Source: Rodentolepis nana
Lineage: Eukaryota; Platyhelminthes; Cestoda; Cyclophyllidea; Hymenolepididae
DNA: 64,000 nt
Assembly: GCA_900617975.1 (NCBI GenBank)
Contig: UZAE01012017.1
Span: forward strand, 1-64,000
Direction: 5' to 3'
Under the pieces are notes generated by a model. That model saw only the letters and a program-made list of their open reading frames with translations, searched no databases and was not told the DNA's origin. This document shows positions 1-64,000 of the stretch, in pieces. The translations under genes were made by a program, and so were the position numbers. Within the stretch, counting starts at the first letter, position 1. Each line of letters starts with the position of its first letter.

Positions 1-76
1 GTCTATCGCGCAACCTCAAATAATATTAACCCTATTTTATTTCCAAGAGCGTTTGAATGTTAACTATCCTCAACAG

Positions 77-409
77 GGGGTGTGCGATAGACTTACCTCC
101 ACGTGGTGCACCCTGGGCAACGTATACTCATACGGCAAAAAGGTCTATTAACCGGCAGTTGACTTCTGACTCCAAACTACCATTACCCCACCGCATATCA
201 AATTCGACTACTTTAACCGTACTCACCTCACATTTTTTTCCAATTTTGTGTCGGTCTCTTTTACATCTTTGAAACACTCTTCTGTTCCCCCCCCCCATCT
301 CGACCTTTTTCACTTTGATGTTCCTTCCCCTCGCTAAAGCCTGAAGTCAACTAAAGGGCTAATTATAACCATCAAACGCCTGCCATTCGATATAAATGAA
401 AAAAATAAA
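77..409 (+). mobile_element. SINE-like retroposon, family A, copy 1
   Basis: Starts GGGGTGTGCGATAGAC and ends GCCATTCGATATAAAT plus an A/T tail. Imperfect flanking duplication: TATCCTCAACAG (65-76) and TATCATCAATAG (410-421). It lies in the intron after the last visible GTF2H4 exon, antisense to that gene. Confidence 0.8.
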
Positions 410-511
410 TATCATCAATAGTTCGTGATAAGTATGAGTTAGACGAACGCAAGAAACAAATATAATAGAAATAAGTGAGCATGATTGAATAGTACAACTG
501 AATATACGCAC

Positions 512-3500
512 CTGTTGTGAACTGATACCCCTTAGTAGAGCCTCTCGAACAGATTCTCGCGTAATATCAGCGACGATCATATTTGGAAAACGTATGCGAA
601 TCTTACAAAATAGACTCAGAAGGGAAGTCTTGAGGACCGAGTCTGAAACAAAAAAGCAGAAATAAAAAACAGGAGATCAACTTCTTTAATTATTTAAAAA
701 TCGCTACATTCGATGTTGGCAAAACTCCCACATTAAGGATAATTATTTAATTACGTACAGATGAAAGACATACAGACGGCAATAAGTCAATGAGCTCTGA
801 ATACCAGCGACAGAATCCCAATCTCGTAATTTATAACATCAGCATTAGTGGAGTACCGAAGTAGTGAGTAGAAAAAAAACAGGACGTTAGGAAGCGAAGT
901 CCGAACTTACAAAATTTACGAAGCATTGACTAAAAGATGCCTCGACCTCATAATTCGCATTTTATTCAACAAATTGTTTGTCAGGATTAAAATAAGCGAT
1001 GCTTTCCACTTTTTTGTCATAATCAGCATCAGAGGATGGTGTTTTCAAAGGCGGTTAAGGGTATATAAAGCCTGCTATTCACAAAGCAGCTTCCGAAGCA
1101 TTGACTGAGCAACTATTTGCTTTTAGATAGAGCAGAAAGGAGAACATCTAATGTGCTTCATTCACACAATTTTAATCTGCACATAGTGCAATTTTCAAAT
1201 TAACACGAGGTATTGATAAAAGTATTGACAGGCTTTGTAACAAAGGAAAGTAGAAGTCAAAGCGCGATTCAACCGATAAAAAATGGATTTACTCAATGGA
1301 GAAGATTGAGGCTTGTGAACTACACAAACCTAACACGATTAAACTAGGCTATTTCATGCGGTCGAACACTCTGGAACAAGCGGGCCCACCACTAATCACA
1401 ACTGGGAGCAAATTAGGCTACGAGGGCAGAGAGCCATCGACAAATCAACAATTAATAGTTGTTACAGGTTCAGCGTGCCAAAAGAGCACCTAGCGTCGAA
1501 ATCTGTGCCATTTCCCCATATTTAGAGGGAGCATACCACTGACAACACAAACACAGTAAACGTATTCCACGTCATACATTTGCTGAGGCGGGGTGTGCGA
1601 TAGACTTACCTCCACGTGGTGCACCCTGGGCAACGTATACTCATACGGCAAAAAGTCTATTAACTGGTAGTTGACTTCTCACTTCAAACTACCATCACCC
1701 CACTGTATGTCATATTAGTCTACTTCCACAGTGCTCACCTTACCTTTTTCTATACTTTGTGTCTGTCTGTCTCTTTTACATCTTTGAATCCCTCTTCCGT
1801 TTCTCCCTCTCGACCTTTTTCACTTTGATATTCCTCCCTTCTATGAAGCCCGAAGTCAACTAGAGGGCTAATGATAACTATCATAAAGCCTGCCATTTGA
1901 TATAAATAAATAAATACCTTTGCTGAGGCAGCTTAGATAACCTCGGGGGGCTTATCATACTAGGGGATTTTGCCATTAAAATTACTGATGAAAAGTCAAG
2001 ACTATTCGAGCAGCAATTCGCTACAGGCTATAATGATCACTTCATAATAAGTCATTAAGAACACTGCACAGAAGTATGAAGTTTAAATAAATTACAAGTG
2101 GGATAAAGGGTGGCACTTTCTAGTACGCATCTATATCAGCAAATGCATTTATTTTGAGCCAAAGGTCTTTTCGTTTCTTCCTCAATGGTAACAAAATTTC
2201 TGTGAATGGCTAACAATACCACAATCTAGGCTATACCAACCGCATTATCAGTGCAATTAAAAGCATATTAGCGTTTATAAAATGTAAGCAATCTATAACA
2301 GTCAATAACTCACCCGTATACGCATATACACGGAAATTTGTTTCCACGACAATGTAACCGATATCTCCTGCATCACCACCACCATCAGTTGAACTGCGAA
2401 GGGAGATTCCCGTAGGCAGACGGGCGGTTGAGAAGAGAGAGTCAGGTTCAGCTTCTAGGACACTGTGCAAAACAGTTGACGAAGCCTTCGACCCCAATGC
2501 GAAACTCAGCGCCAGTTTAGTCACATAAAATCTAGGAGCCGCTCTCTTACGCTGATAAGCCAGACCTAATTCCCGCATAATCAACAACATTGCTCTCTCG
2601 GTATCTGTTAATTGGTCAATTGGATAACTCTAAAGAGAAGGCCTATTAATGCTAATCCTCTCTGCATACCTTTCCAACAGTAAGAAAACTAAGTTGAAAG
2701 ACAAAATGGATAGTTTCCATAATGCTAATCCCCTGTGCCTAGGGCAAAGTTATCAAAATTGTTGAGATTCAAATACCTTCAGATAATCAAAATAATGAAG
2801 GATAAATCGCAGAATTTGAGTCGGTCTATCCATGAGAAGGAACTGGAAGCCTGCTTGTGAAATGCCAATGGAGTCTCCAGGGCCACCTCTTTAAAGATTT
2901 TAATAAAATAATTTACGCACCTACGATTTCATCAATTCAGATTTTAATAAAACATCCTTGACGACGCTACTGACTTCATCGGTTTTGGAGCCAACCATGA
3001 AATGTAAAATAGTCTAAAAATATTTCTCAAGGAAATTACGAAACCACTTACGTCCCACCTTTCGGAAGCATAATTGTCGAGAAACTCAGCATCTTTCGGA
3101 CGCTTCTCAGCCGTGATAGAGCCGAAATCACTCAACAATGGTTTGCCACTAAAGACTAATAATTTATTCTTGATAATTTACCCTCCAAGAAGAGATATTT
3201 TCATATTTTCTTGAAATTTCTTGTTCAATCTGAATGAGCCTCGAGCACTATTGCTATCAATGCTTTGTAAAATATACAAATCCAAGAGATCTCTACAGGA
3301 TGATTTCATTAAATCCTGAGAGCCTTTTGGAACCCATCCACTAATAATTGACTTCGGTATAGCCTGATCTAGCAAGAGTAACCGAAGAACAACATGTTGA
3401 GCGTGCTCTTTAAGTTCTCTAGAAAATAACGAATCCCTAAATATAAAATACCTGAAGACAATGAGACAAGTTGGAGGATGATTATATAACTCATCGAATT

Positions 3501-3585
3501 CGTTCACACTTAGAGTTTTGAGATAATCAAAAATGCAAGAAGGTCTCGACCCGCCTTCGAGACACATTTGTATTTCATTGATCAT
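512..3585 (-). CDS. GTF2H4: General transcription factor IIH subunit 4 (p52/Tfb2), 3' end outside window
   Basis: p52 is a core TFIIH subunit that anchors and stimulates the XPB helicase in transcription initiation and nucleotide excision repair. Exons in coding order: 3452-3585, 3182-3418, 3052-3148, 2925-3013, 2777-2888, 2670-2738, 2314-2629, 512-642. All join in phase through GT/AG sites and give 395 codons. Landmarks shared with human p52: HPPTCLIVFRE near the N-terminus, ISLLGGGKP, DNYASERWD, TILHFMVGS, SQAGFQFLLMDRP, FVFQLSFLTVGK, RELGLAYQRKR, YIVVETNFRVYAYTD, and FPNMIVADITRESV at the current end. The last exon ends at a GTGCGT donor; the remaining C-terminus, including the p8-binding region, lies left of the window. 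The start is the first ATG of the open frame, 354 bp from the divergent MMS19 ATG. A low-complexity insertion of about 35 residues precedes YIVVETNF compared with human. Six introns are only 33-40 bp; the seventh (643-2313) is 1.67 kb. Confidence 0.95.
1590..1918 (+). mobile_element. SINE-like retroposon, family A, copy 2
   Basis: Full-length copy with AAATAAATAAATA tail and a perfect 11-bp flanking duplication TTTGCTGAGGC at 1579-1589 and 1919-1929. It sits in the 1.67-kb GTF2H4 intron, antisense. Confidence 0.9.
3419..3451 (-). other. 33-nt in-frame mini-intron in GTF2H4
   Basis: On the minus strand this starts GTATTT and ends TTTCTAG. It is 33 nt, divisible by three and without a stop, so translation reads through it. 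Removing it joins CLIVFR directly to ELKEHAQ, matching the ungapped human CLAVFREL segment; retaining it inserts 11 residues found in no p52 I know. The next intron, 3149-3181, is also 33 bp. Confidence 0.85.
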
Positions 3586-3939
3586 TGGTTAGTTTGAATA
3601 GACCTCTTTTTGCTAATTTTATATATTAGTCTATAATTTTCAGAATTGTCGAGTTATTTTCATTGAAAGAGTCATATTTTCAAACTCAATTTCATATTGG
3701 TATTCAAATAATATTCTTTACTTGTGGGCTAGTACTCCGACGACGTAAAAATTTTGTTTTTGTTCTTAACAAGGGCATTTGTAAGGTCATCCCATTATAA
3801 ATAACGCCCAACGTGAGTTAGTTTAGCCGACTTTATTATTACTTTGTCTAAGCTATGTAAAGGTTTTTGTTATCTTTATAATGGTTTATTAAATGCCTCT
3901 GTGTACTTGCTACTTGCTTCCCAATTTTAGATTGCTGAC
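3586..3939. promoter_or_regulatory. Shared intergenic region between divergent GTF2H4 and MMS19
   Basis: A 354-bp AT-rich gap separates the two start codons, so both 5' UTRs and both core promoters must fit here unless one is trans-spliced. An AG after a pyrimidine-rich run (CCAATTTTAG, ending at 3930) lies ten bases before the MMS19 ATG and could be a splice acceptor for a leader exon or spliced leader. I see no clear TATA box or CpG cluster. The bidirectional role is inferred from geometry alone. Confidence 0.7.
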
Positions 3940-6900
3940 ATGTCAGAATTGTTACATCTCGTTGAATCGCTACAGTAAGCTCATTTTTTACGGAAAGTCT
4001 CATGCGTTTATAGAGAAAGTTTAACTTCTCCTAATGACCTACAGCAAAAATCTGCATTCCAAAAATTTAATGCCGGCATAAAGTCACTTTCATCTATTAA
4101 GTTCACTGAAAATGAAGGTATTATATATCGATTTTACTCATTCATATATACGCTTTAGTGTTCCACGTTGTTGACTTCTACGTGTCTCGATTGGTCCATT
4201 CCGATCCTAACTTAATTGGGATTTTGCTTGAAGGTCTCCTCCTCTTTGCAGACAATCAATTACTTTCCGCTAAATGTGCGGTAAAGATATGCAACGATGG
4301 TTTCTATTCCACTCTCAGTATTCAAAGTCTTCGTAAAGAAGAACGCAGAATTGCATACAGGCTCCTTCTTGCTCTTCTCTCCTCCGATCGCACCATTTCT
4401 GGTCTGATATCAATGAAATTAGGGTTCGTTCGCGGCTTTATCGCTTCAGTTGAAAATGAAAAGGACCCAGAATGCCTTATGGCAGTATTTTCTATGCATA
4501 GCATCGTACTAAAACACTTTAATCTCGCTCATTTGGCTGAAGAGCATTTCGATGTTATGGCTGCTTATTTTCCAGTTGACTATAATCCAGTACGCTTTAT
4601 TGGGCCTATATTTATTATTTAAATTTGTTTCTGCTTGCTTTGAGCCTTGTTTTCTGTTCAAATTTAAGCCGGCTGGAAGTAAATTAGGAATAACTCGAGC
4701 ACAACTGGCTGATCGATTGAGAGCTGCTCTATTTGCTTCACGACAAACTGATGGAGCTTTTCTATTGTCTCTTCTTTTGGAAAAGGCGGCATCCCATAGG
4801 CCGGAGGCACGTGCGGATGCTCTTGCTCTTCTTGCTGATTGCGTAAATGGCATACACCATGTTGCATCTTCGTTTATTGACTTCCGGATCAGTACTCTTT
4901 CTGACACACCTGCTGAAGATCCTATTCCCATCTCGCATGTTACTGCTTATCTATTTGCGCTTTGCAATTTGATTAAGCAGCTGGTGAGTCGTATAAAAAT
5001 TTCTCCTAAAACAAGGTAGACGGATAAGCACAAAACACTGGTTCACTTCGGTCTTTTATAAAGAAAAACTTCATTAGGTTTAAATAAGCCTTTTCAATAT
5101 TCTAACCAATCCATTTCTCTGAAATTCTCCCAGAGCACAAATTCCTCCAGGTGAAACTTAACTGAAATGATCGCATAGCTCTTCGCTGAAATTAGTATGC
5201 GGTAATATTAGCCATCTAAATTTTTGTTTAGTCAACCTATGATGTAATACTGTTGAATTCAGACTTCAATCCTCATTGATAACTGTAAATATTGATAACT
5301 TAGTAATCTCTATTGAAGCATGAGATTATGGATTTAATCTTCTAATAACTTCACAGGGGACAGAAGAGATTGGTCGTGGGAGAGTTGAGGGTAGTATTGC
5401 AGTTCAAATGCTAGTTATTAGAAATGCGTGTGAGCTGAATGTTAATTCATATATGGAACAGAGAGGAAGGTAATAACCTTGAACTTGATAACCTGAATAT
5501 AGTCTTGAAGAACGCGGCCATATTTTAGTAATAAGTCAAGTTATTGTCGTTGGATCAGTATAGAAGTTGGGACGGCCACTCCAAATTATTTTTAAACAAA
5601 TTAGGAATCCTAAGCAAATGTTTGTTCCTTAGTCGTCAGTCATGTCTGGTCATAGGTTTCTTTGTGTGGTGATTGGTATCTGAAACAGTTTGTCTACTTA
5701 AATATGCGCGCCTTGACAGCCTGTTCATATATTTTTCGAGGTTCTATTGTTTCCGATCATAGGGTTGAGGTTGACCCCAGTTGTATATAATAAGACAGTT
5801 GATAAGCGTGATAGATTGATAGTATGTTGTAGCCCTGTTATTTGGGTCAATATCGGTTTTTTAAAAGACTTCTTTGGAAATCATTAAAATTTTCTCTAAA
5901 CTAGAAGGAAAGTATCTATATATCTAGTCAATATTCAGAGTTATTTTTATTAACAAACGACTATTCCTTTGCTGCTGGCCTTCAAATGATTTTTTCCCAA
6001 TAATAGACAATAGAAATGGATGTTTCAGACGATACCGAGGACATCAAACAGATGCTTTGTTTTGTTGCCGGACTATCGGCTATGTTCAAAGGGAAGGTGC
6101 GTCATCTTGCATGCACATTTTTACATAAAATATTTTCTCCTCTGATTAATTGTTTATTCTACAGCCAGAAGAGTTAGATTTCGTGGAGACTTTTCTCAAG
6201 TGTCTCTGGCCAGAGAAGTCAGAGGAGGAAGGCGATAAGGTGATGAAACTTGACAGTTGGTTTTCTGTACCACCAGACGATGCTCACGTTATTCCGACGC
6301 AGGCTCCGGATGCCCTTGTGTCCGATTGTCTTCTCACTGCAGTTCTCGCGGCTCCTGGTGGTCATCTACTGCCTCGTCTATTTCGCCGTCTAGCCACTCC
6401 TCTTCTTTGGCTAAGGGTTACCTCACTACCGACAGAGGATTGCTTCTATCGAGCTAAATTTGAACAGGTAAAATTAGTTGTTTCTACTTTGCACGAACCG
6501 CTTTGTATATATATGCTGAAATATTCAAACAGTACAATAGATTCTAGCCTGAGAGAGAGATAGAGATCACTAAGGTAGTAGTAAGGAACCTACTAAGGTT
6601 TAGCCTTTATCTAATGCACTAACTCCACTTCCACAAGCTAAAATGCAGGAAGAGATAAAGTGAGGGAGTAATTCAAATTGGAGAGAGAACTAGAGTGGAG
6701 TGGTTGTGATCTTGGTCAAATCGATTGTTGAATCTGCATAAAAGTTCCACGTTGGTAGGGGCTAAGGTGTTTGCTCTTGAAAAAATCTAAAATATTTTTG
6801 TTGCATTCTGATGTATGAAAAGTCCACTTGAATCTCATTAATAAATAAGAAATGAACATCTAACTTTCACACTTTAGTTTAAATCTTGCTGTTATATAGC

Positions 6901-9900
6901 AAGGAACAATGTGACTATTCATGTATGAGCATACTCAAGTAATAGGGTTGAACTACTCAGATAAATCAGATGGGTAAAAATTTCAATACATGCCAATAGT
7001 GCTATGATAACTCTGTCCCAACCATAGGTCTGTTTCGAACTAAATTATTGCACTTCTCATTGGCTATGAATCGATTCAACGGTAATGAAATAATTTTAGA
7101 TCGCTCTTTGGACACCGCATCTCTCCCTTCTCAACCGACTTCTCTCTCACGTATCTCGTTGTAGTGGTTTATCGTTCGAAGGCGAGTAATCTTTATACCA
7201 AATCCCTCCCACTATTAGTGCACTCATTAAGTAGCCTTTTTTGTAGATCTTCAGTTGAATAAAGAGAATACTTGCGCCATTATCTATAACCTTTCAAACA
7301 CACTCAAAAGGGCATGCTGTGATCTAAAAATGTGTGAATACGAAGGGAATGTGAAACAAGGTTTCACCGAAGTGGCAACCTTTTCTCTTCTCTGTCGTCT
7401 CCTTTTACTTATTGAATTCGATTATGAGATGGAGAGAATGGAAGTTGGAAAGGCATTCATTGAATTCTGTCCCCACATCTTGGAGCATATGCTGTCTGAT
7501 TGGACTAAAGATCCCGTCCTTCGTGCTTTAAGGTATCTTTTTTGTCACATGTTTCAGATTTATCAAAGTAATGTATGATATTCAAGCTAGCTTTTTATTG
7601 TCTAATGCAATTAAAATTTGATCATTGAACACGAATACTATTGTCTAAATTCCGTAAATGCTTATGTTAGAAAAGAGTTATTTGCATTGTAGATTGGAGC
7701 AACAAAATCTGCTGGCCAATCTAATGACCCAGGCTTGCTTGGTTGAAGATGATCTCAAACTCCTACTCTTTAAGTTACTTGGAGGTAACAATTTTACTCC
7801 TTACTTTAATCTCTGCCATTGTAGAAGTCTCATGCATGGAATACAAGGGTGTTGCAATAGAAATTCTTCAAAGAGCAGCGTGTGGAAGCACTGCCATTCT
7901 TAACAACTTTCTCACCCTTCTGTTTGAAAATTGTCGTGATTCGATAAGCCTAACACCAAGTTCGTTTGCAATATAATTACATTCAAAATGCTGTTCTTAC
8001 TTATTTTATGTTAGTAATACGTATTTAATAATTTTAGTTGTTCATTTGGTCCAGGCAATCCTCTTCATAACTAAATCTCTTCGATTAAGTGATAAGAATG
8101 GAGCCTTGCCATTATTCGCATCATCTCTTCTAGATAAAGTGAATGATTTTATTTATTTCACGTCTCGACTAATTTGCGATTTGGGGGAAAAGGAGACAAG
8201 GAACTGTTTGTTTGATTTGCTATATACATTACGATTGGTCTCTTCAAGCCTTTCTGCTGAGTAAGTCATTTACCCATTAGGTAGTTTTATTCCTTATGTA
8301 TTATAAGGCAAAATTTGGTCTTAATATTCAGGAATATTATTAAGCCCTTTTATCTTACCCTCTTTTATCTAGATTAAATTTCTTGATAAACTTAACGTTG
8401 AATTTGTTAACATTTTAAATGAATCTGTCACACTTGATACGTATTCAACCAGCTCTGGTCCACACGACTTCCTCTACGACCTATCTAATTTTAGTTGGGG
8501 GATCAACCCTCGTCTGCGAAATTCTCTCCTAATTTTGCTGTTTCCTAACATCTAATCATGAGTAAATAGCGGCATATTTATAATTTCTTTTTTTTCAAAT
8601 TCAATACCTCTGGGAGTTTTTTTGGTATGATGAACCTTCGCGTAGGTCTTAAAGTGTATATTTTTCTTCACCTCTTCTGTTAATAACTGTTGTCTCTCCT
8701 ATAAAAAAACAACGGTCTCACTTAGCAACTTAGCCTACATTAATTCGTTTTGGTATACAGTTTACTTAACAGGTAAACCTGTTTTTTTTAAATTTAATAC
8801 GTAGTCCGATAACTGCATCGATGGTTTAGACCTGGAGTGCTCTCTGCAAAGTTGGATTTGGGGTAGTTATAGGAGAGCGCTAAGTAGGTTTCGAAATAAA
8901 AATGCTTAAAATGCACGAAGTGCAAAAGTAAAATGTTTGGAATGTTTAGTATGCCTGGACGCATCTAGGTCGGTCCAATACCGTTGATTTATCTCTTGAA
9001 CCCATTTGTGTAACGAGCTTGTAGAAATAGCAGGTCACGCCTTTCTCATGCCTGTCTCCTATTCTATGAAGCATTGTAGATGTTTACGTCTCACTATCTG
9101 ATTGTAATCTAGGTGATGGATTTTAATTGTCCTCACTTTCCATTTGGTTTGAGTTAATTTGACATGTGGAATTGGTTTATAATAATTCATATTGTTCTCT
9201 ACGCTTATCCTACTATAACCATCGGTTCTTCTATTTCAGTATCAATTAACGTCCGAGGGTCTATTTTCTGTAATTAATTATTTAAATTACCTCCAAGTAT
9301 CAGGGATTAGCACCATTTAAAGTCTGTTACTTCCTTAATTTTGTCCCAATATAGATAATAGATACTCATAATTTCTTTCTTCGTTCGAATAGGCTTGATT
9401 ATGAATATATAATTGAATTATAGAAGGAATAGCGAGTTTATTTAATCTTTAAACTGTTACGAGGAGGTATTTTCCGGTGCTGCCCTTGTCGGAGGAAATG
9501 CATATTGGAGCCTCTGTTGGGGAAAAAAACGTTTTACCACCCCAGCTCAGCCAATTCATTTAGTCAATTGGAATATCGAAACCTGTGACTTTTCTCGGGC
9601 TGTCTCGAATATGTCGAGGAGATCCCCTCTGTTAACGCTGATATAACGCATCTCCCCCAAAATACAATACTTTAATTAATTCTCTTCTGAGTCCTATTCA
9701 GTTATTAGATTGACATTTTGGTGTTTCTGGGATGTTGGCTTAGCCATCTCTCAGTATTTAACATCAGTTTCTTATTGGAGAGCTCCATTCATTCGTCGTA
9801 ACATCTCCAACTTGGGGCAGGTGTGCCAGGCTCAAAATATTTTTTTTAGGACGAGGGCTATAGCATTCAAATTTGGGCTTTTTCCAAATGGTACATCATT

Positions 9901-12900
9901 TTATAGGTGTAATTTATGGCCTTCCCATTTAACTGCTGATACGCTGTGGATGTTGTTCGTGGATGAGATAAACACCTATGAGATTGATCCCCCTTCGATG
10001 CCTATTCAATTCTATGGCTGTTGATTCTGGCGATAAAAGGGTAGGGTGAGTGCCAATTTCTCACATGAGTAGCGTCATGATACTTTACACCTGCCCATTT
10101 CAATACTTCAATACTGGTGGATTCGGAATGTTAATTTTTGCGTTTATTACCAATTCTTATTTGATGAATCAAGGTGAAACTTAGTCGTAAATCATCTGGT
10201 TATCCAGCTTATTTCACCGAATGCCTCTTAATCAAATAAACGTTTTATCTTTTATAGCGTTATGGGTGATTGGGTTTGAAATTTGAGCTTTGAAATTTAC
10301 GGCATAAAATTGAAGCCATAACTATCACATCCGTTTGACGATGGACGGTAGAAGCGCATTTGTACTCTTCCAATTTTTCAATTTGAACAAAATTTTAAAG
10401 TTAATTTTTTAATTATATAACTTTCTGCTTTTATCTTTTCATATAAATTGGTGCCCAAGCGCAATCGTTATTTTTTTTCTCATTATTTTTTAGAGAACAT
10501 GGAGATGCCTTCGCTTCTTTTGTAGAGTTCACAAATGCCACCCAGGTGGTTGTTTATCTTATTTCAAAGTGTGCGCATATATGTTTCTCAATTTTAAACA
10601 CTTCTGCTTATTTTTTTAAAGAAAGCGAATCCATATGTTGCCCTCCTTCTAAACAATGCAATCTTTTCGGCTATTCCTCCAAATGTAAGCTCCTTCTCCT
10701 TTCTTCATGAGTTATTACGCTATGTTCTTTGCCATTCTGGTTTAGTCTGCAATTGTCAGAATAATAGCCGACTAATTCCGCATACATGAAAAGAGCTGTT
10801 CTTTTCACCTCAACGTTCATTATAAGAGGAATCTCTGGCACATCGAGAACTACTTGAATTGTCCCAGACAAAACGTGTTTTACCGGATAGTAACCCAGTA
10901 TAGTGTGATAATTGAAATGAGGTTGGTGACACAAGTGGTGATGTGCGGGTGTTTACCTACGTTTGATCATATTTAATAGATCAATGCTAATCGGTTTCAC
11001 ACTAATGTGATGACTTAGAGAACAGAGACACAATGGACGCATCATCTTCGCACTAAACCAACTTCAATTGCTACTCTTAAAATATATATTAACGGGCTAA
11101 AATCCATGAAAAATATAGAATTACTGTACTGAATAGGGTAATTGCTATTTTCTCTATTTTTCTACATCTTTTTTGTGTGCCTCTCCATCAGCTGGTGGGT
11201 CAGACAATTAAACTGGCTGTAAATACAAGGTGAATAAGAATTAGCTTCCAATGAAAGCGTGCCAATTTATTGACGTGCTACGATTTTTGTGGACCTATTG
11301 TTCGTTTGCGCATTAAATATAATGCTTGTTTGCACATAAATGCTCTACGTGTGTGTGTGTGTATATAATAATAAATGCGTGTAACTGGTAGAGGACACTG
11401 AAGGCATGACTCAAAGCACAGAGTCCATACTTTGTCTCTGAGTGTACAACCAGTCTCAGTTGCCTGCTAGTTCTATCTGGTTGGGAGCGAGAAGAGGTGA
11501 TTCTTAGCTCAAGCGAAAGTTCGGGAAAAAAACTCTTCTTACATAGGAGTGGTTATGTGGTAAATGACTGGTTTGCCTGGTAAGCTAGTAACCGTACCGA
11601 TGATTTCTTCACAAGTGATCCTACAGGGACCAGTGCGCTCGGGGATTTAGCTCGAGTGTACCAGAAGTATTCGATTAGTTCACGTGACACGATCTTTATA
11701 ATTGATACAAAAGTCAAGTCTTTGTCAGAAATCAATGCGTTTAAGTTGGATAATGGTTAATATTGATGTGACAACGGGATTTTGAACTTCTAAAAGTTGC
11801 TGTACTTCGCTTTTCAAGCAATTCGCTGATTTTTTTAATACGAGGATCACCCTAGAGAGAGGCTTTGAAGAAGTCCATTTGGTATGCTATACTTTTTGAC
11901 AATTCTGCAGTAGCTGTTTTTTGTGTGCTGTTAGCTGTTCAATTACTGAACTATTTTAATTGACTATTGCAAAAAAATGTAATAATGCTTGTTTTGATCA
12001 ATTTGCTTCCAATTATACCATTTTTCTTGTTCACTTCTAGTTATCTGCTCTCCCCCTTAACAATGTCCTTAACCTCCTAAGCATGTATTTTTCAATTGTC
12101 ATCTCCGATCACGATTCTTCGACCTTGAAGTGCATTGCTTTCAATGAATTATGCGTTACCGTCACATCAATGATTAACAAATTTCCCAACAAAGGTAATG
12201 ATTTATCACCCTCGCAAAATAACAAGGTAGTTTATTGCAACCCCCAATCCCCGATCATCCACTGTATTTCCCTATCCGATACTTACAGGTTTATGGTATT
12301 GAATTCGTAGATTTGGGAATTTAAATGAAGATTTTCCTACTGTACATTGTATTACTTAATTAATGCCTAAACTTCTAATCTAGTAACTATGATACGCTTA
12401 CAGATGGCTCATCGTATACCTCGGGCTTATCGTGAGCCAATATTCTGCTGAATAAGAGTAGGCTTTTGGATTGCAATGCAAGATCTATTTTTCTTTTTTA
12501 CTCTAAACTCCCTCTTAGCGATCAGTTGCTAAGGCAAACTAGAATGAGGGCTTACATACGGCTATGGCTGTGGAAAATAAAATTAAAGGCTAGAAAAATC
12601 GTTAGTCTGACCAAAACATGTTGTAAAGGATAAATCCTTATTTTCTGATTCCTTTCATCTTAGTCGGATATCGTAAGCCAACGCTATCTTTATTATTACA
12701 GAAATCCAAACGACTGTAGAAGGCATTCTCGACTCCCTATTAAAGGTGTTCAAAACTGATTCTGCCAAGTCTCACACTCTCCTAACATCCGGTTTTGTTG
12801 TATCAGCTTTACGAAGTCTTCTAGTCTCTCAACTCCCTCTCTCTCCTGAGCGGCAACAATTCATAGATAGTCTTCTCAATATCATTTTGTCCAGCACTAT

Positions 12901-15900
12901 CGACTACAAGATTGGACTTCAAACTACCTGCATTCTACATTCCATCCACCTTCTTTTACCTCTCTCTGGAAATTATCTAGGTGCGGATATTGAGCATGAG
13001 GAGAAAGCAGACATTGAAAGAATGGCTATGAATGAAGAAGTCTGCCATTGTCTAGTGAATCCTCTTGCTGTACAGAAGTGCTTCAGTCTAGTGGGATTGC
13101 GTCTTCGCAACGCCTGGATGGAGATGAAATCCATCTCGAACCCATCGGCGGATCAAATTAATCTTGCAGGTAAGTGCCTCGTAGAAATTAATGCAACCAT
13201 TAAACAAAATTACCATATAAACAGAAAGTACTAAAAGAGTGAACTGAGTGCACACAAGTACAAAGATGTGTGAAGTCGGATTTACTATGTTAACTTTGAC
13301 GATCGATAGGGCTTTGTTCTAATACCTATTTCTATAAAGGTATGTTCACGATACTGGCGTAAGATGAGTAGATATCGACTGATATTTAACAGACGTAAGC
13401 ACGCATTTTCTGCGCCTAAAAGAATGTATACACTCTTAGGAGCACTAAGAATGTAAAAGGTCAAAGAATACTATTTTGAAAAGGTTATTTCATTGGTTGG
13501 AGATTTTGCATACCCTGACAATTTCGCTAACGCAATGTTCCATCGTCTCCTTTGTAATCATACAAGTGATCTTCTAGCTTGTTCGCGTTAATAATTTAGC
13601 AAATTCTGAAATATTTGAACGTCTTGAGTTCCCTATGTGGATTACTTTTATATAGTTCTCAGGAGGGATTATGGAAGCATCTTTTTTCTTTAGTTAATCG
13701 TTTTTTTTTTCGCAAACCAAAAAGACTTTTGTCATAGAAATTTACCTCATGAAACTTTATCCATTGGAGGGGGAGGGGGGGGGGAAGAAGCAGGAACTTC
13801 AAATTCATAAAGGGTATTTAAGCTTTGTCCTCCTTTTTCCCTTATTTTAATCTTCAGTGTTCTTTCAGAATGAAGTTATTGAAACGCCATTTACTCCATT
13901 ACTTTCGCTCTCCATCTCTAGGCCAAAATTTTCGAAACAACTTCCATACATGTTCCAGTAGGCTGTTGTTTGTTTACTGTGTGCGATGTTTCTTTCGCCT
14001 CTTTGTTATATGAAATGTATTTTCTTTGTGGGGTGTGTGTGGGGGGCCGGGGGGGGGGGAGGGAGATGAAACCCTGCCCTGGGTCTATGGGGAAAAATAA
14101 TTAGTGAAAATGGAAGTTTAAGTAGGAGGCGGTTACCGTTTTCGTCTATTTTGCCAATGAAATTTTATTTCCCATTGCCATCATTGATTGAAGGAGAAAA
14201 TTTTAATATTGATCGATGCCTTTTTAATATTTAAGTCTATGAGAGATTTCCACCTTGTTGCGGTTTTAAAAATCTGAACTATGGATACTAATGTGCTGCT
14301 TACTAAATGGTGGCGGAAGGCACTTAAATCGATTGAGACGGTTGAAACGCGTGTCATTCTATGGTGACTTAGCAATTTACAAAATGCGCACCCACGATTC
14401 CTTGTTGAGATCCAAGTTGTCTTTGCCCAAAATTTTCGATCTCTATCTAGCACTTTTTTTCTACTTCTCAGACAATATTCTACAACCTATTTAATAATAT
14501 CCTTACTTTGAGATAGTAAAGTTTAAAAAGCCTATCTGCGAAGCCCTTTTCTATACATTTATTTATTTCAAATGGCAGGCGTTTTGATAGTTATCAATAG
14601 CCCTTTAGTTGACTTCGGGCTTCACAGAGGGAAGGAACATCAAAATAACAGAAAGTCGAGGGGTGGGGAGATTCACAGTAGAAGAAAGTCGAGGGGTGGA
14701 GAACAGAAGAGCGATTCACAGATTAAAAGAGGCAGATAGACACAAAGGTAGAGGAAAAGGTAAGGAAAGAGACAGACAGACAGACACAAAGGCAGAGAAA
14801 AAGTAGGATGAGTACTGTGGAAGTGGTCGAATATGAGATACAGTGGGGTGATGGTAGCTTGAAGTCAGAAGTCAGCCACCGATTGATAGATATTTTTGCC
14901 GTATGAGTATACGTTGCCCATGGTGCACAACGTGGAGGTAAGTCTATCGCATACCCCTTTTCTATACATTTATATTTAGTAAAATTATAGTTTCATGAAT
15001 CCCCTCTGGTGAAAAACGCTACTTCTGCTACTTCCTGTTATAAATCTGATCTAACCAATGCAGTCGATTATGCCCTTCGTTGGGCGTGCGCCAGTAGATA
15101 TCGACTTTGCTAACATGCGCTCTAACTGAGGATATGTGTACTATTTCCCTTAATTTAATATTCAGTCGTGATTGAGCGCTTGAAATTTTGTAGTGTTCTT
15201 TTTTTGCACTTTACAAACCTACAACGCCTCAGTCTCCAAAATTGGCATAGGAATTGTATTAAGGAAAAATTGCTTGAATAATGGTTGATTAATCTAATTG
15301 GCCAATGCAGGCGGCAATAAGAGTACCTTTGTTGTGGGTTTGCAGCATTCCAGTCATCGAAAATCAAGTTTACTTTAATGGACTAAAACTATTCCACTTG
15401 TCTACCTAGTAGAGATGAAATCTTATATTAAATGCTGTTTTCCGTCTACGCAATTCAGACAGGCTGTCGCATGTTTCGTTGTAGCCAAACTAATAACGTC
15501 CCCTAAGTTATGGATACTATAATTTGTTGTGAAGTAACTCACTCAGGTAGAACACCGAGATGACCATTTTAGGCAACTGCATTTCCAAATACGAATTTGA
15601 GGCATTTTTGTTTACCTCCAATGTAAGTGTAAGTAGTGGCACTCTCGCTCAACCATTTCATGCATCATCTGGTTTAATTCAGTTGCATGTGAGTTGAAAT
15701 TTTTCTTCGAGGAAATAGTTTTAGTTGCCATACTTTGTAAAACCAAGTTTTTACACTCACTTTCTTTCGCACATTGCATTCGTTCCCCAACCCCCACCTC
15801 TCCTTTGGGAAGCCTGGATGCAGTAGCTATTGACCATTCTATCATCCAATTATTAGATTGATTAGGTTATGAACTGCGATTTTCTATCGATTCTGTGTTG

Positions 15901-18900
15901 CCACCCTCCACCCTCAAGATGGGCTAAACCTAGGTGAGCTTGGGTATTACTGATATTATTGTGAGATTGCTTTGTTCCATAAATACAGTTGAGTTATTAT
16001 GCATTCCAAATCCACTCTGAGTCTTCTTTGCATTCTTTATTCACTTGCAATCAGTCGGTAAAGTCCTGAATTATTTCAAGGATATTTGCTACCTGTCAGA
16101 ACTTACTGTTGGTTGCGTAAGTTTCGAAGGGGGTGACTTATTATCATGCGTTGTAAATTTTGCTTCATATTGATGGAAGTTTTGCTTCACCCAATGCAAT
16201 TGGGCGGCCTGGAGGTTACATTCTTTTATAAACCCCCGAATATACGTCGAAGGTTTGTATAAGCATGGATTCTACCTGCTAGTGCTTCAAGATCGATTCC
16301 AAAATACTTTCCCTTTAGTCAAGTCCAGTGGTATATACCCTTCTTCTAATAGATTTGGGGAGTTTACTGCCCGAGAAATTCATCCTGTTCGCCAAATTTT
16401 GTGAATTTTACTCAGGGAATCCGGTTTTGCTTCCCACCAGATGTCATTTTGTTCCTTTTCTCATAGTACCGCTGCTTCACATTGTCTGTCTGCCAAAGCT
16501 CTTAATAGTTTGCGTAAATATAATTTTTTTCGTGCACTTTATAACTCTTTTCGTGGGGAAGAAATGGGTTGTATTTGGGCGCTTATAAATTTAGTTTATT
16601 GTTGTCCTGAATGTAGGACATGTTGCAATGAATCGCAATCGATCAAGTAAAATTGTCCGTTTGGGGGTTTGATTAGAGTGAAAACAATTTTCTCTAAACG
16701 TTTACTCCGACTTGTTTTCTCTCTCTCTCTCCCGCCCTCTCAACTAAATCATGTCTGCTTAGTTTACTATTTCATTCTTCATAGTTGCCTGTTTAGTGTT
16801 TCAGTGCCATCTTGGCAAAATTCGAACTTTGAATCGCTTACTTACTCCTACTTCACCTTAGGAGTTATTTTTTTCTTGTATCAGTCTCATCATTATGGTT
16901 TTGCAATTGATGACCTCATAGTTCCAATTTACTTACTTTAATCGACGAGTTTTTTTGAAGGGGTGGGAAGCTTGTCATTTCCATCTCTAGCACTGAACAA
17001 AATTCTCTGCCCTTAATTTACCAAATATCAGTTCACCAATTGTGTTCGATTCGCGTCAACCTTCCCTACTTTTGCCAGCATGACGGTGTTAGTCTAGTTG
17101 ACGGTAATATATAATATTGTGGCCCCTTGTCGACCAATTAACTGATTATATTTGATTGACTTGAAGGAGGATGAACAACTGGGAATGGCTCAATTACAAA
17201 CTCGATTTTACTGAAAGGTAGAAGTCGTCGGTGTGGCAATCACGTCTGTTGAACAGATAAGATTATGGGCTGGGTGATTGGTTACTATGAATATCAACAA
17301 ATATCTAACTGGAGTCAGTGAACAAATTGTGTATAATTTGCGAAGACGATTCAAGGAGTGGGAGGTTGTCTGCCAACCTAAAGGTGTCACTGACACATTA
17401 TTTTGGTATAGGCAGGACCTCTAATGTATCAGGATAAATTTTATGCGCTCATTGTTGGTGGCCTGTGAATGGTACTCATAATCGCTTCATTTGTTATCCT
17501 CAAGTTCCAATCAGGCTTTGTACCTACATAAAGAGATGTCTTTTCTTCCATATCTACTTCACTCTACCCTGCCTCCTCTACTCGAAATAACTTAGTTACC
17601 ATCACTGCGAGAAGGACACAATCTCTAGCGTCGCAATCGCGCCCTTTTCCCGCACACTTATTTCACCTTTCTCATGTGCCAAAACACAAGTCTTACATGT
17701 TTTCATGTTGCCGACCCTATAGATAGTGTGTGCGTGTGTGTGTGTGAAAGCGGGTTGGTAACAATTCCAAGGAAACAGAACTCTGAGTTGTCTTCTTTTC
17801 ACACCCATTCACTCAAACATGCGTTTTTATCTTCAGTTCTTTTTCGCAAGATTGCATAAAGAGTCATAGAGGTCTTAGAAACCTCACTATTATTCTGTCG
17901 AGAACTCTATGCCTTTGCAGAATTGTAAGTGAAATAGAAGTAGAAATTGATTGAGATTAAGCCCTAATTAAACAATGAATAACGGAATATGGCTTCCAAA
18001 GCAGCGAGTCTTTAGGGTGTCTATAGTCTACTTAAGGTGGTTGTTTTAACACGCTTTCCTTAAAGTTACTTATTTCACAGTAACCTAAATCATGCTATTA
18101 CTTCTCCTGTTTCCCCTCCCCCCCTTTTATTTTGTTCAGATTATTTTGTTTCATTAATCATTTTCCGCATCGAATGTTAATATATATATATATATTTTTA
18201 ACAACTATCGTCAGATCTTACTTATTATTAATTAACCATGGTTATATATTTCCCGGTTTGTAGAAACCTTTCTCCACGGATATCTGCATCTTGTCTCTCT
18301 ACTTCCAGACGATATTGCTGGAATATACGCTTCTGAGGTTAGTTGATCTTTAGAATGGGAGTTGTATTAATACTGACGTGGATGATTCTATACAGTTAAA
18401 GACTTCAAAGTACGTGTGCTCGAATGTATTTATTTTTATTTATTCGGCAAGGCAAACCGTGACTTACAACGTGTGGTCCTGGGGGGAGGGGGGGGGGAGG
18501 GGAGAGTGGTGGAATCTCTAAGCCTTTGGACCACATTTAAGTTGGAACTTGCGAAGAATAGACTTCCCACTAGCATTCATCAGTCAGATTTCGTTTTCTG
18601 CCATTGAGCAGCATCTGCTTGGTGTGTCCCCAATGTGTGCGTTTGCAGATTTTGAGGTACTCATTTTCGGTGTATGAGATTTCATAAACATTTCATCTTT
18701 CCTGTATTTATTTACTCGATCAGTGAGTTTATTGCGCCATATAAACAGGTTCATTGCGTGACCTACTTATGTTTATACTCTTACCATTTATGGTAAGATT
18801 TTAGTTTGTCATCAACTCCCCACCTACAGCTTGGTATAAGGTACAGAAGCATTACCTACCCTTAATTCTTCTCTAATTTGCCAAGAAACAGGATTGAAGG

Positions 18901-21900
18901 GAATCATAGTCACTTAGTAAGCTTAAACTTCTCAGGTCCCTGGAAGAGGACTCGTAGCTGGAGCAACGCTGTTGGCAAATAAATGGTTGTCTGGTTCACT
19001 AATAGTCGTGGCGATAGGTTCACCATTGGTGGTTTTAAATATGCATATGGGAATTTAGAATTCCAATAGTCGATATTCCAGCACGGGTCTAATGATAAAT
19101 ATCATTCATTTCAAATGGCAGGCGTTTTGATAGTTAACATTAGCCCTTTAGCTGACTTCGGGCTTCACGGAGGGAAGGAGCATCAAAGTAACAGAAAGTC
19201 GAGGGGCGGGGAACGGAAGAGTGATTTACCGACGTAAAAGAAACAAACAGACCCAAAAGCAGTGAAAAGATGAGATGAGTAACGTGGAAGTGATCGAATA
19301 TGACATACAGTGGGGCCATTGTAGTTTGAGTCAGAAGTCAACTGGCGATTAATAGAATCTTATTCTTATGGTTTTTCTTTGCCTTCAAATGTATTAGGCC
19401 CTTGAAGCTGCTGTCCTAGGAGTGTTGGAAGAGACCAGCTGTCCTATTAGGCAACAGACTCGGGTACTAAGTCTTAAGGTGATTGCAAGATTGGCTGCTG
19501 CTCAACGTTCCTCTACCTTCGCCGATACACCAACTCTCCTGCCATCTACCGATTCTGCAGACGACTTACTTGAGAAACTCACCGCTCTTAGACTCACTCT
19601 TGCGGACGCTGATTCATCAGTATGTTCTGTAGTGGACTAATTTTCAGTATTAAATATCCATGGTAAAACTTGAACACCAAAACTACCACTTTCAGGTTTT
19701 TTTATTAAATTGAATGGAGAGGTCTTTGAAATTCGGTGATTAGCCTTAGAGTAAAAATGGCAAGCCATTATAAGCACGACCACACGAAAATGCATTTGTT
19801 TTTTTGTTGTAACAAAAATGGGAAAAATTGCTGCAGTCGTTTTCTTCTCTACAGCATATTCTATTTGACAAAAGTTGCTGCATTAATGGCGTTTATTCGC
19901 GGTTTTTTACTTGAGCTATTTCTTGTTACACGCGCACGCGCGCGGGAGACAGGTATCTACAGGCTTCCAATTATGAAATTACCCTTGAACTTTGCTCTTT
20001 TGACCAATATTAGCGTGTGTTCTGTCTTGGTCATGGGTCTTTTGTTGTTTTTATTGTGGTGGACGTGCACGTTTTCACTGCCTACTCCGATTCCATATTT
20101 GTTGCCTCACCCCAAAATACCCGAGTTGAGCAATTGACAGCTTCCCCCCCCCCATATCTTCCCCTTATTAACCTACTCTGGTGCTGGTCTAAATTGGCCG
20201 CACTTGCAGGAAGGGCTATTGCGAAATTTGATTTTCAGGGTGTTAATGCGAATATTATGATCTGTAGAACTTGATATTTATGTCTCCCTAAGCAAGTTAC
20301 GCATGTTTATTGCAATTAATGACTCCATGTCGCAAAGTGTCTCAATGGACTGTAGTCTCGATTGAAAGCCCTGGTAACTATTTATCTTATTTCTGGTAAC
20401 TAGATATTGATGAAAATGTGAATGCTGCCGGTAGTACGGTCACTGATCTAATGTAAATAGTAGGTCAAAGTAGGTGATAGCTTAGTTTGCTAGAAACTCG
20501 GCTATTTAAATTTATTTTACGACGTGGCAATTGAGTGGGGGTTAATGAGTTTTTAGGTAATCCTACATTCAGAAGCCCCGGATGTGTGGAAGTTACAGTT
20601 GCGCTCTGAATTCTTTTACTAAATGGATGTTGGTGCTTATGGTAAACGCGATGGCTGTGGCCGAATAACTGGAAATAATTCAATTATCAGAATTATCATT
20701 CATATTGCTGGTGACCCAATCAGATAAGGTTTCCAATGAGTTTAGGGCATACACGTTCTTCGGTTCGATTAGTACATATTCGACAACATTTCAAATTTCC
20801 CTTATCGCCAGTAAAGGCCATCTTCAAGATTACCAATTTACGTATTTTCTTACACTTAATATTCACTATTCCACCTCCCTGTGAAAGCCTTTAACGATCT
20901 ACTACGTTCTATCATATTTTTGAGTACTGATCTCGTTGGTATTTTTTTAATGGATTTAAGGTGCGGATTAGATTGAAATCCATTACTACCATGGTGCATT
21001 AAGGAAGATTTCCTCTTTAACACCTAACCTCATTTTCATACATACCGGAAGGTTTTTGGGTGTGGTAGCGGCGGCTACAAATAAACGACGTTGCCTTTAC
21101 TCCGTTTCAAGGTCAAACTAAATCCAACCACCGAGGAGGATACATTTTCTTTTAAAACGAGTTTTTATTTTCACAAAGAAAACAAGAATTCCGAATGAAA
21201 TGTGATATACAATATGAGCGGATGTACCCGTTCTCGCGAGTGTTGCCTAGTTAATAGCACTTTACTTCTTCAGGTCTTATTTTAAAGTAACATAAGCCCT
21301 CACTGTTTTTATATTTGCTAAAAATGGTCCAATTTTTTTCCGAGCTCCCTTTATCAGCTCTCTGTCACTTAATCTCTTTGGAATTGGCTTAGTCGTTGGT
21401 AGAATATCTGCCTTTTTTGCCAAATTTCTCTCTCTCTTCCTCTCTCTCTATTGCCATCTTCATGTGTTCACGTTAAGCTTCTAACTCTACACGGAGGCCA
21501 TTAAAAGATGGAATATTCCTTCTCATTAACCTTCGATCAACTGGGTGTTACATTTTTAAGCCTGTGAAAGCACACAAAGAGAAAGATGTGCGCAAGTCTC
21601 TGTCTGAGTAATTTGAATTAACCCCCCCCCCCTCCCTCCCTCCTTTTTGCCGTCATTTTAATCATTGTATATGCACGCCCTATCGCTATCTACCGCCCAT
21701 AATTTCCACCTAATTTATCGATGGCTTTCCTAACCAATTCTTTTTTTCTCCTGTTCACTGATTGAACAGCTTAGTACATCTAACCTACGATTCAATTTGG
21801 CTCGTTGTTTGCGTTTTCTTGTCGACCTTCCGCCTCCGGTGACATCGAGACATCGAAAGGGCGTTAAGCTTCTTCTGGAGGATCTGCTTGATGACAACTG

Positions 21901-21958
21901 TCAGTCTGTACGACTGGAAGCTGCCCGGGCAAACAATGAGTGGTGTGTCAAGGTGTAG
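3940..21958 (+). CDS. MMS19: MMS19 homolog, cytosolic iron-sulfur assembly targeting factor
   Basis: MMS19 is a HEAT-repeat scaffold that, with CIAO1 and CIAO2B, delivers Fe-S clusters to DNA-metabolism enzymes including the TFIIH helicase XPD. Exons: 3940-3974, 4014-4117, 4159-4589, 4669-4983, 6007-6096, 6165-6467, 7255-7532, 7693-7784, 7825-7959, 8038-8260, 10494-10545, 10622-10684, 12041-12194, 12702-13169, 18264-18337, 19398-19619, 21770-21958. They total 3,228 nt with phase kept at every join: 1,075 residues against about 1,030 in human. Diagnostic matches are ENEKDPECLMAVF (human GEKDPRNLLVAF), EEHFDVMAAYFPVDYNP (human EELFEVTSCYFPIDFTP), and the C-terminal VRLEAARANNEW (human VRKEAVSARGEW). 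The middle exons diverge and rest mainly on splice sites, phase and helical-repeat character. Exon 9 uses a weak GTTCGT donor. Introns range from 39 bp to 5.1 kb. Confidence 0.95.
8261..10493 (+). other. MMS19 intron, 2.2 kb
   Basis: AT-rich with no exon I can support. The 104-codon frame at 9710-10024 has no recognisable content. Confidence 0.7.
13170..18263 (+). other. MMS19 intron, 5.1 kb
   Basis: Holds family A copy 3 (14563-14954), G-rich runs near 13770 and 14041, and a short AT tract near 18181. Flanking exons join in phase, so no exon is needed here, but a pair of small phase-neutral exons cannot be excluded. Confidence 0.65.
14563..14954 (-). mobile_element. SINE-like retroposon, family A, copy 3
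   Basis: Reverse-oriented copy flanked by a perfect 19-bp duplication CCCTTTTCTATACATTTAT (14544-14562 and 14955-14973), so it looks recent. It carries an internal expansion of GAAAGTCGAGGGGTGG-type repeats, which makes it longer than the other copies. It lies in the 5.1-kb MMS19 intron. Confidence 0.9.
19107..19370 (-). mobile_element. SINE-like retroposon, family A, 5'-truncated copy 4
   Basis: Carries the tail (ATTTCAAATGGCAGGCG) and body but stops before the GGTGTGCGATAG 5' end. The truncated edge lies about 28 bp before the acceptor of MMS19 exon 16 (19398). No convincing target duplication was seen. Confidence 0.75.
19620..21769 (+). other. Last MMS19 intron, 2.15 kb
   Basis: Contains a CGCGCG-rich spot near 19935, a C-run near 20148 and CT/C-rich sequence near 21420 and 21624. 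No repeat copy or exon recognised. Confidence 0.65.
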
Positions 21959-22030
21959 TCAGATGTCATGTCAAATGCTACCACTTTACATAACAATTAT
22001 GCTAACCTGTGAATTGCTTGATTTTAGCTA

Positions 22031-22036
22031 AATAAA
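22031..22036 (+). promoter_or_regulatory. MMS19 poly(A) signal
   Basis: An exact AATAAA lies 73 nt after the MMS19 stop, followed by T-rich sequence. It is the first such hexamer downstream of the stop. Confidence 0.7.
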
Positions 22037-22966
22037 TCGAATTCTTGCATATTTATTTTGTAACTTGGTTTTGACAAGGTGGGGTTTGTCGTTGTACTAT
22101 TGATACATTTTCCCTACAATCAGGTGGAAGCCTTTAAATAGGACGAATATATGAACACTCTAAAGCCGTTTAATCACAAAAGGCCGGGCTCATAGTCTAT
22201 TGTTACTTCTCTGATTTTTTTTTATCTAACGAAGTCTTGATTATTGATTTCTACACTCATGCCTCCAATTTCCGCTCTCACAAGTTGTGTAATTATGCAA
22301 TTATTCTATGTAAGCACACTTATTACATCAGTAAACAACGGTTGTTTGAGCCACGGATTTCCTTTCTGAGACAACTAACGATGGGAGTATTAGGACTGCA
22401 TAACATTATATCAGAAGTTTGATTAAGTCAAACTTAATATAATTACGAACTGAGAGTCCTTTGCGGGAAAATATATCTGAAAAAAGTTGGCACCTTGCGA
22501 CAATTAATTGAAAACTCACATTCGGTCCACTGGCCAGTGCTAATCAGTGCTCCATTGAGATTGCGCTTAAATCTAACTTTTAACCTTACCGACATGTGCG
22601 CTACCCTCAGCTGAACGCAACTTACTGCATTATCTTACGCAATTTCTTGTTTTTTTAGGTTTGCGCATGAATTAGTTCTTGTGATTAGAATGAATATGCA
22701 GGCTTTAGTGAGATGAATTAGAAAGAGGAATCCAAGTCACACTGTAAATTATCTGATATGATTCATGTTTAAAAACAACTAATTCAAATGAAGTCAAAAG
22801 GCTTAATTAAAAACACTCGAAGTCACGAATGTGAGAGGTTTCTTGGCTTACAAGAGGACGCTATTAAACATAATAATCACAATCGGATTTAGTTGTTTTT
22901 TATTTCGATTTAATGAATCCGCCACATTTATATCAGGCATTTTCCATCATAGTAAAAATATGAAAA

Positions 22967-23265
22967 TTATTATTGTTATTTCAAATGGCAGGGTTTATGG
23001 TATTTATCATTAGCCCTTAAACTTTGACTTCACCTTTCCCCATGGGTGGGGGAGGGTTACATATATAGCAGTTCATCAATAGCAGTTCATTAGCTGTCCT
23101 CTGGCTTCCCAGTAATTATGGGTTTTTGTCGTTGTCTTTAGGGCTGGGCACCGAATCATGTGGGTCTTTTCCATTTCCTCCTGTAGGTTACATAGGGGGC
23201 ATGTTGGGTGAGTATTTACTCCTAATCTGGGAAGATGTTTTGCCTGGCAATCGTGTCCGATACGG
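22967..23265 (-). mobile_element. SINE-like retroposon, family B, with inverted body
   Basis: The tail (22978-23031) is in reverse orientation, but the adjacent body (23057-23180, TATAGCAGTTCATCAATAGC to CCATTTCCTCC) runs the other way relative to the 33-kb copy. A candidate duplication AAATATGAAAA lies at 22956-22966 and 23266-23276. About 85 bp at the right end match nothing else here. It occupies the MMS19-PPP2R3 intergenic space. Confidence 0.65.
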
Positions 23266-23976
23266 AAATATGAAAAATATATTCGTAGAAGGCACCCTCC
23301 ATTTCAGCACCCTCTTCTTGGGCCTTTTTACTTAAAATCTAAAATAACTAAAAAACGCACTTCCCAATCCTAAACTGCACTTGAATGGGCAAGGTTCATG
23401 AAGGCATGTTAAGATGAGGATAATGTATGAAATCACTAATTGGGTTGAGAGAGTATCGATATAGCGATTCACCTGCTGTTCCCAGAAAATCATACCACTC
23501 CCAGTCACCTCACTAATGGGTAATTCTCTCTCCCACTCTCTCCCGGCTACATTTCCATTACTTCGAGTCGCTTGATCCATAACGCACATGATACGCGCCA
23601 GCTGTAGCAAGAGCTGGAAATTTCTTAACTGGAATTGCAAAGTGAATAGCTCTTACAGTTAAATATGAGCTTTTTGAAACTCAGTTCTTAAGAGCTGGGA
23701 ATTGCTAATCAAGTAGGAGGGCTGTCATTAGAAAATTCCTAACTCTCTTAACATGGTACAAATTTACAATTACTTTAAATCCAATTTTCCATTTTTAATA
23801 ATTAAAATCTCCCAGGGGCTATTAGCGGCTCTTTTTTGATTGCTAAAAACAGATACGCTTACTATTTCTGTCTCATATTGGCATTTACATTCTGAATCGC
23901 ACAACAATAATTTACGTAGGAGGGTGATTAATACCTAATACCACGATGATGCATGTGTATATATTGCGTTTACATA

Positions 23977-23982
23977 TTTATT
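23977..23982 (-). promoter_or_regulatory. Candidate PPP2R3 poly(A) signal
   Basis: TTTATT on the plus strand reads AATAAA on the minus strand, about 360 nt past the stop at 24344. Nearer canonical hexamers were not seen. Confidence 0.5.
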
Positions 23983-24343
23983 TACAACCTTCAATAAAAC
24001 ACAAGGAAAGGAAAGCGCATTAAGAGAAATGATAAAGCATTAGCATTAGAGTGTAAGAGGTGACGAAAGGGGGAAGTGATGTGAGGAGAATAAGTAAGAA
24101 AAAATGTTTGATGGGAGAGATACCTTATTCGGTTAACACAGCACATCTTTAGTGTTGGTGTTAGTTTCGGTGGTGGCTTTGTGTGGAAGATTGTTATTGA
24201 AAGACCATTAGTGGTATAATAGTTTTGGCTTTGTACACGAATTGGGAGTGGAAACATATTGAGCTGTATTTCTGCATGAAGGTTGGTGGGGATGTGTGTA
24301 AAGCTTAGGCACCTTCGGGGTTGAGAATTGAGCATTAAGCAGT

Positions 24344-27300
24344 CTACTCCGCTGGAGTAGACTCAGTTGCAGCTGTTGGAGTAGATTGAGCAGGAGAGGA
24401 TTCAGAAGAGACTTCCTTATTTGCTTGTGCCTGTTTGTCAGAGCCTTCAGCTGCTGCTGTGGACGAAAGGACAGGTGAAGAAGTTACAATATCTTCGTAT
24501 TCTTCGTCCTCATCGTCTCCGTCTTCAATACCTGCGCCACCGCCACCACTCTCGGATGCTATTAGCATCTCGTATGTGTCTGACGCGTAGCGATCCCAGT
24601 CTGATACCTCTGTTAGGCCTTCTTCAATATCCTGAAATGTGAGGAAAATGTTTAGGTTTCAGTGGTGACTACTCGACCTTGTCATGCCATGAACTCTATG
24701 CAATCGCACATTGCTTAAACAACGGGTTAAAGTAAAATACAGTCAATTCTTTCCAAAGTGAATAAAATTTCTTTGGGATTTTCCCTTATATCGATTTCCA
24801 GTTGCTCAAAATTTTAAATGGCAGTGGCATTCTTTTCTTCACTTAAAGTTGAAGTGGAAAAGAAATTATGGATTTGAGTGATCATGGCTTTCCATCTCAA
24901 TAAGTAACCATTTTTAACTGCGTCAAAAAGTTGCTCATTGATTCATTCAAATTCTCTAAAGCCCCGTATTCACCTCATATCTCTCTTCTCTCCTGGGGTT
25001 AGAATTTTATTCAGTTCTATTCCCCTTTACCCTCTCCTATACCTACTTGTGTCTCAACACCAATTTCTGTCTACCCCAATTTTTTTAGAGGAATTGACAA
25101 AGTTTGAAAAGGCACATTTATGACCTCAAGAGCAATAGCCAACACTCTATAAAGTTAAGATATTAGTTTGAGCTCTGGAATTTTTCTGGCAGAAATCTCT
25201 ATTATACAAAACCGTGCAAAATGAAGAGACGTTATGAAAACTTGAATTTATTTTTATCAATGCTTAAATTATGAAAAAGTGCCTTCCCAAGCTCTCCTTT
25301 TTGTCCATATCACCTTTGCGCTTCCCTTAAATTCGCGTAGGCGCAGAAGTATTAAGGCAACTTCCCACTATATTCCTCTTCCAATTGCAGACGTGTGTGT
25401 GTGTGTGTATGTGTGTGTGTGTGTGATCTCTCCTTTTCTTTTTATTACAACAGGAATAGCTTTGACAGCAGTGACAGTGCTGGCACTTAAGAGGCATGAA
25501 GTCTTGTCAAAAGCATGCCACTAACCGGACTGATAGCTCTATTTTGTCACAAAAAGATAGTCATTAACAGAAATATGTTCCGATGAGTCATGATAGCTTA
25601 GGTATCCAAGGAGTGAGAGATGAATTACAACCCCCAGAGACCTGGTTCACTTACACCGTCAGTTAACGAGCTATGCTACTGGTGCCTAATGACATTCATA
25701 GACAGAGGCGGCAGTAACAAACGCAATTGTCGTCGTTATTATCATATTGGTGAATCACAAACATGGTCCAGATTATAGTAATAGCTAATGAAGTGCAAGA
25801 AGTATGACACCGGTTTTGCTTTTGCTATGACACTGCGATATGTGGATGACTTGGAGAAACATTTTCGTCAAGCTTATATGCATAACATGTCGTTTTGGGG
25901 CTGATACAAAAAATCGTATAGTTCCCACACACTTAAACCTTTTCAGGGAAGCTGAAAGTTAATACCATGGCTAATTCAAGTACAAAAAGTTTAAAGCCAT
26001 ATGTATTAGGAGTTTCCAATTAATTGGGCTTTCTACAATATTATGCCATTAAACGGAACACTGACATAAATAAATTCCAATTTCAAAATTGCTCGAAAGC
26101 CTTCTCTATTTATTCACAATTCGAAATCGGATGAATGTTCAAATAAGACTGCTGAAACTGCCATTTGGGAGCCGTCAGCCATATAATATTGGCAGAAAAC
26201 TGCTCTAGATTGAATGAGTTCAAAGAAATCCTTGGTTGAAATACTTAAGAGGTAGACTTATTCGTATAGATTTCGCCCTTGAACTGTGAAAGTCATTTCA
26301 GTTAATTTAAAGGAAAAAATACAGAAATAGTGTATTTAAATTACGAAAGATACTAATGTGCGAAACTTAAGACTAACTCTGCAAAATTTAAGTGCACGCA
26401 TTTTGAGTTCCTCAAAACAGAAATAGGGTAATGAAACCATTTCTCTCAGGTCAGAAGTGAGCAAAAGCATGAACTAAGCAGGAATATATCAACAACTGGC
26501 AAATGAGGAAATTTAAAAGCCCCATTACCAGGAATAAATAGAAAACTCCCATTTTTTCTCTGACTTTCCTTATAAATAAACTAACATATTATAGAGCGAT
26601 AAAGGACACATACCCTCAGATTGGAGAAAGGATCCCGTTGTTCATGCTGCAAGTATTTAGGCAAATTGAAAAAGGTGTCAAAGAAGACAGGACAGAGGTT
26701 ACATTTCTTGAGATCAGAGAGACGAATCTTGTCAGGGATGGCAGGTCGGACCATATCTAAACACTGGCAGAGACAATCTTCTAGGGTTGGTGGTTCAATA
26801 CCCATCTCTTCCATGCGTGCTGATTGCTCCGAGTAGAAGTATTCCAACTCGTAGAGGGAAAGAACTCCATCACCATCTAAATCCATACACCGGAACCAGT
26901 ATTCGATACTGTAGGAAAATGAAGAAATATATTAGCAAGCGCCAACAGAGTTTAATAACTTGAGTTTATTTGGTCATTGGAACTTTTAGTGGAGTTGTTT
27001 TAGTAAGAAAATTGTATTTTACTCCCCCCCCCCCCACCCCCACTTTTTGACCAAAATTCATTGGTGCGATCGGTCACCCCTGCCCATATTCCTTATTAGT
27101 CAATTTTGTAAAAATTAATTTCTTATTATCATTAGATTCGATGTCTTTCAGACGAGACAGAATTTGAAATGTCTGGATATCAAGCTGTCCCAAACAGATA
27201 CTGGCAAGATATATGTACGCGAAAAATCAAATACTACGCTAAGTGAAGTTTTAGAAGAGGACAAGGCCAGCTTTTCCGGAGAGGTCGCAAAACAGAAAAG

Positions 27301-30300
27301 AGAGGGTGGACAGATAAAGAAGTAGAAGGGCTTGATTATTACTTAACGGACCCTGGCATAACTTCATCTAGCGGAACTAGGTACGATGTCCACCAGTGCG
27401 CTTCAAATAAGTGGAATTACCAGCCACATTGATCAGGTTTGGTGAAGTAAGATGGGGTTCTTACGAAACGAGTTAAGAAAAGGAGAAAATAGAGATGGTC
27501 ATTAAAACGCCAATAGAGGTGGAATTGACAGAGAAGAGATAAAAAGTTATGCCAATTGCTTTAAAAATGGAAGAGAGGACTGTTTGTCCAAAGGTGCCAA
27601 TTCATGTGAAAATTATCCCCATTTGAGGCCCAATCTAATGGAAAATAGGGCAGTGGGGTATGACTAATAGTATTTGGGCATGACTAAAAAAATTTCACGT
27701 GCCAGTAGCTACTACTGATACTGAAATCCATACAACGCCTTGTGCAGTATGCAGCATTTAGCATGCTTTATTTATTCATTTTTATAAATAAGCCAAGAGT
27801 AAGAGTCTCCCGTAGACTTCTACTAAAAACACTATCCTAAGTGGTCATACTTACACAACTTGGTTACTAGCAAGGCTTTCAGATCCACTCCCCATAACAC
27901 AGCCTACATTCTTCTACTCGTTTAAGAAGAGTGTAATGCGAAAAGACACGAAAGTCATACAGACATGCGAAGTAAGGCAAACGGTTCATGCAAATTTTAG
28001 CGAAAAAAGCAACATATCACATACATTTCTCAACTAGATATCGCTCTATTGCAACCTCTTTACGCGTGTCACGAAATAAGGATGCGTGTTTATTCTCGTT
28101 TTCTGTGGTTGACTTTACTGAAGAAGTAGACAAAGACGGCAAATTGCCAAACACATTCTTCTGGGGGAGAATAGAAAACAAGGTACGGGGGGGGGGTAAG
28201 ATGGATATCATGCAACTTGATGTCTCAGGACCAATCCACTTCATACTTTGCTTTATTCGATTAGTGTTTATAAAACTGGCTAAACACCGTTGACGAAAAA
28301 AGACAACTAAATGAAGTACCATAAAAGATATTTCCAGTTAAGGGGATAAGAATGCACATAGGCCATGGAAAATAATGACAATAAACGCTGATATGGGCTG
28401 ACAAAATTTTGACATTTAGTGTTTTCGACAAATAAGATTATTGAAAAATATTTAGCTCAATTTTAGGCACCTGGAAAATGAATGCCACTTTTAATTATGG
28501 TAAAGTTGATTAGAGAGCTTGAAATGTACAACTAATCGAGTAGAATGCAATATATTTCAATCGAGACTCGAATAAGAGCAAAATAAATAAATAGCCCGTA
28601 AAACAAATAAACTTAATAGCCATCATTTTGAGTTCATCAATTATCGATTAATTTTTTTTTCACACAGGAAATAAAATCTCCTTAATATCCTTCTGGATAA
28701 TAGAAATCTCCACTTATGCCATACCTACACAGCACAACATGAAGAATCGTGGTATCTAATAGGGATTGTGCTTACTGTCTCAGAAGAGACCTGAGTTGAT
28801 TAAAGCAAGTCACAAACAGGTTAGTGTAAGTGATAGTATTAACCAATAAATCGATGGCAGCTCACCTTCGAGGATGTCGTTTGTCTTCTTCGGCCAGAAG
28901 GAACCACACAAAGTCGGAGTAAGTCATTGTACCCTCCTTGAAAGAAGTTTGACTAAAATTTAAATTTAAACAAAATATTTCATTTAGTTTTGCACACTCG
29001 CCATCCTTAGATTAACTGGAATCCATTCATATACCTATGGGCGTACGTAGACGTCTCATAAAAGTGCAATTAAATGCTAAACATCGATACCAAGATGAAA
29101 ATCAATAAAAAACTTTGTTGCGATCGTGTGTGTGGGTTGAGCTTACCGGGTAACTGCACCGCTGAATATTCGATCGATCATCCTTTCAGAGATAGCTGAA
29201 ACAAATAAAAGCAATAATATGTTTATTTACTATTTGGATTCAAACAGTAACAGTTAAACTTGTAACTTCAAATTTTATCGAAAACCTTAAGGTGGTAGTC
29301 ATCTTCTAGAATTATTAAAAGTATTTATGAGTTTTTAAAAGATGGCATATTGCAAAAAATGTAATTAATAATTCTACCATTCCCAGTTTTATTCAAATAA
29401 GTGATATATTGTTAGGAGAATTGAATGATACGAGATAAACTCATAGATTTTATAATCTTGCATTGCAGATAAAGGGAATAAGCTCAGGTAGTCAATATAG
29501 ACACCTTGTTAAAGCAAAAGCATGAAATATCCCTCCCCCNCCCCCCCCCCCCCCCCCCCCCCCCTCCCCCCTACTCAACAACCAGCTAGTCTGATTAGCT
29601 TAAAATCTAAAAAAGGAGAACATGCAACCGCCCTTATCAATGATCTCATATCTCTCACTCATCAACGTGCCAGAAGTTAAAAGTTCTATATTCTGTCAAT
29701 CTATCGCTTTAAAATATAAAAATTCTGGTAACTGTTTTCTGGCTATTATCTCTGAGTCTATTTGAAAAGAAATCAGGTGACTCTGAATAGAGGGAGGGCA
29801 AATTTCAAACGAAACTCGTATTATATCATCCCCATCTCATAGACCAAAACTTAAAAATGTAACAAACCAACCATAACACTGGTAGGTAGATAAATATCTG
29901 CATTAAATTTATTTCACTTGAAAAATTAAATATCTTCAAATAAGCAATAGCATAAATTAGCATGAAATCGAATAAAGTGATGTAAAGAAATATCATACCG
30001 TAATTATTATGTCGAGCAAGATCCGCTTTACTAATGATGAGATCGTGATTTGTATCTAACTCCCAGAATTTGCAGTAGATCACATAGAAGTGTTCATAGG
30101 AGAAGTACTGTGTAACCAGGTTGATGTCCTCCTCTGTTTCAAGGGAAGCGAGTACAGCAAGAAAGTTTGATCTTCGTAATTCACCCAAACTTATTCGACC
30201 TGACCAAGAGGTGTTTGTGCAGAAGAAGATTCGAGATACTACAGTTGTCACGTATCGCGCGTGAAACTCCGGTGCTGCCTGGAGGAAGTTTAGGCTTGGG

Positions 30301-33300
30301 TGAGTGTCCACAACGTCCTAGATGAGTGAGGGAATGCCATCAATAGAGTGGTCTCAATTGCCATGATTAACGTTTTATTGCAGCAAAAACAAAAACAACA
30401 CATGATAACACTAACTAACTTCATTGATAAGGACTATTTTCTGTAATGCAGTTGAAGCTTGTTAACCCGTTGAATGTTCTTTCAAGAAGTTGCTAGGACT
30501 ATATTTGATACACATTAATATTTATAAAGCTTATTTACAAATGAACATGGCTCCTGGTGCTAAAGTAGATAAACTAATCATAAATGCCTCACCAACGGGT
30601 CGATAATCCATAGGAAAAGCGGTGTAAATGAACCAGTCAGTAACTTTAGAAACTATGCTCAGTATTTACAGTACACGGGTGGATAAACCCAACTTTAAAA
30701 TCGCCAAACACATCTAATTTAACTTTATCTATGTTACGAGGATTCTCTAATGACAGCAAAAAAACTCTTTTGAAGTTGTTTTGCGGTTAGTGCTTTCTAT
30801 AATTCTTTCATATTAAAGAGTGATTACCATCATTACTAAAGTAACAACTAAAAATCTACTGCCCTTTACAGTAGGAAACAATGCCAAAACTTATTTAGAG
30901 GCAAATGAAGTGAAATTGCAAGGTAAAAGATTAATTTTCTCTCTGTAGTACACTTTATTCATTTAATCATCGCACACAAAAAACGCTCACACACACACGC
31001 CTGCTGAACTTGTATGATGACTTGTAATACTATGAATGTTTTTGGCAAATAATAGGCAGCTGACATCATGTGTGATGTGTGCAAGAGCGTTGTTGAAAGA
31101 ACAATACACAGGTGGTTTAGAAAATGTGTCAGCACCTAATATCGATCAACAACTAGTAGGAAATTTTGTTAGAGATCTGAACGGAATTCATCCCTCGAAT
31201 GCTCAACTATCGCTTAATGGTTTCCACTTGGCAATGAAATGCTATTACAGCCGATCAGACTCCATCTATCCAGAGCCATACAAGTGCTGGTATTTTCTTA
31301 GTAGAAATCGGTTATTGCCTTTAAGACCGTTAAGCAAGATAACTATTGCCAAAATGAGGTGCATTTCATCAATTGATATGATTATTTAATATGGAAAATA
31401 AAAAATGGTTGGAGTAAATTATTTTTTCCCTTATTTGTTAAGGTTCAAGACGGAAAATTTATAAAACCAATGGCTTATATGCAGCAAGATTTAAATTGGT
31501 CCGCATTTTCATTTTCACTTGTTTCATAGTAGTATGCTTCCAAATATCACAGATGACACAGTGTTATAGGAGCTGACTGAAAGTAGATCCCTATAAAGAT
31601 CTATAGACGTTTAACTGTACATGAATGTACTTGGTTACCAGTATAATATGAAGTTCAGGAAACGTCTGATGGAATGCAATGATTATGAGGAATCATTATA
31701 TAAGTACATGTTCAGATCGTTGGCAAGATTTTCAAGACTTTTCATGTAAAAAACGTGGTCTTTATTAGAATGGCCCTTAATTTGTTTAAGAAACTGGAAA
31801 TGAGAGCTTATTTTCAGGTTAATTTTCAAATAAAATCCCATGAATGTTTATTTCCCTCAAACCAATTGCATTTCCAACGTGCGATAACTTCATATGAACC
31901 CTAGTTGAGTCCAACCATCTTTAATCATGAAAAGTATCACTGTTCTCATTAGAATATGAAAAAAGCACATATTCACCGCTATATCAACTTAATGGTTTAG
32001 TAATATCAAATTAGGCATTCTATTCCACAGAGTTTGGATTTTAAGAAAAAAATTTTCGATTCTAGCTTAAAGCCAACAAATACAATGACCTACTTATACA
32101 ATAGGAAAATAAAAGTGGTGACTCCTTCAATCTGCATGGTTGCATTGTACATTATTGAGTCATTTGAAATGTGCAATTTCATGAGAATTCTTGAAAAGTC
32201 TTGAATTTTATTACTTCATTCCATGAAAAAAAGTGCATTGATACATGAACAGATTTAAAAAATGTCTAGAAGCCGTAAGTAGAAGAGAGGGCAGCAAATC
32301 CTCAATTGAGAATGAGAATTAAGTAAATAAAGGAAAAGAGATATGAGCTGAATGCATGCACCAGAATGTACAGTTGTTCTCAAAACAGAAAATATAAAAG
32401 GCCAACCGAATGCTATGCATTAAATACTATCGAAACATACTTCCAAAGGAGAATGATCGCCTACATTGAATCACAATCTACTAAGGAAAAGCTATGCAGG
32501 ATTTTCCAAATCAGCTTTTACTTCACATCTTCCCAGCATAAAGCTATCATTACAAAGAATGCCCTATTGTGATGGCCAAAGGTGCCCTTTTAAAGGGGTG
32601 GAATTAAAAGGTCATTTAAAGAAAGTCAAAACTATACTTTAGCAGGAGGTTGATAACTACACTATACTGTCAATGTACTTTAAGGCTTAAAAATAGAAAA
32701 TAAATAGAGTTACCCAATTTGTCAACCGTTGGTCAAGAAAAGGACATGTTTAGACGTCCTTAAATCTGTTCATTAAAGAAGAGATCTTGCTCAATTAAAT
32801 AAATATGTGACACAATTCCCTAGGATTTTGAAGAAACGTATTTTTGAATATAGTTTCTTAGTCTGAGAGAAGTCAGTTCCAAGCCTCTAATAACTAAGGA
32901 ATATGCCCTTTCACGTGTCACCAGTTTTGCCATCTTACCAAACTCGGGAAGTGTCCTGTGACGCTACTACATAATTATTTGTTTTTTTTATTTGAACCTA
33001 CTCTCAAGAAGGACATACAATTATGCATACTTAACCTCTAAGCTTGGCCTCCGAAACTACTTAATTAAGAAAATCAGATAGGAGCCACAAATTAACAATA
33101 TCCAAGTAGGGTCTAGATACTGACTCTTGTGAATAAAGTGAATGCAAAATGGAAGCCTGGCATTTCAGGAATATATTTATTTCAAATGGCAGGCTTTATG
33201 ATATTTATCATTAGCCCTTAAAATTCTGACTTCAGGAGGAAATGGAGAAGACCCACCTGATTCGTTGTCCAGCCCTAAAGACAAGGACGGAAAGCCAAAG

Positions 33301-36300
33301 ATACTGGGAAGCAAGAAGACAGCTAGTGAACTGCTATTAATTAACTGCTATAAATGTACACCCCCCCCCCCCCCCCACCCTTGGGGGAAGCTGAAGTAGG
33401 GGGGAAGTCAGGAATATAAATTTTACGCAATTACATTTAGTACAATTAAATCTTTAAATCCAAGACTTAGCGCTGTCATTTTATTGAATTGGCTAAAATA
33501 TTCTAAAATATTGAAGGCTCTAGAAGAATGCAATTTGTACACCGTTAGCATGATAATTAACGTTGAATAAAACTCTGAGTACTTTTGTGTTTAAATTACC
33601 TCTACCATTTATCGGAGTATTAGAACAATGACCGCATTTTAAAAAAAAATTTTAATAAGTCGCACTTATAATGGATAGGATTTCAAATCCTACTCAAATG
33701 GCTGAAATCAGAATATTTAAACACTAAACACGAAAAACTCATCATAAACCTAATTATTGAAACTAAAGACCCAACGCGTTCAAATGAAGTAAGACCATTT
33801 TGATTACCTGCCCCTACACTATGATTCCACTCGACTCTGTCATTACCTCTAACCGGACAAATTTACCATCCATGGACTTCTAATTATTTGCCGAGAATAA
33901 GAAGTGTGCTTTTGGTAGTTGAGAAGGCATTTAACACGTTTAAATTACCATCTCGCAATTTATAAATCAGGTGCAAAGGGTGCGCATTAATAACTATATT
34001 AGGGACAGAATATACTCATTATAAAAAGTTAGGAGAGAAAAACAGCTCCACTTACTTGAATTATAGGCCAGAAATCATCTGGAACTAGATGTTGTGACTT
34101 TCCTTTCGTTAATAGATAGACGAACTGAGAGGCAGGATCGTTACAATTCTCTAAAACTCTACAAAAGGAACACAATGTCGTTAGAGAAATCATTAAAATA
34201 GAGTTAATTAACCAGCGCCCCCACCCCCCCCNCCCCCCCCCCCCCCCCCCCCCCCTCGAATTCAACATCACAGGACTCAAGATTTATTTATTCACTGTCA
34301 GGTTTCTTATATTCAAATAGGCCTTGTCCATCCTAATACAGCCTATAGTGAGATGACTTTACTGCTGTGGAGAACATTGGATGCGTTAGATATATAATAC
34401 AGGACTATAAAGCCAGTAAAATTCAACTTCAAAGAATGTAACTGGACTTATTTCCTTTACGTCAAATAATCCCACTTTATAGCAATGTCTCCCCCCCCCC
34501 CCCCNCCCCCCCCCAACTGGATAAGAATTAAAATTTTGATCACTGACTTTGGAGACAAGTACGTTAACCAAGGCCACTATGATTATTTTCTTACTTAGCT
34601 TTCAAAGGATCTACGATCACCAATGGATACGACTTTTAGAGTAAATCCTTAAATGAATAGCTTTTTGCATTTAAGCATCGGTGCCATTTTTTAATCTGAT
34701 TACTGAAAAGAAATACGAAATGGGAATCATAAGTTTCAATATTTGACGTAATAATGACAAAAAACACTAGTGGAATCTGATATCAAATTTGGGAAATCGT
34801 GAACCTTTCCTCAGATCGAGTTATCTTTTGTGGTGTTAGGTTTTCGAAGACAGAAACGCTATCTCAGATCGCTCAGGCAGAAAATTGCTCTTAAATGTCT
34901 TTCACCTTCCTTTGCTTTATTACCATGTATGATTGACTAATATTTCCATAGAAAAGTTATTAAACTAAATAAAAAGCCCACTTTAACTTTAATTGCCAAT
35001 AAGTTTGCAAAGCTTAGTTTTGTATTGTGTACAAATCATGAGTCTAACCAAAGGTATTCATCAATCCATGAAATTTTCATAACAACACTCAAATAATATT
35101 AAATTTCAGAACAATTTCCAAATGAAGGCTAAATATTGAAAAAAAAACACTTCAAGAAAAAACTTCGTACAATTTAAAAAGACACTATCTCAAATTCCAG
35201 AAGTAAGGGCCTCCTCGACTAGCATACTTTATAAATAGAAGAAGTTAACCAAGAGTAAATAGGAACATACCGACGCCAGAAAGCGAGAATTGAAGAGACA
35301 GGGACTGATTTGCTGTCGGCATCGCCACCAGCGGCTTGGAAAAGTGCGCGTTTCCAGTAAAGAGGACAACCGCATGCCTGCAAATGCGAGAAAGAGGTAG
35401 AGGGTGACCGTTAAAGGAGACAGCAAATGAATCATCGGACGACATGTATAGAAAGTTCGTTACTACTTTCGTCCTGCCACGCAACACCAATTAAATATTA
35501 AAGCCCAATAGAATAATTACAGTTCACTTTGGCAGAATTCTAACGCTCCATCCTTCATGCATTCGATTATCAATTAAAGGATTTCTACACCAACACCTGA
35601 ACAAGTACGAAAACTACTAAAGCACTAATCACTACAATTATGGGCTAACAAGGCTGCCAATCATTTACCACGTAATCAATTCCAAGTCCTGTCCTTTGTG
35701 CCCCAGGTCTTTCCCTGACCCCTCTCCTTCTAGGGAACTTAAGAGCAGTGTCTTTCAGATGTCAATACAGATTTTGATTTACTATTATTGCTTGTGGAAT
35801 TTGAGGGTAGAGAGAGAAAGAGAGTGGATGGTCAAATTTGCAGTCTGTCAATTTAGTAGAACAGGCAATGTATGTGGTATCTGTTTACGACACACAAACA
35901 AAACAAATCTATGAGCCACTCAAGCACAAAGAGCGTGGAGAATCAATTTCAACGAATACACAATACCATACCTTAGTGACTAGATCGAACTGACTAAAGG
36001 ACACAGCGGTATCAACCGTGGGCTTTTCAGCCGAAACGGGTTCAGTCTCAGAGCTCTTAGTATCGTTAGACTCCTCTTCTCCAGATTTCTTTGGAGGTGA
36101 AGACGGTTGAGCTGCCAGAAATTCAAGTATTTGAGCTTGTATTTTCTCCATTTTAGCGGTGAGTTCATTAGCTGAAAGAGTTGAGCGTCCCATGGGGATG
36201 TAGAATTGAGGCACCTGTTTACTACTGGGCTGTATGGGTTTGAGAGCTACTGTAGATTTGGTGCCGGCATCTGGAGTTTTGTCACCAACTTTATTATCAG

Positions 36301-39300
36301 ATGGAGACATCGTCACCTTTACTGGCTCCAAAGGTTTCTTATTCTCCAAATCCTCTTTCTCTCCTTCTACCCTGACAGTGGTATCGGGAGGGGAAACCTT
36401 GGGGACATTTTCCTTACTCTCTTCCTGTAAGTCCCGAGGTTGGTTAGGAGATGTGGGGGAGGGAGTTGAAGGAGAAAGTGAAGCCTCATCTTTTGGAGTC
36501 TTGGGGCGTTCTTTCTCCATAACTTCTGGGCTTGTAGGAGTGAGAATTGAGGAGGAGGAGGAGATGGTAGTTGACGGTGCAGACGTAGGACTGACATTTG
36601 TACGTTCTGTAGAAATTGCGGTTGGTGTCTAGGAGGAAAGATAACAAATTACGATTATATCTCACTTGCTAAGATTAATCAACTAGGTAAAGAAATAAAA
36701 TTAGGTGTATTCCAGGCGGCAGCTATAATATAGGTACACCAATAAATGAGTTGCAGCTACCTTGGCAGATAGCGCCCACCGATAAACATCCATTCTCTCA
36801 CAGTCCATCATATGACAAGGCTGGGGGGTAATACAACATAACGAGTAAAATCCCATATGAACTCCTTTTCTCCATCAATTGAATGCACTCAAATTAGGGT
36901 AGACCTAAATAATTCACATCTAGACCAGAGTTCTTAAGTTAAGTGTATGTGAACGAATTAGTGTGAGACTACAAGTGTTTGCAATTTCATTAACGCGAAC
37001 AATCTCTCATCGCATCTGCGGACTAACCACTAACTGAGGGATTGGAATACCAATGGCTAAAGAGAAAGAATCTTTCCTAAATGGGAACTCAAGAATTTAT
37101 ACATAAATGAGTTTCGAACCCTACCCCATCTCCTCTTGTGTGAAAGCCAAATTCTTCTCTTCCCAAATACAATGCGTATTTCTAGGAACAGATACTCCCA
37201 TCCATTAACTAACAAGGAATGGGTAAAAGGTCTTTCTTTTCTAAAATAAAATTTCCTGAACTAAGGAGTAATAATCTGTCTATCTATTAGGATATCGCGG
37301 GGTTTAGACAGAATAAACTCATATAACCATAGCGCTGCCCAGTTCGAAGTAAATAATATAATTTTGATAAGATAAGGCAGTTGTTTTGTGCATAAAAAGA
37401 GATCAATCTACACCCGTATTCCCCTCTGGGGAGGTATAATGCAGCATCTGTAGCAAGGTTTAAAATTCAATAAAGATTGCCACTAATAGACTTCAAACTT
37501 TGGCAATTGGTTTTGGAATTGTTTATACCTACTGCATTAGATTCAAGTCAAAAGAGGTCAATGGGTGATGGTGTATCTAGGGTTTCACGTCAATGTGCCA
37601 ACTATTTGAGTGATCATGAATTTGATTGGTAGTATATTCGTGTAGAGAAATATGTGATAAAAGCAGCTCTAAGAACCGAAAACAGAAATCTACCACAATT
37701 TAACGGTCAATAAGAAGGTATAGAAATAGAAATGAGAAAATTGTGAAAAATGGTTCTCATTACCCGCAAATTTAAATTCCAGATATTAAAAAGTGGAAGG
37801 AAGTGAAAATCTCCAAGGCCATAGAATATGAATAATTAGGAAATAATGTTTTTTTTCTTTCGAAAATTAATTGAAGGAAAAAATGATTGCCTAGAGAACG
37901 TACAATAAAGCTAAATGGTATCGCGGTATATGAGGTCATAAGCATACATGAATGACAAAAGTTGACTTTATTCATACGATAATGGCTTTTGGTTAACATG
38001 AAGTTGCAAAGAGTTAAAACAACCAGATGGAAGATTTGGATCAGCCAACTAATCCTAAAACTCACTTGTTTCTCATCTTTAGGTAAAACTTCCTCAGTGG
38101 GTTTGGAAATAGAAATATCCTCTTTTTGTACTTCTGTCCTATCTACCGATGGAGATTCAGGTTGAAGAGTTTTCGGTCGATCAATTTCTGTTTCAGCTGT
38201 TTTCCCCTGCGTGGGTTTCCTAGGTTCAGATGTATTTTTTTCAACTAATTCTGGAGTCTTTGGACTAGCAATAAGCTCTCTTTCGTCCTTCGGTGTCGAA
38301 TTTTGTGATTTAACTGAAGGCGTTGAAACACTATCATCGGGAAGAGGAGATTGAACGGATATTGGAACAGTAGGTGAGAAAGAAGCCTTGCTATGAACAG
38401 TAGTGGGTAGAGGTAGGTCAGGTGGTACCCAGGGTTCAATAATAGGTGGCGGAATCAATGCGTCTGCATTCTTTGTTCCTTCTGGAAATTTCTGTGACGG
38501 TCGGGATACCATTCCATTTCCTGAGGCAGCATAATGTCCTGTACCCCAGGCTTCTGCATATACATCTTGAGCAGGAAGGCATTTGCCCATATGTACTCCA
38601 GCTGGGCAGAATCTAGAAGTGGTCCCTTCCATATTAGACTGAGTAACAATTGCTGCAATAGCAGCACTGGGAGTTAAGGCAGCTCGAGGACATCGTTGAC
38701 AGGCATGAACTGTTGTCTGCCAGGATAAATCTACCGAACAGGCGTGGAAAACAGGTGCCCTCGAAGCCATAACAAAACTCTGTACTCCATGACAAACGGA
38801 CATTTTGTGATTGCGAGGACCTAGGGAAGAATGGCTACTACCAAGATATACACTATTGTTGGAGTTGGTTTTCAAAGCTGAAACGGAGTTAAATTGGTTG
38901 ATTTTGGACTTCAAGGGGGAGAGATAATCCGAAGTGGGGGTTAGAGAAGAAGTAACACCACTGCTTGAAGAGGAATTAGATATAGTCCCAGTGGTAACAT
39001 TACCTCCACCCCAACGTGTGCCGTATGGCGTAGCTCCGTCAATGAATACACGGGGATAGGATGCCAGGTTTAAATTTAAAGACAACGACACTTATTTGTC
39101 GGTCAAATTGGAGAAGTAGGAGGTGGAAGAGATGTAAAAAAATCCTTTAGAGAAGTGTACGTGCTACTGTTTTGAAGACTGCCCAGTAGGCACGCACATT
39201 ACATACACCCTTTTTTGCTCTTGGCTGTAGGATGCAATGTGGGTAGAATTCAATTAGACGAAGAAGAGAACTATAATCCTGCGTCCAATTTTTCTAATGC

Positions 39301-42300
39301 GTACGCAAAATGATAATCTCTCTATCCTCACTCTTTGATGGGTTCCTTCTCTCTCTACTGCAAACGTGCTAAATGTGTGCAAGAGATTGCGCATTTACGC
39401 GCAAAAGCAGCACGCAGCAGAGGCGACAGTGTAATTGCTGCTTGTGTAAGTACGCGCTGCGTATGTACGTCCCCACTCAGTGATACGATTGGTGGAGAGC
39501 TTGAGTGCGTACATGGTAGCTCGCACGGTAGCCTCGAGGTCGACAGCCAAGTGTAAGCGACGGAACTGCTGCACCGGCGATATATCGATCGTTTCGTGCA
39601 CATATGTACGCACGCATCCAAATGGGTGGATGTGGTTGGCTCGATGTAGAAAGCGTGATTGGTACTGGTTTAAGGTGAATAGCGCGGAGGTGGCAACTTG
39701 GTGCTAGAGAGACGAGGTGAAGATCCTGAGAGATGAGTAAGCTCTCAGAAAAAGCACCTTTGGTGACTTTTGGACATATGCCAATCTACCTCCGTGTGTG
39801 AGTATCACCGTGTGTATGCGTTTGCACTTCAATGTTGTATACGGAAAATCTGCTGTAACTTGCTCCTAGTTGCCATTCCTAGGACTCTTCTGCTCTCAAG
39901 TTGAATTGAAGTGATTCTCAAAAATCGAAATATTGTCAGTAAATATGTCTGAGTAAAGCATAGTACTCAAAAAGGAAGTATATGATACTATAAACACGTT
40001 TTATTTAAACAAGAGCCAAAAAATACAGTGTTTTGTAGAAAATAAAACGTCTCAATGAGAGGCGTGTTAGTTCAAACGGCTACTGAATGCTAAATAAAAA
40101 TCGATCCTCAAAAAATTACACTTCTATATTGAAGTTGCGCTAAGGGGATTGGATTTAAAGCCAAATGCTTAAGATGAAATAGAATCATACAAATATAAAT
40201 TTTAATAGGTAGATTATAATCAATTTTTTAGGATGTTGTATTTCCTCGAAAAAAATCTACAGATCTTAGCTTATTCTACCGGATTTCAATCAAATTCTGG
40301 AGATAATATATTATTTCGAAAAGTTTCATTTTGAGAAAGCTTTAATTCCAAACTTCTCACTGGGAAACATTAATCACTAACTGTCTACTGAAATATAAGT
40401 GGTAGAAAACATTTTTATCAAATTTTTAGTATAGGGAATTTTAAAGTAATTTTCAAGTGGTAGGCGTTTTGATAGTTATCATTAGCCCTTCAGCTGATTT
40501 CGGGCTTTACAGAGAGAAGGAGGAATATCAAAGTGACAAAAGTCGAAACGGGGGGGGGGCAGAATAATGATTCACAGATGTAGAAGAGACAGACAAATAG
40601 GTGAGTTGAGTACTGTGGAAGGAGTCGAATATGACATACAGTCGGGTCATGGTAGTTTGAAGTCAGAAATCAACTGCCGGTTAATAGACTCTTTTGTCGT
40701 ATGAGTACACGTTGCCCAGGGTGCACCACGTGGCGGTAAGTCTATCGCACACCCAGAATTTTAAAATAAATGTCTACTATAACTCTTCGCCTCCATAACC
40801 CTTTATTTAGGATTGCTTATAATGTGGCTGCATTCAGAATAAAGCTATGCAATTCAAAATGGGCACAACATGGCTCAAGTAAAGCTCGATTAAATGAGTG
40901 TATTGTTGGTAATATGGTCAGTTAACGTCATTAAATTTAAAATTCAAATTTATTCATGACTCCTATCATAGTTTCGATACTGTTGAAAACATTCACTCAG
41001 ATCGTGTTTGTGCACAAAAAATTCGACACCATTGTTTGATATAACTACCTTTTAAGAAATAATAAAACAGAGCCAAGTTTATATGGACGTTTTCCGAAAA
41101 AATTCACGCATTTTTTGAGTGACTCACAAATCTCATTATGAGCCCACCGGCAAATTTCTAACTGCAATTTTAAAGGTCTAAAGGTCTTTGAATCTAGAGA
41201 TCACAATGTCATCAATGCTAACCAAAAGGATCACGTGTATGCTGGAAAATTCTGGAAAGCGTGCGTGCATAGGCTTCTGAGCCAGAGTTCGATATTCGTG
41301 TAACTGAGCATCCAGACTGATAAACCAGACAATAAGCATTTGACAGGTGTTTAGTTGGTGAAAAAATATTACAATTATGAGTTAGGGCATTTTGATTAGC
41401 CGAATCTACCATTTTCTGTTCCTACTCCCTCTCAAAATTGAGCCACCCTAAATTTCCTTTCTGCTCTAATGTTTTTTCCCAATGCTCTTAATATGTTTTT
41501 GGTTGTGAAAATAATGAAACAACAGAATTCAGTCATTATAGCAACCAATTTCAACTTGCACAAGGGTGCTTTTGTTTACTTTTTCTAAACTTTCACAAGT
41601 AGTCTAGAGAATAAAAGGAAATATTTTGCATTTAAGTGAATGCCAAACAAATTTGGTTTTATAAGCGACGGCTTACAGAAAGATAGTTTTTGTTCACTGC
41701 TGTGTATTGACTGTGTCCATGAAAAAAAGCACTAAAATAGTCACAATAATTCTCCGAAATTCCAGTAAGGAATAATAAGAATTGGTTATCTTCGCTGAGA
41801 ATGCCTAGGCAATATTTAAAACGAAACAAATAATATTAAAATTTTCAAGATATATCAATCCATTAGCGCGCCATGAACTTCGGAAACCAACTACCGATTG
41901 AAAATATGGTGGTGTTAATAAGCAGATCGAAGACCAACATAAACTTGCATTCAACACTCAAAACTCCATTTTTATGATGAATTTCTGAGTGCTTTAATAC
42001 GTTTCAATCAAAAGTCAAAATATGTCTTGATTTACCAATACCGTTTCATGTTTACATTTTACTTTCCTTTAAAAGATAGATATATTTACTCCTGTGTGGT
42101 AGACCAGCCAAGTGAATTGAAAGGCCATATCAATAGGTTGTTTATACGTATAACATAACATTGGAATTATCAAATATTTACACACTGAGCTATTAAACTA
42201 ATTCAACAGTACAAAATTTCAACTATTAATCACAAATATTGACATCAAATGTGCCTAAAGAGACGCAGTTAATGAAGAACCATTTGTAGTATTCCATGGA

Positions 42301-45300
42301 TGAGAAATGACAGCAAAGTAACTGAAGAAAATATTACTTGAATTTCCTTTGACTGAGGTCCGCTATGGCTGGAATGCCTACACTTATTTCATTTACCTGT
42401 CCACTGTCCTAGAAAGGCATTAAATAATCGAAACAACACGTTTAACCACTCAATTAAAGTAACCGGTCTGAACAAAGTAGGCATGAACTGACCCAGATAC
42501 CCATAAATGTTACAAAAAGAAGTTGCCATTTCAGTTCCCCCTGGAATTCAAATAACATTTCGTTTGTAATACAAACTCCATTTCGACTTCTTGTTTCAGT
42601 TCTAAAAAAGGTGCTTTCGTTACTATGTCTATTCACATGCCTTGACTTGATCAAACCCGATAAAGGATTCCTCCATTGCCGGGAATTTATTATGCGTTAT
42701 AAAAATATATGGGGGAAAAATAAAAGCTGTAGTTACCTCAACACCAGTGTCTTATGACTTTAAAATCGTTTTGCACTCTCATCCACTAAAAGGAGAAATG
42801 AATGGAAGTGTCTAGACCAACTCTTCGCAATTAGACACACAGGCTACAAAGTAATGAACATCATAGACAGCCGCTTGGTGCCATCCAATGAGGCGATCAT
42901 AAAATATGCATGTAGTAAATAATGTACATTTGGTAATGGAAATATCAATGAAACATGGCTATTTGATACTATGACATTAATTCAAACATTTTAAAAGTCC
43001 CGCTCCCACCTTTTATACATTTTTTTAAATATTCTTTTTAATTATCACTTTTTCACATCATTGGGCGTAATAAGAATAATGGATCACTAATGTGGCAGAC
43101 CTTGAAAATGTCAAGGAAATGCAAATTAAATCATTTTAATACTTGCATCAAGAATCAATCACATAAATTTAGCTTAAAGAGACAGAATTCATCGAATCTC
43201 ATTAAAATATCTTCAATGTCCTGCTTTATATGCTACACCACGCAATAAGACCTTGAAAATTGCAATGAATTTTATAAAAATAAGTGGACGAATAGCATTT
43301 GAGGCATTTAATGACAATGCATTTTACATGAGAATGGTCAGTAAATGGGTTTATGCACGCTAGCAACTACATTCATACGGGTAAAATAGCTCCCTCCCTT
43401 ATAAGTGAAGAGTAAAACAGGAAAAAAGGTGAATACTTGTATGTGACAAAGGACGTAGAAAGCACGATATTTGATCTTTATAAACTAATTGGAGGCTTAA
43501 TTATCAGTTGACAATACAATATGGAAATAAAATGTTCATAAAAGTGTAATGAAGAAATTATCCATGCTCCAACATTCAAGACTTTTTCACCGAATGTTAG
43601 ATTTCTTATTGCCATTGTGACTTATGAGGAATATAAAATTAGGCGTAATTAGGTGGTCAAAAAGTGCTTTTATGAATAGGAAGAAATGTTAAAATCCTAC
43701 TTTCACGGTCTTGGGAAGAAAAGTGATGGATTGAAGTGACTCAACAGAGCATCCAAACTAATAAACCAGTCAATAAGCACTTGGCAAGAATTCAGTTGGT
43801 GTAACAATATTAAAATAATGATTTTGAAACATGTAGCAATGGTCTATACTTTCAATACTGTTAATCGATTTCAATAGATTTCATGTACTGAAAGAAAGGA
43901 TTTTTTCCTTGCAAAGTTATAATTTATAATTATGGCAAATAATGCCACAATTTGACTTAAAATGCTAGAATTATATGGAATATCCTCCATTTGTTTCCCA
44001 TAAATTAACATTTGGGTAATCAACCTTGACAAGAAACAAATTAGTCTAAGTGTTCCCACAGATATAGCCCTGCCAGGCAGCATTGCAGGAAATGAAAGTA
44101 GCGCGTAATGCAAAATTCTAAATTTCGTCCAAGAAATGTATTTCAAAAGTGAAATATAAACAAATGCAATAATTCAATCAATCGATAGGATTCTAAAGAA
44201 AAGACAGTTTATTTTCCTCAGGGTTTTAGACTGAGATATAAAAGGTAATTTTAGCATTTAATTGATAAACAAAGTAAATATTAGTTTGTTTTTCTACATT
44301 TTTTATGTGGCAGCTTAACGAATTCTTTTAAATCACCATAATTCCGCAGGTCAACATTCGCCTAACTTATCTACCATTTGAAAACCCGGGAGGCTAAAAA
44401 TATATTTATATATTTTTAAAGAATTCCAATTTGATTAAAAATTAACTCAATTAAGGATTTTGTCCAATTCTTTGTGGGAAGCATAAGGCGAGCATACTGA
44501 ATCAAAGAATCTCAAGACCACTCGAGGAGTCTGGAACGTGTGGTCGTGAGTACGAAGATCTCTGAACCCACAAACAATCAATAGTCACTGCATGGTTGGC
44601 ATAGCAAAAGTTACATTTAAATGACCCAACTCTATGTTAGTGTCACACACACAACCAGATAAACGCTATTCACATCAGACTGTCTGTTACCTCAATATTG
44701 TTACAATTAAAAAGTAGGGAGAAGTAGTAGTGGCGAGTTGTGGATAAATATCTTTACTTGAATTCAGTCCAGTAGAGCTTGACTTTTTCAAGCCCTGTGT
44801 TATTAAATTAAATACAGTGGTAATAAAAGGTATATAATGTGTGTGCTATAAGGAAACGGGCTTCAAATAGGGAGAGGCTAGTGTGGAGACGAGTGTAAGC
44901 TCCCATTTACCAACAACGAAGATGGGCAAATAAAATCAAAGCAGCGCGATTGTAAATATTAAGGATCAGTTCGAGAAAGGCTCATAAATAAAGAACAAGA
45001 ATTAGGAGTTTAAGTATAACACACGACAAAAAGGGAAAATAAATACTCAAGATCTTAGCTATTATCTTTTTTACGTAACTGTTGTATGTAACTTAGCTCC
45101 ACTTACAATGATGTTACTTAAGGAGTTATCTATAAACAAGCGAATTATGAACTTATTGCTATATTTAACTCTCAATATGGCACCTATTTACACAGAAACA
45201 TCGACTTTAGCGCACATTCACATAAATATGAATGCCGAGAGGATTAATGGAATATATTTCGGTCAAATTTATTTTTCTCTATCTTCATTCAAATGAAAAG

Positions 45301-46300
45301 TATTTAGAGGAGAATTCGTTGCTTTTAAGCTCATCTCCCACAACAGCATCGACCGCTCTCATTCACAATAATGCGGATTTTCTGCATTAATGAACATCAC
45401 AAAAAACCTTCCCAAATAAATTTTCAAATTTGAAGGTTATGAAACAAGTGCAATTATACGTTGAATAAACAAGGTTCTTGACTTGCTAAACGCAAAACTC
45501 AGATGAGTTAGGGCATTCCCACTCCTTCTCAAAATTGAACCACCCTACACTTCCTTCCTGCTCGAATGTTTTTTTCCCAATGCTCTCAAACAGTTTTCGA
45601 TTGTGGTAATATTGAAACGACAGAATTCAGTCACTATAGGAAAACATTCGATTTGTTTAAAACGTATTACGCAGTATAAAACGGTACAAATATAGGGAGT
45701 AAACGAATTTGGGATAAAAACGAAGTTTCAGTTGTTCAAGTAATCAACTTAAGCGAATTAATGGGTACTCAGCTGAGAAATTGATGACAACAGATTTAGT
45801 TACATGTTCCCCAAATCAATTGACTGCGAACTGCTATATCTCATTGTCTCAAAGAGCCCATAGCTCAATAAAAGACAAACCACCAAGTAGGTCTTTATTG
45901 CAAAGTTCCAAGTCAAACATAATTTTACTACTAATTCATTTGAAAAATTCAAAAGATTCAATTAGTCAACAATAGAATACATGGGAAACCTGAATTATTA
46001 AATTAATAATTTTTACTATGATGAAAACATTCATTTTTATCCGTCCTTAGCAATTATCTCTCTGAAATGCAATTATTTCTAAAAAATATATCAGAAAATC
46101 TAACTAAACTTCAGAAATGTGCCAATCAAGATCTTTCTTTAAATAATGGGTTATAGTCTAAAAACAAATCGTATTTTGAATATAAAAGCAAATATTTTTT
46201 AAGCGAAAAAAGAAAATTCATTCTAAACCATTCCTAATTTCTAATATCATACGTTCAGACCCATGTTCCTGTCACTCACAAAGTTGCCAATCTTGAGAGT

Positions 46301-46336
<36 letters not shown>

Positions 46337-49300
46337 ATAAAGGACTAATTTCTATTACAGAAAAAATAATGTACATAGAACATTGTCTGAAGATGGCTCT
46401 GGATTTTCCATAGAAGAGCATATTCACCAGACACTGTAAGCAATAACACTGGATATAAATGACAGAATATAATGCTTAGAAAGCATTTTCGATAAACAAG
46501 GGTAATTAAAAAAGTTACTATTAGTTTATAAATAAATAGTTTCAATTTTTTATTCTGCAAAAATCTGAAGTAACTCCGAGAAATGGTTTAAAATTTGGAT
46601 CGGACAGGAAAAATATGTCCCAAAAGAGAAATTTGTCAAATTTAAAACTACCTGAGGATATAAATGTGCAATTATTGTTCTATCAAACTTTATCCAATTT
46701 ATAAAATTTGAAAACATGCAACTAGTGTTCAAATCCATAAAATTTTTGCAGATTTATTCAATTAAGGTGGTAAATCCAGTTACCTTTCTCGCAATATTAA
46801 ATTATCCGCTTTAGTAATGGGTCGACATAGATGTCAAAATGCATCTACGTGCTTGCTAAAATGTCTTACTCCGAAAATCGATAAATCAAAGTTAAATGAC
46901 TAAGAATAGGCACCAGAACTCACCCGAAAATCTGTGCAAAAAAACAGAAATTGACTTCCTTTAAAACTCAGTAAATCAATAGAAAAGTACACATTCAGAG
47001 TGAACGATTACAATTCTGGGGGAGAGAGAGAGAGGAACTTACAAGGGCATATGTGGCAATGGTGCAAGATCCACCGTCATACATTCGCATCACGTATGTT
47101 TAACTACTGGGTGGAAATGAATCGCTTGCATGTGTGTGCACTCAGATCTTCGGATAAACAAAAACTCAGGGTCGTCGTCGTCGTTCTTCACATAATGTTA
47201 ATTTCATTTGTGCCTGTCAGCATAAGTACACATACATACACACCCCAACCCTGTCTTTGCGTATTCGCTCATTCACCTGATCGGTGATATTCGGTATCAG
47301 CGGGCGGTGGAGACAATATCCAATGGTTAAACGCAAATTGATTCGTCACCTTGTTGCTCTAAGTTCTATTGGTTTAGATTCTGGTCAGACAATCGGACTT
47401 TGCATGATTATTTGAATGATAACAAGACCAAGTTGATGGTGTTCGCATTTAGTTCGATGCTAAGTAAAAAACCGGACGTTCATGAAAGAATCGGAGCCTT
47501 TAGAGTAAAAGCTGCTATGTCTGCTAGTTCACATGTACGTTGGAGCGATGAAGCATTTTTGACAAAAAGCTTAACATTGGACACTGGCTTCGAATTACTC
47601 GTTTAATCGATTGTGTGAGCGCTCCCTTCACCGTTCCTCAATTGTCTCGAGTTTGTACTGTTACCCCAGTTTATGCACCTCATATAAACAACACATCACA
47701 AATGCAGCAACAAATAATGGTTCTGACAAGACCCTCCTTCAGCATCCTCTCTGCTCTCGTTTGTCGTAATTTAATTTGATTGTTCTGCTGTGTTTTTGGC
47801 AACTCCTAAATATTTGCTATTATTCGCGTCCCATACGATTTATGTTTGTATGTGATTAAGTGTCCCCTTATCTTGTCAGATCCTGTTCAGAAATGTACTT
47901 TCTGATTTTCCAAGATCTATTGCTGTTAGTAGTACTACTATTTATATCACCGCGGAGTCTAGGATACATACCATGTATTACTTGGGTTGATTTCGATCGA
48001 TCTGGCTTTATATAAATCGTGGTAACTATGAATTTCAAACGGGAGCAGGGTTCCGTTCCTCTATTTAGACTTCCAAATGTTTCGATATGAATGTGTAATG
48101 GTAACATTGGTCTCTGGGGGGTGGATAAAAAGAATAAGAAGACTTTGTCTGATAGCCTCGTAATTCAACTAATATGTGAGTCTGTTAACCATTCTTTACT
48201 TGAAACTTAGTCGAGGGAAACAATTAATAGGAAGCTTACAAATTGTTGGGGAGGGGGGGGGGGAATAATATGTCAATTAATCAGTTACCAACAGAAATAC
48301 TGCAGTTACTAAGGTTAACATCTGCATAGAAAATCTAACATCCACAGATTTGAAGAAATAATAAGGCAAAATAGAATGTAGAAAAGTTAATTTAATTATT
48401 GAAATATGGGGACTTCAAAGGACGAGTTTAATGTCAGATAATATATAGAAAAAAACGGGATTCATACACCTGACTACTAGCTATGAGCTCAAATTCCCTT
48501 CTATACTTCCTTTAGATGTTCGTTGGTCGCAATAAATACGTATTTTGCGCACAATAGATAGCCAATGTGACCCAGTTAATAATCGAAATGGAAAAAAACA
48601 CACGGTTCTGTTGGATAGCCATAACCTAGACCGTCAATGGAGATGGTGAGCTTTATGTGAGAACGGTTAGTTCGGACAAGATATGACGTGTAGTTATTCC
48701 ACTGTATGCTGTTAACACGCTTCCCTCCAGCGATAACTCATTTTTGTATCAAAAATCCCAATGTCACATCAATTAATAAACTAGATTCTCATTCGTCGCC
48801 TTAGTCCCCATTCTCCTTTCATTCTTCCCGTCTTTTAGTTTTGCTTTCAATAATTGAGTGATCACGTATTCACGAACAGCAATAGTTCTAATGCGTCCAG
48901 TATTTGTTTTCTCCTTTTGGTCAGTCGTCAGTAGAAGAATATTATGAGATTGTTTGCTTTGGAATTGCACGTCAATACTTTCACTTATCGCCCCCTACCC
49001 CTCTGACTTGTTTTATCATTTACACAATTACTTTACTATTTGACAAGCGCGAATTCAGCTTCATAACTAAGATGCAAAGAATGTCACAAAAGCATGAGTA
49101 ATAATAATAATAATAATCCAATCGCCCATATTCATGAAAGCAGTATTAATTTTGCCTCCCATTTAAAATATGACACAGTGTCTCACATTACACAAATCCC
49201 TTTATCTGTGAGTATAAGAAAGCGTCCCTCAAATTTGACACCTTCAAATGATTGCAGGTTGGTGATGTAGTTTTCATCTTTGCAAGTATAAAGCGATAAA

Positions 49301-52300
49301 TTGGCGTAACATTTCATTTTGCATCATAAAGAGGGAATTCCATTCAGTTTCAAATGCAAACCTTTAGTCAAGAAATGTTCCCATCATTTAACCGCCAAAA
49401 AGAACTCTTGTGAAATTCTACAGCTTCAAATATCTTAAAACTGGAAGATAATGAAAAAGAAGTAACACTAATAGCCATTTTCCCCATTTCGGCCCATAGA
49501 AAATTAGTCGCATTCGAGAAGAATTGGGAGGGGGAAAAAATTTAAAAATGTGAAATAATTAAAATAAAATTTAACCCCATAACATTCAGTAAGTACGCCA
49601 CTGGTATATAATAGTTAGAAGATCGCGGCTTCTCTCTGCACCTGACCCGATCAGTACGCAATTTAAATCTACTAGGTGGCCAAATCACCTCAGTAAGCAA
49701 CTAAAAGGTCAAGGAAAATAAGATTGTCGGCGAAATTTTTTAACTCCATCTTGGACTTGTATGCACAAAGGGTAGTTTAGGAAGAAAAACACACTGTCCT
49801 GAATCATTCAGGATTGCTGGCTTTTTATAAGTGGAAGGTTACAAAATTAACATGTACACAGTTAACAGTTACGAAAATTGCTTCAGTTAACGTGTTCACA
49901 GCAGTATGGAACAGCTAATTATGACTAATCTACTTAGACCTTCTCAATCATTGATTTCAAACTTTCACAAGAGTTCCCACCATTGACTCATTTCCCACAA
50001 TGTTACAAATACCGCAGTAGGTTTAATTTGATAATTTGTCAAAACAAATAAGCACCCGGGTTGCGAAAATTAAATCTCAAACACAATTTACTATTCGATC
50101 GGATTATAATTGAATTTTTTAAGTAATTTAAATAATGTGAAAGAATTCAGTCATGAAAAACCGTGGAAATAAAAATATTTCAAAGAATCATGACCTAATA
50201 CCAAGCTCTGATCCAAAGGTACTTAAGAGTTTATATTCACATTGCTCAAGTAGACTTAGCTGAGGGATAATTACTTGTTCTTTAAATAATCAAGCAGAAT
50301 TGGTTGATCGCACCAGATAAAACAAAAGTATTTAAAGTAATAAGCATTCAGGGTTCGTTCGCGTCCAAATTACGCGTTTTCATTAAATTGTTGCAAGCGA
50401 GGCCATTCTTATTGCGTGAAACAGAAACCGCCCTAATTTCTTATGGGAAATGTCAATGCCAAAAACGGGTGGATATATGATGCATGATGAATCACCAATG
50501 GAAGAGGAGGAAAATAATGAAATTTAGTTATTACTTCTTCATCATACTTTAGAAGGCAGTTAGATCTGTTCAATAAGACTATTTAACAAATAAAGCAGGT
50601 AGCGCATTTATAGGTAAAGTAGCGTAAAGATGTATAAATACGTAAATTTAAAGAAAGATGGAAACAGATAACTGGCGAATTTTAAGATCTCCAGGTGGTC
50701 TTCCATAAACAGAGTTGTGAAAATTGAAATGGCAATTTATATATATGGCCAATAAACACTGGAATTGCAGTGAATTTACAGCAAATATTGCATGTATTGC
50801 TATCGTAATAGTCGAAGAAGTAACGCGCATGAATCACAATAAGGAACAAGACGAGCTAACTAAGTTACTCGAATGCAATTAAGGCCCAAATAAGTGGGAT
50901 TGATTTCGTAATAATCAAATAAAAAAATCGACTGAAATGAAGCACTGACTCTTTAAATAACGGTTGGGTAAGAGTTGACTCTAATTATAGCTTGGTGTTA
51001 GTAAATAGGTCCTATTTGGTAATGAGACCTTTATATTAAAAATCATAGAAGCTTTCAACAAATTTAACTAATGATCCAAATAAATTTTCACGGTATTGGG
51101 TGGATATAAATGAAGTGGCATGACCAACAATTCACTTAAATTAACAGTTCACCAGGCTATAAATATATCAAGGGCATTGACACACCCTGCAACTCGAAAA
51201 TCAAACCAAGAGAAGGGGAATTCGAAATATATGGACATCACAAAGTGAATAATGCCCCTTACGAGAAAGTAGGCAATTCAAGATCTCCAAGCGTTCCGAC
51301 TTTACGCTCCTTCCTAACTCCACGTTCCATAGACCAAGTAGGAATATTTTATCATCTTTAGAAACTAACACCAGTAATTTGGCGCATATAATCTGCCTAG
51401 GGGCAGAAATGATTCAGCAAACCTATGCAAGGAAATAAATTTTTGCTCAAAGACCTGCCATATGAATGTGAGAAACATCCCACTAATGTGAATGCTTTGG
51501 TGGGAAACCTCAGTGCTTTGCATACGAGCAGTGAGAATGAGAAATTGGGTAATAAAAAGGAGGATATTAAGTTCTATAGCATATAGGAAAGTTGAAGAGT
51601 AGCTATGCAAAAAAAGCAGCTTCCTACTAACAAACTTGGAAAATATTATTAAGAAATCTGCTTTTCTGTGTATGAATTAAGGAATTAGGATGTCTGGTTG
51701 GATCATAATTAAGTGATTAATTTAAATTCACGTATACTCCTGGACAAATTTTTAACTATGAGAGAAATATAATCAAGGCCGATAAAACCAACTACCAGTA
51801 ACCTTTGTAAGCAGAGAAGAAAGCGGGTTATTTTTCAGAAAATTGGCTGATAGTATTTTCAATTGCTCTGAGTTGGTGGTTGAGGAGAAACAAAAAGGAA
51901 AAAAAGTAAGTCAATTTCAAGTATAGGAAATAAAGTAAAATGTGAAAACAAATCGCACGTAGGTACAATATCGACCGTTTCCTTTATATCCTCTTGAGAT
52001 AGGAATGCAGTAATATCTCCGTCAATATCTTGGCATGCCTCCGATATCAGAGTCCTGATGAAGCATCATCGGTCGACTGATGTTTTGTTATGAGATTAGT
52101 CCAGATATGAATGAGCAATATGATCTGTACAACAAGTAGGGGTAAAAGAGGTATTCCAATAAGTGGAGAGAACCCGGAGGCTATGTGTCCGACAACGATA
52201 GCCCAATAGACAACAATCTGGAGAGCCAAAAATTGGTAGATCCTGGGAGGGAGATGAAAGACTATTGCCATGGTTACGTAGTCAACCAGACCGGCGCCGC

Positions 52301-55170
52301 ACAGACACCAAAACTTACAAGAGAGAATGAGCGAGAGCGAAAAAGGAGATACACGCGCGCACACACGTGCAGCAAGAAAGGAGGCAAGTGCGCCATTCAC
52401 GTGGACCACCAAGTGCGCACGTACCAGCCTAAATTATAATGCTCATTGGATAGTACGTGGACATTAAACCAATAGGATTACACATGCCTAAACAAGCCAC
52501 TCTGCTATTGACCAATCGATCATAAAGCACGTGGGATAATCATGATTCAAACATGCTCATTGGGGAGACACAACATCTAATTCATTTAAATACCCTCACA
52601 ATTACTGCATCCAAACGAAAATAAACCCTTACCAAGTTGTCTTCTGGTCCACGTGCTCCTGGATCGAAAATAACAGGTAACATGTTTAATGATCACCGAA
52701 ACTAATTTAAAGTAAGAGCAGTCATTGAAAATTTATTTTGAACAATTAAGAGTTCGTTACTATTTAATTAAGACACTATAGGGACCCAACCAGATGGATT
52801 TAGGATGTAAAATTTTAGAATCCCAAAAAATTTATTTCTCCATTTAACAATCGACTAAACCAATCAATAATCGCAATAACGATAAAAATTTAGTGATGAA
52901 TATATATATTTTAGAGATGAGGCATAGGCAATTCAAGGATGATTAAGATGAGAAGTTAAAGGTTTTCAAAGTCTATGTGGAGGGGGGGGGGGGGGGGGGT
53001 TCAAAATAGTGACAAATGATTATGTGGGCTATAGGTATTTTTTAGGTTCCAATTCGTCACAAAATACTTTCTGTTATTGTTACGCTACGCTAGCCTATTT
53101 GGATCAATTTACCTTAGAACACTTATTATGAGTAAATTGTAGTACCCATTCCCTTTCACCCTCAAATAGTCCCCATTTTCTCTCATTGAACTTGTGACAC
53201 TTCTGCTAAATTAGGTAGCCTGACTTGAATATGGAAACGGGAAAAGTAAAGACTTGAATTATAACAAGTTACGAACAGAACAACGCTGTATTATTATACA
53301 AGATCAGAGGAAACACCTATTTAACGGTACGAAAATCTTAATTCTACCAAAAAGTGAACTTTTAAAGACTACAATTTCATAATGAATTGAGATAAAAGTA
53401 ATAATAGGAAAAAATTCTGAAATGATTAAATATTAGTATTCGATTGGGCTTGCGATTTAAGAAAATCCCCAAATTTCAACAGCCAGTTTTGAGTGCCAAA
53501 CGCTTGATGTATGTCTACTTAAGCAGAGGCAATAAAATAAGCACTTAGGAAAGTGCTCGAGGTAAATAAACAGAAAAAATTGGTAGATAACCCCTACTGA
53601 CTATTTGTTAGTAATAACTAGAGATTCTAGTCAATAAATTCAGAAACTTTTGTATAAAAGTAGCATTTAACTAATAACATTTAGTCAAAAGTTCTTTCAC
53701 ATACAATTTTCAGGGAGAATTTGAAAAGAATGGAAACGATGATGTATTATAAAATACATGCCACGTATATTTGACCAAATAAGTAATGGTCATTCCGTAT
53801 CATACGTATTCTGTAACAGCTAATATAGTCTGAAGAAAAATGGCTTATCACGAACATAAATGAAATCCAGATAACATCGGGTTAAATGGATTTACTAATA
53901 TCCGATACTCTTGAAAGTGGACATGGGTAATAATTTAATCAACCAATTCCTAGAAGGATACAAAAATGTAAACCAACATCAACTATGATGGTTTTTCGCC
54001 TAAAACACTGAATAAAGCCTTTACACACATGATAATTTTAATAGAAGGAACTAAATTTATCGAATATGCTGCTTTATAAGGCATAACTAAATGCTTTTCG
54101 AACCAATATTTTGCTAAAAGTTCAATAAATTGCAACGCACAAACTCCTCCGAGTTATCAAACTAAATACGGTAGAAGAAAGAATAGCTGACTTTCCGAGC
54201 AAATAACAACGCCAATAGACTTAAGAACCAAGAAAAACAATAAAATACCTCTTAAATCGGGCGAAAAGATTAACCAATAAGTGCCTAAATTGTTATTTAG
54301 CATAAAAACGATTTTAGAAAGGTCTTCTAAAGATCCCTAAAGGATAAACTCCATAACCCATTCTCTAAGGAAATCATAGAATTCTTATAAAAGGATACAC
54401 ATAAACACCCAAAATGAACCAACTGGGAAATCAAATATTGCAGATCAATGTGGCTATTAGACAGATGAAAGCACCCACCAAATTTCAAGCCACTAGCTCG
54501 AGGTTGAGCAAGGTGGAAATGCTTTTAAATATCAAAAATCTTATAACTATTTGTCTATATTTCAGCTTTCTTACATTTATAGGCTGCATATCATTTCATT
54601 TCTTCTTGATTTGCATAATAAATCCTAATAAAACCTATTTAGTAAACAGGTCTTCATTTATTTTCATCCATCTGCAAATAAGTTTTATGCACGATTCAGG
54701 AATCCTCCCCTATTCAAATTTTATTTCCCACCTTGCTACATTGAAGTTTAGAAATCCGTAGGAGAATTCTGGTTTTGCTATTACTCTTTATTCCACCTGA
54801 TGGTTTTCAACTATCAAATTCTGATACAAGAATGAAAGTAACTTACAATATATTTCACGAAGGAGGGAAGGGTAGAAGTACGAGGGGACTGAGATTGACG
54901 GTGAGCATTTGGGAAATGCGGAGGAGTGAGAGGACGAGGTGAGGAGCATGGAGAGTTCAAAGAAGAAGGGACAGTTGGTAGGGCTTCCGGAGTGTGTGAA
55001 GACTGTGGACCCGGTACCATAATAAGGCGCAATGCGCGTCTTGCCTCTAACCGATCACTAACTTTAAGCAATGCAAGACTCTGATTTAGACCTGCCTGGG
55101 TAACCTCGTCTGTCAACCATCGGATGAAAAGTTCATCCATTTTCATTTTCAAAATTGGAGCAAAAGCCAT
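24344..55170 (-). CDS. PPP2R3: PP2A regulatory subunit B'' (PPP2R3A/B family)
   Basis: B'' subunits bind the PP2A A/C core and are calcium-sensitive through EF-hands; PR48/PR70 targets CDC6. Core exons, high to low coordinate: 35972-36628, 35271-35377, 34056-34158, 29999-30317, 29147-29195, 28866-28952, 26614-26908, 24344-24631. From 35377 they total 415 residues plus stop, all in phase. Landmarks: VPQFYIPMGRS, ACGCPLYWKRALF, SYEHFYVIYCKFWELD with an EF-hand loop DTNHDLIISKAD, MIDRIFSGAVTR, SDFVWFLLAEEDKRHP, a canonical EF-hand DLDGDGVLSLYE, FFDTFFNLPKYL, and a final exon with SDWDRYASDTYE and an acidic, Ser/Thr/Ala-rich tail. Upstream exons 38066-39090 and 54847-55170 are described separately. 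Family membership is secure. The choice between A and B paralogs leans to PPP2R3B because of the LKMKMDELF first exon. Confidence 0.93.
25392..25425 (+). repeat. (GT)n microsatellite
   Basis: GT repeat with one interruption (GTAT), in the last PPP2R3 intron. Shorter GT tracts occur near 11350 and 17727. Confidence 0.9.
29531..29570. repeat. Poly(C) run with an undetermined base
   Basis: About 40 bp almost entirely C, with one N. Its true length is probably unresolved. It reads as poly(G) in the PPP2R3 transcript. Confidence 0.9.
30318..34055 (-). other. PPP2R3 intron, 3.7 kb
   Basis: Contains the family B element at 33176-33407. The ORFs at 31036 and 32366 (plus) look like chance frames. 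Confidence 0.65.
33176..33407 (-). mobile_element. SINE-like retroposon, family B
   Basis: About 230 bp, flanked by an 11-bp duplication TCAGGAATATA (33165-33175 and 33408-33418). On the minus strand: a poly(G)-rich head, a body with TATAGCAGTTAATTAATAGC, then a tail GGGCTAATGATAAATATC through CCTGCCATTTGAAATAAATA that closely matches the family A tail. The body is unrelated to family A. It lies in a PPP2R3 intron. Confidence 0.82.
34217..34255. repeat. Poly(C) run with an undetermined base
   Basis: About 39 bp of C with one A and one N, roughly 60 bp upstream of the acceptor of PPP2R3 exon 34056-34158 in transcript terms. Confidence 0.9.
34491..34514. repeat. Poly(C) run with an undetermined base
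   Basis: 24 bp of C with one N, 240 bp from the previous run in the same intron. Confidence 0.9.
38066..39090 (-). CDS. PPP2R3: PPP2R3 long linker exon, Ser/Thr/Pro-rich
   Basis: An open frame of 341 codons ends at GAGAAACAA before a GTGAGT donor and joins in phase to the exon at 36628. Most of it is low-complexity Ser, Thr, Pro, Asn and Lys. One part (about 38560-38810) is less biased, with several cysteines around ACQRCPRAALTPSA. The upstream limit is a modest acceptor (AATAAG) next to an in-frame stop. It has no human counterpart of this length, so it is a lineage-specific linker or the start of an alternative N-terminus. The only good internal ATG lies near 38805. Confidence 0.7.
39330..39720. 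promoter_or_regulatory. CpG-richer block upstream of PPP2R3 linker exon
   Basis: About 390 bp visibly richer in CG dinucleotides (ACGCGC, GCGCTGCG, TATCGATCG) than the surrounding AT-rich intron, starting 240 bp upstream of the linker exon. It could be an alternative promoter. Short ORFs in it look spurious. Confidence 0.3.
40446..40755 (-). mobile_element. SINE-like retroposon, family A, copy 5
   Basis: Full-length reverse copy ending at CTATCGCACACCC, with a 10-bp duplication GAATTTTAAA at 40436-40445 and 40756-40765. It lies in the long PPP2R3 intron, sense to that gene. Confidence 0.88.
41302..41542 (+). repeat. Intronic repeat C, composite copy
   Basis: The first part (GAGCATCCAGACTGATAAACC to AGTTGGTG) recurs diverged at about 43743-43815. 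The second part (GAGTTAGGGCATT to CAGAATTCAGTCATTATAG) recurs at about 45503-45640. All are in the same orientation within 4.4 kb of the long PPP2R3 intron. Only this copy has both halves. Confidence 0.7.
43743..43815 (+). repeat. Intronic repeat C, first-half copy
   Basis: Matches 41302-41380 over GAGCATCCAAACTAATAAACC and AATAAGCACTTGGCA with scattered substitutions. The second half is absent. Confidence 0.6.
45503..45640 (+). repeat. Intronic repeat C, second-half copy
   Basis: Matches 41390-41542 over TCTCAAAATTGAACCACCCT, TTCCCAATGCTCTCAA and ACAGAATTCAGTCACTATAG. The first half is absent. Confidence 0.65.
46303..46334. repeat. (AT)n microsatellite
   Basis: About 16 uninterrupted AT units in the long PPP2R3 intron. 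Confidence 0.95.
47323..47606 (+). pseudogene. Possible frameshifted small ORF, unrecognised
   Basis: ATG at 47323 opens MVKRKLIRHLVALSSIGLDS and then stops. A second frame from about 47370 continues with coding-like composition (SDLHDYLNDNKTK to GFELLV) to a stop at 47606. Either a single shift joins them, or the second is an exon after the TATTGGTTTAG acceptor. It lies antisense in the long PPP2R3 intron. Function unknown. Confidence 0.25.
52047..52271 (-). CDS. Candidate small two-span membrane protein, unrecognised
   Basis: A 74-codon ORF with a strong start context (TACGTAACCATGG) encodes two hydrophobic stretches (about residues 12-34 and 37-60) separated by SGFSPLIG, and a polar C-terminal tail KHQSTDDASSGL. 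It is nested in the long PPP2R3 intron on the same strand, next to a locally CpG-richer stretch (52290-52420). I recognise no family, and no poly(A) hexamer follows closely. It could be a chance ORF; the composition and start context are the only support. Confidence 0.3.
   Translation of the reverse strand: MAIVFHLPPRIYQFLALQIVVYWAIVVGHIASGFSPLIGIPLLPLLVVQIILLIHIWTNLITKHQSTDDASSGL
54847..55170 (-). CDS. PPP2R3: PPP2R3 first coding exon (PR48/PR70-like N-terminus)
   Basis: The exon encodes 108 residues from ATG at 55170 and ends at a GTAAGT donor. Its start APILKMKMDELFIRWL closely parallels human PPP2R3B QPVLKMKVDELFLYWL; a Ser/Pro-rich stretch follows. A TTTATTTCAG acceptor lies a few bases upstream of the ATG, so an upstream non-coding exon or a trans-spliced leader is likely. 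It ends in phase 0, whereas the next recognised exon (acceptor near 39091) needs one leftover base, so a small exon is probably missing between them. Confidence 0.8.
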
Positions 55171-55210
55171 TCCGAAAATTAAATCTGAAATAAAATCCAA
55201 ACACAAATGT

Positions 55211-55240
55211 TTATTTTAAATGGCGGGTGTTTTGACAGTT
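55211..55240 (-). mobile_element. Tail-only fragment of the SINE-like family
   Basis: TTTATTTTAAATGGCGGGTG and TTTTGACAGTTATAAT match only the last 35 nt or so of the shared tail. It is severely 5'-truncated and lies about 40 bp upstream of the PPP2R3 start codon. Confidence 0.55.
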
Positions 55241-57628
55241 ATAATCAAATAAAAGAAAGAATATTTGTCATTTGAATAAATATATTAAATTAGGTAAGCC
55301 AGTGGATTATTAAAGGGACTTAATAATTCGTTAATGAGAATTCAGATGATGGATGTAATAAAATAAATTCATTACTGGACTTTAAATCAATGTGATTCCT
55401 AATAAATTTAAGACAACTGCAACTAAAACTACTGACCTGTTATTTTAAAGGATCTATCAACTAACCAAATAAGGATTGGCTAATTTGGCTCTCGCGGTAT
55501 TTTGGTGTTGCCAAGGTCAGTTCGTTAAAAGTTTTCTCTAGGTAATTGAACTTAATTAATTACCATATGTTCTAAACTATTTTGTGCTAGTATCATTTGA
55601 AATAATAAAGATGATTAATAAAAGAGGTACCTTTTATCATTTCAAAAATTTTAATGGTTTATACTAAATGGAAATATTAATAAAATTATAGGTATGTGAA
55701 CATAAATACAGATTCCAAGATCATCTGTTTGGAAAACTATGAAATTTATGGCACATATAAATATGATTACCTCTTGACGATATTATAATTCAAGGATCAT
55801 TCTCCCTATTATTGAAAATATTTCTGTCACTTTTTCCACTATGAAAATGAAAACTGTCTGGAATATGGGCCAATAGGTATTTAATAGTAAAATCACAAAT
55901 TTTGTCTGGTCGAGTACAGGAGACCTCGATGGCATTTCGAAACATAAACACTTTATGCACGCCGCGATGCCGAATGCTGTGTGCTGCCAATCGATGTTGA
56001 ACTCGGATTTTGCAGACTTAAATAATAAAACTTCCAGTAAACATGATTAAGACTTCTTGAGAAGTTCCATTAAGATTAATTTGAGACTAAAATTCTTTAA
56101 TTGGTTTGAACAGAATTGTAAACTGGTGATTAGAGTGTATACTTGCATTTTATTCTTACTCCCATTTAATTCACCTAGATTGAATAAAGTATGATTTGAT
56201 CGAAAAACAGAATAACAAGTCCGATTTTCTCAAGTCTTTTACATATATTATTTATCTGACAAAAAGCGGAAGGCATTATTCATTGGTGCATTACATTGGT
56301 TCGAGTTTTGCTTGTGCTCAACTGAGATTAAATTTACAGAGAAATTTTAGAGACTTAATCTTCGTAGACGACTTATGAAATTATTATAGTAAAGTGAGAA
56401 AAAATCTTGGTTCCGTTAATTTTATGGCATATTTTATATTCAGTGTTTTCTCAAGTTTCTTTCTCGTCATTGACTTCAGGTTATCAAGTAGGCTGAATTC
56501 AAAACCCTTTTGTGGGCATCGTAAACAGGAATACTGAACTCACTGAAGCTACTATAGTCTTAGGGGGCACCAGAGAGCACTCGAAATTTGAATATTATTT
56601 CATTCTAGGTCATTATTAGCCGCACGCTGATTTGCATTAGGAATTGTTTTAGGTGAGTATGATACTAATGGAGACTAAAGTAATCTATTTAGTGGAATTA
56701 AGAGAAATGGAGTGATAGATTCGTCATAAATAGGAGGAGGGTTTAATGAATTTTTTAGGACGTCTTCTATAAAGTTAGATTTTGTAACTTGGTGCTAAAT
56801 GACGCTCATTGTGTGAAAGGCATTTGATTAGGTTGACTTGGAACATATCACGTGAAAAGATGCATGCTTTATTGAAATCCTACCAAAGCTGACATATATA
56901 GCCACAATCTTTTAAGGCGAAATGGGTAGAAGAAAGGCGAAAATTCAAGACATCCAGGTTAAAGCGAACATTAAATTCAGACTATTTAAGTATTCCTCAG
57001 GGGAATTTATATATCTTTTTATCTTATAGGATGATGGAGGGTATCGGAAGGCTTCATCAGAACTACACCCTGTAGGTCACAAGCTGATCGTACTTAAGTA
57101 TGACATCAATTTTCTTAACAAATTGGGTTTCATGGAAATCAACATATAAGTTCATTTTTTGGTGAAATAATAGTTATTATTAGGCCCAAAAGATGCTTAA
57201 TGCCCCTCTTTATTAAGAAAATATACGTAATAGGCTTTCAACAGCTCTGTTTGACAAAAACGTGCCATTATACATGTTTTTTGTCTTAAAAGTATTTTTA
57301 AAATTATATTGATACCTTGCATTTTCCTACTGATTTATATTCTTCCGTGCATCATTCCAGAATTGAGTTTACTATTTCCATAAAGGAGCGCTATTAACTT
57401 TAGACCGAACCCAAGCCCGATGTTATTCGAATAAGCTCTCAAGACCAGGTCCCACAAGTCAGAAATGTTCCATTTAAACTCAAAGGATACCCATGTGACG
57501 CAAACGTAACTTCTTATGAAAGTTGTTAAATTTAATGCGTAATATCTGTTATATCCAAATTTGTTAGATTTGTTTTGTCAAAAATTTGAGATTCAAACTA
57601 TATTATTTAATAGTAATTTATTTACTAG

Positions 57629-58396
57629 GATGGCATTAGATATTTATCCCACTACAAAACGGGTTTAGTTGATAAATTAAGGGAATTCATGACAATTTGT
57701 TTTGCGGATGAAATTTCGACACCACTTTACCAAGTATTTAAAGGACGACTTTCTTGTGATCCCCGTGACGCAAGTCGAGTAATGAGTGAAGTTGAATTTG
57801 ACGTCTTATATAAGTTTCGACATGATCCTGTTAAAATGGCCTGTCATGTGCTCGAAACTTGCCGAAAATCCTTGCCGTTTAGACAAGCCTGTTGTCTTCT
57901 TGGCTCAGTATATAAACCTTATAAAGATATTGCATATGAGGATATGCTGAAACAATTATGCAACACCTGGTTCTCAGTGAATCCGGAAGAATTACAAAAG
58001 CTATGGCATATGAATGAGTATTTATTCCAGCATTTCTACGAAGGAAACGTATTGCGACCAGGGGCTCGCTTTTTGAAAATATCAGGGATGCATTGGGGAT
58101 ACAAATTCTGGGATTCGTATGGGAAGTCAATGTTCAATCTTGGGACAGAAATCTATTCAGAAAGTTTGAATTTCAGTACCCATGAATATGCCAGTGGTCC
58201 AGATAATGTATTATATAAAAAGTCTCACTTTTATGGTGTCAGCATCCCTTTTGAAATGAGTGCCATATTTCCGCTGGTTTGCTATAACTGGAGTTATCTT
58301 AACTTTACCTTGAAAGACGAACGGCTAAGACTTATTCTTAGGAGATCTTCTTCAGAGAGAGTATACACGGCTTATTTCCGTTTTTTTTACGTTTAA
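57629..58396 (+). CDS. Unrecognised protein, terminal exon of a multi-exon gene
   Basis: A TTTATTTACTAG acceptor at 57617-57628 opens 255 codons without a stop, ending TAA at 58394. An AATAAA follows at 58409-58414. Composition is that of a folded soluble protein: many aromatic and charged residues, ten or so cysteines, no signal peptide or membrane span. I could not place it in a family. Features to search with: DPVKMACHVLETCRKSLPF, YKPYKDIAYEDMLKQLC, LKISGMHWGYKFWDSYG. Possible upstream exons in matching phase are 56922-56957 (ATG, MGRRKAKIQDIQ; weak GTTAAA donor) and 57030-57071 (DDGGYRKASSELHP; GTAGGT donor). The first in-frame Met inside this exon is at 57689. It lies divergent to PPP2R3 exon 1. 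Confidence 0.75.
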   Translation, partial: DGIRYLSHYKTGLVDKLREFMTICFADEISTPLYQVFKGRLSCDPRDASRVMSEVEFDVLYKFRHDPVKMACHVLETCRKSLPFRQACCLLGSVYKPYKDIAYEDMLKQLCNTWFSVNPEELQKLWHMNEYLFQHFYEGNVLRPGARFLKISGMHWGYKFWDSYGKSMFNLGTEIYSESLNFSTHEYASGPDNVLYKKSHFYGVSIPFEMSAIFPLVCYNWSYLNFTLKDERLRLILRRSSSERVYTAYFRFFYV

Positions 58397-58408
58397 ATTT
58401 TGGATATT

Positions 58409-58414
58409 AATAAA
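58409..58414 (+). promoter_or_regulatory. Poly(A) signal of the unrecognised gene
   Basis: An exact AATAAA starts 13 nt after the stop at 58396 and is followed by T-rich sequence. It supports this exon being the real 3' end of a gene with a very short 3' UTR. Confidence 0.65.
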
Positions 58415-58706
58415 TTGATTTTATTAATTTGCATAATCATCTTCATTACGCTTCCGAATTAGAATCTAATTTAAAATCCTGAAGACCGCAAAATCGAAAA
58501 TTCTACCCTAATCGATTAGAAGCAAGGCTAGAATAAAGTTAATTACATAGAAGTAAAAATAACGAAGTATGAATTGTAACGCCAACTTTTATTTCATTAT
58601 GACCTTTGACCACTCTGATAAACAAATGGCACTTCAGAACCTTATCGATCTGTAATTGTAATATCTGATAAGTCTGGAGTTTCCCTATTTTTATATTTTA
58701 ACATGG

Positions 58707-59018
58707 AGGTGTGCGATAAACTTACCCCCACGTGGTGCACCCTGGGCAACTTATACTCATACTGCAAAAAGCCTATCAACCGGCAGTTGACTTCTGACTT
58801 CAACCTGCCATCACCCCACTGTATGTCATGTTTTACTACTTCCACAGTACTTACCTCGCATTTTTTCTACCTTTTCTACCTTTGTCTTTGAAACACTTCT
58901 GTCCCCCCCCGTCTCGACTTTTTGTCACTTTGATGTTCCTCCTCCTCTCTGCGAAGCCTGAAGTCAACTAAAGGGTTAATGATAACCATCAAGACACCTA
59001 CCATTTGATATAAATAAT
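58707..59018 (+). mobile_element. SINE-like retroposon, family A, copy 6
   Basis: Full-length copy from AGGTGTGCGATAAAC to GATATAAATAAT, with a perfect 13-bp duplication TATTTTAACATGG at 58694-58706 and 59019-59031. It lies between the unrecognised gene and the LTR element. Confidence 0.9.
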
Positions 59019-59355
59019 TATTTTAACATGGCATTTCATTTGTGTGTGTGTGTTCGCAAGTAACGTGATTCTAAATACTGGTAATTGCCATCTATTAACT
59101 ATTTTCAATTAACATATAGTAAATGTAGAGGCCCATTGTTATTACCAACTAAGGCGATTTTATTAATCTGTACCTATGCATAAAGCTTAGAAATATGGTA
59201 AATTTTAAAGTTAAAAATATGCCTTAAGGTACGTTCTTTTCTTGCGTATTTTATAAAAAAATGTACAAATTTTATTTTAATTTAAAAGTATTGCTACATC
59301 AAACAGGTCACCATTAAAAGGTTCCATATTTGGACCTTTAAAATGTGTGCAGATT

Positions 59356-60688
59356 GCTGGGCTATAGTTTAGCTGGTTCTGGGAGTCTGGCTAGATGTTG
59401 GAGAAACTGCCATAGGGATTTCTGAGTCAGTCGGGCTTTACTACCGTAGCAATCCGCTACAAATTGGTGACCCTGCCGTGACTGCCAAAGACTGACTTCA
59501 AACACTCAGCAGAGAAACAATCTCACACTGGCATCGCGATTTCCTCTTCGCATCCCTCAATGCACTCGGTGATCTCTTTTTGCTCAAATGATCACCTTCC
59601 GTCCGCTGTCGTTACCCACAACCTGTCAAATGCTGACTTCTTCCGCTCAACAGAGACACTATCTCTCTTTGGCGACGCGATTTTTCCTCACATCGCTCTA
59701 CTCACCTGATTGTTCCTTTCCGCACGAACGATCAACACCTCAAAGGCACTCCAACGCTCTCCTTTCACTTGTTATGACTCCCTCAAAACTCTCATGGAAG
59801 CAGGTAACAGCCGGAGCACGTCGCGTTTCGAAGGTTCATCTCTGCGAGACTCAAGGACCTCGTCCTTGTACACAATGAAAAATGACTGCCAAAGCACATT
59901 ATTCTTCGAAAGCCTACTCATACAGGTCCCCATCACTCTAACGCACTGCTTCGTTTCAACCGTCAAGCCGAGACCAATCGTCAGGCATGCACACGCCGAG
60001 AGATTTCGCACAATGGATTGTCGCAACCAAATATCCGATCAACAAGAACGCTGATCATAGATCGTTGCCTCTGGAGAAACATCCAACAGGATGCTCGTCA
60101 GTGGACCAAATACTGCCTCACTCATTCAGCCGGCAAGGTCCACAAGCATGCACGAAGTCCACAATCATGCTTCCTCCAACTCCGAAAATCCCGTCTCAGC
60201 AGTTCCAACACCTGTCCCATCTTACTCAAAAACCTGTTACACTAAGGCCAGAGATCTTCCTTGCCCTCTCAACTGGTGGATTTTATACATTAACTAATTA
60301 ACCAGCGTTTTCTTTACCTTGTAGCTCCCCACAAACCCTCTTGGGGGAGGGGGGGGGGAGTATTGCAGGACATGTTACCGCATTTACGCGCACCGTTACT
60401 AGGACGTGTGGCGTATAACTTACCGCGCAGACAACAGTACTGCGAGTGACAATTCAGAAGCCGCCATGTGTTTAATACTAAGCAGCCAAGCTGGATATGA
60501 CTAAGCTGCTTGTGTGAATACTTTTACCCACAATAAACTAACTAAATAAACGTGTTTTGTGCTATATGTCTGTTTTCTCTATAGCTGTACTTTAGCTTAG
60601 CTAGTTCTGGGAGTTTAGCTTGACGTTGGAGAATCTGCCACAGAGATTCTGAGTCAGTCAGGCTTTATTGGTGTAGCAATCCGCTACA
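59356..60688 (+). mobile_element. Decayed Ty3/gypsy-like LTR element, TRIM-sized
   Basis: The 3' part of one LTR (about 59356-59461) and a fuller LTR (about 60361-60688) share the block from GCTATAGTTTAGCTGG to CAATCCGCTACA as direct repeats. After the first comes TTGGTGACCCTGCCGTGACTG, a primer-binding site similar to the tRNA-Trp type I recall for CsRn1-group elements. Before the second is a G-rich purine tract (60343-60360). The frame at 60018-60245 resembles a Ty3/gypsy integrase zinc-finger region (IIDRCLWRNIQQDARQWTKYC, GKVHKHARSP), but it is stopped and surrounded by broken frames. The total is about 1.3 kb with no intact polymerase, so this is a non-autonomous or internally deleted copy. 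Confidence 0.8.
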
Positions 60689-61216
60689 TGGTACAGAAAA
60701 CCTTTAGTATCTTCTCAAATGATGTTTTGGTAGTTTTTAAGTATAAAATTATCAATTTATTTGACATTTTAATAAAAACATTCATTGTGCAGGGAATTTA
60801 TTCACGATAAAATAAATCATAGCATTCAGCTCTTAATTCAATTTTCTATTATATTTTAAGAAAGTTTATTTTAGAGTCTAATAAGTTAGATAATTAAATT
60901 TTTATTTTAAGAAATTTAAAATCACTTGTTTATCATTTTCACAACCCAAAGCTTTTTGAATTGGCGTCTAATCTATATTTCATGGTCAGCTACCGTATTG
61001 GATATTTAGTAAATCTTGCTACACTTCAATTACTTTCCCTTCATACTTATCTTTGCTTCAAATATTTTGTAACTTATTGCCTATGTATGTAATTATGCAT
61101 TACTTAACACAATGAATAGATGTGATATCTAAAATGAACTTAAATGTTTCACATGTGCTTTCAGTTGAAAATTAAAATCGCTTTATTCATGTGTTGTCTA
61201 ACTTAGTATCAATATT

Positions 61217-63430
61217 ATGTCTCAATTCGGTTGCCCAATTTGTCAAGAAAAGTTAAATTCGAACTACGGAGCTAATATATCCGCTTTACCTTGTGGACAT
61301 GTCTTCCATGAGGATTGTATTATACGATGGCTAAAATATCGACCGTCCTGTCCTCACTGTCGTTGTCAAACAAACACGGTGGAACTGCTGAAGTTGTTTT
61401 TCAATTATGCGTCCACAGATGTGTCGTTTAGCGAAGATGTAAGCTGATAGCTTGTGAATAACAATTTATTATATTTGGATTAATAATAACTACGTTCTTG
61501 TCTCGTTCTCAGGTTTCAAGTAATCCTACTGATTTACTTGAACAGAATCAAGCTCTTCGCAAGGAAATTCTTTCGTGCAAAGACAGAATACATAATCTAG
61601 AAGAAAATAGTAAGGAACAAACAAAATCCAGGGATGAAATCCTTAATCTCTACAATCAAACATTCGAACTTCTTAGTGAGACTAATCAGAAATACAACCG
61701 CGCAAAGTTGATTTATTAAATACTAACGAATTATGTTATTTTCTTGAAAAGCATATTGATGTTCTGATTTTGCTTCTTTCCCTAGAGCTCAATTGGCCAG
61801 TTATCACGAGGTTTTGGCCGAAGCAGAAAGGATGAAGGAAGAATGTATTCAATTGCGTCAACAAGTTGAACAGCTTAAGGATATAGAAGTACTCATTAGG
61901 GGAAATGAAACAAATGCTAATGAATTGATGGGTAAGTACCTGGATCAACAAGGACATTACACCCCGGAGGTGATTACTGAATTGTTCAAGTGGTTGGCAG
62001 TACTGCGTAGCGAACTCGCCGATAGTAAACTGCGTATCTCCAAGTATCGCAAAGATGCCTATCGATTGCGTCGCGCTCATGCGTCAGCCAACAATCGGGT
62101 CTCCGGTTTAGAGAGAAAATTGGAGAATTATACGAATCGAATATCCCAATTAGAGGCTGATATGGCGCAGATGTGCGAGCAACAAGCAAATGATGCTCCT
62201 AACGCTACTAGTGTTAGCGATTCTTCATGTAACCCCACTCCTGTTACTCCTTTGTCAATCAGTTCTGCCAATGAAACTACACTTGATTTGGATCGGTGCC
62301 TCAGTTTTATCGATCTTATGTCACCTGAAATCAATTCCAAAGGCCAGGGAGTCTTCCAGTCACCTACCGTCAATGTAAGTGACGCTTTATTGTTGTAATT
62401 CGAGTTCATTGGGTGGTTTTGATGCTGAAAATATTTGCCACACGTTGTCCCAGATACTTCTTATTTTGTTAATATTAAGTTCGCTTAAAACGGTTTTCTA
62501 AGTGAAAATCACACCCCACGTGGATTGGTATTAAGCTAAATATATGACGCATATTTTATAAATCAGCTTAAAATTTTTCATTTAAAGCTTTATAAGAACA
62601 AAGGGTGCTTTTATTCAGTTTGCACAAGTCAAATCAACAGGGCCAAATAAACGAGACTTTTAATAATTCTTAACAGCTCTCCTGTTTCTTCTCTCTCATA
62701 CATGTTGGTGGGTGAATGACGTAGAAATGTGTTTAGCTTGTTCTGGTTTGTAGGCAGGCCACTGGTTACCACTCTGTACTCTATCATTTCTAGTACATAT
62801 TTGTCATCATAGACGATGTGTTGGAATTATTTAAAGTTGACAAATTTTCAAATCTCTTCATATATGAAGATACTACAGATTAATGGTGTCTGAGTAAATC
62901 ACGTGTAAACAGAAGTCAATCGGAATGTATTATGGGAAACTAAATGATCTTAGGTTAGAACAGCAACACCTTGCTACTGAAGAATTGGAAGTAGAGTTTG
63001 TTAAAGCAATTGCCAACACGTAGAACATCAATGGGACCGTACAAAATTAACCCCCCACCGCTTAGTTACAGCTTTTAGAGCATCCTGGTCTGTCTAATTT
63101 CACATTTTTAGATCATTCTGCAATTGGGTGCCGTATCCATTGTATTTTCTTTTCTAAATGATTTAGACAACCGATACACCACTTTCCAATCCATTCAAGA
63201 GGACTCTACGACCAATTGAAAAGCCTAAACCACGCCAGAAACACTCCAGTCTTTTCAAACTTGCGATAATGAGAGATTATGGGAAATCCTCCGATGGAAT
63301 AACCACTTCTTCGGCTGGCAAAAGCACCCGTTATAATGGTTTCGGTGGACAGGAGGCAAATGCAGGCCCAACCAGTATATTCAGTCGCCTGAACAGACCC
63401 GGAAGCCTAGTCAATGGGAAAAAAGTGTAA
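61217..63430 (+). CDS. TRAIP: TRAIP-type RING E3 ubiquitin ligase
   Basis: TRAIP is a replisome-associated E3 that ubiquitinates the CMG helicase at converged or crosslink-stalled forks. Exons: 61217-61438, 61513-61706, 61786-62374, 63167-63430; 1,269 nt, all in phase, 422 residues (human 469). The N-terminal RING is C-x2-C, then CGH, H-x2-C and C-x2-C (CPIC, LPCGHVFHEDC, CPHC), followed by KLFFNYA as in human NKLFFDLA. A long coiled coil covers roughly residues 80-290. The DIEVLIRGNE segment parallels human QIELLLQSQR, and YNGFGGQ near the C-terminus parallels human FDGLGGR. The human C-terminal PCNA-binding box is not evident; SSLFKLAI is the nearest resemblance. Exon 2 uses a weak GTTGAT donor. 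No AATAAA was found in the following 170 nt. Confidence 0.9.
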
Positions 63431-64000
63431 ACCAAAAAATTCATGAGCGTATATGCATATCTATGTACACATGTATTATTGTATGTAATCTATTTCTTTT
63501 ACAAAGTCAGATTTAAAGCCAATGTGTGTGCGTGTGTTGTTTTTAATATTCTGAAAAAGCAGAAGTCAAAAATAAGAAGTTGATTAGAACACATCATGCG
63601 TCGAAAGCAGTGTTGGTAAAATTAAGTGGCTGGGCGGGTCTACAGTCACCTCTGCTTAATCGAAAATCGGAAATCATTGAAACGCCGTAGTAATGCACGA
63701 ATGCAGCTGCCACAACAAACACGTGGAAGATCTGGTGACTTTGAAACTAAAAGAGAAAAAATATTGTTTTGGCGGAGGATTAGTATAAACTGCAAGCCCG
63801 TGTTGAGAAACACTCATTTTGCTGTATCACCAGACCAATTAAAAAACGATAAGTTGTAGTTGGAGAAATGTAGGAGTATCAGTGTTACACTTTACAAGTG
63901 GTTGGGAAAGTAAACTAATATGGTTCAATATTTTGTAGTTTTGATTATTAAGCAACCTCTCTAATGTAATTTCACACTTCTAAATAATTGGGAAGTTAGG
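63431..64000. other. TRAIP 3' flank
   Basis: AT-rich, with no poly(A) hexamer or exon I can support. The 77-codon frame at 63626 is unremarkable. Confidence 0.6.

What the first reader, a model, noticed from the sequence alone, without database searches (positions are those of the whole stretch)
3182..4117. TFIIH p52 and the Fe-S factor MMS19 are divergent neighbours sharing 354 bp
The sequence shows GTF2H4 (minus) and MMS19 (plus) with start codons 354 bp apart. Established: p52 anchors XPB in TFIIH, and MMS19 targets Fe-S clusters to XPD, another TFIIH helicase. Inference: one bidirectional promoter could co-express a TFIIH structural subunit with the factor that matures its Fe-S helicase. 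I know of no such pairing in vertebrates, where the two genes are on different chromosomes.
Basis: partly seen in the sequence, partly recalled or inferred. Interest (0 to 1): 0.75.

Follow-up and report, generated by a model that had tools for sequence, protein, structure and literature searches.

The report
Head-to-head tapeworm repair gene pair
In a tapeworm genome the gene for a subunit of the TFIIH transcription and DNA-repair complex sits back to back with the gene for an iron-sulfur delivery factor, a real pair of an ordinary kind whose suggested shared control has not been tested.

Summary
GTF2H4 (TFIIH p52, minus) and MMS19 (plus) are single-copy divergent neighbours at the start of a 100,320-bp contig, the length of the contig that carries the public Rodentolepis (Hymenolepis) nana MMS19. 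Start codons are 354 bp apart as stated; relatives begin at the next in-frame ATG, so 372 bp is likelier. The gap is unique and AT-rich, with a weak excess of TATA- and CCAAT-like words.

Comparison was thin. Locus tags suggest close linkage in Anoplocephala perfoliata but not in Taenia solium. A shared promoter is plausible and unproven. Head-to-head pairs are common in compact genomes, and repair genes often have them: in a human survey 35 of 105 did, none with another repair gene as partner. p52 contacts XPB, not the Fe-S helicase XPD, and MMS19 has many clients (both recalled), so the co-expression rationale is loose. I file it as an ordinary divergent pair with a testable, speculative functional reading.

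The parts
512..3585 (-). GTF2H4 (TFIIH p52/Tfb2), eight coding exons in the window: 3585-3452, 3418-3182, 3148-3052, 3013-2925, 2888-2777, 2738-2670, 2629-2314, 642-512; 3' end missing (continues on contig C1646)
   Evidence: Pfam Tfb2; splice model in frame with GT-AG introns; 96% identity to H. microstoma p52; C-terminal exons at C1646:11279-11440 and 11114-11221, minus strand
   Evidence: first residues of P0001 and P0002 align to 3567; N-termini of relatives; in-frame TAA at 3591
3419..3451 (-).
   Evidence: the 11 residues are absent from P0001 and P0002
3568..3939 (.). 372-bp gap between the likely start codons; presumed promoter region(s) and 5' UTRs of both genes
   Evidence: unique in the genome; GC 0.30, CpG o/e 0.83; weak excess of TATA-like (TATAWAW 4 against 1.49) and CCAAT words (3 against 0.99) over 303 GC-matched, overlapping fragments of the window
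3925..3930 (+). TTTTAG, splice-acceptor-like (UUNYAG) site; its last base is followed by 9 nt before the MMS19 ATG; candidate trans-splice or 5'-UTR acceptor
   Evidence: pattern scan, 2 plus-strand hits against 1.71 expected; motif from PMC12582326
3940..21958 (+). MMS19 (CIA targeting factor) from ATG 3940 to stop 21956-21958; first exons 3940-3974, 4014-4117, 4159-4589
   Evidence: Pfam MMS19_N; tblastn of R. nana and H. microstoma MMS19 along 3940-21955; stop codon; exons 1-3 identical to P0121

Best explanation
This is a real divergent (head-to-head) pair of two housekeeping genes, GTF2H4 and MMS19, in the tapeworm Rodentolepis nana, with 372 bp (or 354 bp) between start codons. Most likely the gap holds two core promoters within one open-chromatin region, so the two genes may show some coupled transcription, as close divergent pairs often do. 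The pairing most likely arose by chromosomal rearrangement within the cyclophyllidean tapeworms and is kept neutrally or for low-noise housekeeping expression, not because p52 and MMS19 must be made together. Shown: identity, orientation, spacing, single copy. Inferred: promoter arrangement, linkage in Anoplocephala and its absence in Taenia, evolutionary cause.
For: Gene identities and models. Unique gap. Both genes on a contig of 48,508,142 bp with tags Aperf_G00000032999 (GTF2H4) and Aperf_G00000033015 (MMS19) in A. perfoliata, but TsM_000717600 and TsM_000345300 in T. solium. Background: bidirectional genes are 32.17% in Drosophila and 17.87% in C. elegans (PMC3403606 Table 1); 35 of 105 human DNA-repair genes have bidirectional promoters and none of the 35 partners has a role in repair; neighbours are often co-expressed but rarely functionally related (PMC5572396).
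Against: No expression or TSS data, so even the plain promoter statement is inference. By a rough count a TFIIH-by-CIA pair among all divergent pairs is expected only 0.001-0.003 times per genome (component numbers and gene totals recalled), so this particular pairing is unlikely by chance; that is a post hoc choice among very many conceivable related pairs. The absence in Taenia rests on unverified tag order, and the probable Anoplocephala linkage means that the arrangement has outlived at least one family split.
Confidence: 0.72

Rival explanations
1. A selected bidirectional promoter co-expresses p52 and MMS19 so that TFIIH assembly and Fe-S loading of XPD are kept in step.
For: Short unique gap; probable close linkage also in Anoplocephala, another family; weak excess of TATA- and CCAAT-like words; both genes bear on TFIIH (recalled).
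Against: Probably absent in T. solium (tags far apart). DEAD_2 helicase genes, the family that holds XPD, were found on C3161, C2865, C2838 and C386 only (not resolved further). Human repair genes with bidirectional promoters have no repair partners (0 of 35). p52 contacts XPB, not XPD, and MMS19 has many non-TFIIH clients (recalled).
Confidence: 0.12
2. Two independent promoters: MMS19 is transcribed from a start separated from its ATG by an outron or 5'-UTR intron ending at the acceptor-like TTTTAG just before the ATG, and GTF2H4 from its own proximal promoter; little co-regulation.
For: UUNYAG-like site at 3925-3930 fits the flatworm trans-splice acceptor motif and the common sharing of such sites with cis-splicing (PMC12582326). 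The T. solium model reads a proline/leucine-rich stretch (PLPLPL) just before MSELL, as a translated pyrimidine tract would.
Against: Such sites are no more frequent than chance (2 on the plus strand against 1.71; 3 on both strands against 2.14 in matched fragments); the paper reports under 10% of genes trans-spliced in cyclophyllideans.
Confidence: 0.13
3. Assembly artefact: the two genes are not truly adjacent.
For: The assembly is fragmented (4701 contigs) and splits GTF2H4 between two contigs whose edges carry a high-copy repeat.
Against: The junction lies in unique DNA, both genes' first exons are on one contig, and A. perfoliata tags agree.
Confidence: 0.03

Closest known systems
Divergently paired genes / bidirectional promoters (head-to-head, start sites under 1 kb; PMC3403606 passages and section 5; PMC2670823 listing only)
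   Same: Two adjacent protein genes on opposite strands with a gap under 1 kb; the class is enriched in DNA-repair genes.
   Different: Here both partners bear on TFIIH; in the human survey none of 35 repair genes was paired with another repair gene. Start sites are not mapped here.
Flatworm operons and SL trans-splicing (PMC12582326: abstract, outline and passages)
   Same: Compact gene spacing; acceptor-like site close upstream of MMS19.
   Different: The paper's candidate operons are same-strand genes within 300 bp; this pair is on opposite strands.
Human MMS19 and GTF2H4 neighbourhoods (recalled, no call)
   Same: As I recall, human MMS19 also has a head-to-head neighbour (UBTD1).
   Different: As I recall, human GTF2H4 and MMS19 are on different chromosomes (6 and 10).

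Membership tests
TFIIH p52 (GTF2H4/Tfb2) | Tfb2 domain along the protein | tested here: met
   Pfam PF03849: profile 1-105 and 231-322; 1-138, 131-322 and 303-348 in six frames
TFIIH p52 (GTF2H4/Tfb2) | C-terminal domain (PF18307 in relatives) | tested here: met
   P0001 residues 403-456 and 452-487 match contig C1646 at 91% and 97%; off this contig, by sequence match, PF18307 itself not scanned
MMS19 | N-terminal MMS19_N domain | tested here: met
   2.2e-29; only locus in the genome
MMS19 | C-terminal domain | tested here: inconclusive
   PF12460 finds nothing in the window (its one hit, C1358, is below the cut-off). A profile of six other cestode MMS19 proteins (A2, without the R. nana protein) matches the 125-residue MMS19 chain 6tbl_A at 1046-1102 with E = 0.0011, and 6tc0_C only over 4-250
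Bidirectional promoter | Adjacent genes, opposite strands, heads facing, under 1 kb | tested here: met
   start codons 354 or 372 bp apart; start sites of transcription unknown
Bidirectional promoter | Shared element drives both genes; correlated expression | not testable with these tools
   no expression, CAGE or reporter data
Selected functional pair | Arrangement conserved in relatives | tested here: inconclusive
   A. perfoliata tags support linkage, T. solium tags argue against; tag order not verified

The most novel reading that the evidence does not exclude
A tapeworm lineage (Hymenolepididae plus Anoplocephalidae) put GTF2H4 and MMS19 under one selected bidirectional promoter, so that TFIIH core assembly and Fe-S loading of its helicase XPD are transcriptionally coupled: a repair-repair head-to-head pair of a kind that a human survey did not find.
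Probability: 0.1. Interest if true: 0.5.

Novelty: new member of a known kind. Interest (0 to 1): 0.2.

Why it matters
If the coupling were real it would be a natural link between making a TFIIH subunit and delivering iron-sulfur clusters to TFIIH's helicase, testable in the laboratory tapeworm H. microstoma. As it stands it is a well-placed but ordinary divergent gene pair.

Tried and rejected
I did not run the viral or prokaryote contig scans, since they hold no flatworms. I compared species through contig lengths and locus tags in the protein searches. Of the 9 cestode MMS19 entries, 5 have a contig length, and among the 120 listed of 480 GTF2H4 hits only A. perfoliata of those five species has a contig too. 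No trematode MMS19 was returned by either MMS19 search (10 hits each; both scored only the 7995 and 7994 candidates sharing most words), so trematodes are untested.

Literature, ten searches: MMS19 with GTF2H4 gave 17 papers, none with both terms in title or abstract (listing only, plus passages of PMC6852550, which concern plant TFIIH pull-downs, with an unrelated promoter remark). MMS19 with 'bidirectional promoter' gave 2 papers and with 'head-to-head' 2, seen as listings apart from PMC6852550. Bidirectional promoter, head-to-head and Schistosoma together gave 2 (listing). led to PMC12582326; one search gave 10 papers, of which PMC3403606 and PMC5572396 were opened for passages. Locus-tag searches gave 0. 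The Anoplocephala search listed 10 of 2,754 papers, none on Anoplocephala; the flatworm MMS19 search listed 12 of 5,415, each with 0 mentions of MMS19, so it does not show that no such paper exists. I make no claim that the pair is absent from print beyond these searches.

The bacterial promoter scan (5 found, 2.1 expected) is not meaningful for a eukaryote and was set aside. The PF12460 hit on C1358 was not followed up. My draft MMS19 query contained a stretch (encoded near 5357-5470) that P0121 and P0122 lack, so that exon guess was wrong; it does not touch the first exons. Rfam found nothing in the window at gathering scores. No structure was predicted.

Full report
What is there. The window is bases 1-64000 of contig C2215 of a 107.1-Mb, 4701-contig assembly; the contig is 100,320 bp long. 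The public Rodentolepis nana MMS19 protein P0121 lies on a contig of exactly 100,320 bp and its first 190 residues equal my translation of the first three plus-strand exons, so I take the species to be R. (Hymenolepis) nana, a cyclophyllidean cestode. The minus-strand gene is GTF2H4: Tfb2 domain, 96% identity to H. microstoma p52 over 98% of the draft. The plus-strand gene is MMS19: MMS19_N domain, with homologous stretches of R. nana and H. microstoma MMS19 along 3940-21955 and a stop at 21956-21958.

Corrections to the finding. Start codons 3585(-) and 3940(+) have 354 bp between them, as stated. The H. microstoma and A. perfoliata proteins align from their first residue to position 3567, the next in-frame ATG (MCLEGG), and taeniid proteins begin MCAKK or MCARK at about the same point; 372 bp is therefore the likelier figure. 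The stretch 3182-3585 is two exons with a 33-nt, frame-neutral, stop-free intron; the 11 extra residues of the read-through are missing from P0001 and P0002. The seven GTF2H4 introns of my model in the window measure 33, 33, 38, 36, 38, 40 and 1671 nt. The gene runs off the contig: p52 residues 403-487 of P0001 match C1646:11440-11114. Both contig edges carry pieces of a high-copy repeat of about 400 bp, which probably explains the break.

The gap. The 372 bp match only themselves in the genome and are 30% GC with CpG o/e 0.83 (window 37%, 0.74). Against 303 GC-matched, overlapping fragments of the window, TATA-like (TATAWAW 4, mean 1.49) and CCAAT words (3, mean 0.99) are in weak excess (5-10% of fragments reach the counts), initiator- and DPE-like words are not; no GC box, NRF1, YY1, E-box, DRE, CRE or ETS match was found. 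That fits a promoter region but does not tell one promoter from two. A UUNYAG-type acceptor (TTTTAG, 3925-3930) ends 9 nt before the MMS19 ATG; the motif is that of flatworm trans-splice acceptors, which are often shared with cis-splicing (PMC12582326, abstract and passages). Two plus-strand matches against 1.71 expected make this a lead only.

Conservation. In Anoplocephala perfoliata (same order, family Anoplocephalidae) GTF2H4 and MMS19 bear the tags Aperf_G00000032999 and Aperf_G00000033015 and both lie on a contig of 48,508,142 bp; tags 16 apart among more than 33,000 point to close linkage, though not to proven adjacency. In Taenia solium the tags TsM_000717600 and TsM_000345300 are far apart, which argues against adjacency if tags follow genome order, which I could not check (one search found no paper with neighbouring tags). 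H. diminuta, H. microstoma, Echinococcus, Mesocestoides, Spirometra and trematodes could not be compared with the data held.

How likely by chance. Bidirectional genes are 17.87% in C. elegans and 32.17% in Drosophila, and the share falls with genome size (PMC3403606 section 5). With those rates, and recalled numbers of genes and of TFIIH and CIA components, a TFIIH-by-CIA pair is expected 0.001-0.003 times per genome, but the number of gene-set pairs that a reader would call related is very large, so that one such pair turns up is no great surprise (inference). In humans 35 of 105 repair genes have bidirectional promoters and none of the 35 partners is a repair gene; PMC5572396 repeats the point and cites the suggestion that such promoters serve noise reduction rather than co-expression of related genes (passages). 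DEAD_2 helicase genes, the family that holds XPD, were found on C3161, C2865, C2838 and C386, not here (I did not work out which is XPD).

Mechanism and verdict. Most likely two core promoters share one open region in a compact genome and the functional link is incidental (0.72). A selected TFIIH/Fe-S co-expression device remains possible (0.1-0.12); p52 acts on XPB and MMS19 serves polymerases, primase and several helicases besides XPD (recalled), which weakens the rationale. The finding is accurate in its observation and speculative in its inference.

Noticed in passing
window 1-400, about 1560-1950, 14561-14960, about 19100-19350: A high-copy interspersed repeat of about 400 bp (outer bounds of the second and fourth copy by eye; 7153 first-look candidates genome-wide, 40 scored). 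Pieces of it lie at the edges of C2215 and C1646, between which GTF2H4 is split.
   Followed up: partly
window 7977-8264: H. microstoma MMS19 has a stretch (IVHLVQAILFITKSLRQSD...) whose like is encoded here but is missing from the public R. nana model P0121, which appears to skip that exon.
   Followed up: partly
window 3149-3181 and 3419-3451: Two 33-nt introns in GTF2H4; six of its seven introns in the window are 33-40 nt long.
   Followed up: no
window 26581-30317 (-): EF-hand exons (EF-hand_13, 6.6e-22 at 29826-30317; EF-hand_7, 2.6e-5 below its cut-off at 26581-26931), perhaps a PP2A B''-type regulatory subunit gene (that name is my recall).
   Followed up: no
window 3940-21958: Cestode MMS19 proteins (9 of 9) carry MMS19_N but no precomputed MMS19_C domain, so the flatworm C-terminus seems to have diverged from the Pfam model.
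   Followed up: partly
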